A stretch of 64,000 bases of DNA from Gracilaria domingensis. Its lineage: Eukaryota > Rhodophyta > Florideophyceae > Gracilariales > Gracilariaceae. Made by a program: the position numbers and the translations under genes. Position 1 is the stretch's first letter, and each line of letters starts with the position of its first letter. The stretch spans positions 248,001-312,000 of the forward strand of contig VCMS01000069.1 in NCBI GenBank assembly GCA_022539475.1, given 5' to 3'. The notes under the pieces are model-generated. The model had not been told where the DNA came from, made no database searches, and worked only from the letters and a program-made list of their open reading frames with translations. Positions 1 to 64,000 of the stretch are shown here, in pieces.

Positions 1-3000
1 AACTAGTCCCACGTCTTTGGCCTTTTTTGCGTCATAGTTCTAGAAACGTGAGGAGAGCTGCAATGAGCTTGCTACAGACTCTTACGGAAGGTTTCGGTGA
101 CGATGAACTTCTTCAATGGATCCAGCCCTTGTGCGGTGATTTATTCATGCGACTGTTTCGAAATGTCTTGCTGGAGACTGAAGATGACATTTTGGCGAGT
201 TCCATGAACATATGGGATCGCATGCTAGCGACGTTTGCGAGGAATCCTTCATCTTTTGACGTCCTGGTGCAGAATCTTGCGCCAATGCTAGATCCTTGGA
301 TTCATGCGGGGTCACAGGAGTCAAGAACGGAAGCAGCATCAGGCCTGGATGATCACAAGACAAAGGTCAAGAGCAGTGCGATTGCGAGAAGAAGAAAAGC
401 TGCGGCTGCACGAAGAGCTGCAAAGATGAAAGCTGCGAAGGCCAACAGAAGTATAATCCCACAAACAATTCATGACGGGGATTCAGCTCCAGCTGCGGAA
501 GGGCCTTACGACTTTTCAGTAATGCACACGAACGTTGCTCATGCGCTTGGGTCTCTTGCCGTTCGTTGGCCGACGAACGACAGCACCCTCAGTTCTCTTC
601 TTCTGAAGTACTCGCAAAGTAATTGCGCTAGAGCCCGACAACTAGCTTTCCAGGTGTGTGAAAAATGGGCGCTCAGATCAAGAACCCCGAGCTTTTGTAT
701 ACCAGATCCTATCTTCAGGACACTTCAAGGAGTTCTGCTATCTGACTCGGGGTTTTTGTATACCGAGATGGGTTTGTCTGCAGCCCCCCTCTTCAACGAT
801 ACAAAAGCATTCCTCGAAGCTGTTCCCAAGAACTTGGGGTCCTTTGGGAGTCACATTGCGAGAGTCAAGCGCAACTGTCAAGAGGGTAAGCGTTTTGTTG
901 CACAGTCGAATATTGCTCAGGCCGCCAACGTTGCAAGGGATGTCTTGAAAGATATGAGCCATATCAACTCAGATGAAGTGTGGAAATCTATTTTCAAAGA
1001 CTTGCAAAGGTCAGGAATGCAGAAGCGCAGATTGGAATCAATATCGGCGTTGAGAGAGCGATTACGTCAGTCGATAACATATCTCGCCAATCGCGAATCT
1101 GACCTCATAGTTTCTACTTCTGCCTATGCAGTGGCTGCCATCGTAGTGAACACCGGTGTAGCGCTTCCTCCGAAGGTTGGGCCGTACATCAAGGCATTGA
1201 TGGCTGCCTTGCGTCAGAACTCTAATCGACATGTCCAGGCACATGCGGCGGAGGCTATTGCACGGCTGGCTTTCCGTATGACTTCCTGTGACTTGAAGAA
1301 GCCGGTTGTGATCATGATTAAGAATTTGGTGAAGTACCTGAACACTGAACATGAGACGAGCGAAGAGGAGGTCGTGGCATCTATGAAGTCCTCAGAAAAA
1401 TGTAGATTGCTGCAGAGCGCACTTCCTCATCGTGGTGCGTTGTTTGCTTTTCGTGCACTCTGTGCTGAGTTTGATGGAACCATGTTCTCCTCTCTACCAT
1501 CACTTTGGAGTCGAATTCATGATCCATTGTGTGCGCCACCTAGTGCAAGTGACAGTGTGAGGGAGGCAATGCAGATCTTGCGCGCGCTTGTCATGAATAT
1601 AAGCGCACAGCTTCATTCAACTATCATCAAACTAGTTACTCCGATCATCAGAATCTGTGCAGCACCGAGTGAAGTGTTCAAAGATGTTGGTCCACGTTGC
1701 CTTGCTGACGTTGTCACTTCGATTCCAGGCCAAGGAATGCAGAGGGTTATAACAGACTTAGTGCCTTTGCTAGCTGGTTCTCAAATGGATAAGGATGCTG
1801 ACCGTCTTGCTCGTCGTGGAGCTGCAAGTGCCCTTCGTGCTGTAGTGAATGCTCTAGGTACGAAAGTAATTCCATACGCTGCGTTTCTTATCGTGCCCAT
1901 GATGACTAGAATGGTCGACGAAGACGAAGATGTACGTGAGTCAGCGGCATGGGTTTTCGGGACCCTGGTTCGGTTGATGCCTTTGGAAGGCGGTGCGCCA
2001 GATGATCCCACAATGAGCGAGTCTATGAGTCGAGAAAGGGAGGAAGCCCGCAGTTTTCTTGGTCAGCTTCTTGGAAACGAACCACGTTCGCACTACGAAT
2101 TGCCGGTTTCAATTGGTGATGACATTCAGCTACGAAAGTATCAGCAAGAATGTCTCGATTGGCTTGCGTTTCTGAACAAATACGGATTGCACGGTGCTCT
2201 TTGTGATGACATGGGATTGGGGAAGACGTTGATGACTCTCTGTATCATGGCAGGGGACTATGTGACGAACAAGAAGAACAACCATCATCTCCCAGCACTG
2301 GTTGTATGTCCTAGTACAATTGTTGCCCATTGGGTTCAAGAAGCCGAAAGGTTTTTCGGTCATGTCTTGCGAGGTGTTGTCCACTACGCCGGTCTTCCGA
2401 AGGCTCGTGCGCGAATGAGAAGTCACATTAGTCTTCACGAGTCAGCTCTTGTCGTAACTAGCTATGATATTCTTGGCAACGATCTCCGCTTTTTTGAGAA
2501 CGTACGGTGGAACTACGTTGTTCTGGATGAAGGCCATGTTATCAAGAACGTGAAAACAAAGGCTGCCAGGGCTGTTCGAAGCTTATCTTCTAATCATAGA
2601 CTAATCTTAACCGGCACACCTATTCAGAACTCTGTTATCGAACTGTGGGCAATGTTTGACTTTCTCATGCCAGGTTTCCTTGGTAATGAAAAGAGCTTTA
2701 AGGAGACCTACGCCAAACCGATTATGGCAGCTAGAGAGGGGAAAGGCAGTGAAGCCGATCAGGAGAGAGGTATGGCCGCGACTGAAGCACTTCACAGACA
2801 GGTTTTGCCGTTCGTGTTGCGACGTCTAAAGGACGATGTACTAGCGGAGCTTCCACCCAAGATCATGCAAGATTATTACTGCAATATGACAGCAATCCAG
2901 TTGAGACTATATGAGGACTTTGCGTCCGAGGTATCAGGTGGCACGGAAATGAAATCCCTATCCGGTCAGAAGGAAATGGGGAAGGCAACGAAGAGCCATG

Positions 3001-3866
3001 TATTCCAGGCGCTCTCATATCTTCGGCGTTTGTGCAGTCATCCGAAACTTGTGCTGTCACCCAGCCACCCCGAATATGCTTCAGTTCAACATGCTCTGAA
3101 GACTCGAGGACAATCAGTTGACGATATTGAATCCAGTGCAAAGCTGGTTGGACTAAGAAATATTTTGCATGAGTGTGGTATTGGCCTTCCCGATATGTCG
3201 GTAAAGGACTCTGGGGGCCATCGCGTGCTCATATTTGCCCAGCTCAAACAGATGTTGGACATCGTTGAGAAGGACCTTTTCTCTGTGCATATGCCAAATG
3301 TCACCTACATGAGGCTTGACGGATCTGTGGAAGCAACGAAACGTCAAGGCATTGTGACTAGGTTCAACGCTGATCCTACAATAGATTGCCTGTTACTTAC
3401 AACTCATGTGGGCGGTCTTGGTCTCAATCTTACCGGAGCCGATACTGTCATATTCCTAGAGCACGATTGGAATCCGACAAAGGACCTACAGGCGATGGAT
3501 AGAGCTCATAGGTTGGGTCAAAAGCGTACTGTCAATGTCTACAGGCTCATCACCCGAGGAACGCTGGAGGAGAAGATCATGAGTATTCAAAAATTCAAGA
3601 CTCATATTGCGAACACTGTTGTGAACAGAGACAACTCCAACTTGCAAAGCATGAATACTGAAGATCTGTTCGACTTGTTCAAGGTCGACAACGCGGAGGC
3701 CTCTGGTGCAAATAATTCATCGGCAGACATTAACATCGGTACAGGAAAAGGTATGAAAGCTGCCTTAGCTGGTTTGGGGGATTTGTGGGAAGAGAAACAA
3801 TACGAAGACGAGTACAACATGGACAATTTCCTTGCTGGGATGGAATCCTCAGGGAAAGAGAGTTGA
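1..3866 (+). CDS. MOT1: Mot1/BTAF1 TBP-removing Swi2/Snf2 ATPase (5' end outside window)
   Basis: Mot1 (BTAF1/TAF172) uses ATP to strip TATA-binding protein from DNA in the nucleus. The N-terminal half here is HEAT-like helical repeats with a basic linker at about 370-450. The C-terminal half is a complete Swi2/Snf2 motor: DDMGLGKT (motif I) near 2205, LDEGH (motif II) near 2525, LTGTPIQN near 2610, and the C-lobe with LDGSV, GLGLNLTGAD and DRAHRLGQ up to about 3540. DEGH instead of DEAH and the tail SMNTEDLFDLF are typical of Mot1. The frame is open back to base 3 with no ATG needed, and the residues before the first Met continue a HEAT repeat, so about one third of the protein lies upstream. 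The frame has no intron. It converges on ArgJ 200 bp downstream. Confidence 0.95.
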   Translation, partial: LVPRLWPFLRHSSRNVRRAAMSLLQTLTEGFGDDELLQWIQPLCGDLFMRLFRNVLLETEDDILASSMNIWDRMLATFARNPSSFDVLVQNLAPMLDPWIHAGSQESRTEAASGLDDHKTKVKSSAIARRRKAAAARRAAKMKAAKANRSIIPQTIHDGDSAPAAEGPYDFSVMHTNVAHALGSLAVRWPTNDSTLSSLLLKYSQSNCARARQLAFQVCEKWALRSRTPSFCIPDPIFRTLQGVLLSDSGFLYTEMGLSAAPLFNDTKAFLEAVPKNLGSFGSHIARVKRNCQEGKRFVAQSNIAQAANVARDVLKDMSHINSDEVWKSIFKDLQRSGMQKRRLESISALRERLRQSITYLANRESDLIVSTSAYAVAAIVVNTGVALPPKVGPYIKALMAALRQNSNRHVQAHAAEAIARLAFRMTSCDLKKPVVIMIKNLVKYLNTEHETSEEEVVASMKSSEKCRLLQSALPHRGALFAFRALCAEFDGTMFSSLPSLWSRIHDPLCAPPSASDSVREAMQILRALVMNISAQLHSTIIKLVTPIIRICAAPSEVFKDVGPRCLADVVTSIPGQGMQRVITDLVPLLAGSQMDKDADRLARRGAASALRAVVNALGTKVIPYAAFLIVPMMTRMVDEDEDVRESAAWVFGTLVRLMPLEGGAPDDPTMSESMSREREEARSFLGQLLGNEPRSHYELPVSIGDDIQLRKYQQECLDWLAFLNKYGLHGALCDDMGLGKTLMTLCIMAGDYVTNKKNNHHLPALVVCPSTIVAHWVQEAERFFGHVLRGVVHYAGLPKARARMRSHISLHESALVVTSYDILGNDLRFFENVRWNYVVLDEGHVIKNVKTKAARAVRSLSSNHRLILTGTPIQNSVIELWAMFDFLMPGFLGNEKSFKETYAKPIMAAREGKGSEADQERGMAATEALHRQVLPFVLRRLKDDVLAELPPKIMQDYYCNMTAIQLRLYEDFASEVSGGTEMKSLSGQKEMGKATKSHVFQALSYLRRLCSHPKLVLSPSHPEYASVQHALKTRGQSVDDIESSAKLVGLRNILHECGIGLPDMSVKDSGGHRVLIFAQLKQMLDIVEKDLFSVHMPNVTYMRLDGSVEATKRQGIVTRFNADPTIDCLLLTTHVGGLGLNLTGADTVIFLEHDWNPTKDLQAMDRAHRLGQKRTVNVYRLITRGTLEEKIMSIQKFKTHIANTVVNRDNSNLQSMNTEDLFDLFKVDNAEASGANNSSADINIGTGKGMKAALAGLGDLWEEKQYEDEYNMDNFLAGMESSGKES

Positions 3867-4065
3867 AAGTACGTGCAGAGTACTTTGTAGATAAGGGATG
3901 CATATTTCAAGCTGGAAGATGGATTCATCTCGAACATTTCCTTCCGTGTTAACACACTAACTGATTAACGAGCGCCGCACATGAACTTGGCGACTCTTTC
4001 CGGCATTAACATAAAGTCTCTAACTTCCGATCACATATCAAAACTTTGTCACGATGAACATGAAA

Positions 4066-5415
4066 TCATGTTGTGTACTCGGCATTGATCTCAACGTATT
4101 TGTATGATAGATCACAGCCCCAAGCAACACCTTCACCTGAACCATTCCCAACTTCGACGCCAATTACAACTGTATCTTTCTCGCTTAGATAATGCTCTTC
4201 AGCGGCTTTTGCTTTTTTCTTCATGTACTGACTGGCTGCAACTGCGTCAAACGGCAAAGGGTTCCCGTTCTCCATGAGGAGATGGTCGCCGAGACTAATC
4301 TTCAGCTTTGAAACATCAAAGGGTGCATTCGCCCGACCCGCGGCGGCCGCGATCCTCCCCCAATTAGGATCATGTCCAAACACAGCCGCCTTCACCAGGC
4401 TGGAGCCTGTAACCGTCCGCGCAATTCGCGTAGCGTCCTCATCGCTTGCTGCGCCCTTCACTTTTACTTCGATTAGAACTGTTGCTCCTTCTCCATCTCG
4501 CGCAATGCACTTGGCCAGGTAAATGCAAGTTTGATTCAACAGCGACTGCAATGACTGTGCTTCCGGGCCACCTTGAGAAATATTGACTCCTGAGGCTCCA
4601 CTGCATAAGCCACATACGACGTCGTTCGTTGAAGAATCTCCGTCGACGGTTATGGCGTTGAAAGACTTATCGACGGCCTGTTTGAGCATCTGGTTCCACA
4701 GTGTCTGTTCGACGGATGCATCGCAGGTGATTACGGCGAGCATAGTGGCCATTTCTGGATGAATCATTCCAGAGCCCTTGCACATTCCGCCCACAGTAAC
4801 AGTCTTGCCTGCTATGGTGTCCTGGAACGCAACTTGCTTCATTTTCAAATCGGTCGTCATGATGGCCTTGGCAGCATCGTATCCAGCTTGCAAGGTAGTG
4901 TTTGCAGATGATACGACGAGCGGCAACGCTTTTTTCATCTTGTCTATATCAAATCGTTTTCCAATGACACCCGTGGAGCAGATAAACACATTTTCCGGTA
5001 GACATCCCAGGCTTTCGGCTGCAAGCTGGACCGTATCCAATCCGTCTTGATGTCCGTTGGTTCCGGTGCCAGCATTGGCCTGTCCAGAATTGAGCACAAC
5101 GGCGGCGATGTTTCCGTTGCTCTTGTTCATATTTTGTTCGGAGATTTCGACGGGGGCAGCTCGCACAATGTTCTTGGTGAAGAGTGCGGCAGCGGGAAGT
5201 GGGGCGTGGTTTTCAGACGCCACAAGTGCGAGATCTGGCAGTCCTGATGGTTTGAAGCCTGCGGTGTAACCAGCGGCCTTGAAGCCCTTGGGAGCGGTGA
5301 CGCCGCCGTTGTCAAGCTGAGTGGCCATTTGGGGCGTTAGTGGGCATGTGGCCTGGGATGTGCTTCGGATCGGCAGAGGGGCTCGGAAGGAGCTTTGAAA
5401 CGCGAGTGGATTCAT
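4066..5415 (-). CDS. ARGJ: Bifunctional glutamate N-acetyltransferase / N-acetylglutamate synthase (ArgJ), organelle-targeted
   Basis: ArgJ transfers the acetyl group from N-acetylornithine to glutamate and so recycles acetyl groups in arginine synthesis. The protein is about 449 residues. The autocleavage and nucleophile motif HPEMATML is intact, with the key Thr at about residue 224, preceded by GMCKGSGMI. Other family marks are VLNSGQANAGTG, CSTGVIGK and FGHDPNWGRI. The open frame runs upstream to a TTG, but the first ATG (5415) is the likely start: a TATA-like box on the minus strand lies at 5477-5486, about 65 bp upstream. The first 40 or so residues are Ser/Thr/Pro-rich with few acids, as expected of a plastid or mitochondrial transit peptide; which organelle is not decided by the sequence. 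Confidence 0.93.
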   Translation of the reverse strand: MNPLAFQSSFRAPLPIRSTSQATCPLTPQMATQLDNGGVTAPKGFKAAGYTAGFKPSGLPDLALVASENHAPLPAAALFTKNIVRAAPVEISEQNMNKSNGNIAAVVLNSGQANAGTGTNGHQDGLDTVQLAAESLGCLPENVFICSTGVIGKRFDIDKMKKALPLVVSSANTTLQAGYDAAKAIMTTDLKMKQVAFQDTIAGKTVTVGGMCKGSGMIHPEMATMLAVITCDASVEQTLWNQMLKQAVDKSFNAITVDGDSSTNDVVCGLCSGASGVNISQGGPEAQSLQSLLNQTCIYLAKCIARDGEGATVLIEVKVKGAASDEDATRIARTVTGSSLVKAAVFGHDPNWGRIAAAAGRANAPFDVSKLKISLGDHLLMENGNPLPFDAVAASQYMKKKAKAAEEHYLSEKDTVVIGVEVGNGSGEGVAWGCDLSYKYVEINAEYTT

Positions 5416-5476
5416 TGTGTTGAAGAGCGTGATGAAGAAGACCTGTCCGGAGAAGGTCTGAGACAAAGCAGCGTGG

Positions 5477-5486
5477 CTTTATAATA
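5477..5486 (-). promoter_or_regulatory. TATA-like box of ArgJ
   Basis: The minus strand reads TATTATAAAG here, about 65 bp before the ArgJ ATG. It sits at the border of a GC-rich stretch. The position fits a TATA box with a short leader; the role is inferred from place and sequence only. Confidence 0.45.
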
Positions 5487-5941
5487 CAAAGAGTTGTACG
5501 CTTCCTCCGTGAGGCCAGCCGATGAGGTGAACGAAGCAGCGCGGGCAATGCGCTGGCGAGCTGCAGCCAGAACGTTAGAGATTGCGCGCGGGGGCCCCTG
5601 GTCGCAACGGTACGGAACGTGGACATTTGCGCACTTTAAGGAGATTTTGATGACAGCGCACGTGAAGTGGACCGCTCGCTCGACCGGCCACGTCGGCAGC
5701 GCGTTCCGCGCGCCCCCTGCGTGCCTTCTTCGCCGCGGAAGGCAATGCGGGCCGCACTGTGCGACGTGACGGGCTGGGCGCCCTGACGAGCTGTGATCCG
5801 GCTTGGTGAATCATGGGCAATGCGCGGCGCTGTCAGAGAGGCGTTTATTCCGCCACAAAGTGTCAAGTGCTTCGCTGTCACGTCAGTTATCTGGAACAAG
5901 GTCCAGCGCACCTGGTGTCCCTGATCTCAGCCACCGCCGCG
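5487..5941. other. Intergenic GC-rich region between ArgJ and ADAT2
   Basis: This stretch is GC-rich with many CGCG steps and holds the ArgJ upstream region and the ADAT2 3' side. Open frames across it on both strands are Arg/Ala-rich and look like products of base composition. I see no RNA gene or repeat. Confidence 0.5.
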
Positions 5942-6424
5942 TCAGCGCTTGACCCGCCGCCTCTTCGGCTTGGGCGCGTGTGGGTTGGATCGTTTGTAAA
6001 ACTCGGCCAGCAGCTGCACGGCAGTAGCAGCCTCGACGCCGCTCTGTACGGTGGGGATGTGAATGTCGCCACCGCAGCGCTCATACAGTTGCAGCGATCG
6101 CACGGATCCGCAGCCGCCAAAGCGAGGATTGGAGCAGCCGTACGCGATGTGCCCGACCACCTGCATCTGCACGATGGCCGACGCACACATGATGCACGGC
6201 TCGCATGTAACAAACAGTGTCAATTCTCCCCTTTTGAACGACCTGTCCAGCCGGGAGAGCTGCTCAAACGCGACCATCTCGGCGTGCGCGGTGGCGTTGC
6301 CGCGCTCGTTGGTGCGGTTGGAGCCGGTGGCCACGACGGCGCCGTCGGCTGTACAAAGCACGCAAGCCACGGGCACCTCGCCGCGCTCTAGAGCGTTCCT
6401 TGCCTCGTGGATGGCGCGCTGCAT
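5942..6424 (-). CDS. TAD2: tRNA adenosine-34 deaminase catalytic subunit (ADAT2/Tad2)
   Basis: With ADAT3 this enzyme converts adenosine 34 to inosine in tRNA anticodons. The cytidine-deaminase core is complete: HAEM gives the zinc-binding His and the catalytic Glu, and PCIMC gives the two zinc Cys. NPRFGGCGSV after the core is the ADAT2-type pattern. The Lys/Arg-rich tail KPKRRRVKR is typical of the subunit and could bind tRNA or act in nuclear import. The open frame extends upstream to a TTG at 6541, but the first ATG (6424) begins MQRAIHEARNAL, which aligns with the start of yeast Tad2, so I use it; the product is 160 residues. The gene is head-to-head with thioredoxin reductase across a CpG-rich promoter. 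Confidence 0.88.
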   Translation of the reverse strand: MQRAIHEARNALERGEVPVACVLCTADGAVVATGSNRTNERGNATAHAEMVAFEQLSRLDRSFKRGELTLFVTCEPCIMCASAIVQMQVVGHIAYGCSNPRFGGCGSVRSLQLYERCGGDIHIPTVQSGVEAATAVQLLAEFYKRSNPHAPKPKRRRVKR

Positions 6425-6971
6425 TCTGTCATTGGCCACCGCAGCAGGTAGGAAAGGCAAAGCACAGCGGGTTTCTCCGCGCGCGCGGCGCGAAGCAGAA
6501 CTCGGCCACGTGCGGCAATATGTTGGAGCGGGCGGCGCCAACGACCGGCCAGCCGGCGCAGCATCGTAGCAATGCGCGCCACATCACATCCATGCAGGCG
6601 CGGCTTGCCGCCAGTCGCGCCGCCGCTTCCGCCGCCAAATTTGCGCCGAAATCGTGCGAGCCGCTGCGCCGCACTGCAAGCGGTTTGCACCCGCGCTGGC
6701 GCGTAGAAATGACCGACACGCATGTCGGCTCCACGCCCGCGCCGCGCGCCCGCGCCCTCGCCCGCTTCTCCGCCCCGCGCCGCCCGCGCGTCGCACACTT
6801 AAGCCTCGTTAGGCCCCCCATCGTTTCTGTGCGTCAGCGCTCTTCCATCACGTGAGGTACCAGTTCCATTCTCCGCCTTCGCGTCTGTCTGTTGCGCCGT
6901 CCAATCTTCCACCCTAATCCGCTGCTCTGACCGGTACCAGTAACGCTCGTGCGTAACCGTTTTTAACAAAC
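6425..6971. promoter_or_regulatory. Shared GC-rich promoter, ADAT2 (-) / thioredoxin reductase (+)
   Basis: About 550 bp separate the two divergent start codons. From 6425 to 6800 the sequence is very rich in CG and GC steps; towards the reductase start it becomes pyrimidine-rich. No clear TATA box is seen. Its use as a bidirectional promoter is inferred from gene orientation. Confidence 0.5.
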
Positions 6972-7979
6972 ATGGGCATGGACGAAGGCAAGCCCGAGAA
7001 CGTTGTCATTATCGGCTCCGGCCCTGCCGCCCACACCGCCGCGATTTACCTCGCCAGAGCAGAGCTCAAGCCTCTTCTGTACGAAGGTTTTCTTGCCGCC
7101 GGCGTCGCCGCCGGCGGTCAACTCACCACCACCACCGATGTCGAGAACTTTCCGGGCTTTCCCGACGGAATCGGCGGCCAGGAAATCACTGATCTTTTTA
7201 GAAAGCAGTCGCTGCGATTCGGAACCAGGATTCTCACCGAGACCGTCTCCGCCGTTGATCTGTCCGCCCATCCGTTCCGGATAACTGGAGAGTATGGAAC
7301 CATTGCTACTGCCAGTTCCATCGTGCTTGCCACGGGAGCCACTGCGCGACGCCTCGATATAAAAGGAACTAGGGACGGCGAGTACTGGCAGCGCGGAATT
7401 AGTGCGTGCGCAGTTTGTGATGGCGCCGCCCCCATATTCAGAAATGCCGTTCTGGCAGTAGTAGGCGGTGGCGATTCCGCAATGGAAGAGGCCACGTTCT
7501 TGACTAAATTCGGCTCCAAGGTTATCATCATTCACCGACGTGATCAATTACGAGCTTCCAGGATCATGCAACGCAGGGCAAGAAACAACCCGAAGATCGA
7601 ATTCCTTTACTCTCATGTTGTGGAGGAAGCAAAAGGAGATGGAAAACTTATGAAGAGCCTCGTCGTCAAAGACCTCAAGACTGGCAAGCTACGAGAAATG
7701 GAATGCGGCGGTCTCTTTTTCGCCATTGGTCATGAACCTAATGTCAAGTTCTTGAACAATCAAGTCGATCTTGATCATCAGTCGTATGTGATCACAGAAC
7801 CAGACTCGACCGCAACAAGTGTGAAGGGCGTTTTCGCAGCGGGAGACGTGCAGGACAAGAAATGGAGGCAAGCAGTCACTGCCGCTGGCACCGGCTGTAT
7901 GGCAGCTTTGGAAGTTGAGAAATATTTAGAATCGCTGCATGAGCAGGGGCCAGCGAATGACAAGCTAGTAGAGGCGTGA
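6972..7979 (+). CDS. NTR: NADPH-thioredoxin reductase, low-molecular-weight plant/bacterial type
   Basis: This flavoenzyme passes electrons from NADPH through FAD to thioredoxin. The protein is 335 residues, the usual length for the short type. Visible motifs are the FAD Rossmann motif [10 protein letters not shown] at about 16-25, GGQLTTTT, the redox pair CAVC at 146-149 in the setting ACAVCDG, the NADPH motif [11 protein letters not shown] at about 163-173, and the C-terminal FAD motif [10 protein letters not shown]. No thioredoxin domain is fused, so it is NTRA/B-like and not NTRC. The ATG at 6972 is in good context (AAACATGG) and there is no clear transit peptide, which suggests cytosol, but mitochondrial import cannot be excluded. 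The frame has no intron. Confidence 0.96.
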
Positions 7980-8169
7980 GTTAGGTCTGGTTGCTAGCGT
8001 CATTCGTCGAAACGTACAAGAGCCAGTACTAATCTTTTGAAGAGCGTCTGCGTGTTGGAATCTTCTGCTGTTCGTTATGGACCACTGTGTTATCGCCTCA
8101 CTGATGTTTTATAGTTCGTGCTTCCCGTGCAAGAAGGGTATGCAGAGAGACGATTTAAGGCTATCTAAT

Positions 8170-8796
8170 TTATGATGGTCGGCCTTTGAGGCCCGAGAGC
8201 CAGCTCAAGCTGTGATCTTTCTTTGGCTTTTCAGCTTTTGACCAGGCTTTGAGGCCTGCGACTACCTCATTTACTTCTCCAGATGCTTGTGTTTGTGGTT
8301 TTGAAGAAACATCATCAATGTCAAGAAGCTCCTTGTCGTCCATGTCTTCCTCCTCTCTCTTTGCAAAATCTCTCTCATATTCTGCCAAGAATTCCTGCAA
8401 GGCGCGCTCTGGATCATCAAGATTGAGCCTTCCTCCTCTTGGTGGACCTTGGTCAATATCCGGAATTGGTTTGACTGCCTCCCTGATTGGCTTTCTTATT
8501 GCAAGATGTCGCAGAACTCGCTCGTCGATTTTGAGCTGGCGGTTTACCTCAGCTAGTGTTTGTGGTGAAGCGAAAGCGCAAACGTTTACAAAGAACCCCT
8601 TGTGATATGAAACCTGATTGATTCTTATTCGGTAGGCTAGATCGCGTGGTCCGTTTCCAGTAGCGCCTAGCGGTCTAATCCTTGTAACGATTGCTCCGTT
8701 GTCCATAAATGCACGGCATGTCTTGTGAAGAAGGCTGCCCAGCTCCTTACGTGGTAGATTGCCCTTTGCCAGACAGAGAAGTTCGTAGTAGGGCAT
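8170..8796 (-). CDS. RPS6: Organellar small-subunit ribosomal protein bS6 (probably mitochondrial)
   Basis: bS6 binds bS18 and 16S-type rRNA in the bacterial-type small ribosomal subunit. The core from MPYYELLCLAKG to HLAIRKP (about residues 1-100) is a normal bS6 ferredoxin-like fold. It is followed by a C-terminal extension of about 100 residues rich in Asp/Glu/Lys, not found in bacteria. The frame is open further upstream but only from a GTG; the ATG at 8796 starts exactly where bacterial and mitochondrial S6 proteins start, giving 208 residues. The upstream residues (Arg-rich, CRQTSCLRVQ) could be a presequence if translation starts earlier or an exon is missing. Its 3' end faces the reductase 3' end 190 bp away. 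Confidence 0.85.
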   Translation of the reverse strand: MPYYELLCLAKGNLPRKELGSLLHKTCRAFMDNGAIVTRIRPLGATGNGPRDLAYRIRINQVSYHKGFFVNVCAFASPQTLAEVNRQLKIDERVLRHLAIRKPIREAVKPIPDIDQGPPRGGRLNLDDPERALQEFLAEYERDFAKREEEDMDDKELLDIDDVSSKPQTQASGEVNEVVAGLKAWSKAEKPKKDHSLSWLSGLKGRPS

Positions 8797-9703
8797 GACG
8801 TTCCGCGATCCCAGAGATTCGCTCAAGAGCTGAACTCGAAGGCAGGAAGTCTGTCGACAGAGTAGTGCGTTTCGAGCGCCTTGTAATTTGCGTGAACTCC
8901 TCCTGTGAACAACTGCCACAGTGTTTTATTTCCCACTACTGGTGAGGGTGTGCGTTGAGAAGAGCAACAGAAGTTGAAAACAGATCTTCACGATCCCGAA
9001 GAGATGTATGGAGAGATGACTGCGAATGTGAAGTGCGGGCCGCACTCGAGCGGGGGTGACATGTCAAGTCGTTCCGGAATCCGGATCAAGCACGCATAAG
9101 GGACGACACGAATGTCGGTAATTTAATCAAAATTCAAACTTCACCCTGAATTCTACTCTGAAGAGTACTCTTCCGAAACTGCCTCGGCCAAGGTTACGAG
9201 TCGTAACTTACGACGGGACATCAACACCATCAACATCATGTTGCTGTAACCTAGCCGATCATGATGATGATGTTTGCCATGATGGTTATGATAGATATCC
9301 TCATTACTTCTTGTCAGTAGTAGATACAGGAATATGCTTATCGTCGTTTACCAACCACTATATCTTCAGTCATAGGAAGGAGAGCGCTAAAGAACCAAAC
9401 CTGAGCTAAATAGAGCGGTGCTCAAAGCTGCGTTTATAGGGTGAATAAGATTCTCGGGCAACGTGCTCGTTTCCACCTGAAAGAGTTCTTGAAGTATGTT
9501 TCAGTTTCGTTTGCAGTATCAAGTATTAAGAATCAATTGTGAGGGGTTCTTCTTTCTTTCTTTTTTTGTTAAATGATGGATTAGGAAGTTCAGAACGCAT
9601 TGCATATAGACCCGACGGGCAAAGCTTAGATCCCTGACCATGCCTTTAGACATAACCAAAGTCACAGCACGTCACGAACAGAAAACTTGTTTCCAGATCT
9701 GGT
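8797..9703. other. Intergenic region between bS6 and the SWIB gene
   Basis: About 900 bp with no convincing gene. The bS6 promoter side (8800-9060) is followed by AT-richer sequence with an imperfect ATG/ATC triplet run near 9230-9290 and a T-rich run near 9550-9570. No tRNA-like or other RNA gene is recognised. Confidence 0.5.
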
Positions 9704-10612
9704 TCATGTAGTATCATCTCTCTTTGATGTAAGTTTGAAGATATAGCCCCCCAATCTAAAAGAGTCGATCCATTCAACATCGGGGAGTCTGAGTGCATCG
9801 CGCAAGGTTTCAGTAACACGGATCCGCCTTCTGTTCTTAGCGTCTTGTAGGTTTTGCTTCTTGATGTATGCCCACACAGATTTCAAAACTTGCGGTCTCG
9901 ACATCTGAGACTTTCCATCACAAAGGGGACGAAGACAGGGTGCAACACACACATCGACAAACATTCCCCGGCGCTGTTCTTTGAGCTGTTTCTGTGCAGC
10001 AGCAGAGTTCTTACCGCGAGGGTCCATACTTCTTTGAGGTTTAAGCGAAGAAGCAAGAGCGCCTCTCTGTTCTAGGTATTTCTCATAGTAGTCGTGTGCA
10101 CGAGACTCATACTCAGGGCCCAGGTCTGCAGGGTCTGTAACGTGACGCTTCAGAAGTCGATACACATCCCAGAAATCGAGTTCGCCGATAAAGTTTATGA
10201 GAGAAGATAGGCGCTCATCACAGAGTATACGTTTTGTATCACTGCCCACATACAAGTTATTTTCTCTCACGTATTTCCTAAAACCCGCTATGACCTGAGT
10301 ACGGTTGCTCAAATCACCCACACCAATGCAGTCTCTCAGCTCTTTTGACACCACGACTGGGGTGTTCATGCCCGTTCTGCGAATGTATTTGTGCTGAACC
10401 GAATCTGCGCCTAGTTGCTTCTTTGGCTGTATGGGTGTATTGGCATGTCTAATCATCACTGCATGCGTCCGCGTATAAACCCGGTAATGCGGCTTCGTCG
10501 AGATAGTAGATCTATTGTCATATCGTACAGCCCTTTTGCTGCCTCCATTCCGCAACACCGTGGAAGACACAGCGAATGCTAGTCCATCTGGCGCTGAAAT
10601 GATCGTAGACAT
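9704..10612 (-). CDS. Protein with two SWIB/MDM2 domains, probable organelle targeting
   Basis: The 302-residue protein has two copies of the SWIB fold, at about residues 84-158 (from TPVVVSKELRDCIGV) and 225-298 (from LRPLCDGKSQMSRPQV). Between them is a basic linker. SWIB domains occur in SWI/SNF BAF60 subunits and, in plants and algae, in small plastid or mitochondrial nucleoid proteins. The N-terminus (about 45 residues, Ser/Thr/Arg-rich, few acids) looks like a transit peptide, so an organelle nucleoid or transcription role is the best inference. The ATG at 10612 is the first in the frame. The gene is divergent from GatB. Confidence 0.8.
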   Translation of the reverse strand: MSTIISAPDGLAFAVSSTVLRNGGSKRAVRYDNRSTISTKPHYRVYTRTHAVMIRHANTPIQPKKQLGADSVQHKYIRRTGMNTPVVVSKELRDCIGVGDLSNRTQVIAGFRKYVRENNLYVGSDTKRILCDERLSSLINFIGELDFWDVYRLLKRHVTDPADLGPEYESRAHDYYEKYLEQRGALASSLKPQRSMDPRGKNSAAAQKQLKEQRRGMFVDVCVAPCLRPLCDGKSQMSRPQVLKSVWAYIKKQNLQDAKNRRRIRVTETLRDALRLPDVEWIDSFRLGGYIFKLTSKRDDTT

Positions 10613-10871
10613 CGTCGGAGTAGAAGCCGCATATGAGACAAAAGTTTGTTGCCTAAACTTTAGCCGTACTAGCGGGAGTCTTACTTGGCTTCACGAGGTA
10701 ACGAAGAAACGAGATACTTTCGGATTCCCAAGTCTTGGAAACTCTTCGGTCTATTGCGATAACGGGCATACCAGAGTGATCCATTGGTTGTTTCAAGAGG
10801 CAGAAATCTGGAAATGAGCTCGTTCCGCATCCATCACAGTGTGATGATCACACCGATCATCTCAGAATTTA

Positions 10872-10905
10872 AATTTTGTTTAGATACCTGATTCTAAACA
10901 AAATT
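10872..10905. repeat. 13-bp perfect inverted repeat, 8-nt loop
   Basis: The left arm AATTTTGTTTAGA (10872-10884) is the exact reverse complement of the right arm (10893-10905). It lies in the SWIB/GatB divergent promoter and runs directly into a second palindrome. It could be a protein-binding dyad or a hairpin; the role is unknown. Confidence 0.75.
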
Positions 10906-10919
10906 GGTCCGCGACCAAT
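10903..10919. promoter_or_regulatory. Palindromic CCAAT pair
   Basis: ATTGGTC and GACCAAT face each other across 3 bases, so a CCAAT box is present on both strands. CCAAT boxes bind the NF-Y complex in eukaryotes. The place, about 200 bp before GatB in a divergent promoter, fits a regulatory role; this is inference. Confidence 0.45.
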
Positions 10920-11113
10920 GCTATGCGCAAAGATTGGATTGATCTTTTGAGTTGAGATCACATCCCCACTGCCTCTGCGGCACGGAGACGACATAGACAG
11001 GCTCTTTCGATGACTTGCCATTCAACTCGTTTGAACGAACGCCGTTTTCCTGTACCAACGCGAAGCGGTTATGCGAGCGCATGTGAGATATAACAATAAT
11101 CTGTACAACAAGC

Positions 11114-13031
11114 ATGGCGCGTAGAGTCGCCGCATTCGTATTCCCGTCATCTGTATCACCCTTCTTCAAAGGCGGTGCTAGTTTTTCTGTCGAACGCACC
11201 GGCCATGGTTCCAAACCAATCTATCCTTGCATTTATCCAAAATCGACCGTGAAAAGATGCGTTCGAATGACCACTACCCAAGCACCAGAGAAGAAAAGTC
11301 AAGGCCGTTCCAAGAAAGGAAAACGTTCATCAGGGAAACGAGAAAAGAAAGGTTTTATGTCTCCTGGTCTTTTGAAAGCCCTAGAAAAGTATGAACCGAT
11401 CATCGGAATTGAGATGCACGTTCAATTGTCGACGAAGACAAAAGCATATTGTAACTGCTCGACAAAAGCGGTTCGAACTCCGAACACAAACATATGCCCC
11501 GTTTGCATGGGTCATCCTGGCGCGCTTCCAGTGGTGAATTCCAAGGTTGTAGAACTAGCTGCCAAGGCCGGAATGGCGTTGGGATGCTCGATTTCTGAAT
11601 ACTGCCGTTTTGACAGGAAGAACTATTACTACGTCGATACTCCCAAAAACTATCAAATAACCCAAGATACTTACCCCATCGCGAAAAACGGAAGTTTACG
11701 ACTAGCAACCTTTGAAAAACGAATCGGAATAACCCGTTTGCACATGGAAGAAGATTCAGCTAAAATGACACACGGAGGCGTTGGTGCGGCCGGGCGCCTC
11801 ACTGACTCCACTCATTCCCTTCTCGATTTCAACCGCAGCGGGATTCCTTTGGTGGAAATCGTGAGTGAGCCGGACATTCGCACCGGCTCTGAAGCTGCCG
11901 AGTATGGACAAGAACTTCAACGGGTTTTGAGATACGTTGGTACTAGTGACTGTAACATGCAAGATGGAAGTCTTCGTTGTGATGTTAATGTTTCTATCCG
12001 ACCAAAAGGAGCTGCGACGCTTGGGACAAAGGTCGAACTAAAGAATCTTAACTCATTCGCCTCTGCGCAGAAATCAATCGACTTCGAAATAGAGCGACAG
12101 GCAGGCATACTTGACAATGGAGGTACCGTTCGTTTAGAAACAAGGACATGGGATGAGAAAGAAAATGAAACGAAGACTATGAGAGTGAAAGAAGGTGCAT
12201 CCGATTACAGATATTTTCCAGAGCCGGATATTCCTCCTCTGCATCTTTCGCAAAAACGACTAGAAGAGTGGCGAAAGAGTATGCCGGAACTGCCAGCAGA
12301 GAAGAGAGAAAGGTATCAACAAGATTTCGGTCTCTCAGGCTATGATGCTTTCTTGCTCTCCGATGATGTGAGTACAGCGCGATATTTTGAGGAATCCATT
12401 AACTCTGGAGCAGATCCCAAGCAAGCCGCGAACTGGATTATGGGTGATATTACGAAAGTGTTGAAGAGCGAGAAGATTGACCTTAGTCTTTGCAAGCTCA
12501 CCCCTGCAAATCTGGCCAATATGATCGGTCTCATCGACAATGGGGTTATCAGTGGAAAGATTGCAAAGGATTTGATTGTCGAATTGGTAATGAACGGAGG
12601 TGTTCCATCTGATATTGTTGAGGAAAGGTACGTGTCAATGCGCTTTCGATTGAGCTCGCAATATCAGCGTGTCCCACTCTGTAACACTCTATGACACTAA
12701 GCAAATTGTTGAATTTGCATCACTGACGTTACTCTATTCTATGTTTGTCTTGAACAGAGATCTTAAACTGATTTCGGATCCTGGTGTTATTCGAGAGCTG
12801 GCAGCAACAGTTATTGAAGAAAATCCAAAGGAACTCGCTGCTTTCAAAGATGTAAGGGTAAACAAACTATGTTCGCATCTTCTGATTTGGTGACTGACAT
12901 GCTTACTCTTCATTTTGTAGGGCAAAACTCGACTGTTTGGATTCTTTGTGGGTAAGACACTGGCGGCCTCGGATGGGAAGGGGGACCCTGTCACGATTAA
13001 CTCAGTTCTGAAGGAGATGCTAGAGTCATAA
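11114..13031 (+). CDS. GATB: Glu-tRNA(Gln)/Asp-tRNA(Asn) amidotransferase subunit B (GatB), organellar, 3 exons
   Basis: GatB forms the tRNA-binding kinase part of the GatCAB complex, which makes Gln-tRNA in plastids and mitochondria. Exons by conservation and splice signals: 11114-12627, 12758-12851, 12921-13031, giving 572 residues. Intron 1 (130 nt, GTACGT...AACAG) joins VEER to DLKLISDPG; intron 2 (69 nt, GTAAGG...TGTAG) joins AAFKD to GKTRLFGFFVGK, the conserved YqeY-like tail. The first exon holds IGIEMHVQL, a zinc-site pattern C-x-C ... C-x2-C, and the AT core VETPKNYQIT-like DTPKNYQIT. The first 80 residues are basic and unaligned, as expected of a transit peptide. Without splicing the frame stops 67 bases into intron 1 and loses the tail. 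Confidence 0.94.
12628..12757 (+). other. Intron 1 of GatB
   Basis: Donor GTACGT follows GAGGAAAG and acceptor AACAG precedes AGATCTT. Removal restores an uninterrupted GatB C-terminal domain. The length is 130 nt. Confidence 0.85.
12852..12920 (+). other. Intron 2 of GatB
   Basis: Donor GTAAGG and acceptor TTTTGTAG; 69 nt, phase 0. Removal joins FKD to GKTRLF, the conserved sequence of the GatB tail. Confidence 0.85.
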
Positions 13032-14173
13032 GCAGAAAGATGTGCCATGAAGCAGTCGTGAAGCGGATTAGGTTACCATGGAGTAGCTTGGAGGACAATA
13101 AGAAACGAGAAGAAGCAAATGACATGTTCCACAACTGAATAGCACACAAGGAGGAGGAAAATAACCCGTCTCGTCAAGAAGAGCTGCTGGCGTTACGAGA
13201 TACAGTGCACCGTTCAGGAATTGACAACATATTAGTTGAAAAGGGCTTGGCCTGCCTCAGATGAATGGAGTATCGCTTGTATTGTTTTCCCATCAACGTC
13301 GTATCAGAAAGCTGGATTCCGCAGTGAAGAAGAGCAATAAGAAGAAGAACGAGAAAAACATATGATAGGAAAGGTGGGAAAGCATGACCATTGATATGAT
13401 GAGCGAAGACCTCTGCCAAGTTCGGGGCAGTATGCTCTGCTGTTTTCCGTGAGCAATGTCAACATTTTGTTCTCTCCGTTTTGTTACTGTGTGCCTCGCC
13501 GAAGTGAGATAGAAATGTAATCAGTTTCACGGTGGCGATTATCCTCTAGATAATCATGCCATGGACGAAATTCGGTTCGTGCATCTATGCAAAAAACTTC
13601 TTCTTCTTCTTCTTCTTTATTGTGGACATCAGTTTTCTGTTCCAAAACTGTAGTAAAACGTTCCGCTGTCTGAGAAGGTAAAGATAAGAACATGTGCGAC
13701 TCTTATCCATCTATACGTTTCAAGCTCTACACTGGTGACGGTCTTTCATGTATGAGATGCAGAAATTCTCTGAGGGAGCAGCGTGTCAGATGGCAACTGA
13801 TGCGCAATACATGGTATCCTTCTAACCAGTAAATGCGGTTGATCAAGTCATCCGGTTTGCATGGCACAAATATCTGAATTTGCAACGAACCAATGGCGCT
13901 GGTTGGCTGCGTGCAAAGCTTTGGAAACGCAGCCGCAAGGGCGCCTCCCGGTCGTCCATGCATTCTGCACTCGCACCTTCGGTATTCTTTTGCCGACGTT
14001 AGCCTCCCGTCGGTACATGCTGTGAATACCGCACACCATCTATTCCCTCCTCATCCTTTGAGCTTCTTGCAAAACCTCTTCCGCTTTGGTAACTCCGCAC
14101 ATCGTGGGAACTTTCATATCTAAGGTGGAACTTTTCGCGATTAGCATTTCTACGCGCGCCACGCGGACGCAAA
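13032..14173. other. Intergenic region with a CTT microsatellite
   Basis: About 1.1 kb between GatB and the next plus-strand gene. It holds the GatB 3' end, a CTT/AAG triplet run near 13597-13617, and the upstream region of the membrane-protein gene. Open frames here are short and unconvincing. Confidence 0.5.
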
Positions 14174-14710
14174 ATGAATCACATGTTTGCGTTTGCACCA
14201 TCATGCCCGCTTGGCAGGCAGTATCCTCTGCCCTTGAACATTGTTACCTTCAAATCTCCGCGCTTGACCTACACAAAGCGGGCACATGTCGCGAGAGCTC
14301 CATCGTGGCGCGCTTCTGGAATCCCGGAGCCAGAACGTGCCGGAAGTTCAGCTGATGACGAACGCCTTAGCCAGGAACTTCAGGCAAAGGTTAGGGAACT
14401 TTTCGGCAGTCGAAACAACGTGACAATCGACATTAATGCGGATTCAGATGTGCAGTTTGTTGTGCAGAGGGAAGACCCTGCTCTTGACGCTCAGCAGAGA
14501 AAGTCTGCCTGGGCTGTGATTTGGTCTGTCGGTGTTATTTCCGTCGCCGTTGGAATCCTGTTTACAGCTTTGTACTATTCGGGCGCTGTTCACGGATCTT
14601 TTGATTCCGACAAGCGATATGAAATGCCTACTTACGGCTCGCACTCGTATATTGATCCGTATCAATTACTTGAAGAAGGAAGACAAGAACAAGATTCGCC
14701 CGGGCAATAG
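14174..14710 (+). CDS. Probable organelle-targeted single-pass membrane protein, function unknown
   Basis: A 178-residue protein I do not recognise with certainty. Residues 1-55 are basic with Ser/Pro and almost no acids, like a transit peptide. Residues 60-110 are an acidic/mixed soluble segment containing ELQAKVRELFGSRNNVTIDI and DSDVQFVVQRED. A single strong hydrophobic segment at about 112-138 is a transmembrane helix, followed by a short Tyr/Asp/Gln-rich tail. This layout occurs in small plastid inner-membrane or thylakoid proteins of algae and plants, which is an inference from layout only. ATG is in good context (AAAATGA). It converges on SBDS 150 bp away. Confidence 0.7.
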   Translation: MNHMFAFAPSCPLGRQYPLPLNIVTFKSPRLTYTKRAHVARAPSWRASGIPEPERAGSSADDERLSQELQAKVRELFGSRNNVTIDINADSDVQFVVQREDPALDAQQRKSAWAVIWSVGVISVAVGILFTALYYSGAVHGSFDSDKRYEMPTYGSHSYIDPYQLLEEGRQEQDSPGQ

Positions 14711-14863
14711 GTGCGGCGTGATTTACTTGTTTACAACGAAGTTCATGAGGAAGAAAACGTCACAACGGTAATATGTAAAAAAGCTGAGTACGCGGGGAAT
14801 AAGCCGTTCAATGTGACACCTAACCAAAGTTGCGTACTTGTACACATTCCATCTAATCACTCT

Positions 14864-15628
14864 TCACTTTCTCTTCTTCTTGCCCTTTCCTTTCTTTCCA
14901 GAAGAGCTGGCAGCAGCCGCTGGTGCGTTACTCGATGTCGCCACGGCTGCCGTGTTTACTGCCAAACTGAACTCAAAATCACCTTTAGTGACGCGCGCAA
15001 GATCAGACATGAGCTGTTCGTACGAATGTATCTCGACGTCGTACTTCGCCTTATCTCGATATGTTTCTCGCAAAATACTGCAGTGTTCACGCACTACTAC
15101 AGATACTTGTCCTGCCAAATGCACCGGCACGATCACAGTTCCTTCCACACCGCTGCTTTGTTTCTTCATCGGCATCACTGCGCTCAGCTTCTGATACATG
15201 GCGTTCACTTGTCGCGTTGCATCCACGTCAACGTCGATTCGCGGCCTCACTTGCGCGAGCGCATTCTCAATTCTCACCGTAGGCAGGTTATGACCTTCAG
15301 GAGTAACATAATTCTTTCGGATGAAATTGATAATCTCTTGCTTCTTTGCGTCCATCTTAGACTTGCGTTCACGTCCGCTTTCCTGCGCTTCACCCTTTTG
15401 TAGGATAAGTTCGATGATTTGCATGACATCATCAGTCTGAAAGGAGTTGTTTAATTCCTCGCTACTGGCCTTGGTGGCTTTCCTGGCGTTCACAAAGACG
15501 ACGGGGGTGACCACAACGTCTTCTATGCGCTTAACGGTTCCGTCGCGATATTTGGCCACCATTCCTTCCTCGACCATGACCTCGTAGGTCTTCTTCCCTT
15601 TCTTCAGTCTTACGAGCAATTCCGGCAT
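14864..15628 (-). CDS. SBDS: SBDS/Sdo1 ribosome maturation factor
   Basis: SBDS works with the GTPase EFL1 to release eIF6 from nascent 60S subunits. The core SFQTDDVMQIIELILQKGEAQ...ERKSKM and the following helical region (PTVRIENAL, up to about residue 165) match the SBDS N-terminal and middle domains. The C-terminal segment from VEGTVIVPVHLAG to GDFEFSL fits the third, EF-G-like domain. A Lys-rich tail GKKGKGKKKRK ends the protein. The first ATG (15628, MPELLVRLKKG) gives 254 residues, close to the family length; the frame upstream is open only to a TTG. The N-terminal 55 residues are divergent from animal and fungal SBDS. Confidence 0.8.
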   Translation of the reverse strand: MPELLVRLKKGKKTYEVMVEEGMVAKYRDGTVKRIEDVVVTPVVFVNARKATKASSEELNNSFQTDDVMQIIELILQKGEAQESGRERKSKMDAKKQEIINFIRKNYVTPEGHNLPTVRIENALAQVRPRIDVDVDATRQVNAMYQKLSAVMPMKKQSSGVEGTVIVPVHLAGQVSVVVREHCSILRETYRDKAKYDVEIHSYEQLMSDLARVTKGDFEFSLAVNTAAVATSSNAPAAAASSSGKKGKGKKKRK

Positions 15629-16641
15629 GACGGCGCGCGAGAAAAACAAAACACTGCCTTGGCAGGAGTACCCAAAACAATAAGCTGAGATCAGAAGCGG
15701 CGAAGATGTTGTGACAGCGTTCAAGTCAGTAGCACTTGATGTGCACGGACTGACGAATTTATAGCAGAATGCACAGGAGAGTGCTAGGCAAGTAACTCAG
15801 CGGGTGTTATATTAGAGCCTACTGCTTAGCAAAGCTCCTCACACAGCGAGGCTTCCAAGGCCGCAGACGACGCTTCGAGAGCAGTCGTGCTGGAGTGATG
15901 CGTGAAGGCAGGATACAGCAACTTTTGGATTTAACCATACACAAAGCCGTCAAAAAAAAGAAATCGGCGTGATTCGGTGATGATCACAACGCCAGGGCCT
16001 GGCCCAATTGCATTCGTAGGAGTGGACATCTGAAAACCGGAATCCTCGCAACGGTAGATTCAGCTGCCGAAAGAGCTAGTTCCACAGCCAGATACAAGTT
16101 TTAGTGCATCTTCCATTTCTTTATGTTTCAGGCAACTTGGATGAAGAAGACGCCTCTTTTAGAGTTTCACAATGAACCCCAAGAGTATCTATCTCTCCAG
16201 CTCTCCTTGGAGGAAAGCAAAACGTTCTGTAAGCCAGTGTGGAGGGCGGGTCGTTTATGACGAAGAACACAAAATTGTGACAAAACATTTTCCGTCTTTT
16301 TCGTCCACGAGTGTGATGCCCTCGTTACGTCATATTCATATGCAATGCAGACCTTTTTAATTTCTGTTGAGGTTGACCCTCGAGTAGTTCGCGCTCTAAA
16401 CTTGCAAAAAAGAGCAAACGATATCGAGTTATTTACATAACGTCACTCACGCGTTTTCATTCTGTCACTACTCCTATCGATTTGTTCGTCTCAAATTAGC
16501 AAATATGTGACGCCACTGGTACTCTGTCCCGCAAAGTAGATATCGGAAGCTTTCCGAATCAAGCACTATAGTGACCAAGTGTTCATAGCCAGTTGTCTCA
16601 GCATATGAACATAAGTTAGAGAAAAGTTGGGTCGCTCGGTC
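15629..16641. other. Intergenic region between SBDS and the ubiquitin-like gene
   Basis: About 1 kb holding the SBDS promoter and the 3' side of the ubiquitin-like gene. Sequence is mixed, with an A-run near 15952 and a T-rich patch near 16290. A 62-residue plus-strand frame at 16172 has no recognisable features. No RNA gene is seen. Confidence 0.45.
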
Positions 16642-17529
16642 TCACAGGCGAGAGATAATATGTTCCACTGTTTGCAATCGCTGTTCCATGGAAGCCCTTC
16701 TTTGATCCTCACTTCTAACTGAAGACAAGTTATCCTTCAATCGATGAAGAGTATCATTCAACTCGGTTTTCTTGACAGCAACATCGACAGTGTCCAGCAG
16801 GCGATGCTCCACTTGAGACGCCAATGCGTTAGCCTTCGCTTCAAGCTGCCGCAAGTTGTCGTCAATCGAGGAAATTTGTTGCTTGTCTTCCACGGCATCA
16901 TGATGCTTTGCGTTAAATAGGAGCATAAAGGAACTGCCACATTTGGCGCCGACCTGTTCTAGAGTGTGTTCATCGGCCAAAAACTTGCCTTTAAACAGGA
17001 GACGCATATTTGACGGGTGTGACTGCATGGGCTGCACAGTCGAGGCCTTCTCCTTGAGGGTGAATACTGTGTCTGACAGTTGCACGTTGAATCTATATTT
17101 TTGTCGGCCGTGGATGAGCAGAACACTTGGAATACCTTCAACCGGATGATCGCCCAGAATAGTCTGTACGCTCGACGGCGCGGTTTTGGCGCAAGAAGAC
17201 GCAGCAGCGCCCGCGGAGGATTCGGCTCTCATCTCGGCCAACGACTTGTGCGGCGCCCTCAGCCTGGCGCTCTTCGCCTCGGCGCTCTCCTCGTCGCGCT
17301 GCTTGGCGGTGCGCAGCGCCATCATCTTGGCGCCCTGGACGACGTGCGCGTCGCAGAGCGCGGTGTCGTCCGGAAAGGACTTGCCCTTGTAAATGAGGCG
17401 CAGGCCATGCTCCACGGCGCGCTCCTTCTGCTCCACGAGCGCGCGCAGCTGCCCGAAGGTGGCCTGCGGCGGGATGGCCAGCTGCCACCGCTGCCTGCCG
17501 ACGATGACGGTGACGCTGAGATCGCCCAT
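16642..17529 (-). CDS. Protein with two ubiquitin-like domains and a C-terminal helical (BAG-like) region
   Basis: The 295-residue protein starts with a ubiquitin-like domain (about 4-77; LRALVEQKERAV, LRLIYKGKSFPDD). A basic, Ala/Ser-rich linker follows, then a second ubiquitin-like domain (about 133-207; TLKEKAS, MRLLFKGKFLADEHTL). The last 80 residues are helical with heptad-like spacing and could be a BAG domain, which binds the Hsp70 nucleotide-exchange face. Ubiquitin-like plus BAG is the architecture of BAG1-type co-chaperones; two ubiquitin-like domains in tandem is less usual. Neither domain ends in a Gly-Gly that could be conjugated. ATG at 17529; divergent from the YkgJ-like gene. 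Confidence 0.72.
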   Translation of the reverse strand: MGDLSVTVIVGRQRWQLAIPPQATFGQLRALVEQKERAVEHGLRLIYKGKSFPDDTALCDAHVVQGAKMMALRTAKQRDEESAEAKSARLRAPHKSLAEMRAESSAGAAASSCAKTAPSSVQTILGDHPVEGIPSVLLIHGRQKYRFNVQLSDTVFTLKEKASTVQPMQSHPSNMRLLFKGKFLADEHTLEQVGAKCGSSFMLLFNAKHHDAVEDKQQISSIDDNLRQLEAKANALASQVEHRLLDTVDVAVKKTELNDTLHRLKDNLSSVRSEDQRRASMEQRLQTVEHIISRL

Positions 17530-17912
17530 GACTGACGGCGCGCATCACATCGCGGTGGCAGCCGGCGCGGGCGCCCCCGGCACGCGTTGGAACGTGAAAG
17601 GGGGAGCGGCACAGTAGCAGCCGGCGCGGGGGGAGAGGCGGCGCGGCTGGCGCTGGCCACGCGCACGTGGTGGCCACATGAGCCACGCAGAAAGCGCGGC
17701 GCATATGCGCGGCGCGCCGGCGTGGCGTGACGTGAAGGTGGGGGACCGGCGCGACTGCGACGTGTGGTGTAAAGTCAGAGTAGTAGACTCTGTATGCTAC
17801 CGGCAGCCACGTCACGTGCGGGCAGGGGTATGCCGGGGCACCGCAATTTGGAAACGCCGGCACTGGTGCACTGGCAGCCCGCGGCCTTACACCGTATGTA
17901 AGCCGGCAGCGC
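17530..17912. promoter_or_regulatory. Divergent promoter, ubiquitin-like gene (-) / YkgJ-like gene (+)
   Basis: A 380-bp GC-rich gap with frequent CGCG and CACGTGG-like motifs (CACGTG near 17667 and 17813). E-box/G-box type CACGTG sites are common regulatory elements in plants and algae. Use is inferred. Confidence 0.4.
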
Positions 17913-18590
17913 ATGAATAACAGACAACTTTCCGCGCGCTGCCGTGGCGCGCTCGGCGGCCGGCAACGCGCTGCTCGGCGCTTTCCGCCCGCCGTGCGCG
18001 TCGGCCGCCGTGCAGCAATCATGGCGCCAGCGGCTGCCGCAGTGCGCGCGCGCCGCGCAGCTTTCCACGCGCCGCTGCCGCGCTCCCGAGTGCGTGCCGC
18101 GCAACTCACCGCTAACGGCAACAGCTGCCAGCGCACGAACCGTCAAAGCTATTATACGCCGACGTCAACTGCAAAAGCTCAGCATCTTCCTGCGCCCGCG
18201 CCGTCAAGCGCGTGGAAGTGTATGAAGTTCTGCGGCGCTTGTTGTAAGCTGGGTGACTACGATGAGTCTGTTCTCACAGACCTGTTGAAAGACGAGCATG
18301 ACGTTGAGCTCTACTTGGGCATGATTGCGCCAGACGGCTGGTGTAAATGGTTTGATAGCTTCTCTCGGACGTGTACCATTTATGAAACGCGTCCTCGTTT
18401 CTGTCGGGTTACTCCGCAGCTGTTTCATGATCAATACGCCGTTCCCCCGCACGAGTTCGATGAATTTGCAACCTCCTGCTGTCAATATCACATTCAAAAC
18501 ACTTTTGGTGAGCAAAGCCCGGAAGCATCCCGTTTTCAAACCTTCGTCAATCCCTCTACTTCACAACAAAACCAGCAATATGAGGTTTAA
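17913..18590 (+). CDS. YkgJ-type CxxCxxCC (zinc/iron-chelating) protein with presequence
   Basis: The core holds the pattern FCGACCKL, then GWCKWFDSFSRTCTIYETRPRFCRV, then SCCQYHI, the Cys spacing of the YkgJ/UPF0153 family, small proteins thought to bind zinc or an iron-sulfur centre. The biochemical role of plant and algal members is not settled. The N-terminal 95 residues are very Arg/Ala-rich with no acids, as in a transit peptide; a second ATG at 18021 (MAPAAAAVRARR) is an equally good start. The gene converges on the methyltransferase, and the two coding sequences overlap by 35 bp at their 3' ends. Confidence 0.8.
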   Translation: MNNRQLSARCRGALGGRQRAARRFPPAVRVGRRAAIMAPAAAAVRARRAAFHAPLPRSRVRAAQLTANGNSCQRTNRQSYYTPTSTAKAQHLPAPAPSSAWKCMKFCGACCKLGDYDESVLTDLLKDEHDVELYLGMIAPDGWCKWFDSFSRTCTIYETRPRFCRVTPQLFHDQYAVPPHEFDEFATSCCQYHIQNTFGEQSPEASRFQTFVNPSTSQQNQQYEV

Positions 18591-19401
18591 TCGGACTGAT
18601 CCAGTCCTCAACCCCTCCAAGCAACGCGTCAAATTCTTCGTATTCAATCCGATCATATGCGCCGTTGTTTACGCCCTTCAAGCATGACAGCGTGTCTCTG
18701 TTCAGGTGACACCCGTCTGCAAGAGCAACCTGAATGGGGTTCAAAACTGTCTGCGCTCCACGAAGCACAGGTCTCTCGAGTGACCCTATCACATGTTCGA
18801 TAAACACATGTCTGCCCCCACGTTTGAGAACGCGAAAGATTTCTTCCACCGCTGCAGTTGGCGAGCGAACCGAGCACAAAGTCAGCGTCGTGATGACAAA
18901 GTCACAGCTCTCGTCCTTGAGAGGTAGATTCTCACATACACCTTCCTTCAACGTCAGCTCAATTCCCAGGCGTTGTGCTTTTTCTTCTGCGTAGCGCCAC
19001 ATAAACTTGTTCGGTTCGATTCCAACCAGTCTTACATTCTTTGGCATGTATTGTATGTTAGGACCAGTTCCTATTCCTATATCTGCAACTGTACTATCCT
19101 CATCAATGCAGCGAAACAGCTTTCTCTTTTTCTCTGCAATCAGCTCTTCATAGGACGTCATTCCATACTCCATCGCGCGCGCAAACCCATTCTTGTTAAA
19201 CTTTTCCAGGGCATTACTCCAATCTTCGAATAAGCGCGCTCGTGCCGCCTGCGCATTGGCAATGGTGGAAATGACAGTTGGAACGGCTATTTTGCACAGG
19301 GAGCGACGGGAAAGCCTCGTCAACTTCCTACTGCTTGTCCGAATCGACTGTCCTTCGGGGAGGCCGCAGCACACGGCAATGAACGCCTCGTGAAGAGACA
19401 T
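18556..19401 (-). CDS. SAM-dependent methyltransferase, METTL7/UbiE-like
   Basis: A 281-residue class I methyltransferase. Motif I VADIGIGTGPN is at about 105-115, an acidic residue after strand 2 is in VGIEPN, and the post-I segment CDFVITTLTLCSV and GGRHVFIEHV follow. This pattern (ALTLCSV, HVFIEHV) is close to METTL7A/B (thiol methyltransferases) and plant relatives. The first 50 residues carry no acids except one Glu pair and may target an organelle or membrane. ATG at 19401. Its stop TAG (18556-18558) lies inside the coding end of the facing YkgJ-like gene, so the two transcripts must overlap. Confidence 0.8.
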   Translation of the reverse strand: MSLHEAFIAVCCGLPEGQSIRTSSRKLTRLSRRSLCKIAVPTVISTIANAQAARARLFEDWSNALEKFNKNGFARAMEYGMTSYEELIAEKKRKLFRCIDEDSTVADIGIGTGPNIQYMPKNVRLVGIEPNKFMWRYAEEKAQRLGIELTLKEGVCENLPLKDESCDFVITTLTLCSVRSPTAAVEEIFRVLKRGGRHVFIEHVIGSLERPVLRGAQTVLNPIQVALADGCHLNRDTLSCLKGVNNGAYDRIEYEEFDALLGGVEDWISPIKPHIAGFVVK

Positions 19402-19920
19402 TTCATTCCGAACAAGATAACCTTACTGTGCAAGATGGAGCAGGGTTGTCATACGCATTGGAGAGAACGACTTGTATACTTTGTGCTCCGCGCTCTAATG
19501 AAAAGAAGCCGTGGAGCGAAGGTCAACACCTGAGCGGGGAGATTATGAATCACGCAAATCGAACAAGAAATCTAATTTTACAAACAGAGTATGACCCCCG
19601 TTATATAGCGTCCGAATGTATGTCTGGGAAGTTTCGTAAGAATGAGGCCACAAAAACAACGACGCATAACAAATTCCACGAGGAAGATGCCATGAATCGG
19701 GGCGCATTCTGTCGCAATATCCCCTAGTTTGATTTTGCGTTCGTTCAGACCGGATGTGAGCGCATCGTTACGATCACTCGTTCTGATGAAAAAAAGTTTC
19801 TTAGTCGCAGACCGGTTTCAAGTTTCAGTATGCATGTTGATGCTGTTCACCGCTTTGCGCGCCCAGTACATCAATTTTCTTTCTGTCCAAACAAAAACGT
19901 CAGAACGAAACCCTGCTCTT
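19402..19920. other. Intergenic region, methyltransferase (-) upstream and DRG1 3' end
   Basis: About 500 bp with mixed composition. Plus-strand frames running into 20259 are antisense to the DRG1 3' exon and are rejected as genes. Nothing else is recognised. Confidence 0.45.
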
Positions 19921-21188
19921 CTAAGTTTGCTTCACCAGTTGAATTACGTCTTCATCCCACAACACATGTTCTTTCCCGCATTTCTGCGGATTGAACTTTG
20001 TGCTTTTGCCCCATACCAGAGCGAACTTAAGCTCATTTTCGAGCGTCTTGTGGATTCGGCGGCAGAAAGCCGCTACCGTTCGTTGTCGCTCATCATTCTT
20101 GAGGATCACTGGTTCCGCAAAGTCGACTACCGTTACACCCTTGGGCTTTGTGTAGATTCGAACAAGTCTGAGATCATCCCAAATGGCCTCCAAGAGACCA
20201 TCAATGTTCCACTCAAGTCCACCACTAATTGGTACGTATCGATCCATGCGATGATATAATTCTAGCTCCTCCATGCTAATCTTGTCGATCATGTTGACTA
20301 CGTATAAAGCGGGTACATATCTTCTATTTCCCTCAATGACATCAATGATTTCATCAATAGTGCTGTTATATGACAGAGATAGACAACAGAATATACGTCA
20401 GTGGTTCATTTGGAGCGTGGTGTGGAAAAAATAATTCATACGGTCGCCTCCCGAGAGCATCGAGAACGACTGAGGAACGTATTGCCTGATTGTAATCAGA
20501 CAGCAAGCATAACTTACCATTCTCCGCGTACGACGAAATCCGCATTGTGGATTCTGTACTCGGCACAAACACTCTTTATAGTCTCAAGATTGAGTTCAGT
20601 TTGAACCGCAGAGGAAAACGAAATTCCGCCACGATCTTTGCGCCTGAAAATAACGGGAGGGGGCTGTTTGTTGAGCCGAATTCCAAAGCCCTCAAGCTCC
20701 TTCTCGATAATGCGCTTGTGGCTGGCCGGCTTCGACGCGTCCAGGACAATAAGGATGAGATCGCACGATCGGGCGACAGCAATGACCTGGCGACCGCGTC
20801 CCTTTCCATCCTTGGCGCCCTCAATGATACCGGGAAGATCCAGCAACTGAATCTTTGCGCCGTTATAGTACAGCATGCCAGGAATGCATGTAAGCGTGGT
20901 AAACTCGTACGCCGCGGCCAAACTCTGCTGGTCGGTCAGAAGCGTGAGCAGCGATGACTTTCCAACAGAGGGAAATCCGATAAGACCGACACGTGCATCT
21001 CCGGTCTTTGGGACCTCAAAGCCTTCGCCGGCGCCGCCGCCGCCGCCCTTGGGTGGTGCAATAAGCTCTCGACGCAGCTTTGCCAGCTTTGCCTTGAGAA
21101 TCCCGAGATGTTGCGACGTGGCTTTGTTCTTCTGGGTACGGGCCATCTCGGCCTCAATCTCTTCGATCTTGGCGAGTGTAGACGCCAT
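19921..21188 (-). CDS. DRG1: DRG1-type developmentally regulated GTP-binding protein, 2 exons
   Basis: DRG proteins are translational GTPases that act on polysomes with a DFRP partner. Exon 1 is 21188-20518 and exon 2 is 20362-19921, joined over a 155-nt intron (GTAAGT...AACAG), giving 370 residues. Exon 1 has the N-terminal helices, the Gly-rich [12 protein letters not shown] segment, the Walker A motif GFPSVGKSS at 71-79 and LDLPGI. Exon 2 begins inside [21 protein letters not shown] and carries the NKID-equivalent position as NMID, then the C-terminal TGS domain ([10 protein letters not shown] ... [12 protein letters not shown]). The Asn-Met-Ile-Asp in place of NKID is noteworthy because the Lys normally packs on guanine. 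The frame upstream of 21188 is 5' leader. Confidence 0.93.
20363..20517 (-). other. Intron of DRG1
   Basis: Read on the minus strand: donor GTAAGTTATG after GGAGAATG and acceptor ATAACAG before CACTATTGATG. Joining gives the codon TGC and the family sequence [16 protein letters not shown]. Confidence 0.88.
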
Positions 21189-21876
21189 GTTGGTCAGTTG
21201 TGAGGGCGCGGAATCACGAGGGGCAACGAGAGAGAGAAGGGTGCAGAAGGCTGTAAGTAGGAGAAAATAGAGGGGAGAATAGAGAGGGGGAAGTGGTGTG
21301 GAGCGGGCGACGCGGGACACGAGGAGGGACTGGATCGCGCACGCTGTCAGGGCGTCGAGCTGTGGAGACGACGAGGCGTTGGGGGCGCGTCGATAGCCGG
21401 CGGGGGGGGGAGCGTTGGGGTGGGGGGCGGGGCGAGCGCTGTGGCGAGCATGGACACAACACGTCGAGCGGACAGCGCGGCGGGGCGCCACGCGGGCTGT
21501 GGAATTAGCGCAAAAAGCATCAAATGTGTGTACACAGTGTAGTAACAATAGGCTACGTGTTTGGGCGGCTGGATGCTCATCATGGTTTTGCGGTCAAGCT
21601 GACAAAGGGCCCGGCGGGCGGTAGAAAGACGGCGCGCGCTCTCTCCGCGTCTGCGACTTCGCACGCCGCGCCAACGGAAGCGAGCGGCAGCAAGGACCGG
21701 TTAGCCACGCGCGTGGCGCACTGACGTGGCGGCGGAAGCCGCGCGTGGCTCGCGCCGCGCGCGCTCCGAGGCGGCTACGGCGGGAGCAACGCGGAGGAAG
21801 AAGCACAGGCACAGGCACAAAACGCCGGCAAAACGGCTGCTTTACAGCTCAGCTACAGCGCACAACAAGCGAGGCG
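21189..21876. other. GC-rich intergenic region between DRG1 and CP12
   Basis: About 690 bp made of the DRG1 promoter (21189-21500, with purine/pyrimidine-biased GC runs) and the CP12 3' side. Many long open frames cross it on both strands; all are compositionally biased (Arg/Pro/Ala) and are not supported. Confidence 0.5.
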
Positions 21877-22391
21877 CTAATTGTCGTACACGCGACACTC
21901 GTCAGCCTCTGGCGAGTCCGCGCAGAATTCGTCCAGCGGGTCGGGGTTGCCCTTGGCCACCTTCATGTGCGAGGCCTCGGCCTCCAGCTCCTCGACCACG
22001 TCCCACGCGAGCGCGGCCTCCCTGGAGCCGCGGCCGTACTGCTTGGTGGCGGCCTCGGCCTTCTTGATCTCCTCCTGGATCTTGACCTGGATGGTTTCCA
22101 GGTTCATGAGCACGGACGCGCGGCGCGCGGGCGCGACGCGCAGCGACGCGCCGCGGAACGCGGAGCACTGCGGGTGGGGCGGGGGCAGGGAAGACGCGGT
22201 CAGAACTCTGGGTCGCAGAAACGCGCCGTCGCAGGAATCGCCGCAGCAGCAGCAGTAGTCGCAGCAGTAGCAGCAGTAGCCGCAGCAGTAGCAGCAGCGG
22301 CAGCAGTAGCAGCAGTAGCAGCGCAGCTTACCTTGGAGGCGGTGGGCGCGCGAGCGCGCGCCGCAAGCGACACAGACGAGACAAAAGCCAT
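21877..22391 (-). CDS. CP12: CP12 (GAPDH-PRK linker), N-terminal cysteine pair absent, 2 exons
   Basis: CP12 ties glyceraldehyde-3-phosphate dehydrogenase and phosphoribulokinase into an inactive complex in the dark in plastids. Exon 1 is 22391-22332 (start of the transit peptide) and exon 2 is 22167-21877, across a 164-nt intron (GTAAGC...CGCAG); the product is 116 residues. The second half has AWDVVEELEAEASH, the central CP12 signature, and ends DPLDEFCADSPEADECRVYDN-like, with the C-terminal redox pair at residues 102 and 111 (C-x8-C). The N-terminal Cys pair is replaced by a cysteine-free KAEAATKQYGRGSREAA. This is seen directly. Loss of that pair is reported in some algae; here it suggests redox control through the C-terminal (GAPDH-binding) loop only. 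Confidence 0.9.
22168..22331 (-). other. Intron of CP12 with a CTG/CTA-type triplet run
   Basis: Donor AAG|GTAAGC and acceptor CACCCGCAG, phase 0. About half of the intron (22243-22322) is an imperfect triplet array, CAG/TAG on the plus strand and CTG/CTA on the sense strand. Unspliced, it would read as a Cys/Tyr-rich stretch. Confidence 0.85.
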
Positions 22392-23036
22392 GGGAGCGGG
22401 GCGGCGGCGGCGGCGGGGGAGCACTCGGGCGATGCGAACGGGCGGCGCGGCGGCGGGTAGGCGCGGCGGGGCAGTGGCGGCTGCGGCAGATACGCGGTCG
22501 CGCCAGCGGCGCGCAGCGCCGCAGAGCCCTCGGCAAGATATGGCGCGGCGCGCGCGCACCACGGCTCGCGGCGCGTCGATCTCGCGCCGCGCGCAAAAAT
22601 CTCTGCCACGTCGCACACGCGGCGGCGCCCGTCGCGCGTGGCGCGGCGCGAGCGTGCGCGACACGCGCGCCGCGCTGGTGCCGCACAGTCCCACGCCCGC
22701 CAGCACGCGCCGCGTCTCCAACAAGCAAGCAGACGTCGCTGAGCTGCACTGCCCTCAACCCCCCCCCCCCCCCCGTCCCCCTCCCCTTCCTCCTCCGAGT
22801 CCCCCCGCTTTGCTATCATCCTCCCCCGCTCCCGTTGCGCTCCATCCCATCGGCTCCTCCCCGTCTTCCCCACCTCCCCCCTCCTGGATTACACTCAGAT
22901 GCTTCCGTTCTTTTCCTATAAAACCTCACCCGTCTGTATTCCCTCCCCCTGTTTGTCCGCCCCACCACCACATCCTCCACATCCACCGCTCCACCCTTCC
23001 CCACCCCTCCCACCCCGCTCCCCCTCCTCCTCAGCC
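22392..23036. promoter_or_regulatory. Divergent promoter, CP12 (-) / C2H2 protein (+), with C16 tract
   Basis: The CP12 half is very GC-rich. The C2H2 half (22740-23036) is almost pure pyrimidine on the plus strand, with a run of 16 C at 22759-22774. A TATA box (CTATAAAACC) lies at 22916-22925, about 115 bp before the ATG at 23037. Confidence 0.55.
22917..22923 (+). promoter_or_regulatory. TATA box of the C2H2 gene
   Basis: TATAAAA is an exact TATA consensus in an otherwise pyrimidine-rich region. Its distance to the ATG leaves a leader of roughly 80-90 nt. Confidence 0.6.
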
Positions 23037-23693
23037 ATGTTTCACTGCTCCCTCTGCGCCGCCCAGTTCGCCTCAATGGGCGAGCGCGATTCTCACGAGA
23101 ACATCATGCATTACGCCTGCCGCGGTATGACCCCCACCAGCTCTGCCGCCTCCTTCCTGGACCAGCCCTACAAGTCCAACTCCGCTCGCGAGCAATCGTC
23201 GCATCCCCGTCAAGATGCCGCCTCATCTTCCTCGCGTCAGCTGTCATCCTCCCGTCGCGACGCTACACCACGTCAGCGTACCGACTCTTCCGATCATCAC
23301 CGTCGTTCAAAGTCGTCCTCCTCACGCAATTCCTCCTCTTCCTCCTCCCCGCACACTACGTCGTCCAACGACCCTGCCCATCACCATCAACCGCAGCCGT
23401 CTGCGTCGTCGCCAAGCACTCCCAAGCCGTCGCCGTCCTCATCGGCCGCGGTCGCCTCCCGTGCTCGCGTTACCGCCGCTCTGCCCACTACTGAGAGTGC
23501 TTCGGGCGAGGCTCTCCGTCACACATGCACCGTGTGCGCCGCCAAGTTCACTCGCCCAAGTCACATGCAGGCTCATGTCAACAACGTGCACAAGAAGCTT
23601 CGTCCTTTCGCATGCAACATTTGCGGGAAGACCTTTGGCTGGGCGCAGAGCCTCGTGAGGCACAAACGCGTGGTACACAACGTCACGCGCTGA
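23037..23693 (+). CDS. C2H2 zinc-finger protein (three fingers)
   Basis: A 218-residue protein. Finger 1 is at the very N-terminus (FHCSLCAAQF...HENIMH). A Ser/Pro/His-rich, low-complexity linker of about 110 residues follows. Fingers 2 and 3 are adjacent near the C-terminus (HTCTVCAAKFTRPSHMQAHVNNVH and FACNICGKTFGWAQSLVRHKRVVH types, C-x2-C-x12-H-x4-H), joined by KKLRPF, close to the classic TGEKPF linker. A DNA-binding transcription factor is the likely role. The frame is open upstream to 22899, but the ATG at 23037 follows the TATA box and begins finger 1. It has no paralogue in the window. Confidence 0.82.
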   Translation: MFHCSLCAAQFASMGERDSHENIMHYACRGMTPTSSAASFLDQPYKSNSAREQSSHPRQDAASSSSRQLSSSRRDATPRQRTDSSDHHRRSKSSSSRNSSSSSSPHTTSSNDPAHHHQPQPSASSPSTPKPSPSSSAAVASRARVTAALPTTESASGEALRHTCTVCAAKFTRPSHMQAHVNNVHKKLRPFACNICGKTFGWAQSLVRHKRVVHNVTR

Positions 23694-26600
23694 ACCAGGC
23701 TGTTTGAGGGCTGTGCCGAATAGAGAGACAACCCTGGCTGCTCTGCCACTTTTATTGCTACCGTAGCTCCATTCATACATGCAATCCCTGCAAATGCCAA
23801 ATTTCAGTAAATTTATCGGGCTGAAGGGCTTTTCTCCCAGCTTACAAATCCTCGCATATGCGGCACGGAATCAACCAATACTAAGCTGTAAGCCTTCAAA
23901 CTGACTGCTCTGATTCGTGTAAGGTCCATTCTATTGTATTCAGCTCAGGCAGGAACCAACTCACCTCAGGCTCATTGACCCGAATTTGGCCATCGCCCGG
24001 CCCGTGTCTCGCACTCAGAGTCATTTCCAAACATTGGATACGTTACTCGTTCGACCCTCCCAATGCCGTTGTCACAACGGTGTTCATTTCCGCAATGCGC
24101 GTCTTCCCCCTCTCGTAAGGACGTCTTCGTTCAATTGGACTCGACCCACTCCGCAGTACGACGCGTTTGAGCCATGACCGTCGGAGACACTCGGCAACTA
24201 GACACGACTGCAAAATCAACTTCTTCAATGCTTTGTTTTCATCTCCCTCCCATGCCTTCGCCAGTTCAATGCCCGTTTCTCTATAGCGCCAATGTGTGTA
24301 TTGCCACACGGAATCATGAAAACCGGACCTAAATCACCTCCTAAGTTGTTCCACAACCTCGCGCTAACGGTGAACTTCATGATGTCGGCAACACGATTCC
24401 AAACCTTAACTCTTTATGCCCTATTGTGTAAGTAAAGGTCACAAAGACCTTCAAAAACTGCTATATTTAGAGCCCTTCTCTTACATCCTACTCGTGTCCA
24501 TTTCCTTTCCGACCAACCTTCATTAGACGTACACGACACCATAGCATGGCCATAGACTCCATCTATGAAACTGTATGAAGGCGTTCTAAACAACCTACTT
24601 TTACAAATTCTACTGCAACAAGTTTTCGTGCAATTGAATGTGTGGCCTTTTGTAGCCCGTAAACCATCAAATACAATACCGTCTGTAACTTATCATGGTC
24701 AAGTTTTGTTCGACCAAACTGACGTGTCTTTGTCCCAATGAGCATGTGGAATACCAATCAATACCAAACATGCTCCAAGAATACAACAAAACGCCTCGTA
24801 GACATGGCAAACACAGCTCATCGTGAACTTCAAAATCCGACAAGTCGGCCATTGCAGAAGCGTACTCCTTCCACGAGTCGTCACATGTCCTCACTCTGTA
24901 GATGATATCTTGTACATCCAACCCAGCTGGGTTTTAGTTGAGAAAAACACAGGACGTCATTTTCTTCATTTCCTTCACATTAGAATGAGACTGGATTGAT
25001 TGAAATAGACGTAGACTTCCAGTACAATACCCATGAAACGCATTTATCGATTAAAGGGGGGTCCATGATAGAAGAATATTGTATTAAAATCCAAAATTTC
25101 AAATAAGAACGCACACATGCTCCCCCATCAACCTCTGAAGCACTCCTCTCTCTTTCCAAAGGGTTGCATAGGGCTAGTCTTTCACAATTTCTCTCTCTCT
25201 CTCTCTTCCTCTCTCTCTCTCGCATTATGAGAATTTCAAACTGCATTAGAGGCTTCCGCGCTTTTCTAACTCCAATGTGAGGCAGAGGTTTGAGTTTAAG
25301 CAAACCCGTCGATATCCCACAAACTCCGGATCATATCCTTTCCATTCAAGAGACACGCGGCCAGATAGAACCTCTGAGTTCCATTTCCAAAAGTGAAAGG
25401 CAACAAATAATCCCTCTCCTGACTCTTCTGTGTTGTTTACGTACCTTGCTTCGCAAAACTTCTTTCGAAGAATGTGTCTTTGATTGACCTGAGCAGTATG
25501 CACGCCAGTAAAAGTTAGACAAAAGAGAAAAGTAAAGCCCTTCTGCCAAAACCAATACAGTGACGAGATCAAAATGTATTTCGACGACAAACCTAAACAC
25601 TGTGAGGGCTCCGGCCTCGAAAGGTCGCTCTACGTAAATGGTCTCTGTACACGAATACACACACAAGAGGGCACCTGAATTCATGTAAAATCAGCAACAA
25701 GACACCCCAATTTGTTTCCGTTGGCCTAAAAGAACTTGGCGAGCTCTATTCCGGAGGGAAAACTCAATGAGAACTCCGACAACTTGCAAGCATTTTGCTA
25801 TTCTGCGAGGGTGAAGAACTCACCAATTCAGAAAGATGAACGGCTGCGCCTCACCGCTTGAATGGAAAGCCTGCTCGTCGTAAATGCCGTCCTGGAAAAC
25901 ATGGTACGCGAGGATATTCACAAAAATGAGCATCCAGTTGGCCGTGAGTATCCAGTCGAAGCCAATTCCAGGTGCCTGACGGATAATCGTTCCTGTCACT
26001 GCTGAAAATTCCACAGACCGTTCGCCGGATGAAGGCATTTGACGCATGCTAGATGAATTGATGGAGATGACAGCTCAGAATTTCACCAGAGACTACAGGG
26101 TTTAGGGAGCTAGTGGTAGGAAAGCTTGCGACCCGTTCTGCGATCACGTTTCTCCGAATGACGATGACTTGTTGCATCCCTTCGTCATCCTAGACGCCAT
26201 GATCCTAAGGACACACTGCTGTCTCGCTTCGTTCGGTGGCTTAGGAGGATGTAAGCACACAGCACAGGACTTCAGAATATCAAACCAGCAAGAACATCTT
26301 CAACTTACATTGGATATCGAGTGACTTCTTTAAGCAGGCTGAAGAAATAGCAATGGGAGCAACATGTAGAGGCCTTACATTGTAGAAGTACCCGGCAGAG
26401 CGAATGAAGAAGAGCTTGTCCGCCTCTACAGTGGTGTACCCCTGGGGTAGCACTGAGACGGAGTCACAGGTAGAAAGGCACATCGGCAATAGAAAACAAT
26501 TCTATCCAATGCTAAAGCGCTTTTTGCCCGAAAGGCCGCCAGCAATGCGGTCTCAACCGATATGACCTGGTGGTTTGTATGTCGCCTTTGGCCAGCTTTC

Positions 26601-27060
26601 AGATCGAGGCCACTCTCACAGCAGAAGGAAAACAACTTACAGTACCTTTAGTTGTTGTGAATGCCATAACAGTCATTTCGGGCGATTTCGGAGGGCTTCC
26701 GTCATACATAACAATACATACAGGAGGATCTCCCGGTGGAGATCCCGGATCTCCACCTTGTGGAATACGACAAAGGGACCAGGTCCTGCTCACCAGGACG
26801 GATGCGAGCATTGCTCGCATTATTGGACACCGCTTCCAAAAAAAGTTTATTGTTCATGAACACTACATGTCGTACAAATCTGCCTCAATGAAAGCTCTTG
26901 GAATTAGGATGGAGCGGGACGCTCCGCAACTAGTTCTCGTTAAACTAGTGTGCCCATATTTGATAGAGAGAGATGGAGCGCGCAGCTTGCGTCGTAGAGT
27001 TAGATGATACGGTTCAAAACTTTTAAAAGTGGTTAGTATGATGCGAAACACCGAGCCCTC
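23694..27060. other. 3.4-kb region without a secure gene; exon-like pieces on the minus strand
   Basis: I could not assemble a gene here. On the minus strand, several segments look like exons: 26452-26379 (acceptor CTCAG, donor GTAAGG, reading PQGYTTVEADKLFFIRSAGY), about 26005-25834 (a hydrophobic segment with FDWILTANWMLIFVNILAY, donor GTGAGT), about 25680-25446 (with FDLVTVLVLAEGLYFSLL, donor GTACGT), and frames at 24921-24563 and 24309-24043. The two hydrophobic pieces recall S1 and S3 of voltage-gated channels, but intron phases do not all agree, so a decayed or intron-rich membrane-protein gene is only a possibility. A CT tract lies at about 25190-25222. Confidence 0.25.
26735..26757. 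repeat. 11-bp perfect palindrome with 1-base centre
   Basis: GGTGGAGATCC faces its exact complement around one C. It is the first of a group of short perfect dyads: 26783-26799 (6-bp arms), 26802-26820 (8-bp arms, 3-nt loop), 26911-26925 (6-bp arms, 3-nt loop) and AACTAGTT at 26928-26935. Confidence 0.7.
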
Positions 27061-28725
27061 TTAAGTGTTTGAGATTCCCGTGCAAGTAGCAAACTCTTCG
27101 GTCATGATGCGCAGCCCTCTGATCTCCGAATGAATTCGAGGTATGAGGGTCCTACGCTCTATGCCCATGTAAGTATCATATAGTTGAGTTAGTCGATGAA
27201 TTTCAATTCCATGCCGCAGTATGTCCATCAGGTCGTATACGTTCATCAACTCGGATAAGGTTCCGTAGGATTTCCACACCGACAAATACTGAACAACATG
27301 GGATTCAAAGTTGCGCCCAATACTATCATCGGTAAGGTCCACCAACGACCGGGCTCCTTCGTCATGCAAAAGAGTTCGCAAATCATAAAACGGATGGCCT
27401 ATGAACGATGATCCCCAATCAAAGAAGCCATATCTTACTCCAGAGTCACATTTCATGGAGGCAATGTTGTGCACATTCAAATCACCATGAATCAATGAAA
27501 GAGGAATCGGCACTTTCGAAATCTCGTCGCACAATTCGCGCACCAGCGCTGATTTTGAACGAATGTACATGATATCTCGTTTGACGTCCGGATAATATTC
27601 CATGGATACTATGGCCGGATGGTGCATGATGGAATCAAACTTGGCGCTGAGCCAGTAGCTATCCAGAACATGAAGACCAGATGTTTTCAATGTTGTAATA
27701 TGTCTCGATGATGACATGTGAAGTTGCCAGAGCGTTTTGATCAAAGCGGACAGGTTTGCAGAAGCATCCAGGGGAGCGCCAGCACTTTTCTGAATCATGA
27801 CATTGTGTTTCCGATGAACAGCAAGGACTTGAGGCACATAGCTCGGAAGCAAGCTTGAGATAACAGCAACGCGGTATGGCTCTCGACTTGGTGAGCGGAC
27901 TGCTTTTATAAACACGTCAAAATTGGACGAGTGCTTTCGTTGTTTGTCGGACTGATTCAAGCGCGATACTCTGCATCTAAGCACACAACCTTCGCCAGTG
28001 TTGCATACGAGTCGTAAAGACGAGACGGGGGCCAATTGTTGCGCGCTGAGTTCGCCGCGAACCCAAGATTGCATCGCGTCGACCCAGCCCAGCCAGAACC
28101 ATGGGGCGGAGTGAGTGACTCGAGGATTGTGGTTGATACGTTGAAGTACAGCATCAATTTGGGACTGGACGTCAACGCCGTCCAGAACGCGTCCCCAGTG
28201 GAAATCAGAAAGCTGATTGCGACTGACCCATCGCACTCGAGGATGAGAGGGCAGGGCGGATGAACACGGGTCAGGCGCTTCGACGACGCCCAGCACCATG
28301 ACCTGGGGCTCCTGGGGCTCTTGAGCTGGACGCGTAGAAGCAGACGGGTAGTAGCAGAGGGTTTGCAGGGTGTGAAAGCGAATGTGCAGTTGAGCGTGGA
28401 TAAAGTGCTCTAGTGAACATGATTCGACCTCCCAGTGATGAAGTTTATACATACGACGGACGGAAACGTTCATATAATACAGTTGACGAATGAGGGGGCG
28501 GACGATGGGGAGCCGAAGTTGAGTGTCAGATATTACAGATGCTAGTACAGAGTCCTTGGAGTTATTGACGATGAGCAGGTGGAAGGTTAGTCGCAGGCCG
28601 GGAGAGGGTTCGGGTGATGGTGAGTGCCCGCGCTTCGATAGCACATGGGGCTGACGCGGAGGGTCGTCGACAGAGAGGGTGGCAAATGCCTGCTTAGAAC
28701 TCATATGGTTGGGGAGCGTTCGCAT
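27061..28725 (-). CDS. APH-family (aminoglycoside phosphotransferase / choline-kinase fold) protein with a long N-terminal extension
   Basis: A 554-residue protein whose second half has the phosphotransferase-fold catalytic motif LIHGDLNVHN (about residues 408-417) and the metal-binding FFDWGSSFIGHPFYDL (about 433-448). These correspond to the Brenner-type HGDLxxxN and the DFG-equivalent IDWE/FDWG of APH and related small-molecule kinases. The N-terminal 250 residues are unassigned; they contain W/F-rich pieces (VRWVSRNQLSDFHWGRVLDG, APWFWLGWVDAMQSWV) that look like a folded domain. The substrate is unknown; the fold alone does not show it. ATG at 28725 is the first in frame. The promoter side carries a run of 36 G. 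Confidence 0.75.
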   Translation of the reverse strand: MRTLPNHMSSKQAFATLSVDDPPRQPHVLSKRGHSPSPEPSPGLRLTFHLLIVNNSKDSVLASVISDTQLRLPIVRPLIRQLYYMNVSVRRMYKLHHWEVESCSLEHFIHAQLHIRFHTLQTLCYYPSASTRPAQEPQEPQVMVLGVVEAPDPCSSALPSHPRVRWVSRNQLSDFHWGRVLDGVDVQSQIDAVLQRINHNPRVTHSAPWFWLGWVDAMQSWVRGELSAQQLAPVSSLRLVCNTGEGCVLRCRVSRLNQSDKQRKHSSNFDVFIKAVRSPSREPYRVAVISSLLPSYVPQVLAVHRKHNVMIQKSAGAPLDASANLSALIKTLWQLHMSSSRHITTLKTSGLHVLDSYWLSAKFDSIMHHPAIVSMEYYPDVKRDIMYIRSKSALVRELCDEISKVPIPLSLIHGDLNVHNIASMKCDSGVRYGFFDWGSSFIGHPFYDLRTLLHDEGARSLVDLTDDSIGRNFESHVVQYLSVWKSYGTLSELMNVYDLMDILRHGIEIHRLTQLYDTYMGIERRTLIPRIHSEIRGLRIMTEEFATCTGISNT

Positions 28726-28870
28726 GGTCTAGGGCATGTAGTGCAGCCGCGTCAACGCGAGTTACAAGACGAACGACGCGCAAGATAGGCTCCACATGAG
28801 CGGCAGAATGAGCGAGTGAGCGAGTGGGGAGACGGGAAGAGCGAAGAGGGCGGTGCGGGGGAGGGGGGAG

Positions 28871-28911
<41 letters not shown>

Positions 28912-30155
28912 GTTTGGGTGTGTGGGGAAGAAGAAGCGGACAAGGGGGCGGGGGGAGGGGTTGCGGCCCGGCGCCCCTTTGTGAAGAGCCAGGCGGAAAA
29001 CGTCAAGCCGCGTGGCAGGCGGCGCCTTGGCGGCGGAATGACAGACGCGTCACGGCGGGCGCGGAAAGGCTGCGCCGCGCGTGTGCTCGCGCACGCGCGG
29101 ACCAATCAGCGAGCGCGTCATGCGTGGCACGGAAAACGCGGGCGAGGCTTCTCGCATGCGAGATACGTGGAAGATATGACGGAATGGGCCGTGCGGCGCG
29201 GAGGCGCCGCAAATGTTTTCCGCTGCCCGTTGGGCGGCCGCTGCGTGGACCGCGCGCAGCCCCTGCGTCACGCGGCGTTGCCAATGGCGGTCACGCGTGC
29301 AGCGGAGCTGTAAAGGCATGCTCGCGTGGCACATCTTTTGTATGGCTGCTCCTCCTTCGCGCTTGGCGTTTTCACCTTAACTTACCCTTCTTTCATCTGA
29401 TCTAACACCACATCCGTCCAGGTCCCCGCGCACATAGGCCATCAATCCTAGAACTCATGAATCGCGTATCTTTTGACTGCGCACTCATCATCACACATCA
29501 TCAGGAACCGCGTGCATTATCACCATGGGCTGTTCTGGCAATAAAGCGTTTGGCACACTGCCATGATGCTACGGAAGGTACCATCCTTAAGCCAACACGG
29601 AAGTGACGCATTCCGGATGTACGTCGCCTTCGAAGTCACTCTTGTACTGGTATAATGCGCGAGAAGAAACGTCACCGCGGCGAGATGATGCAAAACATGT
29701 TAACATTACACCCCTAGTGAGTGTTTTTGCAACATCTGAGAGAGACCCAGCATCATGATGATGCATGTCATCCACTCGGCTAATTTCAAGAATATACCCA
29801 AGATAGTTGCCCGGGGTCCACAAATCCAGGGATAAAAAGCGTGTCGAGTTCGGGACTAAAGGTTAACCAGAAGAAGAACAAAAGGTTAAACAGTTTAAAC
29901 AACAATGTGACCGCTAGTGAGCAGAAGGTCCGCACACTACACAGCAAGCACTTCGTTTCATACACACACAATTGAATGAGCTTCGTACAGTATTGTTGGG
30001 ACCAATCCAACAAAACCTGCTTCTAGGACTGCTTCAAATCCCCAATTCACGTTGCAACCCACAACTTGTAGCCTGTCACACGTTCGAGAAACAACGAATC
30101 AATGTTTGGCCCGCCATTTCCCTCAACCCTGAGTTACGGACAACGGTCGTCATCC
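28726..30155. other. Intergenic region between the APH-family gene and the HORMA 3' end
   Basis: About 1.4 kb. 28726-29330 is a GC-rich island with CGCG steps and the G36 run, the upstream region of the APH-family gene. 29330-30155 is of ordinary composition and holds only short frames. A second promoter for an unseen plus-strand gene could lie at the island, but I see no gene after it. Confidence 0.45.
28874..28909 (+). repeat. Homopolymer of 36 G
   Basis: An uninterrupted G run within a purine-rich 28805-28970 region, upstream of the APH-family gene. Such tracts can form G-quadruplexes and are prone to length error in sequencing. Confidence 0.9.
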
Positions 30156-31770
30156 CTAGCGCGCCCCCTTTGCTCTCTTGCGCACCACCACGTGCCTTTC
30201 CACTTCACTCGTCTTTCTTTTTCCACCGCGTTTCACCTGCGTGGCTTCGAAGTCACTATCCTGCGTGGGGGCCATTTTCATCACATCTCTATCTCTTTGC
30301 CTCAACAGAGGCGGCAGTCTACTCGTCTTCAGCTTTTTGAATCCAGTCAACTTACAGTCCTCCCCAATTTGCTGCACACTGGGGCAATCTTCATCTACCG
30401 ACGGCGCGTCGGTCGTCTGTGGCTGAGTGCCACTCATACGCGCCGTTCCTAGCACATACTGACGCTCCACCTCTGGCTGAGTGCCATTCAAGGGTAGCGT
30501 GTTCTTAACGCGCTCAGAGCCACCCACGTCTTGATTAATATCTTCCAGAATGTCTTCGTCACTGTCATTTCGCACAGTATCGTTGTCCGGAAGAGGAGTA
30601 TGTTGCAGCGTGACAGCAGGTAGGGGTATGTGGTCCTCCAGTGCTTCGCCGACTTGCTCGCTCTCCTGAATCTCCTCCACATCACGAATCTCAGCTTTTT
30701 CCTCTGCAGATATTCCACCGTTTGCCTGGTGAGTCAGCGGTAGGAGTTTCTTTCGGTGCTCTTCAGTGTTTCGAGCATAGACCTGCATCTTGAGACTATG
30801 AAACGGCGTCTTGACGTTACCAGCAACTAGGTCGATCGTGTCTCCGACAAACCAAGCGTCTTCTTGGGCTCTCTTGAACAACGGCGGCTGATAGTCATCT
30901 GGCGTATCTTCCGTGAAATGAAGCTGAATGCCAACAACAGACATGATTAGAAGCTGAGTTTTGTTTTCTGACAAGAGGGGGAAGAGTGGGGATGACATAC
31001 TTTGACGCTTACGATGTGCGTGGACGGTAATCCCTCCATAGCCTCGGTAATTTCCATCAATCGACTCAACATTTCACTGCAGCCTTCCTGGACATTAACG
31101 GTTCTGACATCGTTCTCATCTTTGACGGAGAGTTCCAACTGAGCTTCCTCGCCGGAATACGTGATGTGGAATGCGTAACATTCGAGAAGATTATCGCTTG
31201 AACACAAACTGTTGGTGCTCTTCTTACCCTTTCTCGTGACGGATGTTCTCTTCTTCGAATGCTTGTAAATTTCAATGCGAACGACAGACAGATACTTGCG
31301 AGCAAGAGCATCGTACACACCTTGAGCTAACCAACTTCTGTAGCGGGCAGCGTTACCGGCACAATCAATCTTGAGTTTGTAGAAGTGAGTGTCACCGATT
31401 TTGGACTTTATGAAGTTCTGTTCATCAAAGCACGATCGGTGGCGGGGGTGAGAAACGCGACGTGGCGGTGAGCGCATGATTCGGGAATCATACTGGTTGG
31501 TTGATGTGTGCGAGACGTACTTTTTCGGGGAATAAGTTGCGGATGTAGGCGACGGAGGAAAAGGCTGCTCTGAGCATGTTTTTAACGAGATTGACGCTCT
31601 GAGAAGGCGTGATGGACCTGGATGGCTGTGCATTGGTGGTAGGCTATGAGGCGAGAGACAGACAATGCGGTTAACATCTTCGAGCTCAACGTATGCACGG
31701 AAATGCACAGACGAGGCTGACAACGGTGTGGCGGCGTGCGCGATAGACAGAAGGGAGGTGGACGTACCAT
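30156..31770 (-). CDS. HORMA-domain protein (Hop1/HORMAD/ASY1-like), 4 exons
   Basis: HORMA proteins of this class sit on meiotic chromosome axes and promote inter-homologue recombination. Coding exons by conservation: 31770-31768 (ATG only), 31598-31521, 31417-31001 and 30923-30156, with introns of 169, 103 and 77 nt (donors GTACGT, GTACGT, GTATGT). The product is 421 residues. Exon 2 reads SVNLVKNMLRAAFSSVAYIR then NLFPEK; exon 3 has GVYDALARKYLSVVRIEIY and LECYAFHITYSGE; exon 4 opens LHFTEDTPDDYQPPLF. These are the hallmark segments of the HORMA fold. The C-terminal 200 residues are acidic then basic, ending KRTKS-like with KRKTSEVERHVVVRKRAKGAR and may include a closure motif; no PHD or other domain is seen. 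The ATG-only first exon is inferred. Confidence 0.82.
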
Positions 31771-32086
31771 TGTGGCGAAGAAGGTGGCGAAGAGCGGATG
31801 TGCGGGAGAAGCAGAGGGGGAGAAGGAAAGACGGATAGGGCTGGAGCGAGAAAGCTGAGGATGGTACAACGGTATGACATACAGGTGAAGAAGTTTTACA
31901 AAGATAAGCTTCGACGGCGTTGAGGCGGTTGGTTGAATCAGAAGCAGCGCACCAGGAAGTGAGCACAAACGCCAAGCGCAAGGCAGAGAGACGACTAAAA
32001 ACTACATGATACACACGCACTCAGCCGGCGCTCGGGCAAGGACCGAATGAAACGAAAGCAAGTGAAACGAAAGCAGGCGACGGGAC
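31771..32086. other. HORMA gene upstream region
   Basis: About 315 bp between the inferred HORMA ATG and the end of the next minus-strand gene. The frame stays open on the minus strand from 31968 but begins with TTG, so I read it as leader. No TATA box is evident. Confidence 0.4.
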
Positions 32087-32338
32087 TCATCGACGACGCT
32101 GCTGCGTGCGCATGGCGCGCAGCTTGGATACGTGCTGCTGTCGTCGACGCACCAACTTGGCCAGATCGGAGACATACGCGGCGTTCTGCGAGGCGCGGCG
32201 GTTCAGCTCCGCGGCCTTGGAACGGCTGGGAATGTTATGCGAGCCGTATCTCATGGTGTAGCGCGTGGGGGCTGCAAACGACGCGGAGAGAAGAAGAGTG
32301 AGCGACAAGACGCACAGAAGCGCGGCGCGAAAGAGCAT
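32087..32338 (-). CDS. Small basic secreted protein, unknown function
   Basis: From the ATG at 32338 the product is 83 residues. Residues 1-22 (MLFRAALLCVLSLTLLLSAS...) form a clear signal peptide with a likely cut after SFA. The remaining 60 residues are strongly basic (SRSKAAELNRRASQN, KLVRRRQQHVSKLRAMRTQQRRR) and probably helical. I do not recognise a family. It could be an apoplastic or vesicle-lumen peptide, or an amphipathic antimicrobial-like peptide; none of this is shown. The open frame continues upstream as a Pro/Ala-rich leader without good signals. Base composition at its 5' side matches the neighbouring CpG island. Confidence 0.5.
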   Translation of the reverse strand: MLFRAALLCVLSLTLLLSASFAAPTRYTMRYGSHNIPSRSKAAELNRRASQNAAYVSDLAKLVRRRQQHVSKLRAMRTQQRRR

Positions 32339-33542
32339 GTTGGGTTGCTGCGCGGCGGAAGCGGGGCGGCGAAGAAGGGCGGCAGCGAGCGCGGAGGCAA
32401 AACGGTGAACGGAGGTGAACGGCGGGCGGTGTGGCAGCACACACGGGAGACGCAGCTTATAACGCACGAGCGCCGCCGCGAACACGTCGAGTTGGCGCAG
32501 GGCTCCGCTTGGGGGGCGAGGCGCGGCGCGCAGCGGCTGGCCTTGTATCTAGATATCACGTGGAGAAACACAAGTGGCGCGCGGCGCGACGCGCTTTGTG
32601 TTCGGCCCCGTGGCAAAAAGCGTGCGCTGGCTGGCGCTGTCGGCGACGTGGCCAGCTGTGCGCGCTGCCCCTGCTGGCGCGCGCCCACTTGCGGGCAACA
32701 AGCGGCGCGTGGACGTGTAGCCGAAACGGGCGCTGGCGGGGCGGCGCTGGCGGGGCGGCGCGCGCGCGTAAGGATAGCCGTTTTGCTGGCGGCGGCGCGC
32801 GGCGCGGGAGCGGAGACGAGGTGTCGACGGCGGTTTGGCGCGCCCGAATCGGCCGCCGCCGCGCGCGCTGCGTCGCGTTGAGAGCGCAGAAACGGGCGGC
32901 CGCGCGCGCCATGGCGCGTCGCGCGCGGCGCGAAAAATAGATGTGCGCCATAGCTATGAATTGCTCATCAAACAGCGCTTGATTTTAAGCAGTTCTCACT
33001 GAGCACCACACCATCATCGCGATGGTTCGCAATCATTGCGCCGCGCGCGCGGATCATAGATATCATATCATACGGGACGCGCGGCGCTGCGCCGCCGCGG
33101 CGCCGCGGCGCGTCTGAATTGTGCGCGCGGCGCTTCGGCGGGAAAGCGCGGCTGGCGCGCGAGATTCGCGACGCGCCCGCCGCCACGTGTCCAGGGCGCG
33201 CGCAGCTGCTGCAGCGCGGCCGCTGCGGCGCGCGCGGCCGCTGCGGCGCAGCAGCGATGACTTGTACCAAGGGTAGCGGCACGTGTGACTTGCCTCTCAA
33301 GAGCATCGGCGCGCGCGCGCGCGCGCGCGCGCACACGTGCCGACGAGTCGCGCGCGCGCGCCGCCCCGCGGTGGCGCCCGTTCAGGCGGGCGCTCGGCAA
33401 TCTGCCGCGGCTGCTTTTATCGGCGCGCGCGTGGTGCTCTCCCACCGCGCGCCCGCCCGCCCGCGCGTCCGTTATCGCGTCGCCGCCGCGCTCCGCCTTC
33501 GTGCCCGCGCCCTGCCCGCGCCCTGCCCGCGCCGCCGCCGCC
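32339..33542. promoter_or_regulatory. Large CpG-rich divergent promoter island, with (GC)12
   Basis: 1.2 kb of extreme GC/CpG content between the secreted-peptide gene (-) and the coiled-coil gene (+). A perfect (GC)12 run lies at 33309-33332. Long open frames cross it in many phases, all Arg/Ala-rich composition artefacts. A CGCG-free AT patch lies at 32940-33070. Confidence 0.5.
33309..33332. repeat. (GC)12 dinucleotide run
   Basis: 24 bases of alternating G and C, which favours left-handed Z-DNA under negative supercoiling. A second run of the same length lies at 36321-36344 in another promoter island. Confidence 0.9.
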
Positions 33543-34808
33543 ATGAGGGCTGCTTCGCAACGCCATCGCCAGTCGAGCGCCAGCGCCGACGTGCGCCGTT
33601 CGCGCCGCCTCTTCTCGCGCCCCGCGCACGCGCGCTCAGCCTCGGCGCGCGCCACGCCGCTGCACGCCACCATGGCGCCGCCGCCGCCGCCCACCCGCCG
33701 CCGCTTTCTCTCCCGCTCCACCTCGCATCGGCCCCAGCGCCGCGTCTTCCCGCGCCTGTCGCAGCCGCGCCGCCCCGAGTCGCCCGCCGGGTCGCCGCAG
33801 CAGCTGCTGTTCGAGCCCAACACCAGCGATATCTCCGATTCCGCCAGCAACGACGCCGCGCCGTCGTCCTCGCACACCGATCTCGTCTTCATCGACGACG
33901 TGCCCCACGTCAAGTTCTGCAACGTCGGCGAGGAGGAGGAGCCGCTCATCCCCGATTCCTCCGCGCCCTACATCCCCAGCTCCCCGCCAACATCCACCAC
34001 CACCTCCTCCTCCTCCTCCTCGTCCGCCGCACTCTCGCAGCAAAACGATCTCCTCAAGCGTGAAAACCAGGCCTTGCAGACGAAGAACGAGGCGTTGCAG
34101 GCCGAATTGGAAGCCGTTCGATCCAAATCAACCGCCATGGCTGCCGAGCTTTCCGCTCTAACGCGCCAGTTCAACGACGTGCGCTCAAAGCTTTCGCGAA
34201 AGGTGCGCCATCTGGAGGCGGAACTCACGTCCATAAACTCCAGCAGCACCGCCACGTCGACGCAACCATCTCGCTCTTCGCGCCCGCGCGTCGTGAATGC
34301 AGCCGCGCCGCCACACGAGCCACAACCGTTGGCGCCGTCATCTTCATCGCGTGCGTTTGCACGGGTGCAGAGTCTGGGCAGTGTGTCAGAGTCAACCCGT
34401 CGTCGCTCCATAAGACCGGTTACATTACCCATGGCTCACTCGTCGTCGGGAGGACCAGCGCCGGTTCGACGACCATTTGAAAATGTTTCCGATACGAATG
34501 TGGCATCGCCAGCGTCACGTGCGAGGCAAAGTCTGATTCGACGCGCTTTTGTGGCGCACATTCATGCGCATAGATATCGCGCAGCTCGACAGGCATGGCT
34601 CCAATTCTTGGGAGCGGAGCGTCAGCAGGTTACGTTGGTGACGTTCTCGGCGTGTGTGCGCCAATTGGCGGTAGCTTCAGAGGCGAGTGATCGCGAATTG
34701 CAGTTACTGATGCAGGAGATCTGTGAGGTTGGTGTCGGCCCGCATACAGTTATGACATGGAATATGTTTAGCCGCTTTTACAACAGCACCAAGAACGAGT
34801 CTACCTGA
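33543..34808 (+). CDS. Coiled-coil protein of unknown function
   Basis: From the ATG at 33543 the product is 421 residues; an alternative ATG at 33672 removes a basic N-terminus. The N-terminal third is Pro/Ser/Arg-rich and disordered. A clear coiled coil with heptads (QQNDLLKRENQALQTKNEAL and onwards, to RHLEAEL) spans about 165-235. A Ser-rich linker follows. The last 100 residues form a conserved-looking helical domain with RRAFVAHIHAHRYRAARQAW, which resembles an IQ-type calmodulin-binding helix, and end in TWNMFSRFYN. I recognise no family. It is head-to-head with the secreted-peptide gene and tail-to-tail with the membrane-protein gene. Confidence 0.65.
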   Translation: MRAASQRHRQSSASADVRRSRRLFSRPAHARSASARATPLHATMAPPPPPTRRRFLSRSTSHRPQRRVFPRLSQPRRPESPAGSPQQLLFEPNTSDISDSASNDAAPSSSHTDLVFIDDVPHVKFCNVGEEEEPLIPDSSAPYIPSSPPTSTTTSSSSSSSAALSQQNDLLKRENQALQTKNEALQAELEAVRSKSTAMAAELSALTRQFNDVRSKLSRKVRHLEAELTSINSSSTATSTQPSRSSRPRVVNAAAPPHEPQPLAPSSSSRAFARVQSLGSVSESTRRRSIRPVTLPMAHSSSGGPAPVRRPFENVSDTNVASPASRARQSLIRRAFVAHIHAHRYRAARQAWLQFLGAERQQVTLVTFSACVRQLAVASEASDRELQLLMQEICEVGVGPHTVMTWNMFSRFYNSTKNEST

Positions 34809-35089
34809 GAATAGAGCGTGTGGTTTTGACGTGTACATAGACGTTCATGTATGGAAGATAGACAGATTATGTAAGGTTAGCTTTCTCGTAGCTTTCCCGT
34901 AGCGCTCTGTTTTCGTTTAGTGGCTTATCTTTATTAGTGTTTTGTAAAACGAGGAAACAAACGTCTGTTCTGTTTTAAAAGTTTTAAAGCTTGTTGCCAA
35001 TGGCAAGAATTGAGTTAGAAAGAAACGGTCAACAGGATGTGCATGACATAACACGCGTAGTAACTTGCTACTAGTAAGCGTGAGGCGTA

Positions 35090-36007
35090 TCAACGGTAGA
35101 ATCTGGTGTGATTTTCAATGTGTAACGATTGCTCCCAGCGATGCTGCAACGGTTGCAGCTGCTGCTCGCAGTTGTGCACCTCGTTCTTGAGCATGAGAAT
35201 GTCATTCTGCAGGTCAGCGATGCTGTTGGCAGCATCTTGAAGCTGCTCCATTAGCTCCTGAACGTCGTCCAGACATTGCTGCTTTTCGTCACTCGTCGGC
35301 GCCTCCTTTGCTTTTTGCTTTTGCTCGTTCAACGAGCGTTTCAACTCATCGACGCTCGTCCGCGTTTGCTGCAGTTTCTTGTTCTTGGTCTCCAGCGTTC
35401 GCGACGTCAAAATCTTGCGCTTGGAAACAGTGACCATCTCCTGCATGATAGAATCCAGCACAGACGCGCGTCGATTAACAGCCATGGTGTGCGCCTGCGC
35501 GGCGACAGAATTCCTGCGAAACGGCGCCAGAAACGAGTCGGCGTGGGCGGTCCACCACGGACGAATGACGCGCTCGTTGAGCATGGCCAGCGCGACCCAC
35601 AGGCTCAAAATGGCGTAAATCCTCCACACGCCCGACAGCCAGGTCGCGCCCGGTCGCCGATGACCCGTAAACAACTCGATAAGCAGCGCCCAAAAGCTGG
35701 GCAGCAGGCAGGCGGCCGTCCACGCCAGCGCGGCGACGACAAGCAGCGCGCGCGGCACGGCTCTCCACGCCTGTGTGCGGCACAGGTAGGGCAGCCACGG
35801 CAGCACCAGCAGGGTGCCCACAAGCTGCACGGAGGAGGGCGCGGCGCCGAAACGGGCGGTTTGAAAGGCGGCCAGCGCGACGGCGTCGGCCACGACGGCG
35901 GCGGAGGCGAGCGCCTGCGTGGGGACTGCGGAGAAGCGCGTGCGCGGCGGCGGCGGCGGCGGCGTGGCGGGCGCGGGCGCCGCGGGCGACTTGGGCTGCT
36001 CGGTCAT
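35090..36007 (-). CDS. Membrane protein with four transmembrane segments and a C-terminal coiled coil
   Basis: The ATG at 36007 gives 305 residues. Residues 1-28 are Pro/Ala-rich. Hydrophobic segments lie at about 29-48, 57-75, 85-113 and 125-145. After RRASVLDSIMQEMVTVSKRK the last 110 residues are a long helix with heptads (KNKKLQQTRTSVDELKRSLN, QCLDDVQELMEQLQDAANS). The layout, a compact membrane domain with a soluble coiled coil, recalls tethers or membrane-shaping proteins, but I do not recognise the family. The frame is open upstream to 36295 through an Arg/Ala-rich CpG island that I read as promoter. Confidence 0.65.
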   Translation of the reverse strand: MTEQPKSPAAPAPATPPPPPPRTRFSAVPTQALASAAVVADAVALAAFQTARFGAAPSSVQLVGTLLVLPWLPYLCRTQAWRAVPRALLVVAALAWTAACLLPSFWALLIELFTGHRRPGATWLSGVWRIYAILSLWVALAMLNERVIRPWWTAHADSFLAPFRRNSVAAQAHTMAVNRRASVLDSIMQEMVTVSKRKILTSRTLETKNKKLQQTRTSVDELKRSLNEQKQKAKEAPTSDEKQQCLDDVQELMEQLQDAANSIADLQNDILMLKNEVHNCEQQLQPLQHRWEQSLHIENHTRFYR

Positions 36008-36487
36008 GGCGGCGGTGGACGGCGACGCGACGTGCGGCGCGCGGCGAGCTGGCGGCGAGCTGGCGGCGAGCTGGCGGCGCGCAATGGCGGCGCGCAATGG
36101 CGGCGCGTCAGATGCGCGCGCGCGAGCCAAAAGAGGTTGCCGCTGGGCGATGGCGCGACGTGGCGCGGCGCGGCGGAGCAACGCGCGCGCGCGGCGTCGG
36201 CGACGTGGACACGCGGCACAGCGGCCTCGGCGCGCGTCGGCGCGCGCGGCGCGCGATGCGCGCGCAGCGCGACGCGCCGAGCGCGCTGTGGCCAACGGAC
36301 ATGATGTGGCGCCATTGGCAGCGCGCGCGCGCGCGCGCGCGCGCAGGCGCGCCTTGACAGAGACAAGCAGAGAATCAACGTGCCGCGGCGGCGGGTGGGG
36401 AAAGACTGTTTTACGCCTTCTCGAACAACGACACTCTCTCTTCTACAGAATCTCTCAAAAACAAAAAGGGGGGGGGCCAAGCGGCGC
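36008..36487. promoter_or_regulatory. CpG island upstream of the membrane-protein gene, with (GC)12
   Basis: The first 350 bp are extremely GC-rich, with short tandem GGCGAGCTGGC-type repeats at about 36048-36100 and a perfect (GC)12 at 36321-36344. The last 100 bp belong to the 3' side of the GLTP gene and include a G10 run. Confidence 0.5.
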
Positions 36488-37210
36488 TCATGCGCGCGCG
36501 TCCTCGATCTGCTCGATCTCGAACAGCGTCTGCAGCGCGCTGATGTGCGGGCGCACGGCGCGCAGGAAGTGCTTCATGCCCACCTCGCACAGCGCCACGT
36601 CCTGCTCGCTGGCGGCGCGCTCGCCGCCGCACAGGTTGGAGATGAACTGGCTTCTGGGCGGCACCAGCTGCAGCGCGCGCTCGAAGATGGCCTTTGTCAC
36701 GTTGGGGTGTCGCAGTGCCAGCGTATTGCGATACGCCTTGATGCACGCGTCCTTGAGCTCCATGCTCTCGTCCTCCACCATGTGTTGTACAAGCTGCTCA
36801 ATAAAGTTCAAAATCCTCTGGCACCACAGCAGGCACTCGATGCCGGACGGCGCCCAAAAGCGGGGCGGCGACTTGAGTTCGTTGCCCACCAGCTGGCGGA
36901 GCGTGCTGGCCCTCAGCCGGCGCGCCGAGTTGCGCAGCCCGTTTGTCTTGCCGCGAAAGTCGCGGCGCACTATCTCGGTGATGATGGGCGACCCCAGCGC
37001 GTCAAAGATGGTGAGAAAGCCGCACACGGCGCTATTGAACAGCTCCACGTTGATGTCGCCCTTGGCCGCGCACAGGTTGCGGCGGTCCGCATCGTGGATG
37101 GCGTGCGAGAACGGCTGCGTGATGGCGGAGAACGGCGTGTGGATGGCGTCGCTGTCGACGGTGATGGTGGTGCTGCTGGGCGACTTGCGCTGCGCCATGT
37201 GGCTGCCCAT
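36488..37210 (-). CDS. GLTP-domain lipid transfer protein
   Basis: The 240-residue protein has the all-helical glycolipid-transfer fold from about residue 55 to 215. Matching marks are FLTIFDALG, IVRRDFRGKTNGLRN, SGIECLLWCQRILNFIEQL, KAYRNTLALRHPNVTKAIFERAL and LVPPRSQFISNL, including the conserved His of the headgroup site in ALRHP. GLTP-family members carry sphingolipids between membranes in the cytosol. The headgroup site reads D-x3-K (DFRGK) and not D-x3-N, which is the pattern of the ceramide-1-phosphate branch (CPTP/ACD11), although the Trp of LLW is as in GLTP; so the headgroup is uncertain. ATG at 37210 or four codons later. Confidence 0.8.
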   Translation of the reverse strand: MGSHMAQRKSPSSTTITVDSDAIHTPFSAITQPFSHAIHDADRRNLCAAKGDINVELFNSAVCGFLTIFDALGSPIITEIVRRDFRGKTNGLRNSARRLRASTLRQLVGNELKSPPRFWAPSGIECLLWCQRILNFIEQLVQHMVEDESMELKDACIKAYRNTLALRHPNVTKAIFERALQLVPPRSQFISNLCGGERAASEQDVALCEVGMKHFLRAVRPHISALQTLFEIEQIEDARA

Positions 37211-37934
37211 GGTCGTGCGCTCGTCGCAGGCGGCAACCGAACTCTCGCAGGCGCGCGCGCTCTCTCACACGCACGGGCGCAGCGAACAAACGGCGGCGCA
37301 CGAGGGCGAAAATCGGCCCGCGACACGGAGGCGGCGCGCGCGCTGCTTTATCTACGCGCGCTGCAAAGGGGCGCGAAGGCGGCGCGCAGGTGAGCACGCA
37401 GCGCGTGCGCGCGCCGCGCCGCTTGACATGCGCCATCACAGCCTTCGCAATGGACGGGCGCGGCTGTATGTACGTGCGTCCAATCAAAACGCGCTTACAC
37501 TATGCTTTGCTGCCGCCGCTGGACACTCCGTTTATTATTAATCTCTGATTAATAAATACTGTGCATGATGAGGAGAGGGGAAAGATGCAAAACATTCCCG
37601 CCGTCTTTTGTCACCATCACTTCTCATTGAGAAGTTCTCAACAAGCAAGTGGTGCTTCACACGGTGTGAAACACCAGTGGCAGTGAAGCTTGTGGGGCCT
37701 CGTTCTTCAAACGCACAAGCGAACGCACGGCTTCTGAAATCTTCATCTTCAATGAATCATCATGCATGATGCGCCGCCGCTCAGCACAAATGCCCGGAAA
37801 ACTTCAAATAAAAATCTTCTACTGTACAGGGGGGGGTACGCGCATGGAAATGCATTTCTTTACATCCTATCTGGCAGTGGATCCGGTCCCTCTGTCGTCG
37901 ACGCGGCGACGGCGGCGAGCACCAGCGCGCCCCC
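37211..37934. promoter_or_regulatory. Divergent promoter, GLTP gene (-) / RPC7-like gene (+)
   Basis: The first 260 bp are CpG-rich; 37500-37800 is AT-richer and has the inverted TTAATCTCTGATTAA at about 37540-37554. The plus-strand frame at 37762-37934 is treated as leader. Confidence 0.45.
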
Positions 37935-38687
37935 ATGGCTCCGCGACGCGGCCGCGGCCGCGGCAAAATGCGCGCTCGCCCGCCGCAAGTCATTCGCAAC
38001 AGCATTGCGGAGCTGTCCAACTACGACGCCGCTGTCAAGGCCGCGCTTCAAAACAACCTCGACGCCGCGCGCGCCTACTTCCCGCCACTTGCCAAGCGCG
38101 TCTGCGCGCCGGCCGCCCCGCCCCTGCCGTCGGAAATCAAGCTGCTTCAGGAGCACGCCTCCTTCAGAGACACCATGTTGAACTCGCCCGCTGCCATACA
38201 TCTGCCGGCTGTCTCCACCCAAACCCCGCTCAGAACGCAGTTGCAGTCGGTTGCCGACTTCTTTCGCACGCCGGCGGCGAGCGCCGTGCAGCGAACGGCG
38301 CCTGACTTGCTGTGGCGTTGGGACGCTTGCTGGATCGTGCCGGATGTTTTGCCGCCCGAACTGTTACCTGCTTCGTTGAGAAACTGCGCGCGCCCGAGGA
38401 AGAAGGCGAGGACTGAAGTGCGCGAACAACAAACCGACTTGACGTCGCAACAGATGCTGGACAACTTTCGACTTCAGGAGGCGGACAATGCGGCTAATGA
38501 ACCGGATGCCAATCAGCCCGCTGATGACGAGCAACAGGAGCTGGAGCCTGGCGCCGTTGAACAGCAGGATGACGATGAGGACGTTGATCACATTGCCGAT
38601 TATCAAACTGGCGTCCACTTTGACGATGATGATGGCTATGAGGAAGTTGAAAGTGGCGATGATGCCGAACCTATCGTTGCATTTTAA
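37935..38687 (+). CDS. Probable RNA polymerase III subunit RPC7/Rpc31
   Basis: The 250-residue protein has the layout of RPC7/Rpc31: a short RG-rich start (MAPRRGRGRGKM), a Pro/Phe-containing middle (YFPPLAKR, EIKLLQEHASFRDTML, WRWDACWIVPDVLPPELLP) and a long acidic tail of Glu/Asp/Gln ending with DDDDGYEEVESGDD. In Pol III, RPC7 joins RPC3 and RPC6 in the initiation subcomplex. The match rests on layout and short patches, since the family diverges fast. Its stop codon TAA ends at 38687, and the next base begins the stop codon of the facing ORP gene. Confidence 0.6.
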   Translation: MAPRRGRGRGKMRARPPQVIRNSIAELSNYDAAVKAALQNNLDAARAYFPPLAKRVCAPAAPPLPSEIKLLQEHASFRDTMLNSPAAIHLPAVSTQTPLRTQLQSVADFFRTPAASAVQRTAPDLLWRWDACWIVPDVLPPELLPASLRNCARPRKKARTEVREQQTDLTSQQMLDNFRLQEADNAANEPDANQPADDEQQELEPGAVEQQDDDEDVDHIADYQTGVHFDDDDGYEEVESGDDAEPIVAF

Positions 38688-40208
38688 TCAACTCCTCCCA
38701 AGTGATACCGGCATAAACTTCTTTTCTACGCTAACATTCTGCTCTCTGTCGTTGTCGTTAACGTTTTCACCATTGCACTCGTCAACTTGTTTTTTTCCGT
38801 TCTCAAAGTTCGGGCCTGCCTCGTTTTCTGTTTGGGGCTCTTCATCGCCTGCCTCGTCCTCCTCCAAAACGCCTTCTTTTCTAAACTTTCTATCCTGTCG
38901 CTGAATGTTTTCCAACTTCTCCTTCAGTATCTGAGCCTCGCCGGTGATGGCATCTCTGGTTCCCACATCATTGCTTTCATCTAACGCGCGTCTCAAAGCG
39001 ATGACGTCCTCTCTATACCGACAATCACTAGCAAGCGCCTGCGACATATCGCCGCCACCCACCGAGCCTTTTTCTGTTTCACGAATATCCCACCAACGTT
39101 CGCCATCAATATCGAAATAACCGACGAATGTACCGCGTGCCACGGACAAAATTTCGCGCTCTACTTCACCCGCTTGAGTGCGTAGGATTTGTGTCCCTGT
39201 CGCCGCTCCACCTCGCGCCTGTGTGACGCTTGTTACCGATTGTGTCATTTCTGCATCGCTTCGGAGTTCGATGGCTGTATAACCACCATCTCGAGCTTCT
39301 TCAAGTGCTTTGTCAGGATTGCCGAAAAATGAGCCTTCCTGTTTTCCGAAAGCTCCTGTAAAAGTTACGGTGCCTTCTTCCTTTTTCGTTTCTGAGATTC
39401 GGTAGAGAACACCATCCAAGTAGTCAGAAGGGGTTCCTACACTAAACGGAGACCAACGCATGGGCTGTGGTGGATTCACCAGCAAATCGAAAACAAGCCC
39501 GTGCTCTTCGTACATGATTGAAAACGGGCCTGAAAACTCGCACTTGAGTTCACTTAAAAGCGCACGCAACAGCATTGTGGGAAATGTGTAAACGATTCGG
39601 CTGCCATCAGCAAACTCGACCACGTTGATACCTATTCTTCGTGAAGAAAGCGCTGTGTCTAAACCCCATACAACTCCCCCATGAACGCCGCTGAAGCCTG
39701 CCAGAAGGTAACTCTTGTTCTCCGGACGAATTGTGTAGTGTGTCACTGGCGGATGATGACTGGTTTGTTCAATGTAACACGGGCTTCCGTCGCCTAGAGT
39801 TGCTTGATAGGTACTGCCAAGAATGGGATTGAACGGCTTGGCCAGCGTGTCGATACAGTGCAATCCAGATACCACAAAGGCAGCTACGAGTTTGATGCGT
39901 TGCACTGGATCTGTTGTCGCAGCGGCCGCGTTTAAGTACAACGGAGCATATGCCCAATCATCCGTAATACGCTCAAGAACACTTCTCGGTTCATTCATAT
40001 GTACAGGCATTGACATTCCAGAGAAGGTCATGTTTCCTTGCAATACCTGTGTTCCCACACGTTGTAGCACGTACTGTACACTTCGACGAATCATATCGCC
40101 TTCCTTCGGGTCGTTGAAAAGCATCCCGCCCGTCGTGGATGCTGTTTCAATGCGGTAGTCATCTGTCTTTTCCAACGGTTTGAAAGAGGAGATGGTAGGA
40201 CCTGACAT
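38688..40208 (-). CDS. Oxysterol-binding-protein-related protein (ORP), short form
   Basis: ORPs move sterols or phosphoinositides between membranes at contact sites. The 506-residue protein is an ORD with no PH domain. It shows AKPFNPILGSTY at about 123-134 and the family signature EQTSHHPPV at 147-155, whose two His bind the phosphoinositide phosphates. The lipid-binding core runs to about residue 300. The segment WWDIRETEKGS followed by SDCRYREDVIALRRALDE is the usual ORD end, and the last 100 residues are Glu-rich and coiled. No FFAT motif is obvious. ATG at 40208 is the first in frame. It converges on the RPC7-like gene with no gap between stop codons. Confidence 0.92.
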   Translation of the reverse strand: MSGPTISSFKPLEKTDDYRIETASTTGGMLFNDPKEGDMIRRSVQYVLQRVGTQVLQGNMTFSGMSMPVHMNEPRSVLERITDDWAYAPLYLNAAAATTDPVQRIKLVAAFVVSGLHCIDTLAKPFNPILGSTYQATLGDGSPCYIEQTSHHPPVTHYTIRPENKSYLLAGFSGVHGGVVWGLDTALSSRRIGINVVEFADGSRIVYTFPTMLLRALLSELKCEFSGPFSIMYEEHGLVFDLLVNPPQPMRWSPFSVGTPSDYLDGVLYRISETKKEEGTVTFTGAFGKQEGSFFGNPDKALEEARDGGYTAIELRSDAEMTQSVTSVTQARGGAATGTQILRTQAGEVEREILSVARGTFVGYFDIDGERWWDIRETEKGSVGGGDMSQALASDCRYREDVIALRRALDESNDVGTRDAITGEAQILKEKLENIQRQDRKFRKEGVLEEDEAGDEEPQTENEAGPNFENGKKQVDECNGENVNDNDREQNVSVEKKFMPVSLGRS

Positions 40209-41306
40209 CGGATGCGGTGGAACGGGCGTCTTGGCGGCAGTAGTGAGCGCGTTGGTTTGGGAGAGATGACCGTGAGTTGCCCTTGAACTGCGGGTTGAGT
40301 GCGCTTGGGTAGAGGTTGGCAGCTTTATGTGGTGGCATTTTTTTGCGGGGCGAATGCCGGATGTTGATGATAACTTGGGGGACCCGACGAAGATTCTGGC
40401 TTCGGAAGATGGCTGTCTTGTCAGGGCAAGCTGGCCACTGAGGTCGCATCACACGTACGCGGGTATCTACGTGGACACGGTGAAAGCACTTGCCCATCAT
40501 TTGGCCTTGTTGAACACTTCGATGTCCAGCACCACAGGGATAACGGTATCTGTGACTTTCCTTATAGCCCTCAAGGCACCACTTTCTTGAACTCGATGAA
40601 TGTAAAACTACGAAGGTGCGACGACTTTGTCTTACTCTTGTATTTAAAATACTTCTTTCCATAGGAATTCCAAAAAGTTAAATTCTTGGTCTCCATGGAA
40701 GACCTGTGAGTCAAAAGTAATTGGTTAATGTATTTGCTTTGGACCCGCAAGAAGTTGAGTTACGGGTGTCCATTTGTGTTCTGTATATTAGAACGTGATG
40801 GTCCCATTGAGCATTCTCCGGGTGAGTTTGGTGGAACAACTGAGTAAAATGCTGCATCGCACATTGTGAAAACTTGGAACCGGCGTAAGCTGGAGAAAGA
40901 ATATGTAAACCTTTTAACAAACGAGATATGAAGGCCCATATGAAAACCAACAACGTTGACCGCGTACTTTTGCCCTTCGTTGACTTTTGATGAGTGCTCT
41001 CTTTAGTCTTGATAACAAAAGGCGCTTCTATACAGAGTGCCAGCGCAATATGTTTATAGGGGTAAATTAGTATTGCAAACCGCATACGTTGCTCTCATGA
41101 AACAGAACCAATGATCATATGTAGCTTTATAAAGGCTTTTAGGTGACGAGTCGCTCAGAAATTCTTCGTACATACTTGTACTTTACAATTCCACTAAACA
41201 TGTATTATGCTCTTTGCTACAGGCTATATAGTTGTTTCTTTGGAAATACACCAAACTATTGAGTAAAGCTTTTTCTCTAAAACAAGCAGGAACCATTTGA
41301 AATGCC

Positions 41307-41321
41307 GGGCATTGAATGCCC
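41307..41321. repeat. 7-bp palindrome, first of the cluster
   Basis: GGGCATT and AATGCCC flank a single G. It lies 15 bp before the long palindrome at 41336. Confidence 0.7.
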
Positions 41322-41335
41322 AATTGGAGACTAGA

Positions 41336-41407
41336 TTGGCATCTACCTTCGGTATGTCTCTTATGATTCCGGGGAATCAGAAGAGACATACCGAAGGTAT
41401 ATGCCAA
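41336..41407. repeat. 35-bp inverted repeat, 33 of 35 paired, 2-nt loop
   Basis: The centre is at 41371-41372 (GG). Arms 41336-41370 and 41373-41407 pair except at 41343/41400 and 41363/41380. It contains the perfect 18-bp block at 41345-41362 with its complement at 41381-41398. As RNA it would fold into one long hairpin on either strand. Confidence 0.9.
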
Positions 41408-41439
41408 CAATATCTGGGGAATCTTCCCCAGATATTGTT
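41406..41439. repeat. 16-bp perfect inverted repeat, 2-nt loop
   Basis: Arms 41406-41421 and 41424-41439 are exact complements around TC. The repeat overlaps the end of the previous hairpin by two bases, so the two are back to back. Confidence 0.9.
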
Positions 41440-41505
41440 TTTCCTCTTCATATGGTTCTCAAAGAACACCTTGAAGCATCAAGATCGGCACTAAAGGGAT
41501 CCTGT

Positions 41506-41550
41506 CTATCAACGATAGGCCATCATAATATGATGGCCTATCGTTGATAG
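41506..41550. repeat. 21-bp perfect inverted repeat, 3-nt loop
   Basis: Arms 41506-41526 and 41530-41550 pair exactly around AAT. A further degenerate copy of CCATATTATGG type follows at 41551-41561. Confidence 0.9.
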
Positions 41551-43118
41551 CCATATTATGGTGATGGGCCTTCACCCGCAAAACATTTGAAAGAATTGCG
41601 AAGAATGAAGTCCTGTATCTTGTTCTTTTTCATGCTCCCGCAAACATCTTAAATTGATGCAAAACTCTCTCTGAAGAATATTTTTGTTCTGCCAATGTGC
41701 TAAATACATGTTCTAGAATTGGCTAGTCTAACCCTGTAAATATAGATCTTGGTGTTCGACTAACAGGAGAAGAAGTTTCAAGGCTGAAAGAATCTTCAAA
41801 AATCCGGTCTTTAAAATGTAATGTGTTCTTGTTGTCGGAAGCTGAGAATTAGACGTGATAGAAAGGTACCAGCATCTATTTTGCCATACTGATCTGTTTC
41901 CAGGAGTTTCTTACCAGATAAGAAAGACTTTCTGGTTTTTTGGCGCCGTCTTATATAATTTTTGACAATAATGAAAGAACAAAAGAAGTTACTGTGATGC
42001 GGTTTTTAACGTCAGGACATTTCGCAAAAACTCATTTTCGAAAAGCATAAGTTGTATATCAAATCGTGTGCTTCGGGTCGAACTCAAATTTACCATTGAT
42101 GAGGCTCGCCGAGATGCTCATATCTATGACGTAACTTATTTTCTTCTCTTCTTATTTCTCTTGAGTACACTAAATAGTGTGTATATTCATCCAAAAAAGC
42201 ACTCTTTTTTTCATGTTCATTTGAGATGAAGGAAAAAATGTAGAGTGAGATCAAATGTACTTGCGATGGTATATACAGTTTGCAAAGCTTTAACTTTTTT
42301 CGAGATAAGATATGCTTAGGCCTTATTGACTATAAGGAATTAGTTTCTAACAGGATTTCCTGAGTAACATCTTCTACTACCAGTTTTATGGCAGTATCAA
42401 ATTTGTTATAAGCTGTTTTCTTATCTGTATCTCATTCACTACTTTGCTCCATGCTCTTTATTCCAAAAGTAAGAGAAAGAACTATGTAGATTTAGTTCTC
42501 CCTTTTCAAGATGGTTCAGCGTTGGGAGCAATTTGCCTGTTTCCTTTGCAAAAGCCACTTTAGGATTGAATGAAACCAAGCAATGGTTCAAACGTGAGAA
42601 CGATAACTATTTGTCATTGCTCAGTGAGCCACAAAGAACTTTGAAGACTATTTCAATGCGACTGAATGAGTGCGAAACTGAGAATTCCATATCAGATATC
42701 TTGTGTGGCAGCATCTCGTGGTTACATTTTTAATCCCGCCAAAAAAAACTGTATTTTGTACTTGCTGCTCTTCGAACCCAATTCTTCCCTACTCTGGAGC
42801 GAGCGACAGGGAAGTTATGGTTGGCGGTTCGAACTTGTAATCGCTGTGGTCCTTCATTATACCCATAGATGAAATTAGATGGGTGAGAATCTTACCGGTT
42901 GAAGCTAGAAGGCACCATCATCGCTGAGAATAACGCCAAATAATCCCTGTTTTTGAAGGAGATCCATTATCTGGAGAATACTTTGCGGGTGCTGATCGCT
43001 GCCACCGCTACTCGCAGAACTTTACAATTGAAGAAAGCAAAAACGTTTCTTTACTCTCCTACTTCACATAGATTGTGTCTCTTCCGCGAAGTACTTGCAA
43101 AGAGAAAACGAATTAATC

Positions 43119-45323
43119 ATGTCTCAGATCTCTCGAAGGAGATTATCGACCTTGGTTTTGCATACGTGGAGAACTTCGAGTGTTCTATTACGACAAGGAT
43201 GCCAGCCGTCTAAATTCCTTCACGAGCAACCGTTTTCAAGAAGATTTGCGATGGCTGCCGTACGAGAAGCGAGTGAAGGATCAGGTAGACGAGCACGAGC
43301 CAAAGGTGACATGAAATCTAGCAAAAAAGCACGACATCCTCAACGCGATCCTGAATGGAGAAAACAACAGTATGCGCAAAGGAGACCATCACCATCCAAG
43401 AGGAAACCACAGGTTGCTCCTATTCGGGAAGTGGTACTTCCTGAAATTGGACTAAGTTCACAACAATTGGCTGCATTAGCTGAGTATTCAGAGGAAGATG
43501 TGTTCAAAGTTGCGAAAGACCTGGATGATTCCATTTACACACCGAGGTCCGTGCTTACCCCGGCGTTGATAGAGCTTGTTACAGAGGAGCTAAAGCTCAG
43601 AATATGTTTCAAACCCCAAACAGAACGTCTGGTTTCTTCAATAGAACCAGATGTTGTGGGCAAGGGTGATGTCGACCTCAGGGCACCCATCATAACTGTG
43701 ATGGGCCACGTTGACCACGGAAAGACCTCTCTTCTTGATGCTCTCAGGCACAGCGACGTTGCAAAACGAGAAGCTGGTGGCATAACCCAATGCGTTGCCG
43801 CATTTCAAGTACCTTTGTCGCAAGGAGAAAATGGTACTGAGGGTTCCTTTGCAACATTTATCGACACACCCGGACATGCGGCTTTCAAGGCAATGCGCGC
43901 AAACGGAACGGTAGTGACCGACATTGTGGTTTTAGTAGTTGCGGCTGATGACGGAGTAATGCCTCAAACCATAGAAGCGGCGAATCTAGCTCGCCAAGCG
44001 AATGTCCCGATTATCGTCGCGGTCAACAAGTGCGATGTTCTTGGTTCAGATCCGGAGCGTGTCAGATATCAACTGTTAGACCGGCTTGGGATCAACACCG
44101 AACAGCTCGGTGGGGATGTGCAATGCGTGGACATCTCCGCTAAGACAGGGGAGAATCTACCACAACTACTCGATGCTATTTCGCTCCAGGCCGACATGTC
44201 AGACCTTCGCACAAGTCGACACGCCCCAGGTGCGGGAATCTGTTTGGAATCACGCTTAGACCGTGCGTTCGGTTCAGTGGCAACGGTAGTGGTACGCAGT
44301 GGCACGCTGCGAGTCGGCGATATTGCTGTGTTTCAGTCGCCGAAAGTTCTAAGAGGTGAGTTGTACGGTCGCGTTCGGAGCATTATTGCGAGCGATTCGA
44401 CAGCACTGGAGGAAGCAGTGCCTGGTATGACTGTCGGTGTTATCGGCATCAAGGCAGCTATACCACCGGGAGCCGAAGTACATGTTGTGCCCAATGAGAA
44501 GATTGCGAAAGCTAAATCGCATGATATGATTCACCAAAACATTGCAGCAGCTTCAACAATAGAGCTGGCGAACTCATTGCTGCACAAACGGGAGGAAGAA
44601 CTGGCTTTAATACGGGAAAAAGAATTGTCGCAATCGGAAGCTTCTGAAGGAGACGAACAACTTGATGCTCATGATGAAAAACAAACGCTTCTTGTTCTCG
44701 TGAAAGGTGAAGTTCAGGGAAGTGCGGACGCCGTGGCACAATGCATTCAATCGTTGGAGACAGCCGACTTGAACGTACGTATCCTCAGCGTTGGTGTCGG
44801 AGATATCAACGACATGGACCTCAAAATCATTTCGGCCGGCAAGCAAGTGAAAGGGAGCGCAGACGAACCACTCATCGTTGCGTTCAATGTGAAAGCAAAG
44901 CACTCAGCCGAAAAAATGGCGAAACGATTTGCAATCCCAATCTTGTCTCATTCTTTGATCTACCACCTAGAAGATGATGTGAAGAATCGAATACATGAGC
45001 TGGTGTCCGCGAAGAAGGTTGTGGAAGAAATCACGGGTACTGCCTCTGTAGTACGTGTGTTTGAAGACGGGGCGATTGCGGGATGCTGCGTAGATGAAGG
45101 TTCCCTTGCTCAAAACGATAAGGTCAGGGTGATGCGACTGCCATCTATGGACTCGGATCAACGCACGCGGGAAGAAGTATTCAGCGGGCCGGTGGAATCT
45201 ATTAAGCGATTCGCCAAGGCTGTTCGTTCAGTTGAAAAGGGGACCGAATGTGGGGTGAGTGTCAACGGGTGGTCAAGTTTCGAAGCAGGAGACGTGATAG
45301 AAGTGATTACCGAAAAAACGTGA
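43119..45323 (+). CDS. IF2: Organellar translation initiation factor IF-2
   Basis: IF-2 brings initiator fMet-tRNA to bacterial-type ribosomes. The GTPase is intact: G1 GHVDHGKT at about 196-203, G3 DTPGH at 249-253, G4 NKCD at 303-306 and SAKTGEN (G5). Domains II, III and IV follow to the C-terminus, ending in the C2 domain [10 protein letters not shown]. The long Lys/Glu N-terminal region of bacteria is missing, leaving about 140 residues with one VAKDLD-type IF2-N piece. The frame opens at a TTG, but the ATG at 43119 begins [20 protein letters not shown], an amphipathic basic presequence that suggests mitochondria; an ATG after it (MAAVREAS) could also be used. 734 residues, no intron. It ends 64 bp from the facing F-box gene. 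Confidence 0.93.
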
Positions 45324-45386
45324 ACCAGAGCAAACCTTCATATCTTTTCTCTCTCTTCGGAGAGATACAAGAAGAGAACATACAAT

Positions 45387-46985
45387 TTACAAACCGCCCG
45401 CAAACACAACCACAGCTTTTCCAACGGCCCCACAAACGACAGCAACAACATCGGCACAAACCGAGAGCGAAGTAGCAGCGCTCGGCAACTGAATCTCACT
45501 ACTCAATTTTTCGTCTTCGACGTTCCAAACCTGCAATCTAGGCAGGGTGGCGAGAGAAGCTCTACCACTAACGTGCACACCCAGTCCACCAAAAGCGTTT
45601 CCCTCGGCAGTAACAACCAGCCGTTCGTCTGTACTTAGCGCTACCAGCGCTCCTCTGACGCCATCAAATTGTTTTTGTATCTTTCCGCTGAGATGATTCG
45701 ACGAAGGCGAAACAACAAACACTCGATTGGATGTTGCAAGTGCTAAAGATTTCTCATCTGAGAACAAAGCGAGTTTACAAGCGCCTATATGAGCACTTCC
45801 AGCGCCATGTTCTGCTTCTTCGACAGCACTTCTAATCACTCGTATAAAGCGTGGGTGTACAAGGACATTTTGTACAATTGATCCCGTCGAGACATCAAGA
45901 ACAAATAGTCTATGCAAGCCAGTCCAGACATAGAACTGACTAGGGTTTGCTAAAGGTTGTATGGCAGCAATTGTGTGAATTCGATTCCAACCTTCCGATT
46001 GCTGGGTAATGTTATGTACACACGAGCCATTGGACAGTTTCCAGACACATAGGGTAATCGGTTGAATCGAGCTTGATGCTATAACATATTTCTGATTGGC
46101 AGCTAGAATGTCGACGCTCTCTCTCATGCAGAGCGTTTGCTTTCGAGCTGGATTGTCTATTTCAATGACTTTGATGACACCTGAATCAAACCCAACCAAG
46201 GCATACTTGTCGTCGGTGGAACAAGACACTATTGTTGGCAGTCCATGTTGCATAAGGAAGTTATCGAGAACGGAGTATGTTATAGCCCTGTACTTTTCCT
46301 GATGTACATTGATACACAGCAATGTAGAAGAAAGAGTGATGGCCAACAGAGAAGGTCTCGACTTTAAGGTTTGCGAGGAAAACGATATGATTCGTTGAAC
46401 ATGACAACTGGTGTCATAATACACGGACGGAAGTGAAGGAGTTGGCGTTTTTCGCGCGGTTCGATGAAATCTGGAGGTGCGTCGAATCAGGGCAATTGCA
46501 CGTTCAAAGGCAATGAGCACTGATTCGGCGAAAGCATGCACCACAAGAGCTCGCCCAAACTCATCAAGCACATCGAAATGGGCAGAAAATCCTGCGACTC
46601 GGTCCTGCTGCACACAAGTCCCATCAACTTTATACCGAGGCGGCATGAAGAGAATGTGGGAAGCCTCATGATTAGCAAGATATTGAAGAAAATATGAGGC
46701 GCACACCTGTTGTCTCCAGCCTGAGCGACGACGTTTCCAGGGCGTGGCGAGCAAGGAGTTTGAGGACAGATTGGATTGATGATCCCATATTGTACGCCAT
46801 ACGGAGTCGAAATGAGAAGAGACGATCTCGGAGTGCAGGACGGAGCAGGTTTCGGCGGCTGTGCACAGCGCGGCGGGCGTGGTCAGAAAGGAGAGAATGT
46901 GAGCCCAGATGTGCGGCGGGAGCGATGGGAGCGGCTTGGCACGATGTCGGGAGCGCTTTTCGTCGACGGCTCTCTGGGCGCGCAT
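45387..46985 (-). CDS. F-box protein with a probable WD40-type propeller
   Basis: The ATG at 46985 gives 532 residues. An F-box is at about 19-66 (LPSLPPHIWAHILSFLTTPA, then CSVLHSEIV...VWRTIW), the Skp1-binding part of an SCF ubiquitin ligase. The rest has repeated beta-type segments (YALVGFDSGVIKVIEID, ITLCVWKLSNGSCVHNI, FYVWTGLHRLFVLDVSTG, LQVWNVEDEKL) consistent with a divergent WD40 propeller for substrate binding. WD repeats are degenerate, and no target can be guessed. The frame upstream of 46985 (to 47189) is AT-rich leader. Confidence 0.72.
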   Translation of the reverse strand: MRAQRAVDEKRSRHRAKPLPSLPPHIWAHILSFLTTPAALCTAAETCSVLHSEIVSSHFDSVWRTIWDHQSNLSSNSLLATPWKRRRSGWRQQVCASYFLQYLANHEASHILFMPPRYKVDGTCVQQDRVAGFSAHFDVLDEFGRALVVHAFAESVLIAFERAIALIRRTSRFHRTARKTPTPSLPSVYYDTSCHVQRIISFSSQTLKSRPSLLAITLSSTLLCINVHQEKYRAITYSVLDNFLMQHGLPTIVSCSTDDKYALVGFDSGVIKVIEIDNPARKQTLCMRESVDILAANQKYVIASSSIQPITLCVWKLSNGSCVHNITQQSEGWNRIHTIAAIQPLANPSQFYVWTGLHRLFVLDVSTGSIVQNVLVHPRFIRVIRSAVEEAEHGAGSAHIGACKLALFSDEKSLALATSNRVFVVSPSSNHLSGKIQKQFDGVRGALVALSTDERLVVTAEGNAFGGLGVHVSGRASLATLPRLQVWNVEDEKLSSEIQLPSAATSLSVCADVVAVVCGAVGKAVVVFAGGL

Positions 46986-47292
46986 CGGAGATGAAAGGTT
47001 TTGGGGAACAAGACGGAGACACAGGATATTGATGCGCGGAAGAAGATCTGGGCGGATACGGTTGTTGACGGAAATGAATAAACACACAAGCAGGCACTTT
47101 GTTTCAAACGAGCAAAGGGTATGTGAAATGCGGATATAAATTAGTTTACAACAAAATAATAAAAAAATCATGAGCAGAGAGTAGTCCACACAAGCGAAGC
47201 GCTCAAGAGCAAAGTGTTCACCTGCAGCGCGTCACACATTCAATCAGTCGCAAGGAAGCTCCATGATGCACACCAAATGATCTCACAAACGA
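46986..47292. other. Short intergenic region, F-box gene upstream
   Basis: About 300 bp, AT-rich with an A/T run near 47135-47170 (TTTATATCC on the minus strand near 47132 could act as a TATA box for the F-box gene). No gene is recognised. Confidence 0.35.
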
Positions 47293-47640
47293 TCACTCCA
47301 TAACCATCCAAGCGTCTCGATACTCTCTAGTAGCCCTAGCAACCCTCTGCGTATGAGTCAGACGTTCCGTCACATCCAGGTCGGTCAAACTACCGCCCGG
47401 CAAGGGCGGCGTAATCTGGCTGGTAGAACGTGACGGCAAGTTAGAAGCGGCCGGAGGCGTATCCGACACCGGCGTTATGGGAAGGGACCTGGTGCGGGAA
47501 AGTGACAGATGAGGCGGCGAGTTAAGCGCGGGGTTCATGGACAGAAACGGCAGCCGGAACGGAGATAACGGCGACACCGATTGCTCACTATCAGCGGAGG
47601 AAGGCGGCTTTGACGACGGTGCTGATGACGACGAAGACAT
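47293..47640 (-). CDS. Short Ser/Pro-rich protein of unknown function
   Basis: From the ATG at 47640 the product is 115 residues: a Ser-rich start (MSSSSSAPSSKPPSS), repeated SPLSPF, SLSRTRSLPITPVSDTP motifs, and a more ordered end (TDLDVTERLTHTQRVARATR, then EYRDAWMVME). The SP/TP sites could be kinase targets. It is probably disordered, with one C-terminal helix. No family is recognised. The frame upstream is open only to a GTG. It is divergent from the debranching-enzyme gene. Confidence 0.5.
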   Translation of the reverse strand: MSSSSSAPSSKPPSSADSEQSVSPLSPFRLPFLSMNPALNSPPHLSLSRTRSLPITPVSDTPPAASNLPSRSTSQITPPLPGGSLTDLDVTERLTHTQRVARATREYRDAWMVME

Positions 47641-48238
47641 GTCAGCTGACAGGCGGCGTGTCGAGCGCGCTGTGTATGTTAGTAGAGTTGAGGTTGGCCG
47701 CCTGGTCGACGAAACTGCTTCAAAGAGACAAGGTCTACACCAGAGGCAGTTGTGCACGAAGACGGCGGCGGCGCGATGAGCGACGACTAATTGTTCGGTG
47801 CGTGTGCGGTATTTGTAGCGCTTTGACGGCCGACAGCGCGCTGTTTTCGTCCGGGTTTCGGCTGTCTCATCTGCGTCGATCTGTCGATCTGCGTGTTTGC
47901 ACCGGCATTGACGCGTCCAATGGCGACACGCTGTACTAGGAGCGCAGCCAATGCGATTTGCACACGTGCCAGATTTTTGCAGCTAGGGATAGCAGCCGCC
48001 AATGGGCGCGCGGAGGCGGTTTGCTCGTGCAGTGGAGCGAGCGCAATTGCGCCGCCGCGCGCTTAATTGCAGCGCGCCGTGCAATTCGTGGGAGGTGCTC
48101 TCCGCGGACTGATCTCGCGCCGGCAGATATGGAGGCAGCCGGCGCGTCGCCCGTCAACGACAAGGGCGTCTTCCCGCGCACGACGAACGACCTCGTCCCG
48201 CGCAGCGCCTCGTCCGTGCGGTTGGCTGCGTCTTCGAC
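47641..48238. promoter_or_regulatory. GC-rich divergent promoter, Ser/Pro-rich gene (-) / debranching enzyme (+)
   Basis: About 600 bp with CpG-rich 47,990-48,240 adjoining the debranching-enzyme start. Frames crossing it on both strands are Arg/Ala-rich and unsupported. Confidence 0.45.
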
Positions 48239-51200
48239 ATGTCCGAGCCGTTTCTGGTGGTACACTACCACCGCCCGCACGCCGACTACCATCGGTGGTC
48301 GCTCGTCGTGCGCGACGCGCGTTCGGAGACCTCCCGCGCTTACGCGCAATGTGTGCCGCACGCGTGCACGTCGTTCGGCGCGCTGTTTCGGCTGCCGTTG
48401 CCGTCTTGCCGTGAGCTGCTTCTTCAACCGATGCACCCCACCCTCGTTGACGATGCGCCGCGCCGCGTCGTGCTGTCCGATCTGCATGCGAATGGCGGAG
48501 ACAGGCATGTGTTTCTGCTTTGCGGCCGCGTCAAAGCGGTGCGTTCGCCGCTTGAACTGCGCTGTTTGACTTTTGTCACGGCCGATTGTCGTGATGGATG
48601 GCTTGTTTTGTATGCATGTCAAACTAAACGCCATTTGTTTGGCGCCACGTTCCAATATCGCGTCCCGGACATGCCGTCGTTGTTTGTGCTAGACACGTCT
48701 AATCTTGCTGCCCCCATCTCGTTCACGCTACAAACTTCGCATCATTATGCCGTACCCTCCGACCCCCAGCCTTCGTTTGCAACTTTCCAATCACCTTATC
48801 CACCCCATATTTCACTGTGTTCCGACTCGAAGCACGCCCCGTCTGATTTGTTTACCGCCCTTGTGGAACAGTCTGCAAGGTCAAAGTACGTGTCCCCTCC
48901 GATGCAAGCATCGCAGGCGCTTACCATCAAACCATCTTCAACAATCGTGCCTCAAAGCATCTTGTCTTGTTCTATTATCGACTCGATCGATCTACGCCTA
49001 TTGTTTCAATTACTGTCAATGCCACCACATCAACATCTACAACAACTTTGCAACCCATCTGCTTGCCGTCTCCTTATCAAACAGCTCGGGCTTTCTCAAT
49101 AGATCTAACTCAACTATTACTACAACCATCATCCTCTGAATCCGATCAGCTTCAACTTTCCATCATGCCAACTCGAACATCTTCTTCATCAGCAATTCAG
49201 GAACCATCTCTAGTATGGTATCCTTCCCTTGGCCTTCGCGTAATCTATGCTCAATCTTTCCCGCGACTTTTGACCCCGTCAGACGTCGATATAACAATCG
49301 TGTATCATCGATATGATTATCATTGGGCTGATTGGGAGCTTCATGTGTGGACAAATTCTACTGAGCATTATCCTGCGTTTACCACAAAGCTCACTGCTAC
49401 TAGACCTCACATCCGAGGTCAAATCGTCTTTCACTTGATTGGATATGTATTTCCATATAAAACTCAGATCTATGCAGAACCTGTTCGAATGAAATTACAC
49501 CCTGCGCAAACTACAGTCAACGATTTTGGTCATACTATTGTAGGAGAGCCTTATCGAGATGCTTGTCGGAGAGATGTAGTTAGAGAATGGACAAGCGCAC
49601 AACCGCCGTCCCAGATTCTTCATTTCGTTCAGGGAGATTCTAACATTTACGTTCAGCCTCCTGAATCACAACTTTTCAGATCGAAGCGATGGTTTAGAGT
49701 CAGGTATCGACGTTTCCTACCGTCTGATTATGACGGCTGGGACTTGTGGAGTTGGGATGCAGTCGATCCTATCACGCATCGCGTCGCACTGAAACCCGTT
49801 TCTGAAACTAGAGCCTGGGTTGATTTTGTTGTGGATCGTGCTTGTTATGGAGGTGCTGGTTCTATTTGTCTACTTCCCAGACGTGGAGGTGATGCTTGGC
49901 TTGAAAAGGACGGCGCTGAACGTGTTTGGAATGCCTCTTTGTTGGGAAACCAGGAGGGTCTGGATGGAGACCGGTTACAATGTGATGGAAAATACGATCA
50001 TTTGCCCACGTTCATCATTTCACAGCAAACTAAGTTTATTCTTCGATCTCTTGATGATGTCAAATGTATGATGGATGCATATGTTGATGGGGAACATTCT
50101 ATTGTTGTCACCACACCAGTTCCAGGGGGATGGATTTCCCCCCCTAAAACGACCGGGCAGCAACCAAGTCCAGACATTACTGTCAAGCTTTGTCAGCGTT
50201 CTGTACAATCTCTTCTCAGTGATGGAAAGCAATCCCATGATCGTATTGGGGGTAGGGTCATACGCTTTCGAAAGTGCAAACAGCTTTCTCACACACAAAT
50301 GCGGTTATTGTTCGACGAATCTGTGACAACGTTTCATGAAGATTTTCTTGTTGAGAACGTCATCGTAAGTGTTCCCCCTTTCGATGCCGTTTGTTTGCAT
50401 TGGGAAAAACATGAAGATGAGGACAAGTATCTTTATAAGGGTTCGCTGGGCTGGGCATATTCAGTGAAACAGTGTATATTCAGGTGTTTTGCGCCAGCGG
50501 CTGATCAAGTGAGCGTCGTTCTTTACGACAAGCCAACCGGCGATGCCGGAAGAGTGGCCATTCCGATGCGTCGGATTCCTCAGGGCTGTTGGAAACTCAC
50601 CGTTGCAAAAAATCTGAAGGGTATGTTTTACAAACTGCTCGCTGAAGGCAAGAACAAACGACTGTTTCCCGGGGTTGAAGTTATTGATCCTTATTCGAGA
50701 TGTAACACGTCTCATACTGGCCGGGGGCTCATATATGGCACTGATACTACCCCAATATGCGAAAGACCGAAAGTTAGTACAGCCGAAATCATTGTGTACG
50801 AACTGCATGTTCGTGACGTTACAATTGATAAGTTGTCGGGTATTCGCAACGGTGGCAAGTTTCTGGGGCTTGCGGAAAGGGGAACAAAGCTGAAGCTGAA
50901 GACAGTTGAGAAACAGCGAAAGCATTTGACAAAATGGGAGCCGGAAGTCATGCCCGGAGTCGAGAAGGCATTCTCAGTGCTTGACAAGCTCTCTACCGGA
51001 CTAGACCATATCGCGCAAATGGGTGTGACTGCAATTCAAATAATGCCAGTGCAAGACTTTGACAATAACGAAGCGGATGATGGAGCCTATAGATGGGGAT
51101 ATATGCCTGTTCATTTCAACTCGCCGGGTGGTATGCTTCTTCTACCTACTCTTCCGCTCGCGTTAAAGAATTCAAAAAGCTCGTCAATGCTGCACACCAA

Positions 51201-52796
51201 GCAGGGTTGAGGGTCATTATGGACGTTGTATACAATCACACCGCGGAGGACAGTAACGAGTATAACTTGGAAGCACGTTTTTCTTTCAATGGTCTGGCAC
51301 CACGATACTATTACCGCACCTGTGGAAATACTCCAGTTGCCCATAATGGGGAGAGCACATGTGGAAGGAGAGAACCACACGAACCGAGATGTGGCGAATG
51401 CTATTCGAACGGCTCAGGTTGTGGAAATGAATTTCGCAGTGAATCTCCCATGGGACGAAAGTTCATCATTGATTCTTTGAAATTCTGGGTCACAGAGTAT
51501 GGAATTGATGGGTTTAGGTTTGATCTTCTGGGCTTGATTGATGTGAAGACAATACAGCAAGCTGTTGTCGAACTGAAAGCTGTCGACTCCAATATTGTTG
51601 TGTATGGTGAGCCTTGGATCGGTGGCCTCTCTCCAATAAAGGCAACTGACAAAGGTTCACAGCGTTCCAAAGGTTTTGCAGTCTTTAATGACACTTTTCG
51701 TAACGCGATTAGAGGTTCTCCCTTTGATACAGAAGAAACATTCATCATGGACGGTGGTAGGCTTATGGAAGTCAAAGGGGGGATAATTGGCTCTGTGGAT
51801 ATGTTCACCGATTCGCCACTGGAAAGCATCAACTATGTCGAGTGTCATGATAATCGTACTCTGTGGGACCACTTAAATCACTACATTCGATCCAGGACGG
51901 ATACAATCAAGTTCAGTGAGGAAGACATTCGACGAATGCATAAGTTGGCAGCAGTTGTAGTCCTCACTTCCCAAGGTATTCCTTTCATACAGGCGGGACA
52001 GGAAATGTGCAGAACAAAGTTTGACGATGAGAATTCATACGAATCTTCAGATGAGATCAACATGATTCGTTGGAGCACAAAACTGAAAGAATGGTCCACT
52101 GTTCAGTATTACCGCGGACTCATTCTCTTACGCAGGGCACATCCTGAAATCTTCTGCCTGGAAACTGCGGAAGATATTCACGAGAAGCTAGTTTTCTACG
52201 AGGATTGTGGTCTTCATGTTCCTGATCGATGCATTGCATACCGAATTAAAGGAGATCCAGAGCAGTTGCTAAAGCGACTCAAGGAAGGACATACCGAAGA
52301 TGCTCAGACGGAAGAAGATCTTGAACAGGAATCACTTCGCTGGTCTGAAGTTGTTGTTCTGTTTAACGCAACGCCGGTTCAAGTTGTGTTTGAGTTACCC
52401 GGGAAGAAGGCAGATGTAATGTGGATGCAGATAGTGAACGCTCTAGCTGCAGGCACACGCACTATAAGCGGTCCACATGTCGGCTCAGTAACAGTCGGAG
52501 GTCGTTCAGGTGCCGTTATGCGCCATGCTTCACCTTTAGAATGCCATGACTCCCAACTTGGAATGCGCCTTGCGTCCATCACTGATGCCTATAGTTCATT
52601 TCATGGAGATGATTCGCTTTCGAGATACGCAGTGGGACTGGAACCACAGCCAACTTCGGAAGAGCAGGCTCTAAAAAACGAGTCAATATCTCGAAGATTA
52701 CAATTTCAGAAACGAGCAGGGGCGGATGACGTCCAAGCCAAAGTCGTCACCGGAATAACTAGCGCGAGGACAATGAAAGGCAAAGGGATGTCCTAA
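48239..52796 (+). CDS. Pullulanase-type starch debranching enzyme, frame broken at two places
   Basis: GH13 pullulanases cut alpha-1,6 links in starch and help shape semicrystalline glucan. The catalytic half (51100-52796) is intact at the key points: DVVYNH, GFRFD (nucleophile Asp), GEPW (acid/base Glu) and CHDN. N-terminal beta domains resemble CBM41: VHYHRPHADYHRWSLVV at 48260, VYHRYDYHWADWELHVW near 49300, and VRYRRFLPSDYDGWDLWSW near 49700. Three frames are needed. A 1-base shift occurs at about 51126-51132: the frame carrying YRWGYMPVHFNSPG must pass to the one carrying WYASSTYSSARVKEFKKLV. A second frame change lies between 48600 and 48910, where one reading also meets a TGA at 48844. 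A 38-nt intron (51131-51168) would restore the first but delete conserved residues. So this is a pseudogene, a spliced gene or an assembly error. Confidence 0.8.
51321..51428 (+). repeat. TGTGGAAAT direct repeat, copies 99 nt apart
   Basis: Exact 9-base copies at 51321-51329 and 51420-51428 frame a Cys-rich in-frame stretch in the debranching enzyme where other pullulanases have a shorter loop (YYYRT to NGSGCGN). The spacing of 99 nt is 33 codons, with no stop and no splice donor. Confidence 0.6.
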
Positions 52797-53145
52797 AGTG
52801 GCTCTTCGAATGCATAACCATCTCGCTTTTCAAACTCACAGTAGTTCGTAGTAGTCATAGGACAACGCCTCTTGCAACACTTCCTTTTCACACACATTTC
52901 AAGCTCTCCTTTTGTGGTACTCTAGAATACATTGGTAACCACGTGCTTCTCCGTTATAGATCCTTTTCGAACAAGCATTTAACAACGCCAGCTAAGCACA
53001 TTGTAAAAGAAACATGCTAACTGCATAAGTTAATCCAATACGAACCCACTTCCCCACCATCCTGCCATCAGTCTGCCGTTTCGAAACCATTCGGGATTCC
53101 TTTTTATCTCTGTTGTTTGGAAAGCCCCAAACTGCGTTGCTTGTC

Positions 53146-53179
<34 letters not shown>

Positions 53180-53778
53180 CAGCATAACTGCCTACTAGGC
53201 AGTACCCAGAGACTGTGGAACTGGCCCGATCTTCTCAAACCGTGTAGGACACGACACTTGCAAGCTGTATCGAATGACCTGCAAAACCAGTGCGACAAAC
53301 GCACGACTCGCATTTTCCCACTGGAAAGATCCATCCTCTAATCGTCATAATGTCTGCGATTCTCACGCAGCAGTGCAGATTGCAATTTACAGGGAGTGAT
53401 ATCATTCTTGCAGCCTGTGCTATGTGCAGTTTCTAAACTTCCAGCCTTCATTGTCCCAGTGCAAGAGCTATTGCTTTCACACTTTCACAAGATTGAGGGG
53501 TGAACATTGAAAACGACGTGGAGCACGGTGTCTTTCTATGCCCATTGGTCAACACATCAATGAGACAAGAACTTCCGGTATTGCCACGAACCGAATTGTT
53601 CCCTACAAAGGAAGCTGAAGTTCGGCAACTACGGATGTGAAGCTCAGAATTCTGTGAATTCGTAGAGCTTTGCCTATCCAGTGGAAAGCTTCTACAATTT
53701 TCGACTGATAGAACATTTGTGGCACCAAATTCTACGCCGAACATAAGGGCTCATATTTACTTACGAAGTACAGTAGAA
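52797..53778. other. 3'-to-3' intergenic region with a GA tract
   Basis: About 980 bp between the convergent debranching enzyme and trigger factor. It holds a GA dinucleotide tract at about 53150-53176 and AT-rich DNA. Short frames at 53448-53744 (-) and 53104-53341 show no features. No gene is recognised. Confidence 0.5.
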
Positions 53779-55395
53779 CTATTCTTCGGTCTTCTTTGGC
53801 ACAAGAGATATCTTGGCGGTCTTCTTAATATGTGCCAAGACCAGTTCTCGCTCAAGCTGTGCTTCAATTTGGTCGCGGACTCTGGTTTCATCCATTTCCT
53901 GTCCTTTTAGTTCGGCACGGACTAGTGCCATTTGATCTTCGACGGCTTGCTTCTCGATTTTCAAGTCTTGGTCCTTTGCGATGCGAGATATGGCAAAGTT
54001 AACGCGCAAGGATTTTTCGACGTTTACCCGGGCTCGCTGCTTATACAACTCGTAGTTCTCTTTCGTTACCATGGCCTTCACTTGCTCATCTGACATGCCT
54101 TTGTCTTTGAAGGAGGTGAGCATAGTGGCGAATTTGTTCTTGACCTGGTTTTCGACTAGAGACTCAGGAAGGTCCACTTGAACAATTTCGGCAAGCTCAC
54201 TGTCAATCGCAGAATTGATATTCTTCTCTTGAGCGGTTTCAGATTCCGTGTCAAGCCTGTCTCGGATGGTGTTGCGGAAATCTTCAAGGGATTTTTCTTC
54301 GCTGACTTGGCGAGCAAAATCGTCGTTGAGCTCCGGAAGTACAATATCTTTGATGGCATGGATAGTTACGGAGAAAATTGCTTTGACACCCGCCAACTCA
54401 GGTCGTGGGTTTGTGACAGGAAACTCTACATTCACATCTCGTGTCTCGCCGACGCCGGCGCCAATCAAACCCTCAACAAAGCCAGGCATAAATTTTCCTT
54501 CAGTCATATTGACCTCAATAGAGTTTCCATCCGCAAGTTCTGGTAGTTTATCTCCCCGAGTTCCGTCTTCATTGCGATAATATCCAACGAGATCTGCTAC
54601 AAGAAGTTTTCCTAGCTCTGCTTTCGTGCCTTCCGGTGCCAAGACGGAGAATGCTTCCTTCTGCCTCAAATCCTCGAGCGCCTTATCGATGAGAGATTCG
54701 TCAAATGCCGATTCTTCGGCATCAATTTCGAGATTCTCATAGGACGAAATGAAAGAAGCTTCAGGCCAGACATCAACCTTAACCTTAAAAGTTAATGGAG
54801 ACTGGGGATCGTAATTGGCGATGACAGAATCAACGCCACCTTCACTATCCACCTGTGCTTGACCGATGGCGTGAATACCAGCGTCTTTCAGAGCCTTCTG
54901 GATGGATTTCTCAATGACCTCCTCGCAAGCGCTGGCCTTGATGTTTTCCTTTCCATACTGGTTGATAACGAGCTGCTTCGGAGCAGTTCCCTTTCTAAAG
55001 CCTTGAATTTTAGACTTCTTCGAAAGCTCTTTGACGATAGAATTCCATGCCGCACTGCATTCTTCCTTGCCCACTGAAATCTCAAGGCTCAACTGACTTT
55101 TCGGTAACGGTGCCGTCTTGACAGAGAGACCCATCCGAAATGGCGTTGATGCACAGTTGGCTCTGCGAGTCGGACATATTGGAGAACGGTGTCCTTGACG
55201 ATGCAGCCATACCCTTGGGGCGCTGTTCACGAAACCAAGCGCATTCATTGTGCGAGTTGAAACTACGGGCGCTTCGAAATCACGCTTGAATTCGTATGAT
55301 TGAGGTGAAGTTGGAGATAGGGAACGAGTAAACGACCAACTAAAGTTATCAGCACGAGGAGATTGTACAAAACCGCTGAACTGCAATGAGCTCAT
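53779..55395 (-). CDS. TIG: Trigger factor, organelle-targeted (probably plastid)
   Basis: Trigger factor binds nascent chains at the bacterial-type ribosome exit. The N-terminal domain has the ribosome-binding signature GFRKGTAP at about residue 148. A PPIase (FKBP-like) domain from about 260 to 350 (VADLVGYYRNEDGT, MPGFVEGLIGAGVGETRDVNVEFP) and the helical C-terminal chaperone arms follow, giving 538 residues. The first about 95 residues lack homology and are Ser/Pro/Phe-rich with few acids, like a transit peptide; a start further upstream would need GTG. A plastid destination is inferred, since plastids keep trigger factor and mitochondria usually do not. It is divergent from the OXLD1-like gene. 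Confidence 0.93.
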   Translation of the reverse strand: MSSLQFSGFVQSPRADNFSWSFTRSLSPTSPQSYEFKRDFEAPVVSTRTMNALGFVNSAPRVWLHRQGHRSPICPTRRANCASTPFRMGLSVKTAPLPKSQLSLEISVGKEECSAAWNSIVKELSKKSKIQGFRKGTAPKQLVINQYGKENIKASACEEVIEKSIQKALKDAGIHAIGQAQVDSEGGVDSVIANYDPQSPLTFKVKVDVWPEASFISSYENLEIDAEESAFDESLIDKALEDLRQKEAFSVLAPEGTKAELGKLLVADLVGYYRNEDGTRGDKLPELADGNSIEVNMTEGKFMPGFVEGLIGAGVGETRDVNVEFPVTNPRPELAGVKAIFSVTIHAIKDIVLPELNDDFARQVSEEKSLEDFRNTIRDRLDTESETAQEKNINSAIDSELAEIVQVDLPESLVENQVKNKFATMLTSFKDKGMSDEQVKAMVTKENYELYKQRARVNVEKSLRVNFAISRIAKDQDLKIEKQAVEDQMALVRAELKGQEMDETRVRDQIEAQLERELVLAHIKKTAKISLVPKKTEE

Positions 55396-55891
55396 GTGAT
55401 CTTGCACCGTAAGATCTACCCCTACTTTTATTTTTTGTTCTCTTCGAAGTATTTTCTCACATGCACCGGTGATACTTACATCCACATTTTCTTATGAAAA
55501 ACTTTTCTCAAAAAACTTTTACAAGAAATTGTGAATAAGACATATGTTGTGGTCCCTATGGGTCCTTCTGACCGGTGCTGAGACACGGAATGCGGGCCGT
55601 GGAACATGCCCAATGCCCAATGCCCATTGCCCATGTTCCGAGTTCCCATTCTGGGAAGACAGGCGATAAATGCTTCAAGAGCAATTCCGAGGGTCAAGGT
55701 TTCACTTCCGTAGCGAATCGGCACATCCTGAAATCCAGTCTTGGCCGACCTTCAGACTTGCTTCTCGCAAAGTCAAACAGAATTTGAAGTTGGTGACTTG
55801 CGGGGTAGAGGAGCAATCGCACTAACATGCTGCTGTTAGGAGCGTGTGCCTCATGTATGCATAAGAACATACAATAGTGATACAGATTTTG
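55396..55891. promoter_or_regulatory. Divergent promoter, trigger factor (-) / OXLD1-like (+)
   Basis: About 500 bp without the CpG island seen elsewhere. It contains a short tandem repeat CCCAATGCCCAATGCCCATTGCCCAT at about 55608-55634 (CCAAT-like hexamers). Confidence 0.45.
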
Positions 55892-56170
55892 ATGGCTCAT
55901 AGCAACAAACTGAGGTGTGCATTCCGCACGCTGTGGTCAAACAGGAAGCACGTACTCCAAGGCTCTGCTCATCGCGGCCTTTTTCGTTCGAGTCATTCTG
56001 AAAGCTTCCGACCCCCCCGCATGCCAGAGCCGCACGAATGTTGCGGAAACGGTTGCAATGACTGCGTATGGGAGATATACTTCGAAAAACACAAGGCCTA
56101 CATCGAACACAAGAAAAAGAAACAAGTGACGAATGACGGAAATGGAAACAGCAATCCGGGAAGCAAGTGA
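55892..56170 (+). CDS. Oxidoreductase-like (OXLD1-type) small protein
   Basis: The ATG at 55892 gives 92 residues. The hallmark is PEPHECCGNGCNDCVWEIYF, the Cys pattern of the oxidoreductase-like domain found in OXLD1 and yeast relatives, mostly mitochondrial. The N-terminal 45 residues are basic with few acids and may be a presequence. The C-terminus is Lys-rich (EHKKKKQV). The molecular role of the family is not well defined. The frame opens at a GTG just upstream, which I do not use. Confidence 0.8.
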   Translation: MAHSNKLRCAFRTLWSNRKHVLQGSAHRGLFRSSHSESFRPPRMPEPHECCGNGCNDCVWEIYFEKHKAYIEHKKKKQVTNDGNGNSNPGSK

Positions 56171-56405
56171 TGTGGATACAACAATCTCAGCTCACAAAAC
56201 GTTAAAGAACTAGTGTTAAATACGTTTGACAGTTAAATGCGACATCTAACTCCTTCTCTGCAAAAACCTTCTTCCATGACTCTGCCGTCAGCCCAACACA
56301 CGAATACGCTGTGAGACGCGCAAGCGATTTCAAAAATTGAAAGCACTCAACCACACAAGGCCATTAACTATGCTCCGCACGAAGACGCCAACGGCCTGTG
56401 AACGC
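56171..56405. other. Short 3'-to-3' gap
   Basis: 235 bp between convergent genes; includes A/T-rich sequence. Nothing recognised. Confidence 0.4.
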
Positions 56406-57041
56406 CTACCGAGCCTTTTCTTTCTTTCTTTTCCGCTTTTTCTTATCGCCTTTGTGTGGCTTTCTTATCTTGGAAGCAACGCCCAGCCTCTCATATTCCT
56501 TCTTTTTCCGCTTCTCACGACGATCACGTTTTCTCTCTGCCTCGGCTTCCGCCTTCGACAGACTATCCTTCACATCCTTCTTGTCTTTCTTTATATCTTG
56601 CTTCGTGCCTTTCTTCCCGTCTCTTTCCCCATTTTCCGCAATGCCTCCAAAAATCTCCCGAAGAGCATCGGAAGAATAAGCCTTAACATCCTTTTGCGCC
56701 GCCCTCCTCGCGTAAAAGCCGACCGCTCGATTCGCAGCATTTTCCTGCTCAGCGCCCTCTCGATTCGTGAATACGGAACTACTGGAAGACAATTTGGCAA
56801 GCACGCTATTCAAGCCCTGTGCCACTTGAGCCGGAGCATCCCAAACACTGTTCTTCACAACAGCAACACCTAAGCCTTCTTTCCCAAAATTCTTCTTGGC
56901 GCGTAATGCATTGGTTCTCCCATTCTCGTCACGGCCAAGACCTTTTCCCTCGCTCCAGCCCATTTTCTGAAGCATTTTGAGGCCGAAGCGAGACTTGTCG
57001 TTTGCCCATGCTTGGTTGCGAGCGTCAATAGATCCCGGCAT
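56406..57041 (-). CDS. G-patch nucleolar protein, GPATCH4/PINX1-like
   Basis: G-patch proteins stimulate DEAH-box helicases in ribosome assembly and splicing. The 211-residue protein has the motif FGLKMLQKMGWSEGKGLGRDENGRT ending NFGKEGLG at about 19-58. The wording (KGLGRDENGRTNALRAKK) is closest to GPATCH4-type and PINX1/Gno1-type nucleolar factors. The C-terminal half is a very Lys/Arg-rich helix (EAEAERKRDRREKRKKKE and KKKRKRKKEK), expected to be nucleolar. ATG at 57041. It is tail-to-tail with the OXLD1-like gene. Confidence 0.83.
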   Translation of the reverse strand: MPGSIDARNQAWANDKSRFGLKMLQKMGWSEGKGLGRDENGRTNALRAKKNFGKEGLGVAVVKNSVWDAPAQVAQGLNSVLAKLSSSSSVFTNREGAEQENAANRAVGFYARRAAQKDVKAYSSDALREIFGGIAENGERDGKKGTKQDIKKDKKDVKDSLSKAEAEAERKRDRREKRKKKEYERLGVASKIRKPHKGDKKKRKRKKEKAR

Positions 57042-58640
57042 GTTGTTTGCTTGGGACGCGTAGAACTGGATTCCGAAGGCGAATGCTCTACAGAAAGGTT
57101 TGGTGCATCGAACGCAGCCCGTGTATCGCTGCGAGCGGGGAGCGGGCTGGCGCTACTAGGCGTCTGACTCAACGAAATCGTATTTCATCTTGACATGGCT
57201 GTGGACGTCGCCAAGGTACGATTCGCATGCTGCGCCGCTGGTCGACGGCCAACGGCGAGAGGCAAATATCTAACTGGTGCCGCCACTCCCAACTGGTACC
57301 TTGTACCTGCACTGATGCCAAGAGCCACAACATACCTGCACCGGCGCCGGCGGGGACCCATTCATAGTTTCAGTTCTTTCTTCAAAAAATACGATGTGTT
57401 TCGAGACGATTTAAAAAACGTTTGATATAATTACTGTTCATTTTAACTGCAATTTTGGCATTTGCGCCATCTACAAAGTCCCACGAAGGTGCAACCGAGT
57501 CGTAGATCGTTTTATGCCCAAAAGCTCTAAAAACTGCAGCTCGTGGCAGCGGTAGTCCTCTTACCCGCAGTTATCTACCCTCAAACACCTGAAAGCAACC
57601 GCAACAAGTGTGCCAGTTTCCCCGTCTTGTACAAAACAGCTTCGTATTCAAAATAACAGTAGCTCTCACTCGATTCTCACTCCTGCGAACAATTAGACGA
57701 ACTTAGCCGAACTGGGAAATGTTCTGAACACGTTGGAGACGAAACGCGCTTGTGCTCAACACCATCAGAGGCAACTTTTGCAACGTCAACACATGGCCAA
57801 CCACATTATTGAACCACATAAATTCGTCTATGTTGAAGCAAAGAGAGCGCAGCAAGTCTACTTACTGTACTCTGGGGTAGCAATTGGTTCTGCAGTTTTT
57901 TTTGGGACTGAGAACGTCTCGGGGTGCCGCCACTTCATGGTTTCGTTATACGTTTCCTCTCACTTTTTTTCTCTTCTGGCGCTTTCTTTCGAAATCGTCC
58001 CTTTTACAGTAGCAAACGATGCTTGCAAACGGCTACCGTCCCCCCGGAACTGAAAAAATATGTGATAGTGATATTCAACAAGATAAATAATGTTCTCGGT
58101 CTACATCTCCCTACTACATTCCTTTTCGAGCAGAGCACGAGGGCTTTACAACCCAGAAACAATTGATATCTTGAGCGTGGAGACATGGTACATCAGTTTT
58201 AATTGAAACGTTAAATGCAGACTTGCATTCCAATAGACAGTTTGGGAGTCTGATTTTCATCACATAGTTCCAGCTGCACCAGCGGGACAGAGAGCGTGAG
58301 AGCAAAACTGTTATCTTGATAAACGCCATCAATTTTTTTGATGATTCTTAAAGGTACGAGCCATGAACGGCGAGTTCGTTACATGGAGCGAACTTTAGTG
58401 CTTAAAGTTTGAATCTGTGATTTCAACCTAGTCCCGAAAGATGTGTACGGAACGTGGATGTTCTGAAAGTCACACCGAAATAGAGCCCTGCTGTACGACA
58501 TCAACGAGCAATGCGACGAAGAAGTGTGAGCAACAATTTAAAGAAGATATGAAATATTATTATAACTATGAGAGGAATGCATCTCACGATATATATTGTA
58601 TTATTATGACTAGATATTACATGGCCTATTACGTGGCTAC
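57042..58640. other. Gene-poor region
   Basis: About 1.6 kb with only short unconvincing frames. 57042-57200 is the G-patch promoter side. T-rich patches near 57895 and 57965; AT-rich sequence near 58540-58680. No RNA gene is recognised. Confidence 0.45.
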
Positions 58641-58647
58641 CAAATTA

Positions 58648-58968
58648 TTATGCGGTCCTCTCCGCTCTATTTATTAGTAGTATAAAAGGGATAGAACTGG
58701 CTCTGGGTCCACCAACCAAGTCAATCCAAGCCCAATGACAACCATCATCTCTATAGAAGACTCCGTCGTTGTCCGTTGTCGCAAATGCATGAGATACAGC
58801 AGACAGAGCCGCAATTGTTCTATTGTAGAGACGCGAGCAAGAGACGGTGTTTATTGCGTAGAGTAGCGGCTCTAGCTCCCGCGGTAGGCGGGCGCTGACG
58901 GCCCTGGCGGGGTCGTCAGTGTCGTAGAACAGCACCCATGTCGAGGGGTGGCAGTTAGAACGGCGCAC
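58648..58968 (-). CDS. Hypothetical protein, uncertain
   Basis: A 106-residue minus-strand frame (RSNCHPSTWVLFYDTDDPAR, LPRELEPLLYAINTVSC, YRDDGCHWAWIDLVGG) with protein-like composition. The sequence directly upstream matches a diverged copy near 60062-60270, so it may be part of a repeated, decaying gene family. I do not recognise a domain. Confidence 0.25.
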   Translation of the reverse strand: MRRSNCHPSTWVLFYDTDDPARAVSARLPRELEPLLYAINTVSCSRLYNRTIAALSAVSHAFATTDNDGVFYRDDGCHWAWIDLVGGPRASSIPFILLINRAERTA

Positions 58969-58969
58969 A

Positions 58970-59180
58970 GGCGCCGAACGGCCTCACGAGAGGCGTTCAC
59001 TGCAGAATGAGAGCACGATGGTAATAACGACCTTCTGAAACTCTGACCATCAACAGCAGTCGCGACTCAACCCGTCGCACAATAAATACCACTCTGAAAA
59101 GGGACCAAACAGAACCCTCTACAATCTCCCGCCATATCTCCCATTTCCCCCCGATAGCTTATCGATCCACATCTATTCAA
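58970..59180. repeat. Diverged direct repeat, copy 1
   Basis: Similar to 60062-60270: both contain GAGGCGTTCAC, ATGAGAGCAC, TTCTGAAACTCTG and CGTCGC-CAAT-AATA in the same order, with small gaps. Together they look like two diverged copies of one sequence about 1.1 kb apart. Confidence 0.55.
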
Positions 59181-60061
59181 TACGAGAGGTGGTAACATTT
59201 TTCTCATGAGCAGAAGTAGAGACGCTTCCACTTCCATGCCGGCCATCTGGCATCTGTGCTTCGAAATAGACTTCGCCTTTTCCACAGGAGTTCCGAATAC
59301 GTATCATACTGTTCTCCAAGGGTTGAGCACTACATTCGGAATCATCATCGACTTAAAAAGAATACCGCTCTCAAAAACAACAGAACACTTCTTGTTAGAT
59401 CTCTCTTTAACTCAAAAGAGCAACCCGATAAAAACACAATTGCTCAATGACTTAACATTTGGTCTTTCCTACGTTGTGAAGACAATTTAGGGACAAGCAT
59501 TTGAGAGCAGGTCAACGTGGGAGTGAGATGATATTCTCACAGTACCGATACAGTTTACCATGGCGATCGCTGAATGGAAACTTGTTTAGATTCCGCTGCT
59601 GCATGATTGTTAAACTCATTTTCCAAACGTTTGACCCTTTGACTAAGAACTGGAAAAAAAATACGCGTGTGGGACTTGTGGCCAGTCTACGAGCTTTGGT
59701 TCTAGTCGAAGCCCAACTTCTCGACCGTTTGTAAATCTTGAAATATCATTTCAACCCAGCCTTGAACTAACCTTTCCGCACGTGATATAGATATTGAGAA
59801 CAAAGCAAGACAGCAAAGTATTGTTGCAGATATCATCACGTTTATTCTCGTATCGTGCGGAGTTTGCTACGAGTTTGCTACGAACCCCCGTCAACCTATA
59901 TCGCTTTCCTCAAAACATAGGTACAGACTACAAATATGCCGCTGTTTTACGCACATTGAGATACAGTTAGTTATTCTAATAAAGCATTAAATCTCCAAGC
60001 TGTACATATCTGCTTGGGCATTTCGTCACCGATGATTCTCAAACTGCTAATGACATCTGGC
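59181..60061. other. Region between the two diverged repeat copies
   Basis: About 880 bp. Plus-strand frames of 94, 64 and 77 codons start at 59206-59501 but have no recognisable features. No RNA gene is seen. Confidence 0.4.
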
Positions 60062-60270
60062 GCCAAATGGTCACACGGGAGGCGTTCACAGCAAGATGAG
60101 AGCACAGTAATCCGGGTGTTCTTCTTTAAGGCGGACGCAGTAATCAACGACTTTCTGAAACTCTGGCGATCCACACTCGTCCGGTCGCCGTCGCCCAATC
60201 AATACAGCTCGAGAACAAATCCTATACAAATCTCCTTATATCTCTCCGTTTCTCTAATTGCTTATCGCTC
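60062..60270. repeat. Diverged direct repeat, copy 2
   Basis: Second copy of the sequence at 58970-59180 (see there), with a 30-bp longer middle. Confidence 0.55.
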
Positions 60271-60327
60271 TACACGCACGTGCGCGCAGTGGCGTGGCGC
60301 AAGAGAGAAGGGTTCAGGGTGCGTTTC

Positions 60328-61581
60328 CTATTCCCACTGCACTTTGCTGAGATCATATCTATCTTCAAGCCGTTCTATCTCCTCACCAAGAATTTTTCCC
60401 AGGAATCTATCGTATTTCCCAACAGGAATTCGTGCATATGCATTTGTCTTCAGCTTTTCCGGCTGTGTCGTTCCGTCCCTATCGAACATCCTCAACAGAG
60501 TATTCTTTCCACTTCGGTTTACGAGACAGTACATCCAGTCTTTGTCCCTATAAACCTGGTAACTTCCTTCGATAGTCGCAGGAACAAACATTGTCAACGA
60601 CCCAGACATCATTCCGCCCTCTTGTGGGAACCATTCTTTTCGTCTAGTCTTTTGTGTTAAGTCTGGGGTCAACCATCTGGTGGAAGCGACCTCCAATTTC
60701 ATTCGGGGCATCCCGTTAAACTGTAACATAAACCGCAGTTCAAGGCTTCAAGCCGTTCCAGTGCAGGTAAGAAAGCTCCATCTGCATCCAGTCATCGAGA
60801 TATATTGATGTGAAGACTCATTAACAACTGGTCATAGTCGCCTTGGTGAAAAGTGGGACAGCCTCTGAACCTCCCAGAAGCAATATGCAATTCAAACGCT
60901 TCACGTTCAACCTTTGGACCCATAGCCACAGGCTGGGAGTAGTACAAGCCATGGCTCCCCGTCTGAAACGGAATGAAATGTCCACAGTGCTGTGCTACAC
61001 GGTCGGTAATCAAACCCGCAACGAGTTGGGCCATTGTCGCTTCTATAGCCGGCCATATTCGCAGCGAGTTCTGCTTCACCCTGGATTTGGCGCGAGCAAC
61101 AAATATCACAGGGTAAATCAGATATGGACAAAGCTGTTCCTCTCCCCATGGTTGAGTACGATTCGCTCTGCCGACAACATCGACCCAAAGTACCACAGAA
61201 GTCTTTCCAATTCTTGCGGCAATGGCCAGCACGCGCTTGGAATCGTCTCGAGAAAGTCCATAACTGTCATCTTCAAGCTTACTTGATGAATAACTTAGAC
61301 AAAATATGCTGGTAGCTGCGTTGGCTCCCAACACCCTGCTCTCCGGCCATTTGTCCGTTGTTCAATTCTCGGAACGATGCTTCAACATCTGCGGGGTCAT
61401 CTGCTTGGATCTTTCGAGTGAAGCCTGTTGTGTACTTCGAGGACTGATGGCCAAACTGCTGCGCATAGAACGTAATGTAATTCCGGGCCATGCTATATGT
61501 CCTGTAGTTTGGATAGTTGAAATGATCCGGAGCGTCGATAAACAAAGGGTCGAAGCCCGGAAAGTACTCCAACTTTGGCAT
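60328..61581 (-). CDS. Hypothetical gene in at least three frames (spliced or decaying)
   Basis: Three minus-strand frames follow each other: 61581-61279 (PKLEYFPGFDPLFIDAPDHF), 61334-60792 (with ATSIFCLSYSSSKLEDDSYG, SVVLWVDVVGRANRTQPWGE, LRIWPAIEATMAQL) and 60729-60328 (LTMFVPATIEGSYQVYRDKD, RMFDRDGTT). Each is protein-like. The middle part faintly recalls large protist families with a SYSW...DPxG...VWxDxxCxxQ core, but that is a loose impression. I could not place consistent splice sites between frames. No symbol is offered. Confidence 0.35.
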
Positions 61582-61720
61582 GGCTATTGCTAGAAAGCTT
61601 GAGCGAAGAAGGCGGTAAGACTTCTCTGTGCGCGTTACGACTTCTGGTCTTCACTTCCATTGTGAAGAGCGAAATTCGCATTTCTGTACCATGCCTGAAT
61701 TAGGCTGTTATAATCGTAAG

Positions 61721-61784
61721 TAAAGAGAGAGAGAGAGAGAAAAAAAAATTCTCAGCTTTCCTCTCTCTCTCTCTCTCTCTTTTA
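61721..61784. repeat. (GA)n and (CT)n facing arms
   Basis: A GA tract (61722-61740) and a CT tract (61760-61783) flank a loop of about 20 bases, so the two can pair over about 19 bp. GA tracts also occur at 53150-53176 and 62484-62498, and a CT tract at about 25190-25222. Confidence 0.85.
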
Positions 61785-61801
61785 TGGGCACAATAGCTTA
61801 A

Positions 61802-62423
61802 CGAGAACTAAATGCAGAGCGATCCTGAAAGAATCGCTCCCTCACCAGAAAGGCCAACACTTTGTCGGGCCACTTGGAAATAATATCACTAACAGACAGA
61901 CCTCGAAGATCGCTCAGGGGAGGCAAAGTCGTCTTGATAATGTTCTGAGCGGGCAACGTAACAAATAATGCTCAACATCATTCAAGACTCCTGGTCTACA
62001 GCGACAAACAATACGTTTCTTCAGCAAGAAAGAGCCAAGAGGATGTAAAGCAGGGGTGTGTCCAACAAAAAGCTGAGAGAAGACAACCTCAGCTTCTCGT
62101 TCAGATATCGCCCTTCTTAACATTTCCGGAAAATCCAAAAACAATGGCTTCACATTGACGCCTGAGCGCACCCTTCGCCGTACTTCTGAGAAGTCAATCG
62201 GCACTTCGAGTTGTGACTGAAGCTTTCTTAGTTGGCTGCCAACTGTTGTCTCTACAAAACCTGGGATAAGAGAATGAAGCATGCTCTCAACTTGGATGCT
62301 ACCCAATCCGTTCCGCCCAATTAATGTCCGTCCGTGTGTTGGTTTCAATACTTTGTTTACCGATGTAAACCACAGAAAGTGAACATGTATCGACGATTCC
62401 TCTTGGCTGGACAGCCACATCAA
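61802..62423 (-). mobile_element. Relic 1 of a non-LTR retrotransposon C-terminus (zf-RVT-like)
   Basis: The minus-strand frame 62423-61914 contains REAEVVFSQLFVGHTPALHP, KKRIVCRCRPGVLNDVEHYL and LRCPLRTLSRR. The C-x-C ... EH-x2-L-x-CP pattern is the zinc-knuckle-like motif found after the reverse transcriptase in many LINEs. The frame stops at 61914, but a shift of one base continues LSDLRGLSVSDIISKWPDKV to FLVRERFFQDRSAFSSR (stop near 61802), so the copy is broken. No reverse transcriptase domain is in the window. Confidence 0.6.
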
Positions 62424-62686
62424 GCAAAATCATTAGTGCAGTACCTGATAAGACATAATTCACAGAACGTCTTGGCCTTTTTAAAGAGAGAGAGAGAGCC
62501 TCCTCTGAGGCTCTATTGTAGTTTAGGAATAAGAACCTACTGTCCGCAATAGAGAAGAAGAGTAACCTACAGGAAGTACTTTGATGCGGACAGTAGTGCT
62601 CAGTTACAGTACTAGAGTAAAACTATCTACAGATAGTTTTCTCTCGCTAAAAAGGCTTAGAACTGATGAAGATGTTCTCTAATCAA

Positions 62687-62694
62687 AGTTTGGA
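62687..62694. repeat. 8-bp target site duplication, left
   Basis: AGTTTGGA, identical to 63291-63298 at the other end of the MITE. In relic 2 (minus strand) it falls in ...DFQT; removing the element and one copy joins the frame to LIREHLHQF and a stop. Confidence 0.85.
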
Positions 62695-63290
62695 CAGGCC
62701 CGTATTTCTGACTGACTGACTAGGGCTTAGAATACGGTAGTCATGACTGACTGACTACAGCAATATCGATATAGTCTAGTCAGATTAGTCATAAGCTCTT
62801 AGAATCCAGTTTTTGATCGTCTGAGGGCGGCAAATGCGCCGTGAGCTGATCTTCTCGAACACTAAAGGCTCAGAGCATAGCATCACTAGAGAGATCATGA
62901 TGTCAATAATGAATATTCAGGCGACAGTTACGAAGTCGACGGCGGTTATGCTCTTCATTAGAGTAAAGTACTGTTTGTTGTTCTTATTCAACACTTTTCT
63001 CGAGAACCTATCAGTATCCCTAATTGGCATATTTTAGAGAATGCTAAAACGAAAATGCTATAACACATCTAAAAGCAGCTGCGTCTCGTCTTCTAATTGT
63101 TTAAGAATGTTGTTTGATAAATGCTGATTGAAATAATAGTCTTCTAACAAAGTTTGGGTCCATTTTCGTCCGGTTTTATTACCTCAATTCTTAGTGACTA
63201 CTTTATGACTATTCTGACTGACTTGGAGCGAAATTTAATGACTTTTGACTGTCTACTTCGCAAAAGTAGTCAGTCAGAAATACGGGCCTG
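62695..63290. mobile_element. hAT-type MITE with 23-bp TIRs
   Basis: Perfect 23-bp terminal inverted repeats, 62695-62717 and 63268-63290, begin CAGGCCCG. The element is 596 bp and is flanked by an identical 8-bp duplication AGTTTGGA at 62687-62694 and 63291-63298. Ends starting CAGG and an 8-bp target duplication are the marks of the hAT superfamily. It has no transposase, so it is a non-autonomous (MITE) copy. The subterminal regions are full of TGACT/AGTCA motifs, which in hAT elements bind the transposase. It sits in the C-terminal coding end of retrotransposon relic 2. Confidence 0.85.
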
Positions 63291-63298
63291 AGTTTGGA
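63291..63298. repeat. 8-bp target site duplication, right
   Basis: Second AGTTTGGA copy; see left copy. Confidence 0.85.
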
Positions 63299-63656
63299 AG
63301 TCTAGATCGCGTTGTTTAGCTAAAGCAGAGATCGTGTAAAAACATATCGTGTGTCTCCGAGAGGCGTTTGACAAAGGACACGGAAGAACGAAATGTTCTG
63401 CGCTTTTCTGAACATTCAAACCGCATTCGAATCTCAACATTTTCTTTTGCATACAAGAGGCAACGGGATTTAAGAAAAGGAACGTTGCCGGCATAAAATG
63501 GGCAAGTAAGACTTCTGCCTCGCGAGCTCTGGCAGAGTTTTCAATAAACTCTGGTACCGTAGGAGGATACATTTTGCCTTCGACAAGACTTTCAGTGTTG
63601 CTACAGGATGTACAAACTACTACGGGCAGATAGAAGGGCTGGCCTTCCTCTGACAC
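63291..63656 (-). mobile_element. Relic 2 of the same non-LTR retrotransposon C-terminus
   Basis: The minus frame reads REAEVLLAHFMPATFLFLNP, KKMLRFECGLNVQKSAEHFV and LPCPLSNASRR, clearly alike relic 1 (shared REAEV, KK, C-x-C/GV, EH, CPL, SRR). The element is disrupted near its C-terminus by the MITE at 62695-63290; without it the frame would end QTLIREHLHQF about ten codons on. It ends upstream (63656) at a TTG, and the rest of the element is missing or diverged. Confidence 0.55.
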
Positions 63657-64000
63657 ACTTGGTCTCCTAAAAAGGCTTCAAGAGATCTTGACGATCAATC
63701 ACAGAATCACCTGCATGAGCTCGGTAATTTGGCTTTACCGCAACAACTCCGACAATTTCGCTCTATCAATGGTATGGCTTTTGAGATCGAGTGCTAATGA
63801 CCACTCAGTGGAGGTTGTTAACTTCAGCTGAACAATACTGTAGTGTCCAGAAAGAGAGAAAATGCTTTGCGATGACTTGCTACGTAGATCTGTTACGGAG
63901 TACTTCAAATAAGACTACGCCTAGAACTTTATGGACCGCACAAACAAAAACAAACTATTGGTACAAAACAATAAGAATAAGATAGACCAATCACCACGTT
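63657..64000. other. Right edge of window
   Basis: 340 bp with only short frames. It may be a continuation of the repeat region. Nothing recognised. Confidence 0.4.

Follow-up and report, generated by a model that had tools for sequence, protein, structure and literature searches.

Long palindromes do not normally last in a genome: they are unstable, and hairpin nucleases cut them. Among the systems described so far, template-switch or quasi-palindrome mutation (PMC8604942, PMC8794818, PMC3820800) comes closest to the sequences reported here, and the available portions of those papers describe near-perfect adjacent inverted copies, homogenisation of arms, inversion of spacers and independence from any sequence family, the first of these being seen in the window and spacer inversion in one repeat family. 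What differs is that we are dealing with standing palindromes with long arms, 12 of them in 264 kb of a red-algal nucleus, and that these are known without an ancestral sequence for each event. A second point of comparison is a cross-genome survey of perfect inverted repeats (PMC13155455), the accessible text of which gives a eukaryotic mean of 1.91 bp/kb, with kingdom means up to 4.8, describes the eukaryotic repeats as mostly AT-rich and without a spacer, and does not mention red algae. Many perfect inverted repeats within one genome are likewise described, in the part of the report at hand, for the mitochondrial genes of Nematomorpha (PMC6649704), but those palindromes lie inside mitochondrial coding sequence, whereas the red-algal ones belong to the nucleus and for the most part lie outside long frames. 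Among the matches listed from the open-licence PMC literature there was no report of palindromes in red-algal nuclear genomes.

The window, i.e. the whole stretch of 64,000 nucleotides that was analysed, corresponds to C69:248001-312000 of the Gracilaria domingensis assembly (77,892,253 bases in 680 contigs), in which 10 of 12 phycobilisome-family matches fall on contig C680, as expected of a red-algal plastid genome. The initial annotation had pointed to four dyads in an AT-rich gap, and all four are present, at 41307-41321, 41336-41407, 41406-41439 and 41506-41550, in DNA that is indeed AT-rich (38.1% GC at 41001-43000 versus 50.9% for the window). The leftmost is a small palindrome with 7-nt arms and a 1-nt loop, unremarkable alone; its neighbour has 35-nt arms with two mismatches (C41343/T41400 and A41363/G41380) around a 2-nt loop; and the third is a perfect palindrome with 16-nt arms and a 2-nt loop. 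The arm lengths given for these three were correct, while the arm given as 21 nt was counted as 22 and forms the perfect core of a longer palindrome at 41503..41553, with 25-nt arms, a single T/C mismatch and a 1-nt loop. The second and third dyads had also been described as abutting; they overlap by 2 bases. At 41550..41567 the centre of the last palindrome recurs once more in degenerate form (72% direct, 78% inverted), which is weak alone. All three long palindromes of the window are contained in 41336-41553, and their arms are 94-100% matched, with single-base differences, no indels and, among the mismatches, no G-U type departures on either strand. A core common to two of the palindromes (10 of 11 bases) was considered and rejected, as by our estimate chance gives such a core about half the time.

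The cluster sits in a 38%-GC gap, 5' of both of its Pfam-recognised neighbours, an oxysterol-binding protein ORF on the minus strand (38688..40208; PF01237, E 1e-30) and a translation initiation factor IF-2 ORF on the plus strand (43095..45323; PF00009 and PF11987). Between these two there are also minus-strand ORFs of 167 aa (40159-40662) and 124 aa (40711-41085), both without a Pfam match. Elsewhere in the window, GC islands of 60-75% occur at 17001-18000, 21001-23000, 32001-34000 and 35001-38000, and a further inverted repeat, with 13-nt arms and an 8-nt loop, is found at 10872-10905 between divergent SWIB and GatB ORFs.

Chance does not explain the three long palindromes. Their dyad scores are 27, 22 and 16. 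Among 2000 strings of 255 bases simulated with the local composition, no dyad with a loop of at most 3 scored above 11, a value reached twice, and ten Markov copies of the window reached a score of 10 or more only five times, the score being 10 each time. The statement that random DNA should hold almost nothing of this length is therefore sound for these three dyads and fails for the 7-nt dyad taken alone, since an arm scoring at least 7 turned up in 156 of the 2000 strings. The fold energy of 41290-41570 is likewise extreme (z = -13.4; 0 of 200 shuffles equally low). In the cluster region there was no Rfam match at the gathering threshold and the tRNA scan found none; promoter and terminator scans gave nothing above shuffle level, the palindrome at 41406..41439 being terminator-like on the plus strand in a stretch where 2 terminator-like sites were found versus 1.7 expected from shuffles. 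Nested hairpins inside the window arms were not significant (P 0.29, 1.0 and 0.06); for the whole set of palindromes, the best stems summed to 69 versus 50.6 in shuffled arms, an excess due to L009, L010 and L012.

Palindromes with very short loops are also found well beyond this cluster. Our sample consisted of the window and 20 further 10-kb segments (18 on other contigs and 2 flanking the window), 264 kb altogether, and we counted inverted repeats scoring at least 12, excluding those of low complexity, a filter that removed two tight GC repeats, both from the window, and none from the remaining 200 kb. Twelve inverted repeats had loops of 0-2 nt, three of them in the window and nine in the other 200 kb, while a Markov-2 control of three copies (792 kb) contained none with loop 0-2 and one with loop 3. 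The sole real-DNA control, 50 kb of E. coli, had one tight repeat (loop 1, score 12), so that a low rate occurs elsewhere too. Two of the nine tight repeats outside the window are copies of one multi-copy repeat (L009) and one is in another (L024); one (L010) is in a region with many repeat matches, two (L013 and L014) are in regions that match only themselves, and the remaining three are divided between L005 (one) and L006 (two). Stop-to-stop frames of at least 150 aa, taken from both strands, cover 66.6% of the sample, and of the 19 palindromes with loops up to 14 nt, 17 are found in the roughly 88 kb that these frames leave. The presence of similar palindromes elsewhere in the genome points away from a special locus and towards a mutational process that acts generally. 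With the window included, the palindromes are also clustered, with 6 pairs within 400 bp versus 0.83 expected (P 0.0006), half of which rests on the window cluster; with the window excluded there were 3 pairs versus 0.60 (P 0.023), and with the palindromes additionally confined to the non-ORF third, 3 versus 1.74 (P 0.24), so that clustering outside the window is not established by the random sample. As for position, six palindrome loci have a non-transposon Pfam neighbour, and five of them, namely two in the window together with L006, L013 and L014, sit 5' of one gene or more; this counts L013, whose Pfam match is below the cut-off, and excludes L015, which is beside a reverse-transcriptase ORF.

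Measured by the definition in the accessible text of the cross-genome survey (arms of at least 10, spacer of at most 8; PMC13155455), perfect repeats amount to 3.61 bp/kb of the sample, or 3.32 without low-complexity repeats, and they share with the surveyed repeats a mostly intergenic location and a similar total density. They depart from what that text describes in their mean arm GC of 0.52, with 1 of 30 below 0.2, and in their spacer, for which 1 nt is the commonest length (11 of 26). The density falls within the kingdom means but arm GC and spacer differ, and thus the amount of palindromic DNA is ordinary and its type looks different.

Some other palindromes deserve description in their own right. 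A second cluster, at L029:642-916 (C25:796642-796916), matches only itself and contains a 47-nt unit present three times, in two orientations, at 91%; it was chosen through a short arm match and stands outside the random sample. The palindrome at L041:80-255 has arms of 79 nt, perfectly matched, around a loop of 18 nt, and the multi-copy repeat L009 has a 74-nt perfect palindrome (L009:1071-1144 and 1557-1652), several copies of which are paired about 497-499 bp apart.

The initial annotation had proposed that copies of the arms be sought elsewhere in the genome, and this was done on the assembly. The cluster is single copy: its 371-base stretch and the surrounding 2.8 kb match only themselves (E <= 0.001, whole assembly), by a type of DNA search that may overlook words of high frequency in the genome. 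When up to 3 mismatches were allowed, a pattern search of the assembly for the 22-nt arm hit nothing besides the two arms of that palindrome (control 0). A 20-nt motif of the 35-nt arm, again with up to 3 mismatches, was found at 26 places versus 8 for the reversed control, of which 2 are the arms themselves, 17 belong to a tandem array on C181 and 7 are dispersed, the last being no more than chance would give (7 versus 8) and hence discarded as relatives of the arm. Four of the dispersed places were inspected; one is beside the L029 cluster, and another, in L026, has an imperfect palindrome no more than 100 bp away. The piece of the 35-nt arm found near L029 is 17 nt long and lies about 100 bp before that cluster. 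Judging by how the pattern hits are spaced, the tandem array (G000:C181:76838-85212) repeats about every 502 bp.

Signs of the process by which such palindromes change were found in the family of repeats related to L010, whose members are 75-93% identical. The hairpin of this family is single in L034, L053 and L055 and double in L010, L033 and L035, and L032 carries an additional partial copy. Its spacer, moreover, occurs in both orientations, as GGAAG in L010a and as CTTCC in L010b and L051a, a feature of this family and not of the window cluster. Template switching between inverted repeats has been reported to cause arm homogenisation and spacer inversion, as described in the excerpts available (PMC8604942; PMC8794818), and the changes in unit number and the two spacer orientations are as such switching would produce. 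The arms also co-vary to some extent. In an alignment of 15 hairpins, 14 of them distinct, 8 cells were changed on both sides of a pair versus 3.0 (sd 1.2) when shuffled, and the covariation score was 0.112 versus 0.054, with 0 of 500 shuffles as high in either case. The stricter two measures, pairs and pair types, are those rarely inflated by relatedness alone, and neither rose above the shuffles: they gave 3 pairs changed on both sides versus 1.9 (32 of 500 shuffles as high) and 4 further pair types versus 4.8 (494 of 500 as high). One cell was G-U. Several of the both-side changes, common to the more divergent copies, may represent a single event, and co-variation in this family would also follow from selection, such as might act on a transposase site. 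The first L010 palindrome (682-724), whose right arm seemingly replaces family sequence, was not counted because family homology ends there, and the L010 region as it occurs on C444 was dropped as a witness of change because it resembles an unpolished duplicate. This contig, L031 (G000:C444), appears to duplicate part of C12 with many indels, and the assembly may accordingly hold unpolished redundant contigs.

By analogy with the known mutational process, and by elimination, the most plausible origin of the window cluster is local template switching, repeated over time in intergenic DNA free of constraint, a reading to which we would give close to an even chance. At a short inverted repeat, the growing strand would anneal either to itself or to the opposite strand, copy backwards for 15-40 bases and then return, leaving a near-perfect reverse-complement copy beside the original. 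Once a hairpin existed, the event could recur at the same spot, adding neighbours and re-matching the arms, and the scars would persist in the intergenic DNA of a red alga, where selection against them would be slight. The cluster does have the near-perfect arms and very short spacers by which a template-switch palindrome is recognised, and it would presumably owe its origin to replication rather than to repair synthesis. In yeast, template-switch events are tied to high transcription in the available part of one report (PMC3820800), and we infer that such a link would suit the gene-flanking positions of the palindromes.

It could instead be argued that 41303-41583 was acquired by insertion, as a single element. 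In that view it would be a transposon end, divergent or orphan, whose palindromes are subterminal, and a 9-nt target-site duplication would lie on either side of it. The direct repeat CATTTGAAA, identical at 9 of 9 positions on the plus strand, does flank the cluster at 41294..41302 and 41584..41592, with P 0.003 from local control spans, 0.012 from simulation and 0 of 107 real spans as good; but this was one of 14 spans tested, which corrects the value to about 0.04, and among the other 13 a low P was obtained only for L029:671-707 (0.040), from tandem copies. Repeats of this genome do bear hairpins, as in the L010 family and in the ACATGGAAGAG hairpin, present at 28 places (control 0). This latter hairpin, ACATGGAAGAG..CTCTTCCATGT, was met in L038-L043, in L015 and at the 28 places in G000, and some copies adjoin TTAACCCTTGTCG or a near form of it, an arrangement that we take to recall piggyBac-type ends with TTAA targets. 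Against insertion, the assembly yielded no second copy of the cluster, and no inverted repeat (ungapped, at least 9 nt) joins the ends of 41303-41583. What the cluster has in common with MITE and foldback elements is thus the fold-back structure, while a second copy and terminal inverted repeats were not found and the target duplication is only suggestive, so the earlier idea of a miniature foldback element array is not supported. Because the 9-nt repeat brackets the cluster, insertion keeps some standing, and we consider it unlikely rather than negligible.

The hairpins may otherwise have been kept by selection, either as protein-binding palindromes in an upstream region common to two genes or as a hairpin RNA feeding a small-RNA pathway. 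The fold is very stable, the cluster and most of the neighbouring-gene loci counted above have the 5' position that such a role would call for, and microRNAs have been reported in red macroalgae, in the part of the source available (PMC12026948). However, the sixth locus, at 26735-26757 (score 11), has its APH-domain ORF upstream, the palindrome being on the 3' side, and so few loci do not allow a test; the loops of 1-2 nt do argue against a canonical miRNA, as the initial annotation had recognised; the arms are unique, and so closely matched that G-U type departures are lacking; and no Rfam family was recognised. The suggestion of a structured non-coding RNA, also from the initial annotation, has nothing beyond the fold in its favour, and selection for either role seems quite improbable to us. 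A fold-back chimera of sequencing or assembly is more improbable by far. The assembly does look partly unpolished, with C444 aligning to C12 at 85% and with 135 of 1374 positions gapped, but the window arms differ at single bases and not by indels, and palindromes of the same kind recur in independent copies, that of L009 (74 nt) in 40 scored places of 147 candidates and that of L024 in all 40 places scored out of 630 candidates.

Local template switching, our preferred reading of the cluster, is a mechanism already known, and the interesting part is its apparent frequency in a red-algal nucleus. A broader proposal, possible but doubtful at present, would be that fold-back template switching is unusually active or unusually tolerated in this nucleus, for example through weak hairpin cleavage, and that its non-coding DNA thereby goes on gaining palindromes that are not AT-rich and have very short spacers, palindromes that transposons then spread. 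For annotation, the finding is a warning not to take every such cluster for a foldback element or for an RNA with a function. A nucleus in which many long palindromes persist would be a natural system in which to follow both the origin of palindromes and their escape from repair, and it would supply raw material for new hairpin RNAs and for transposon ends.
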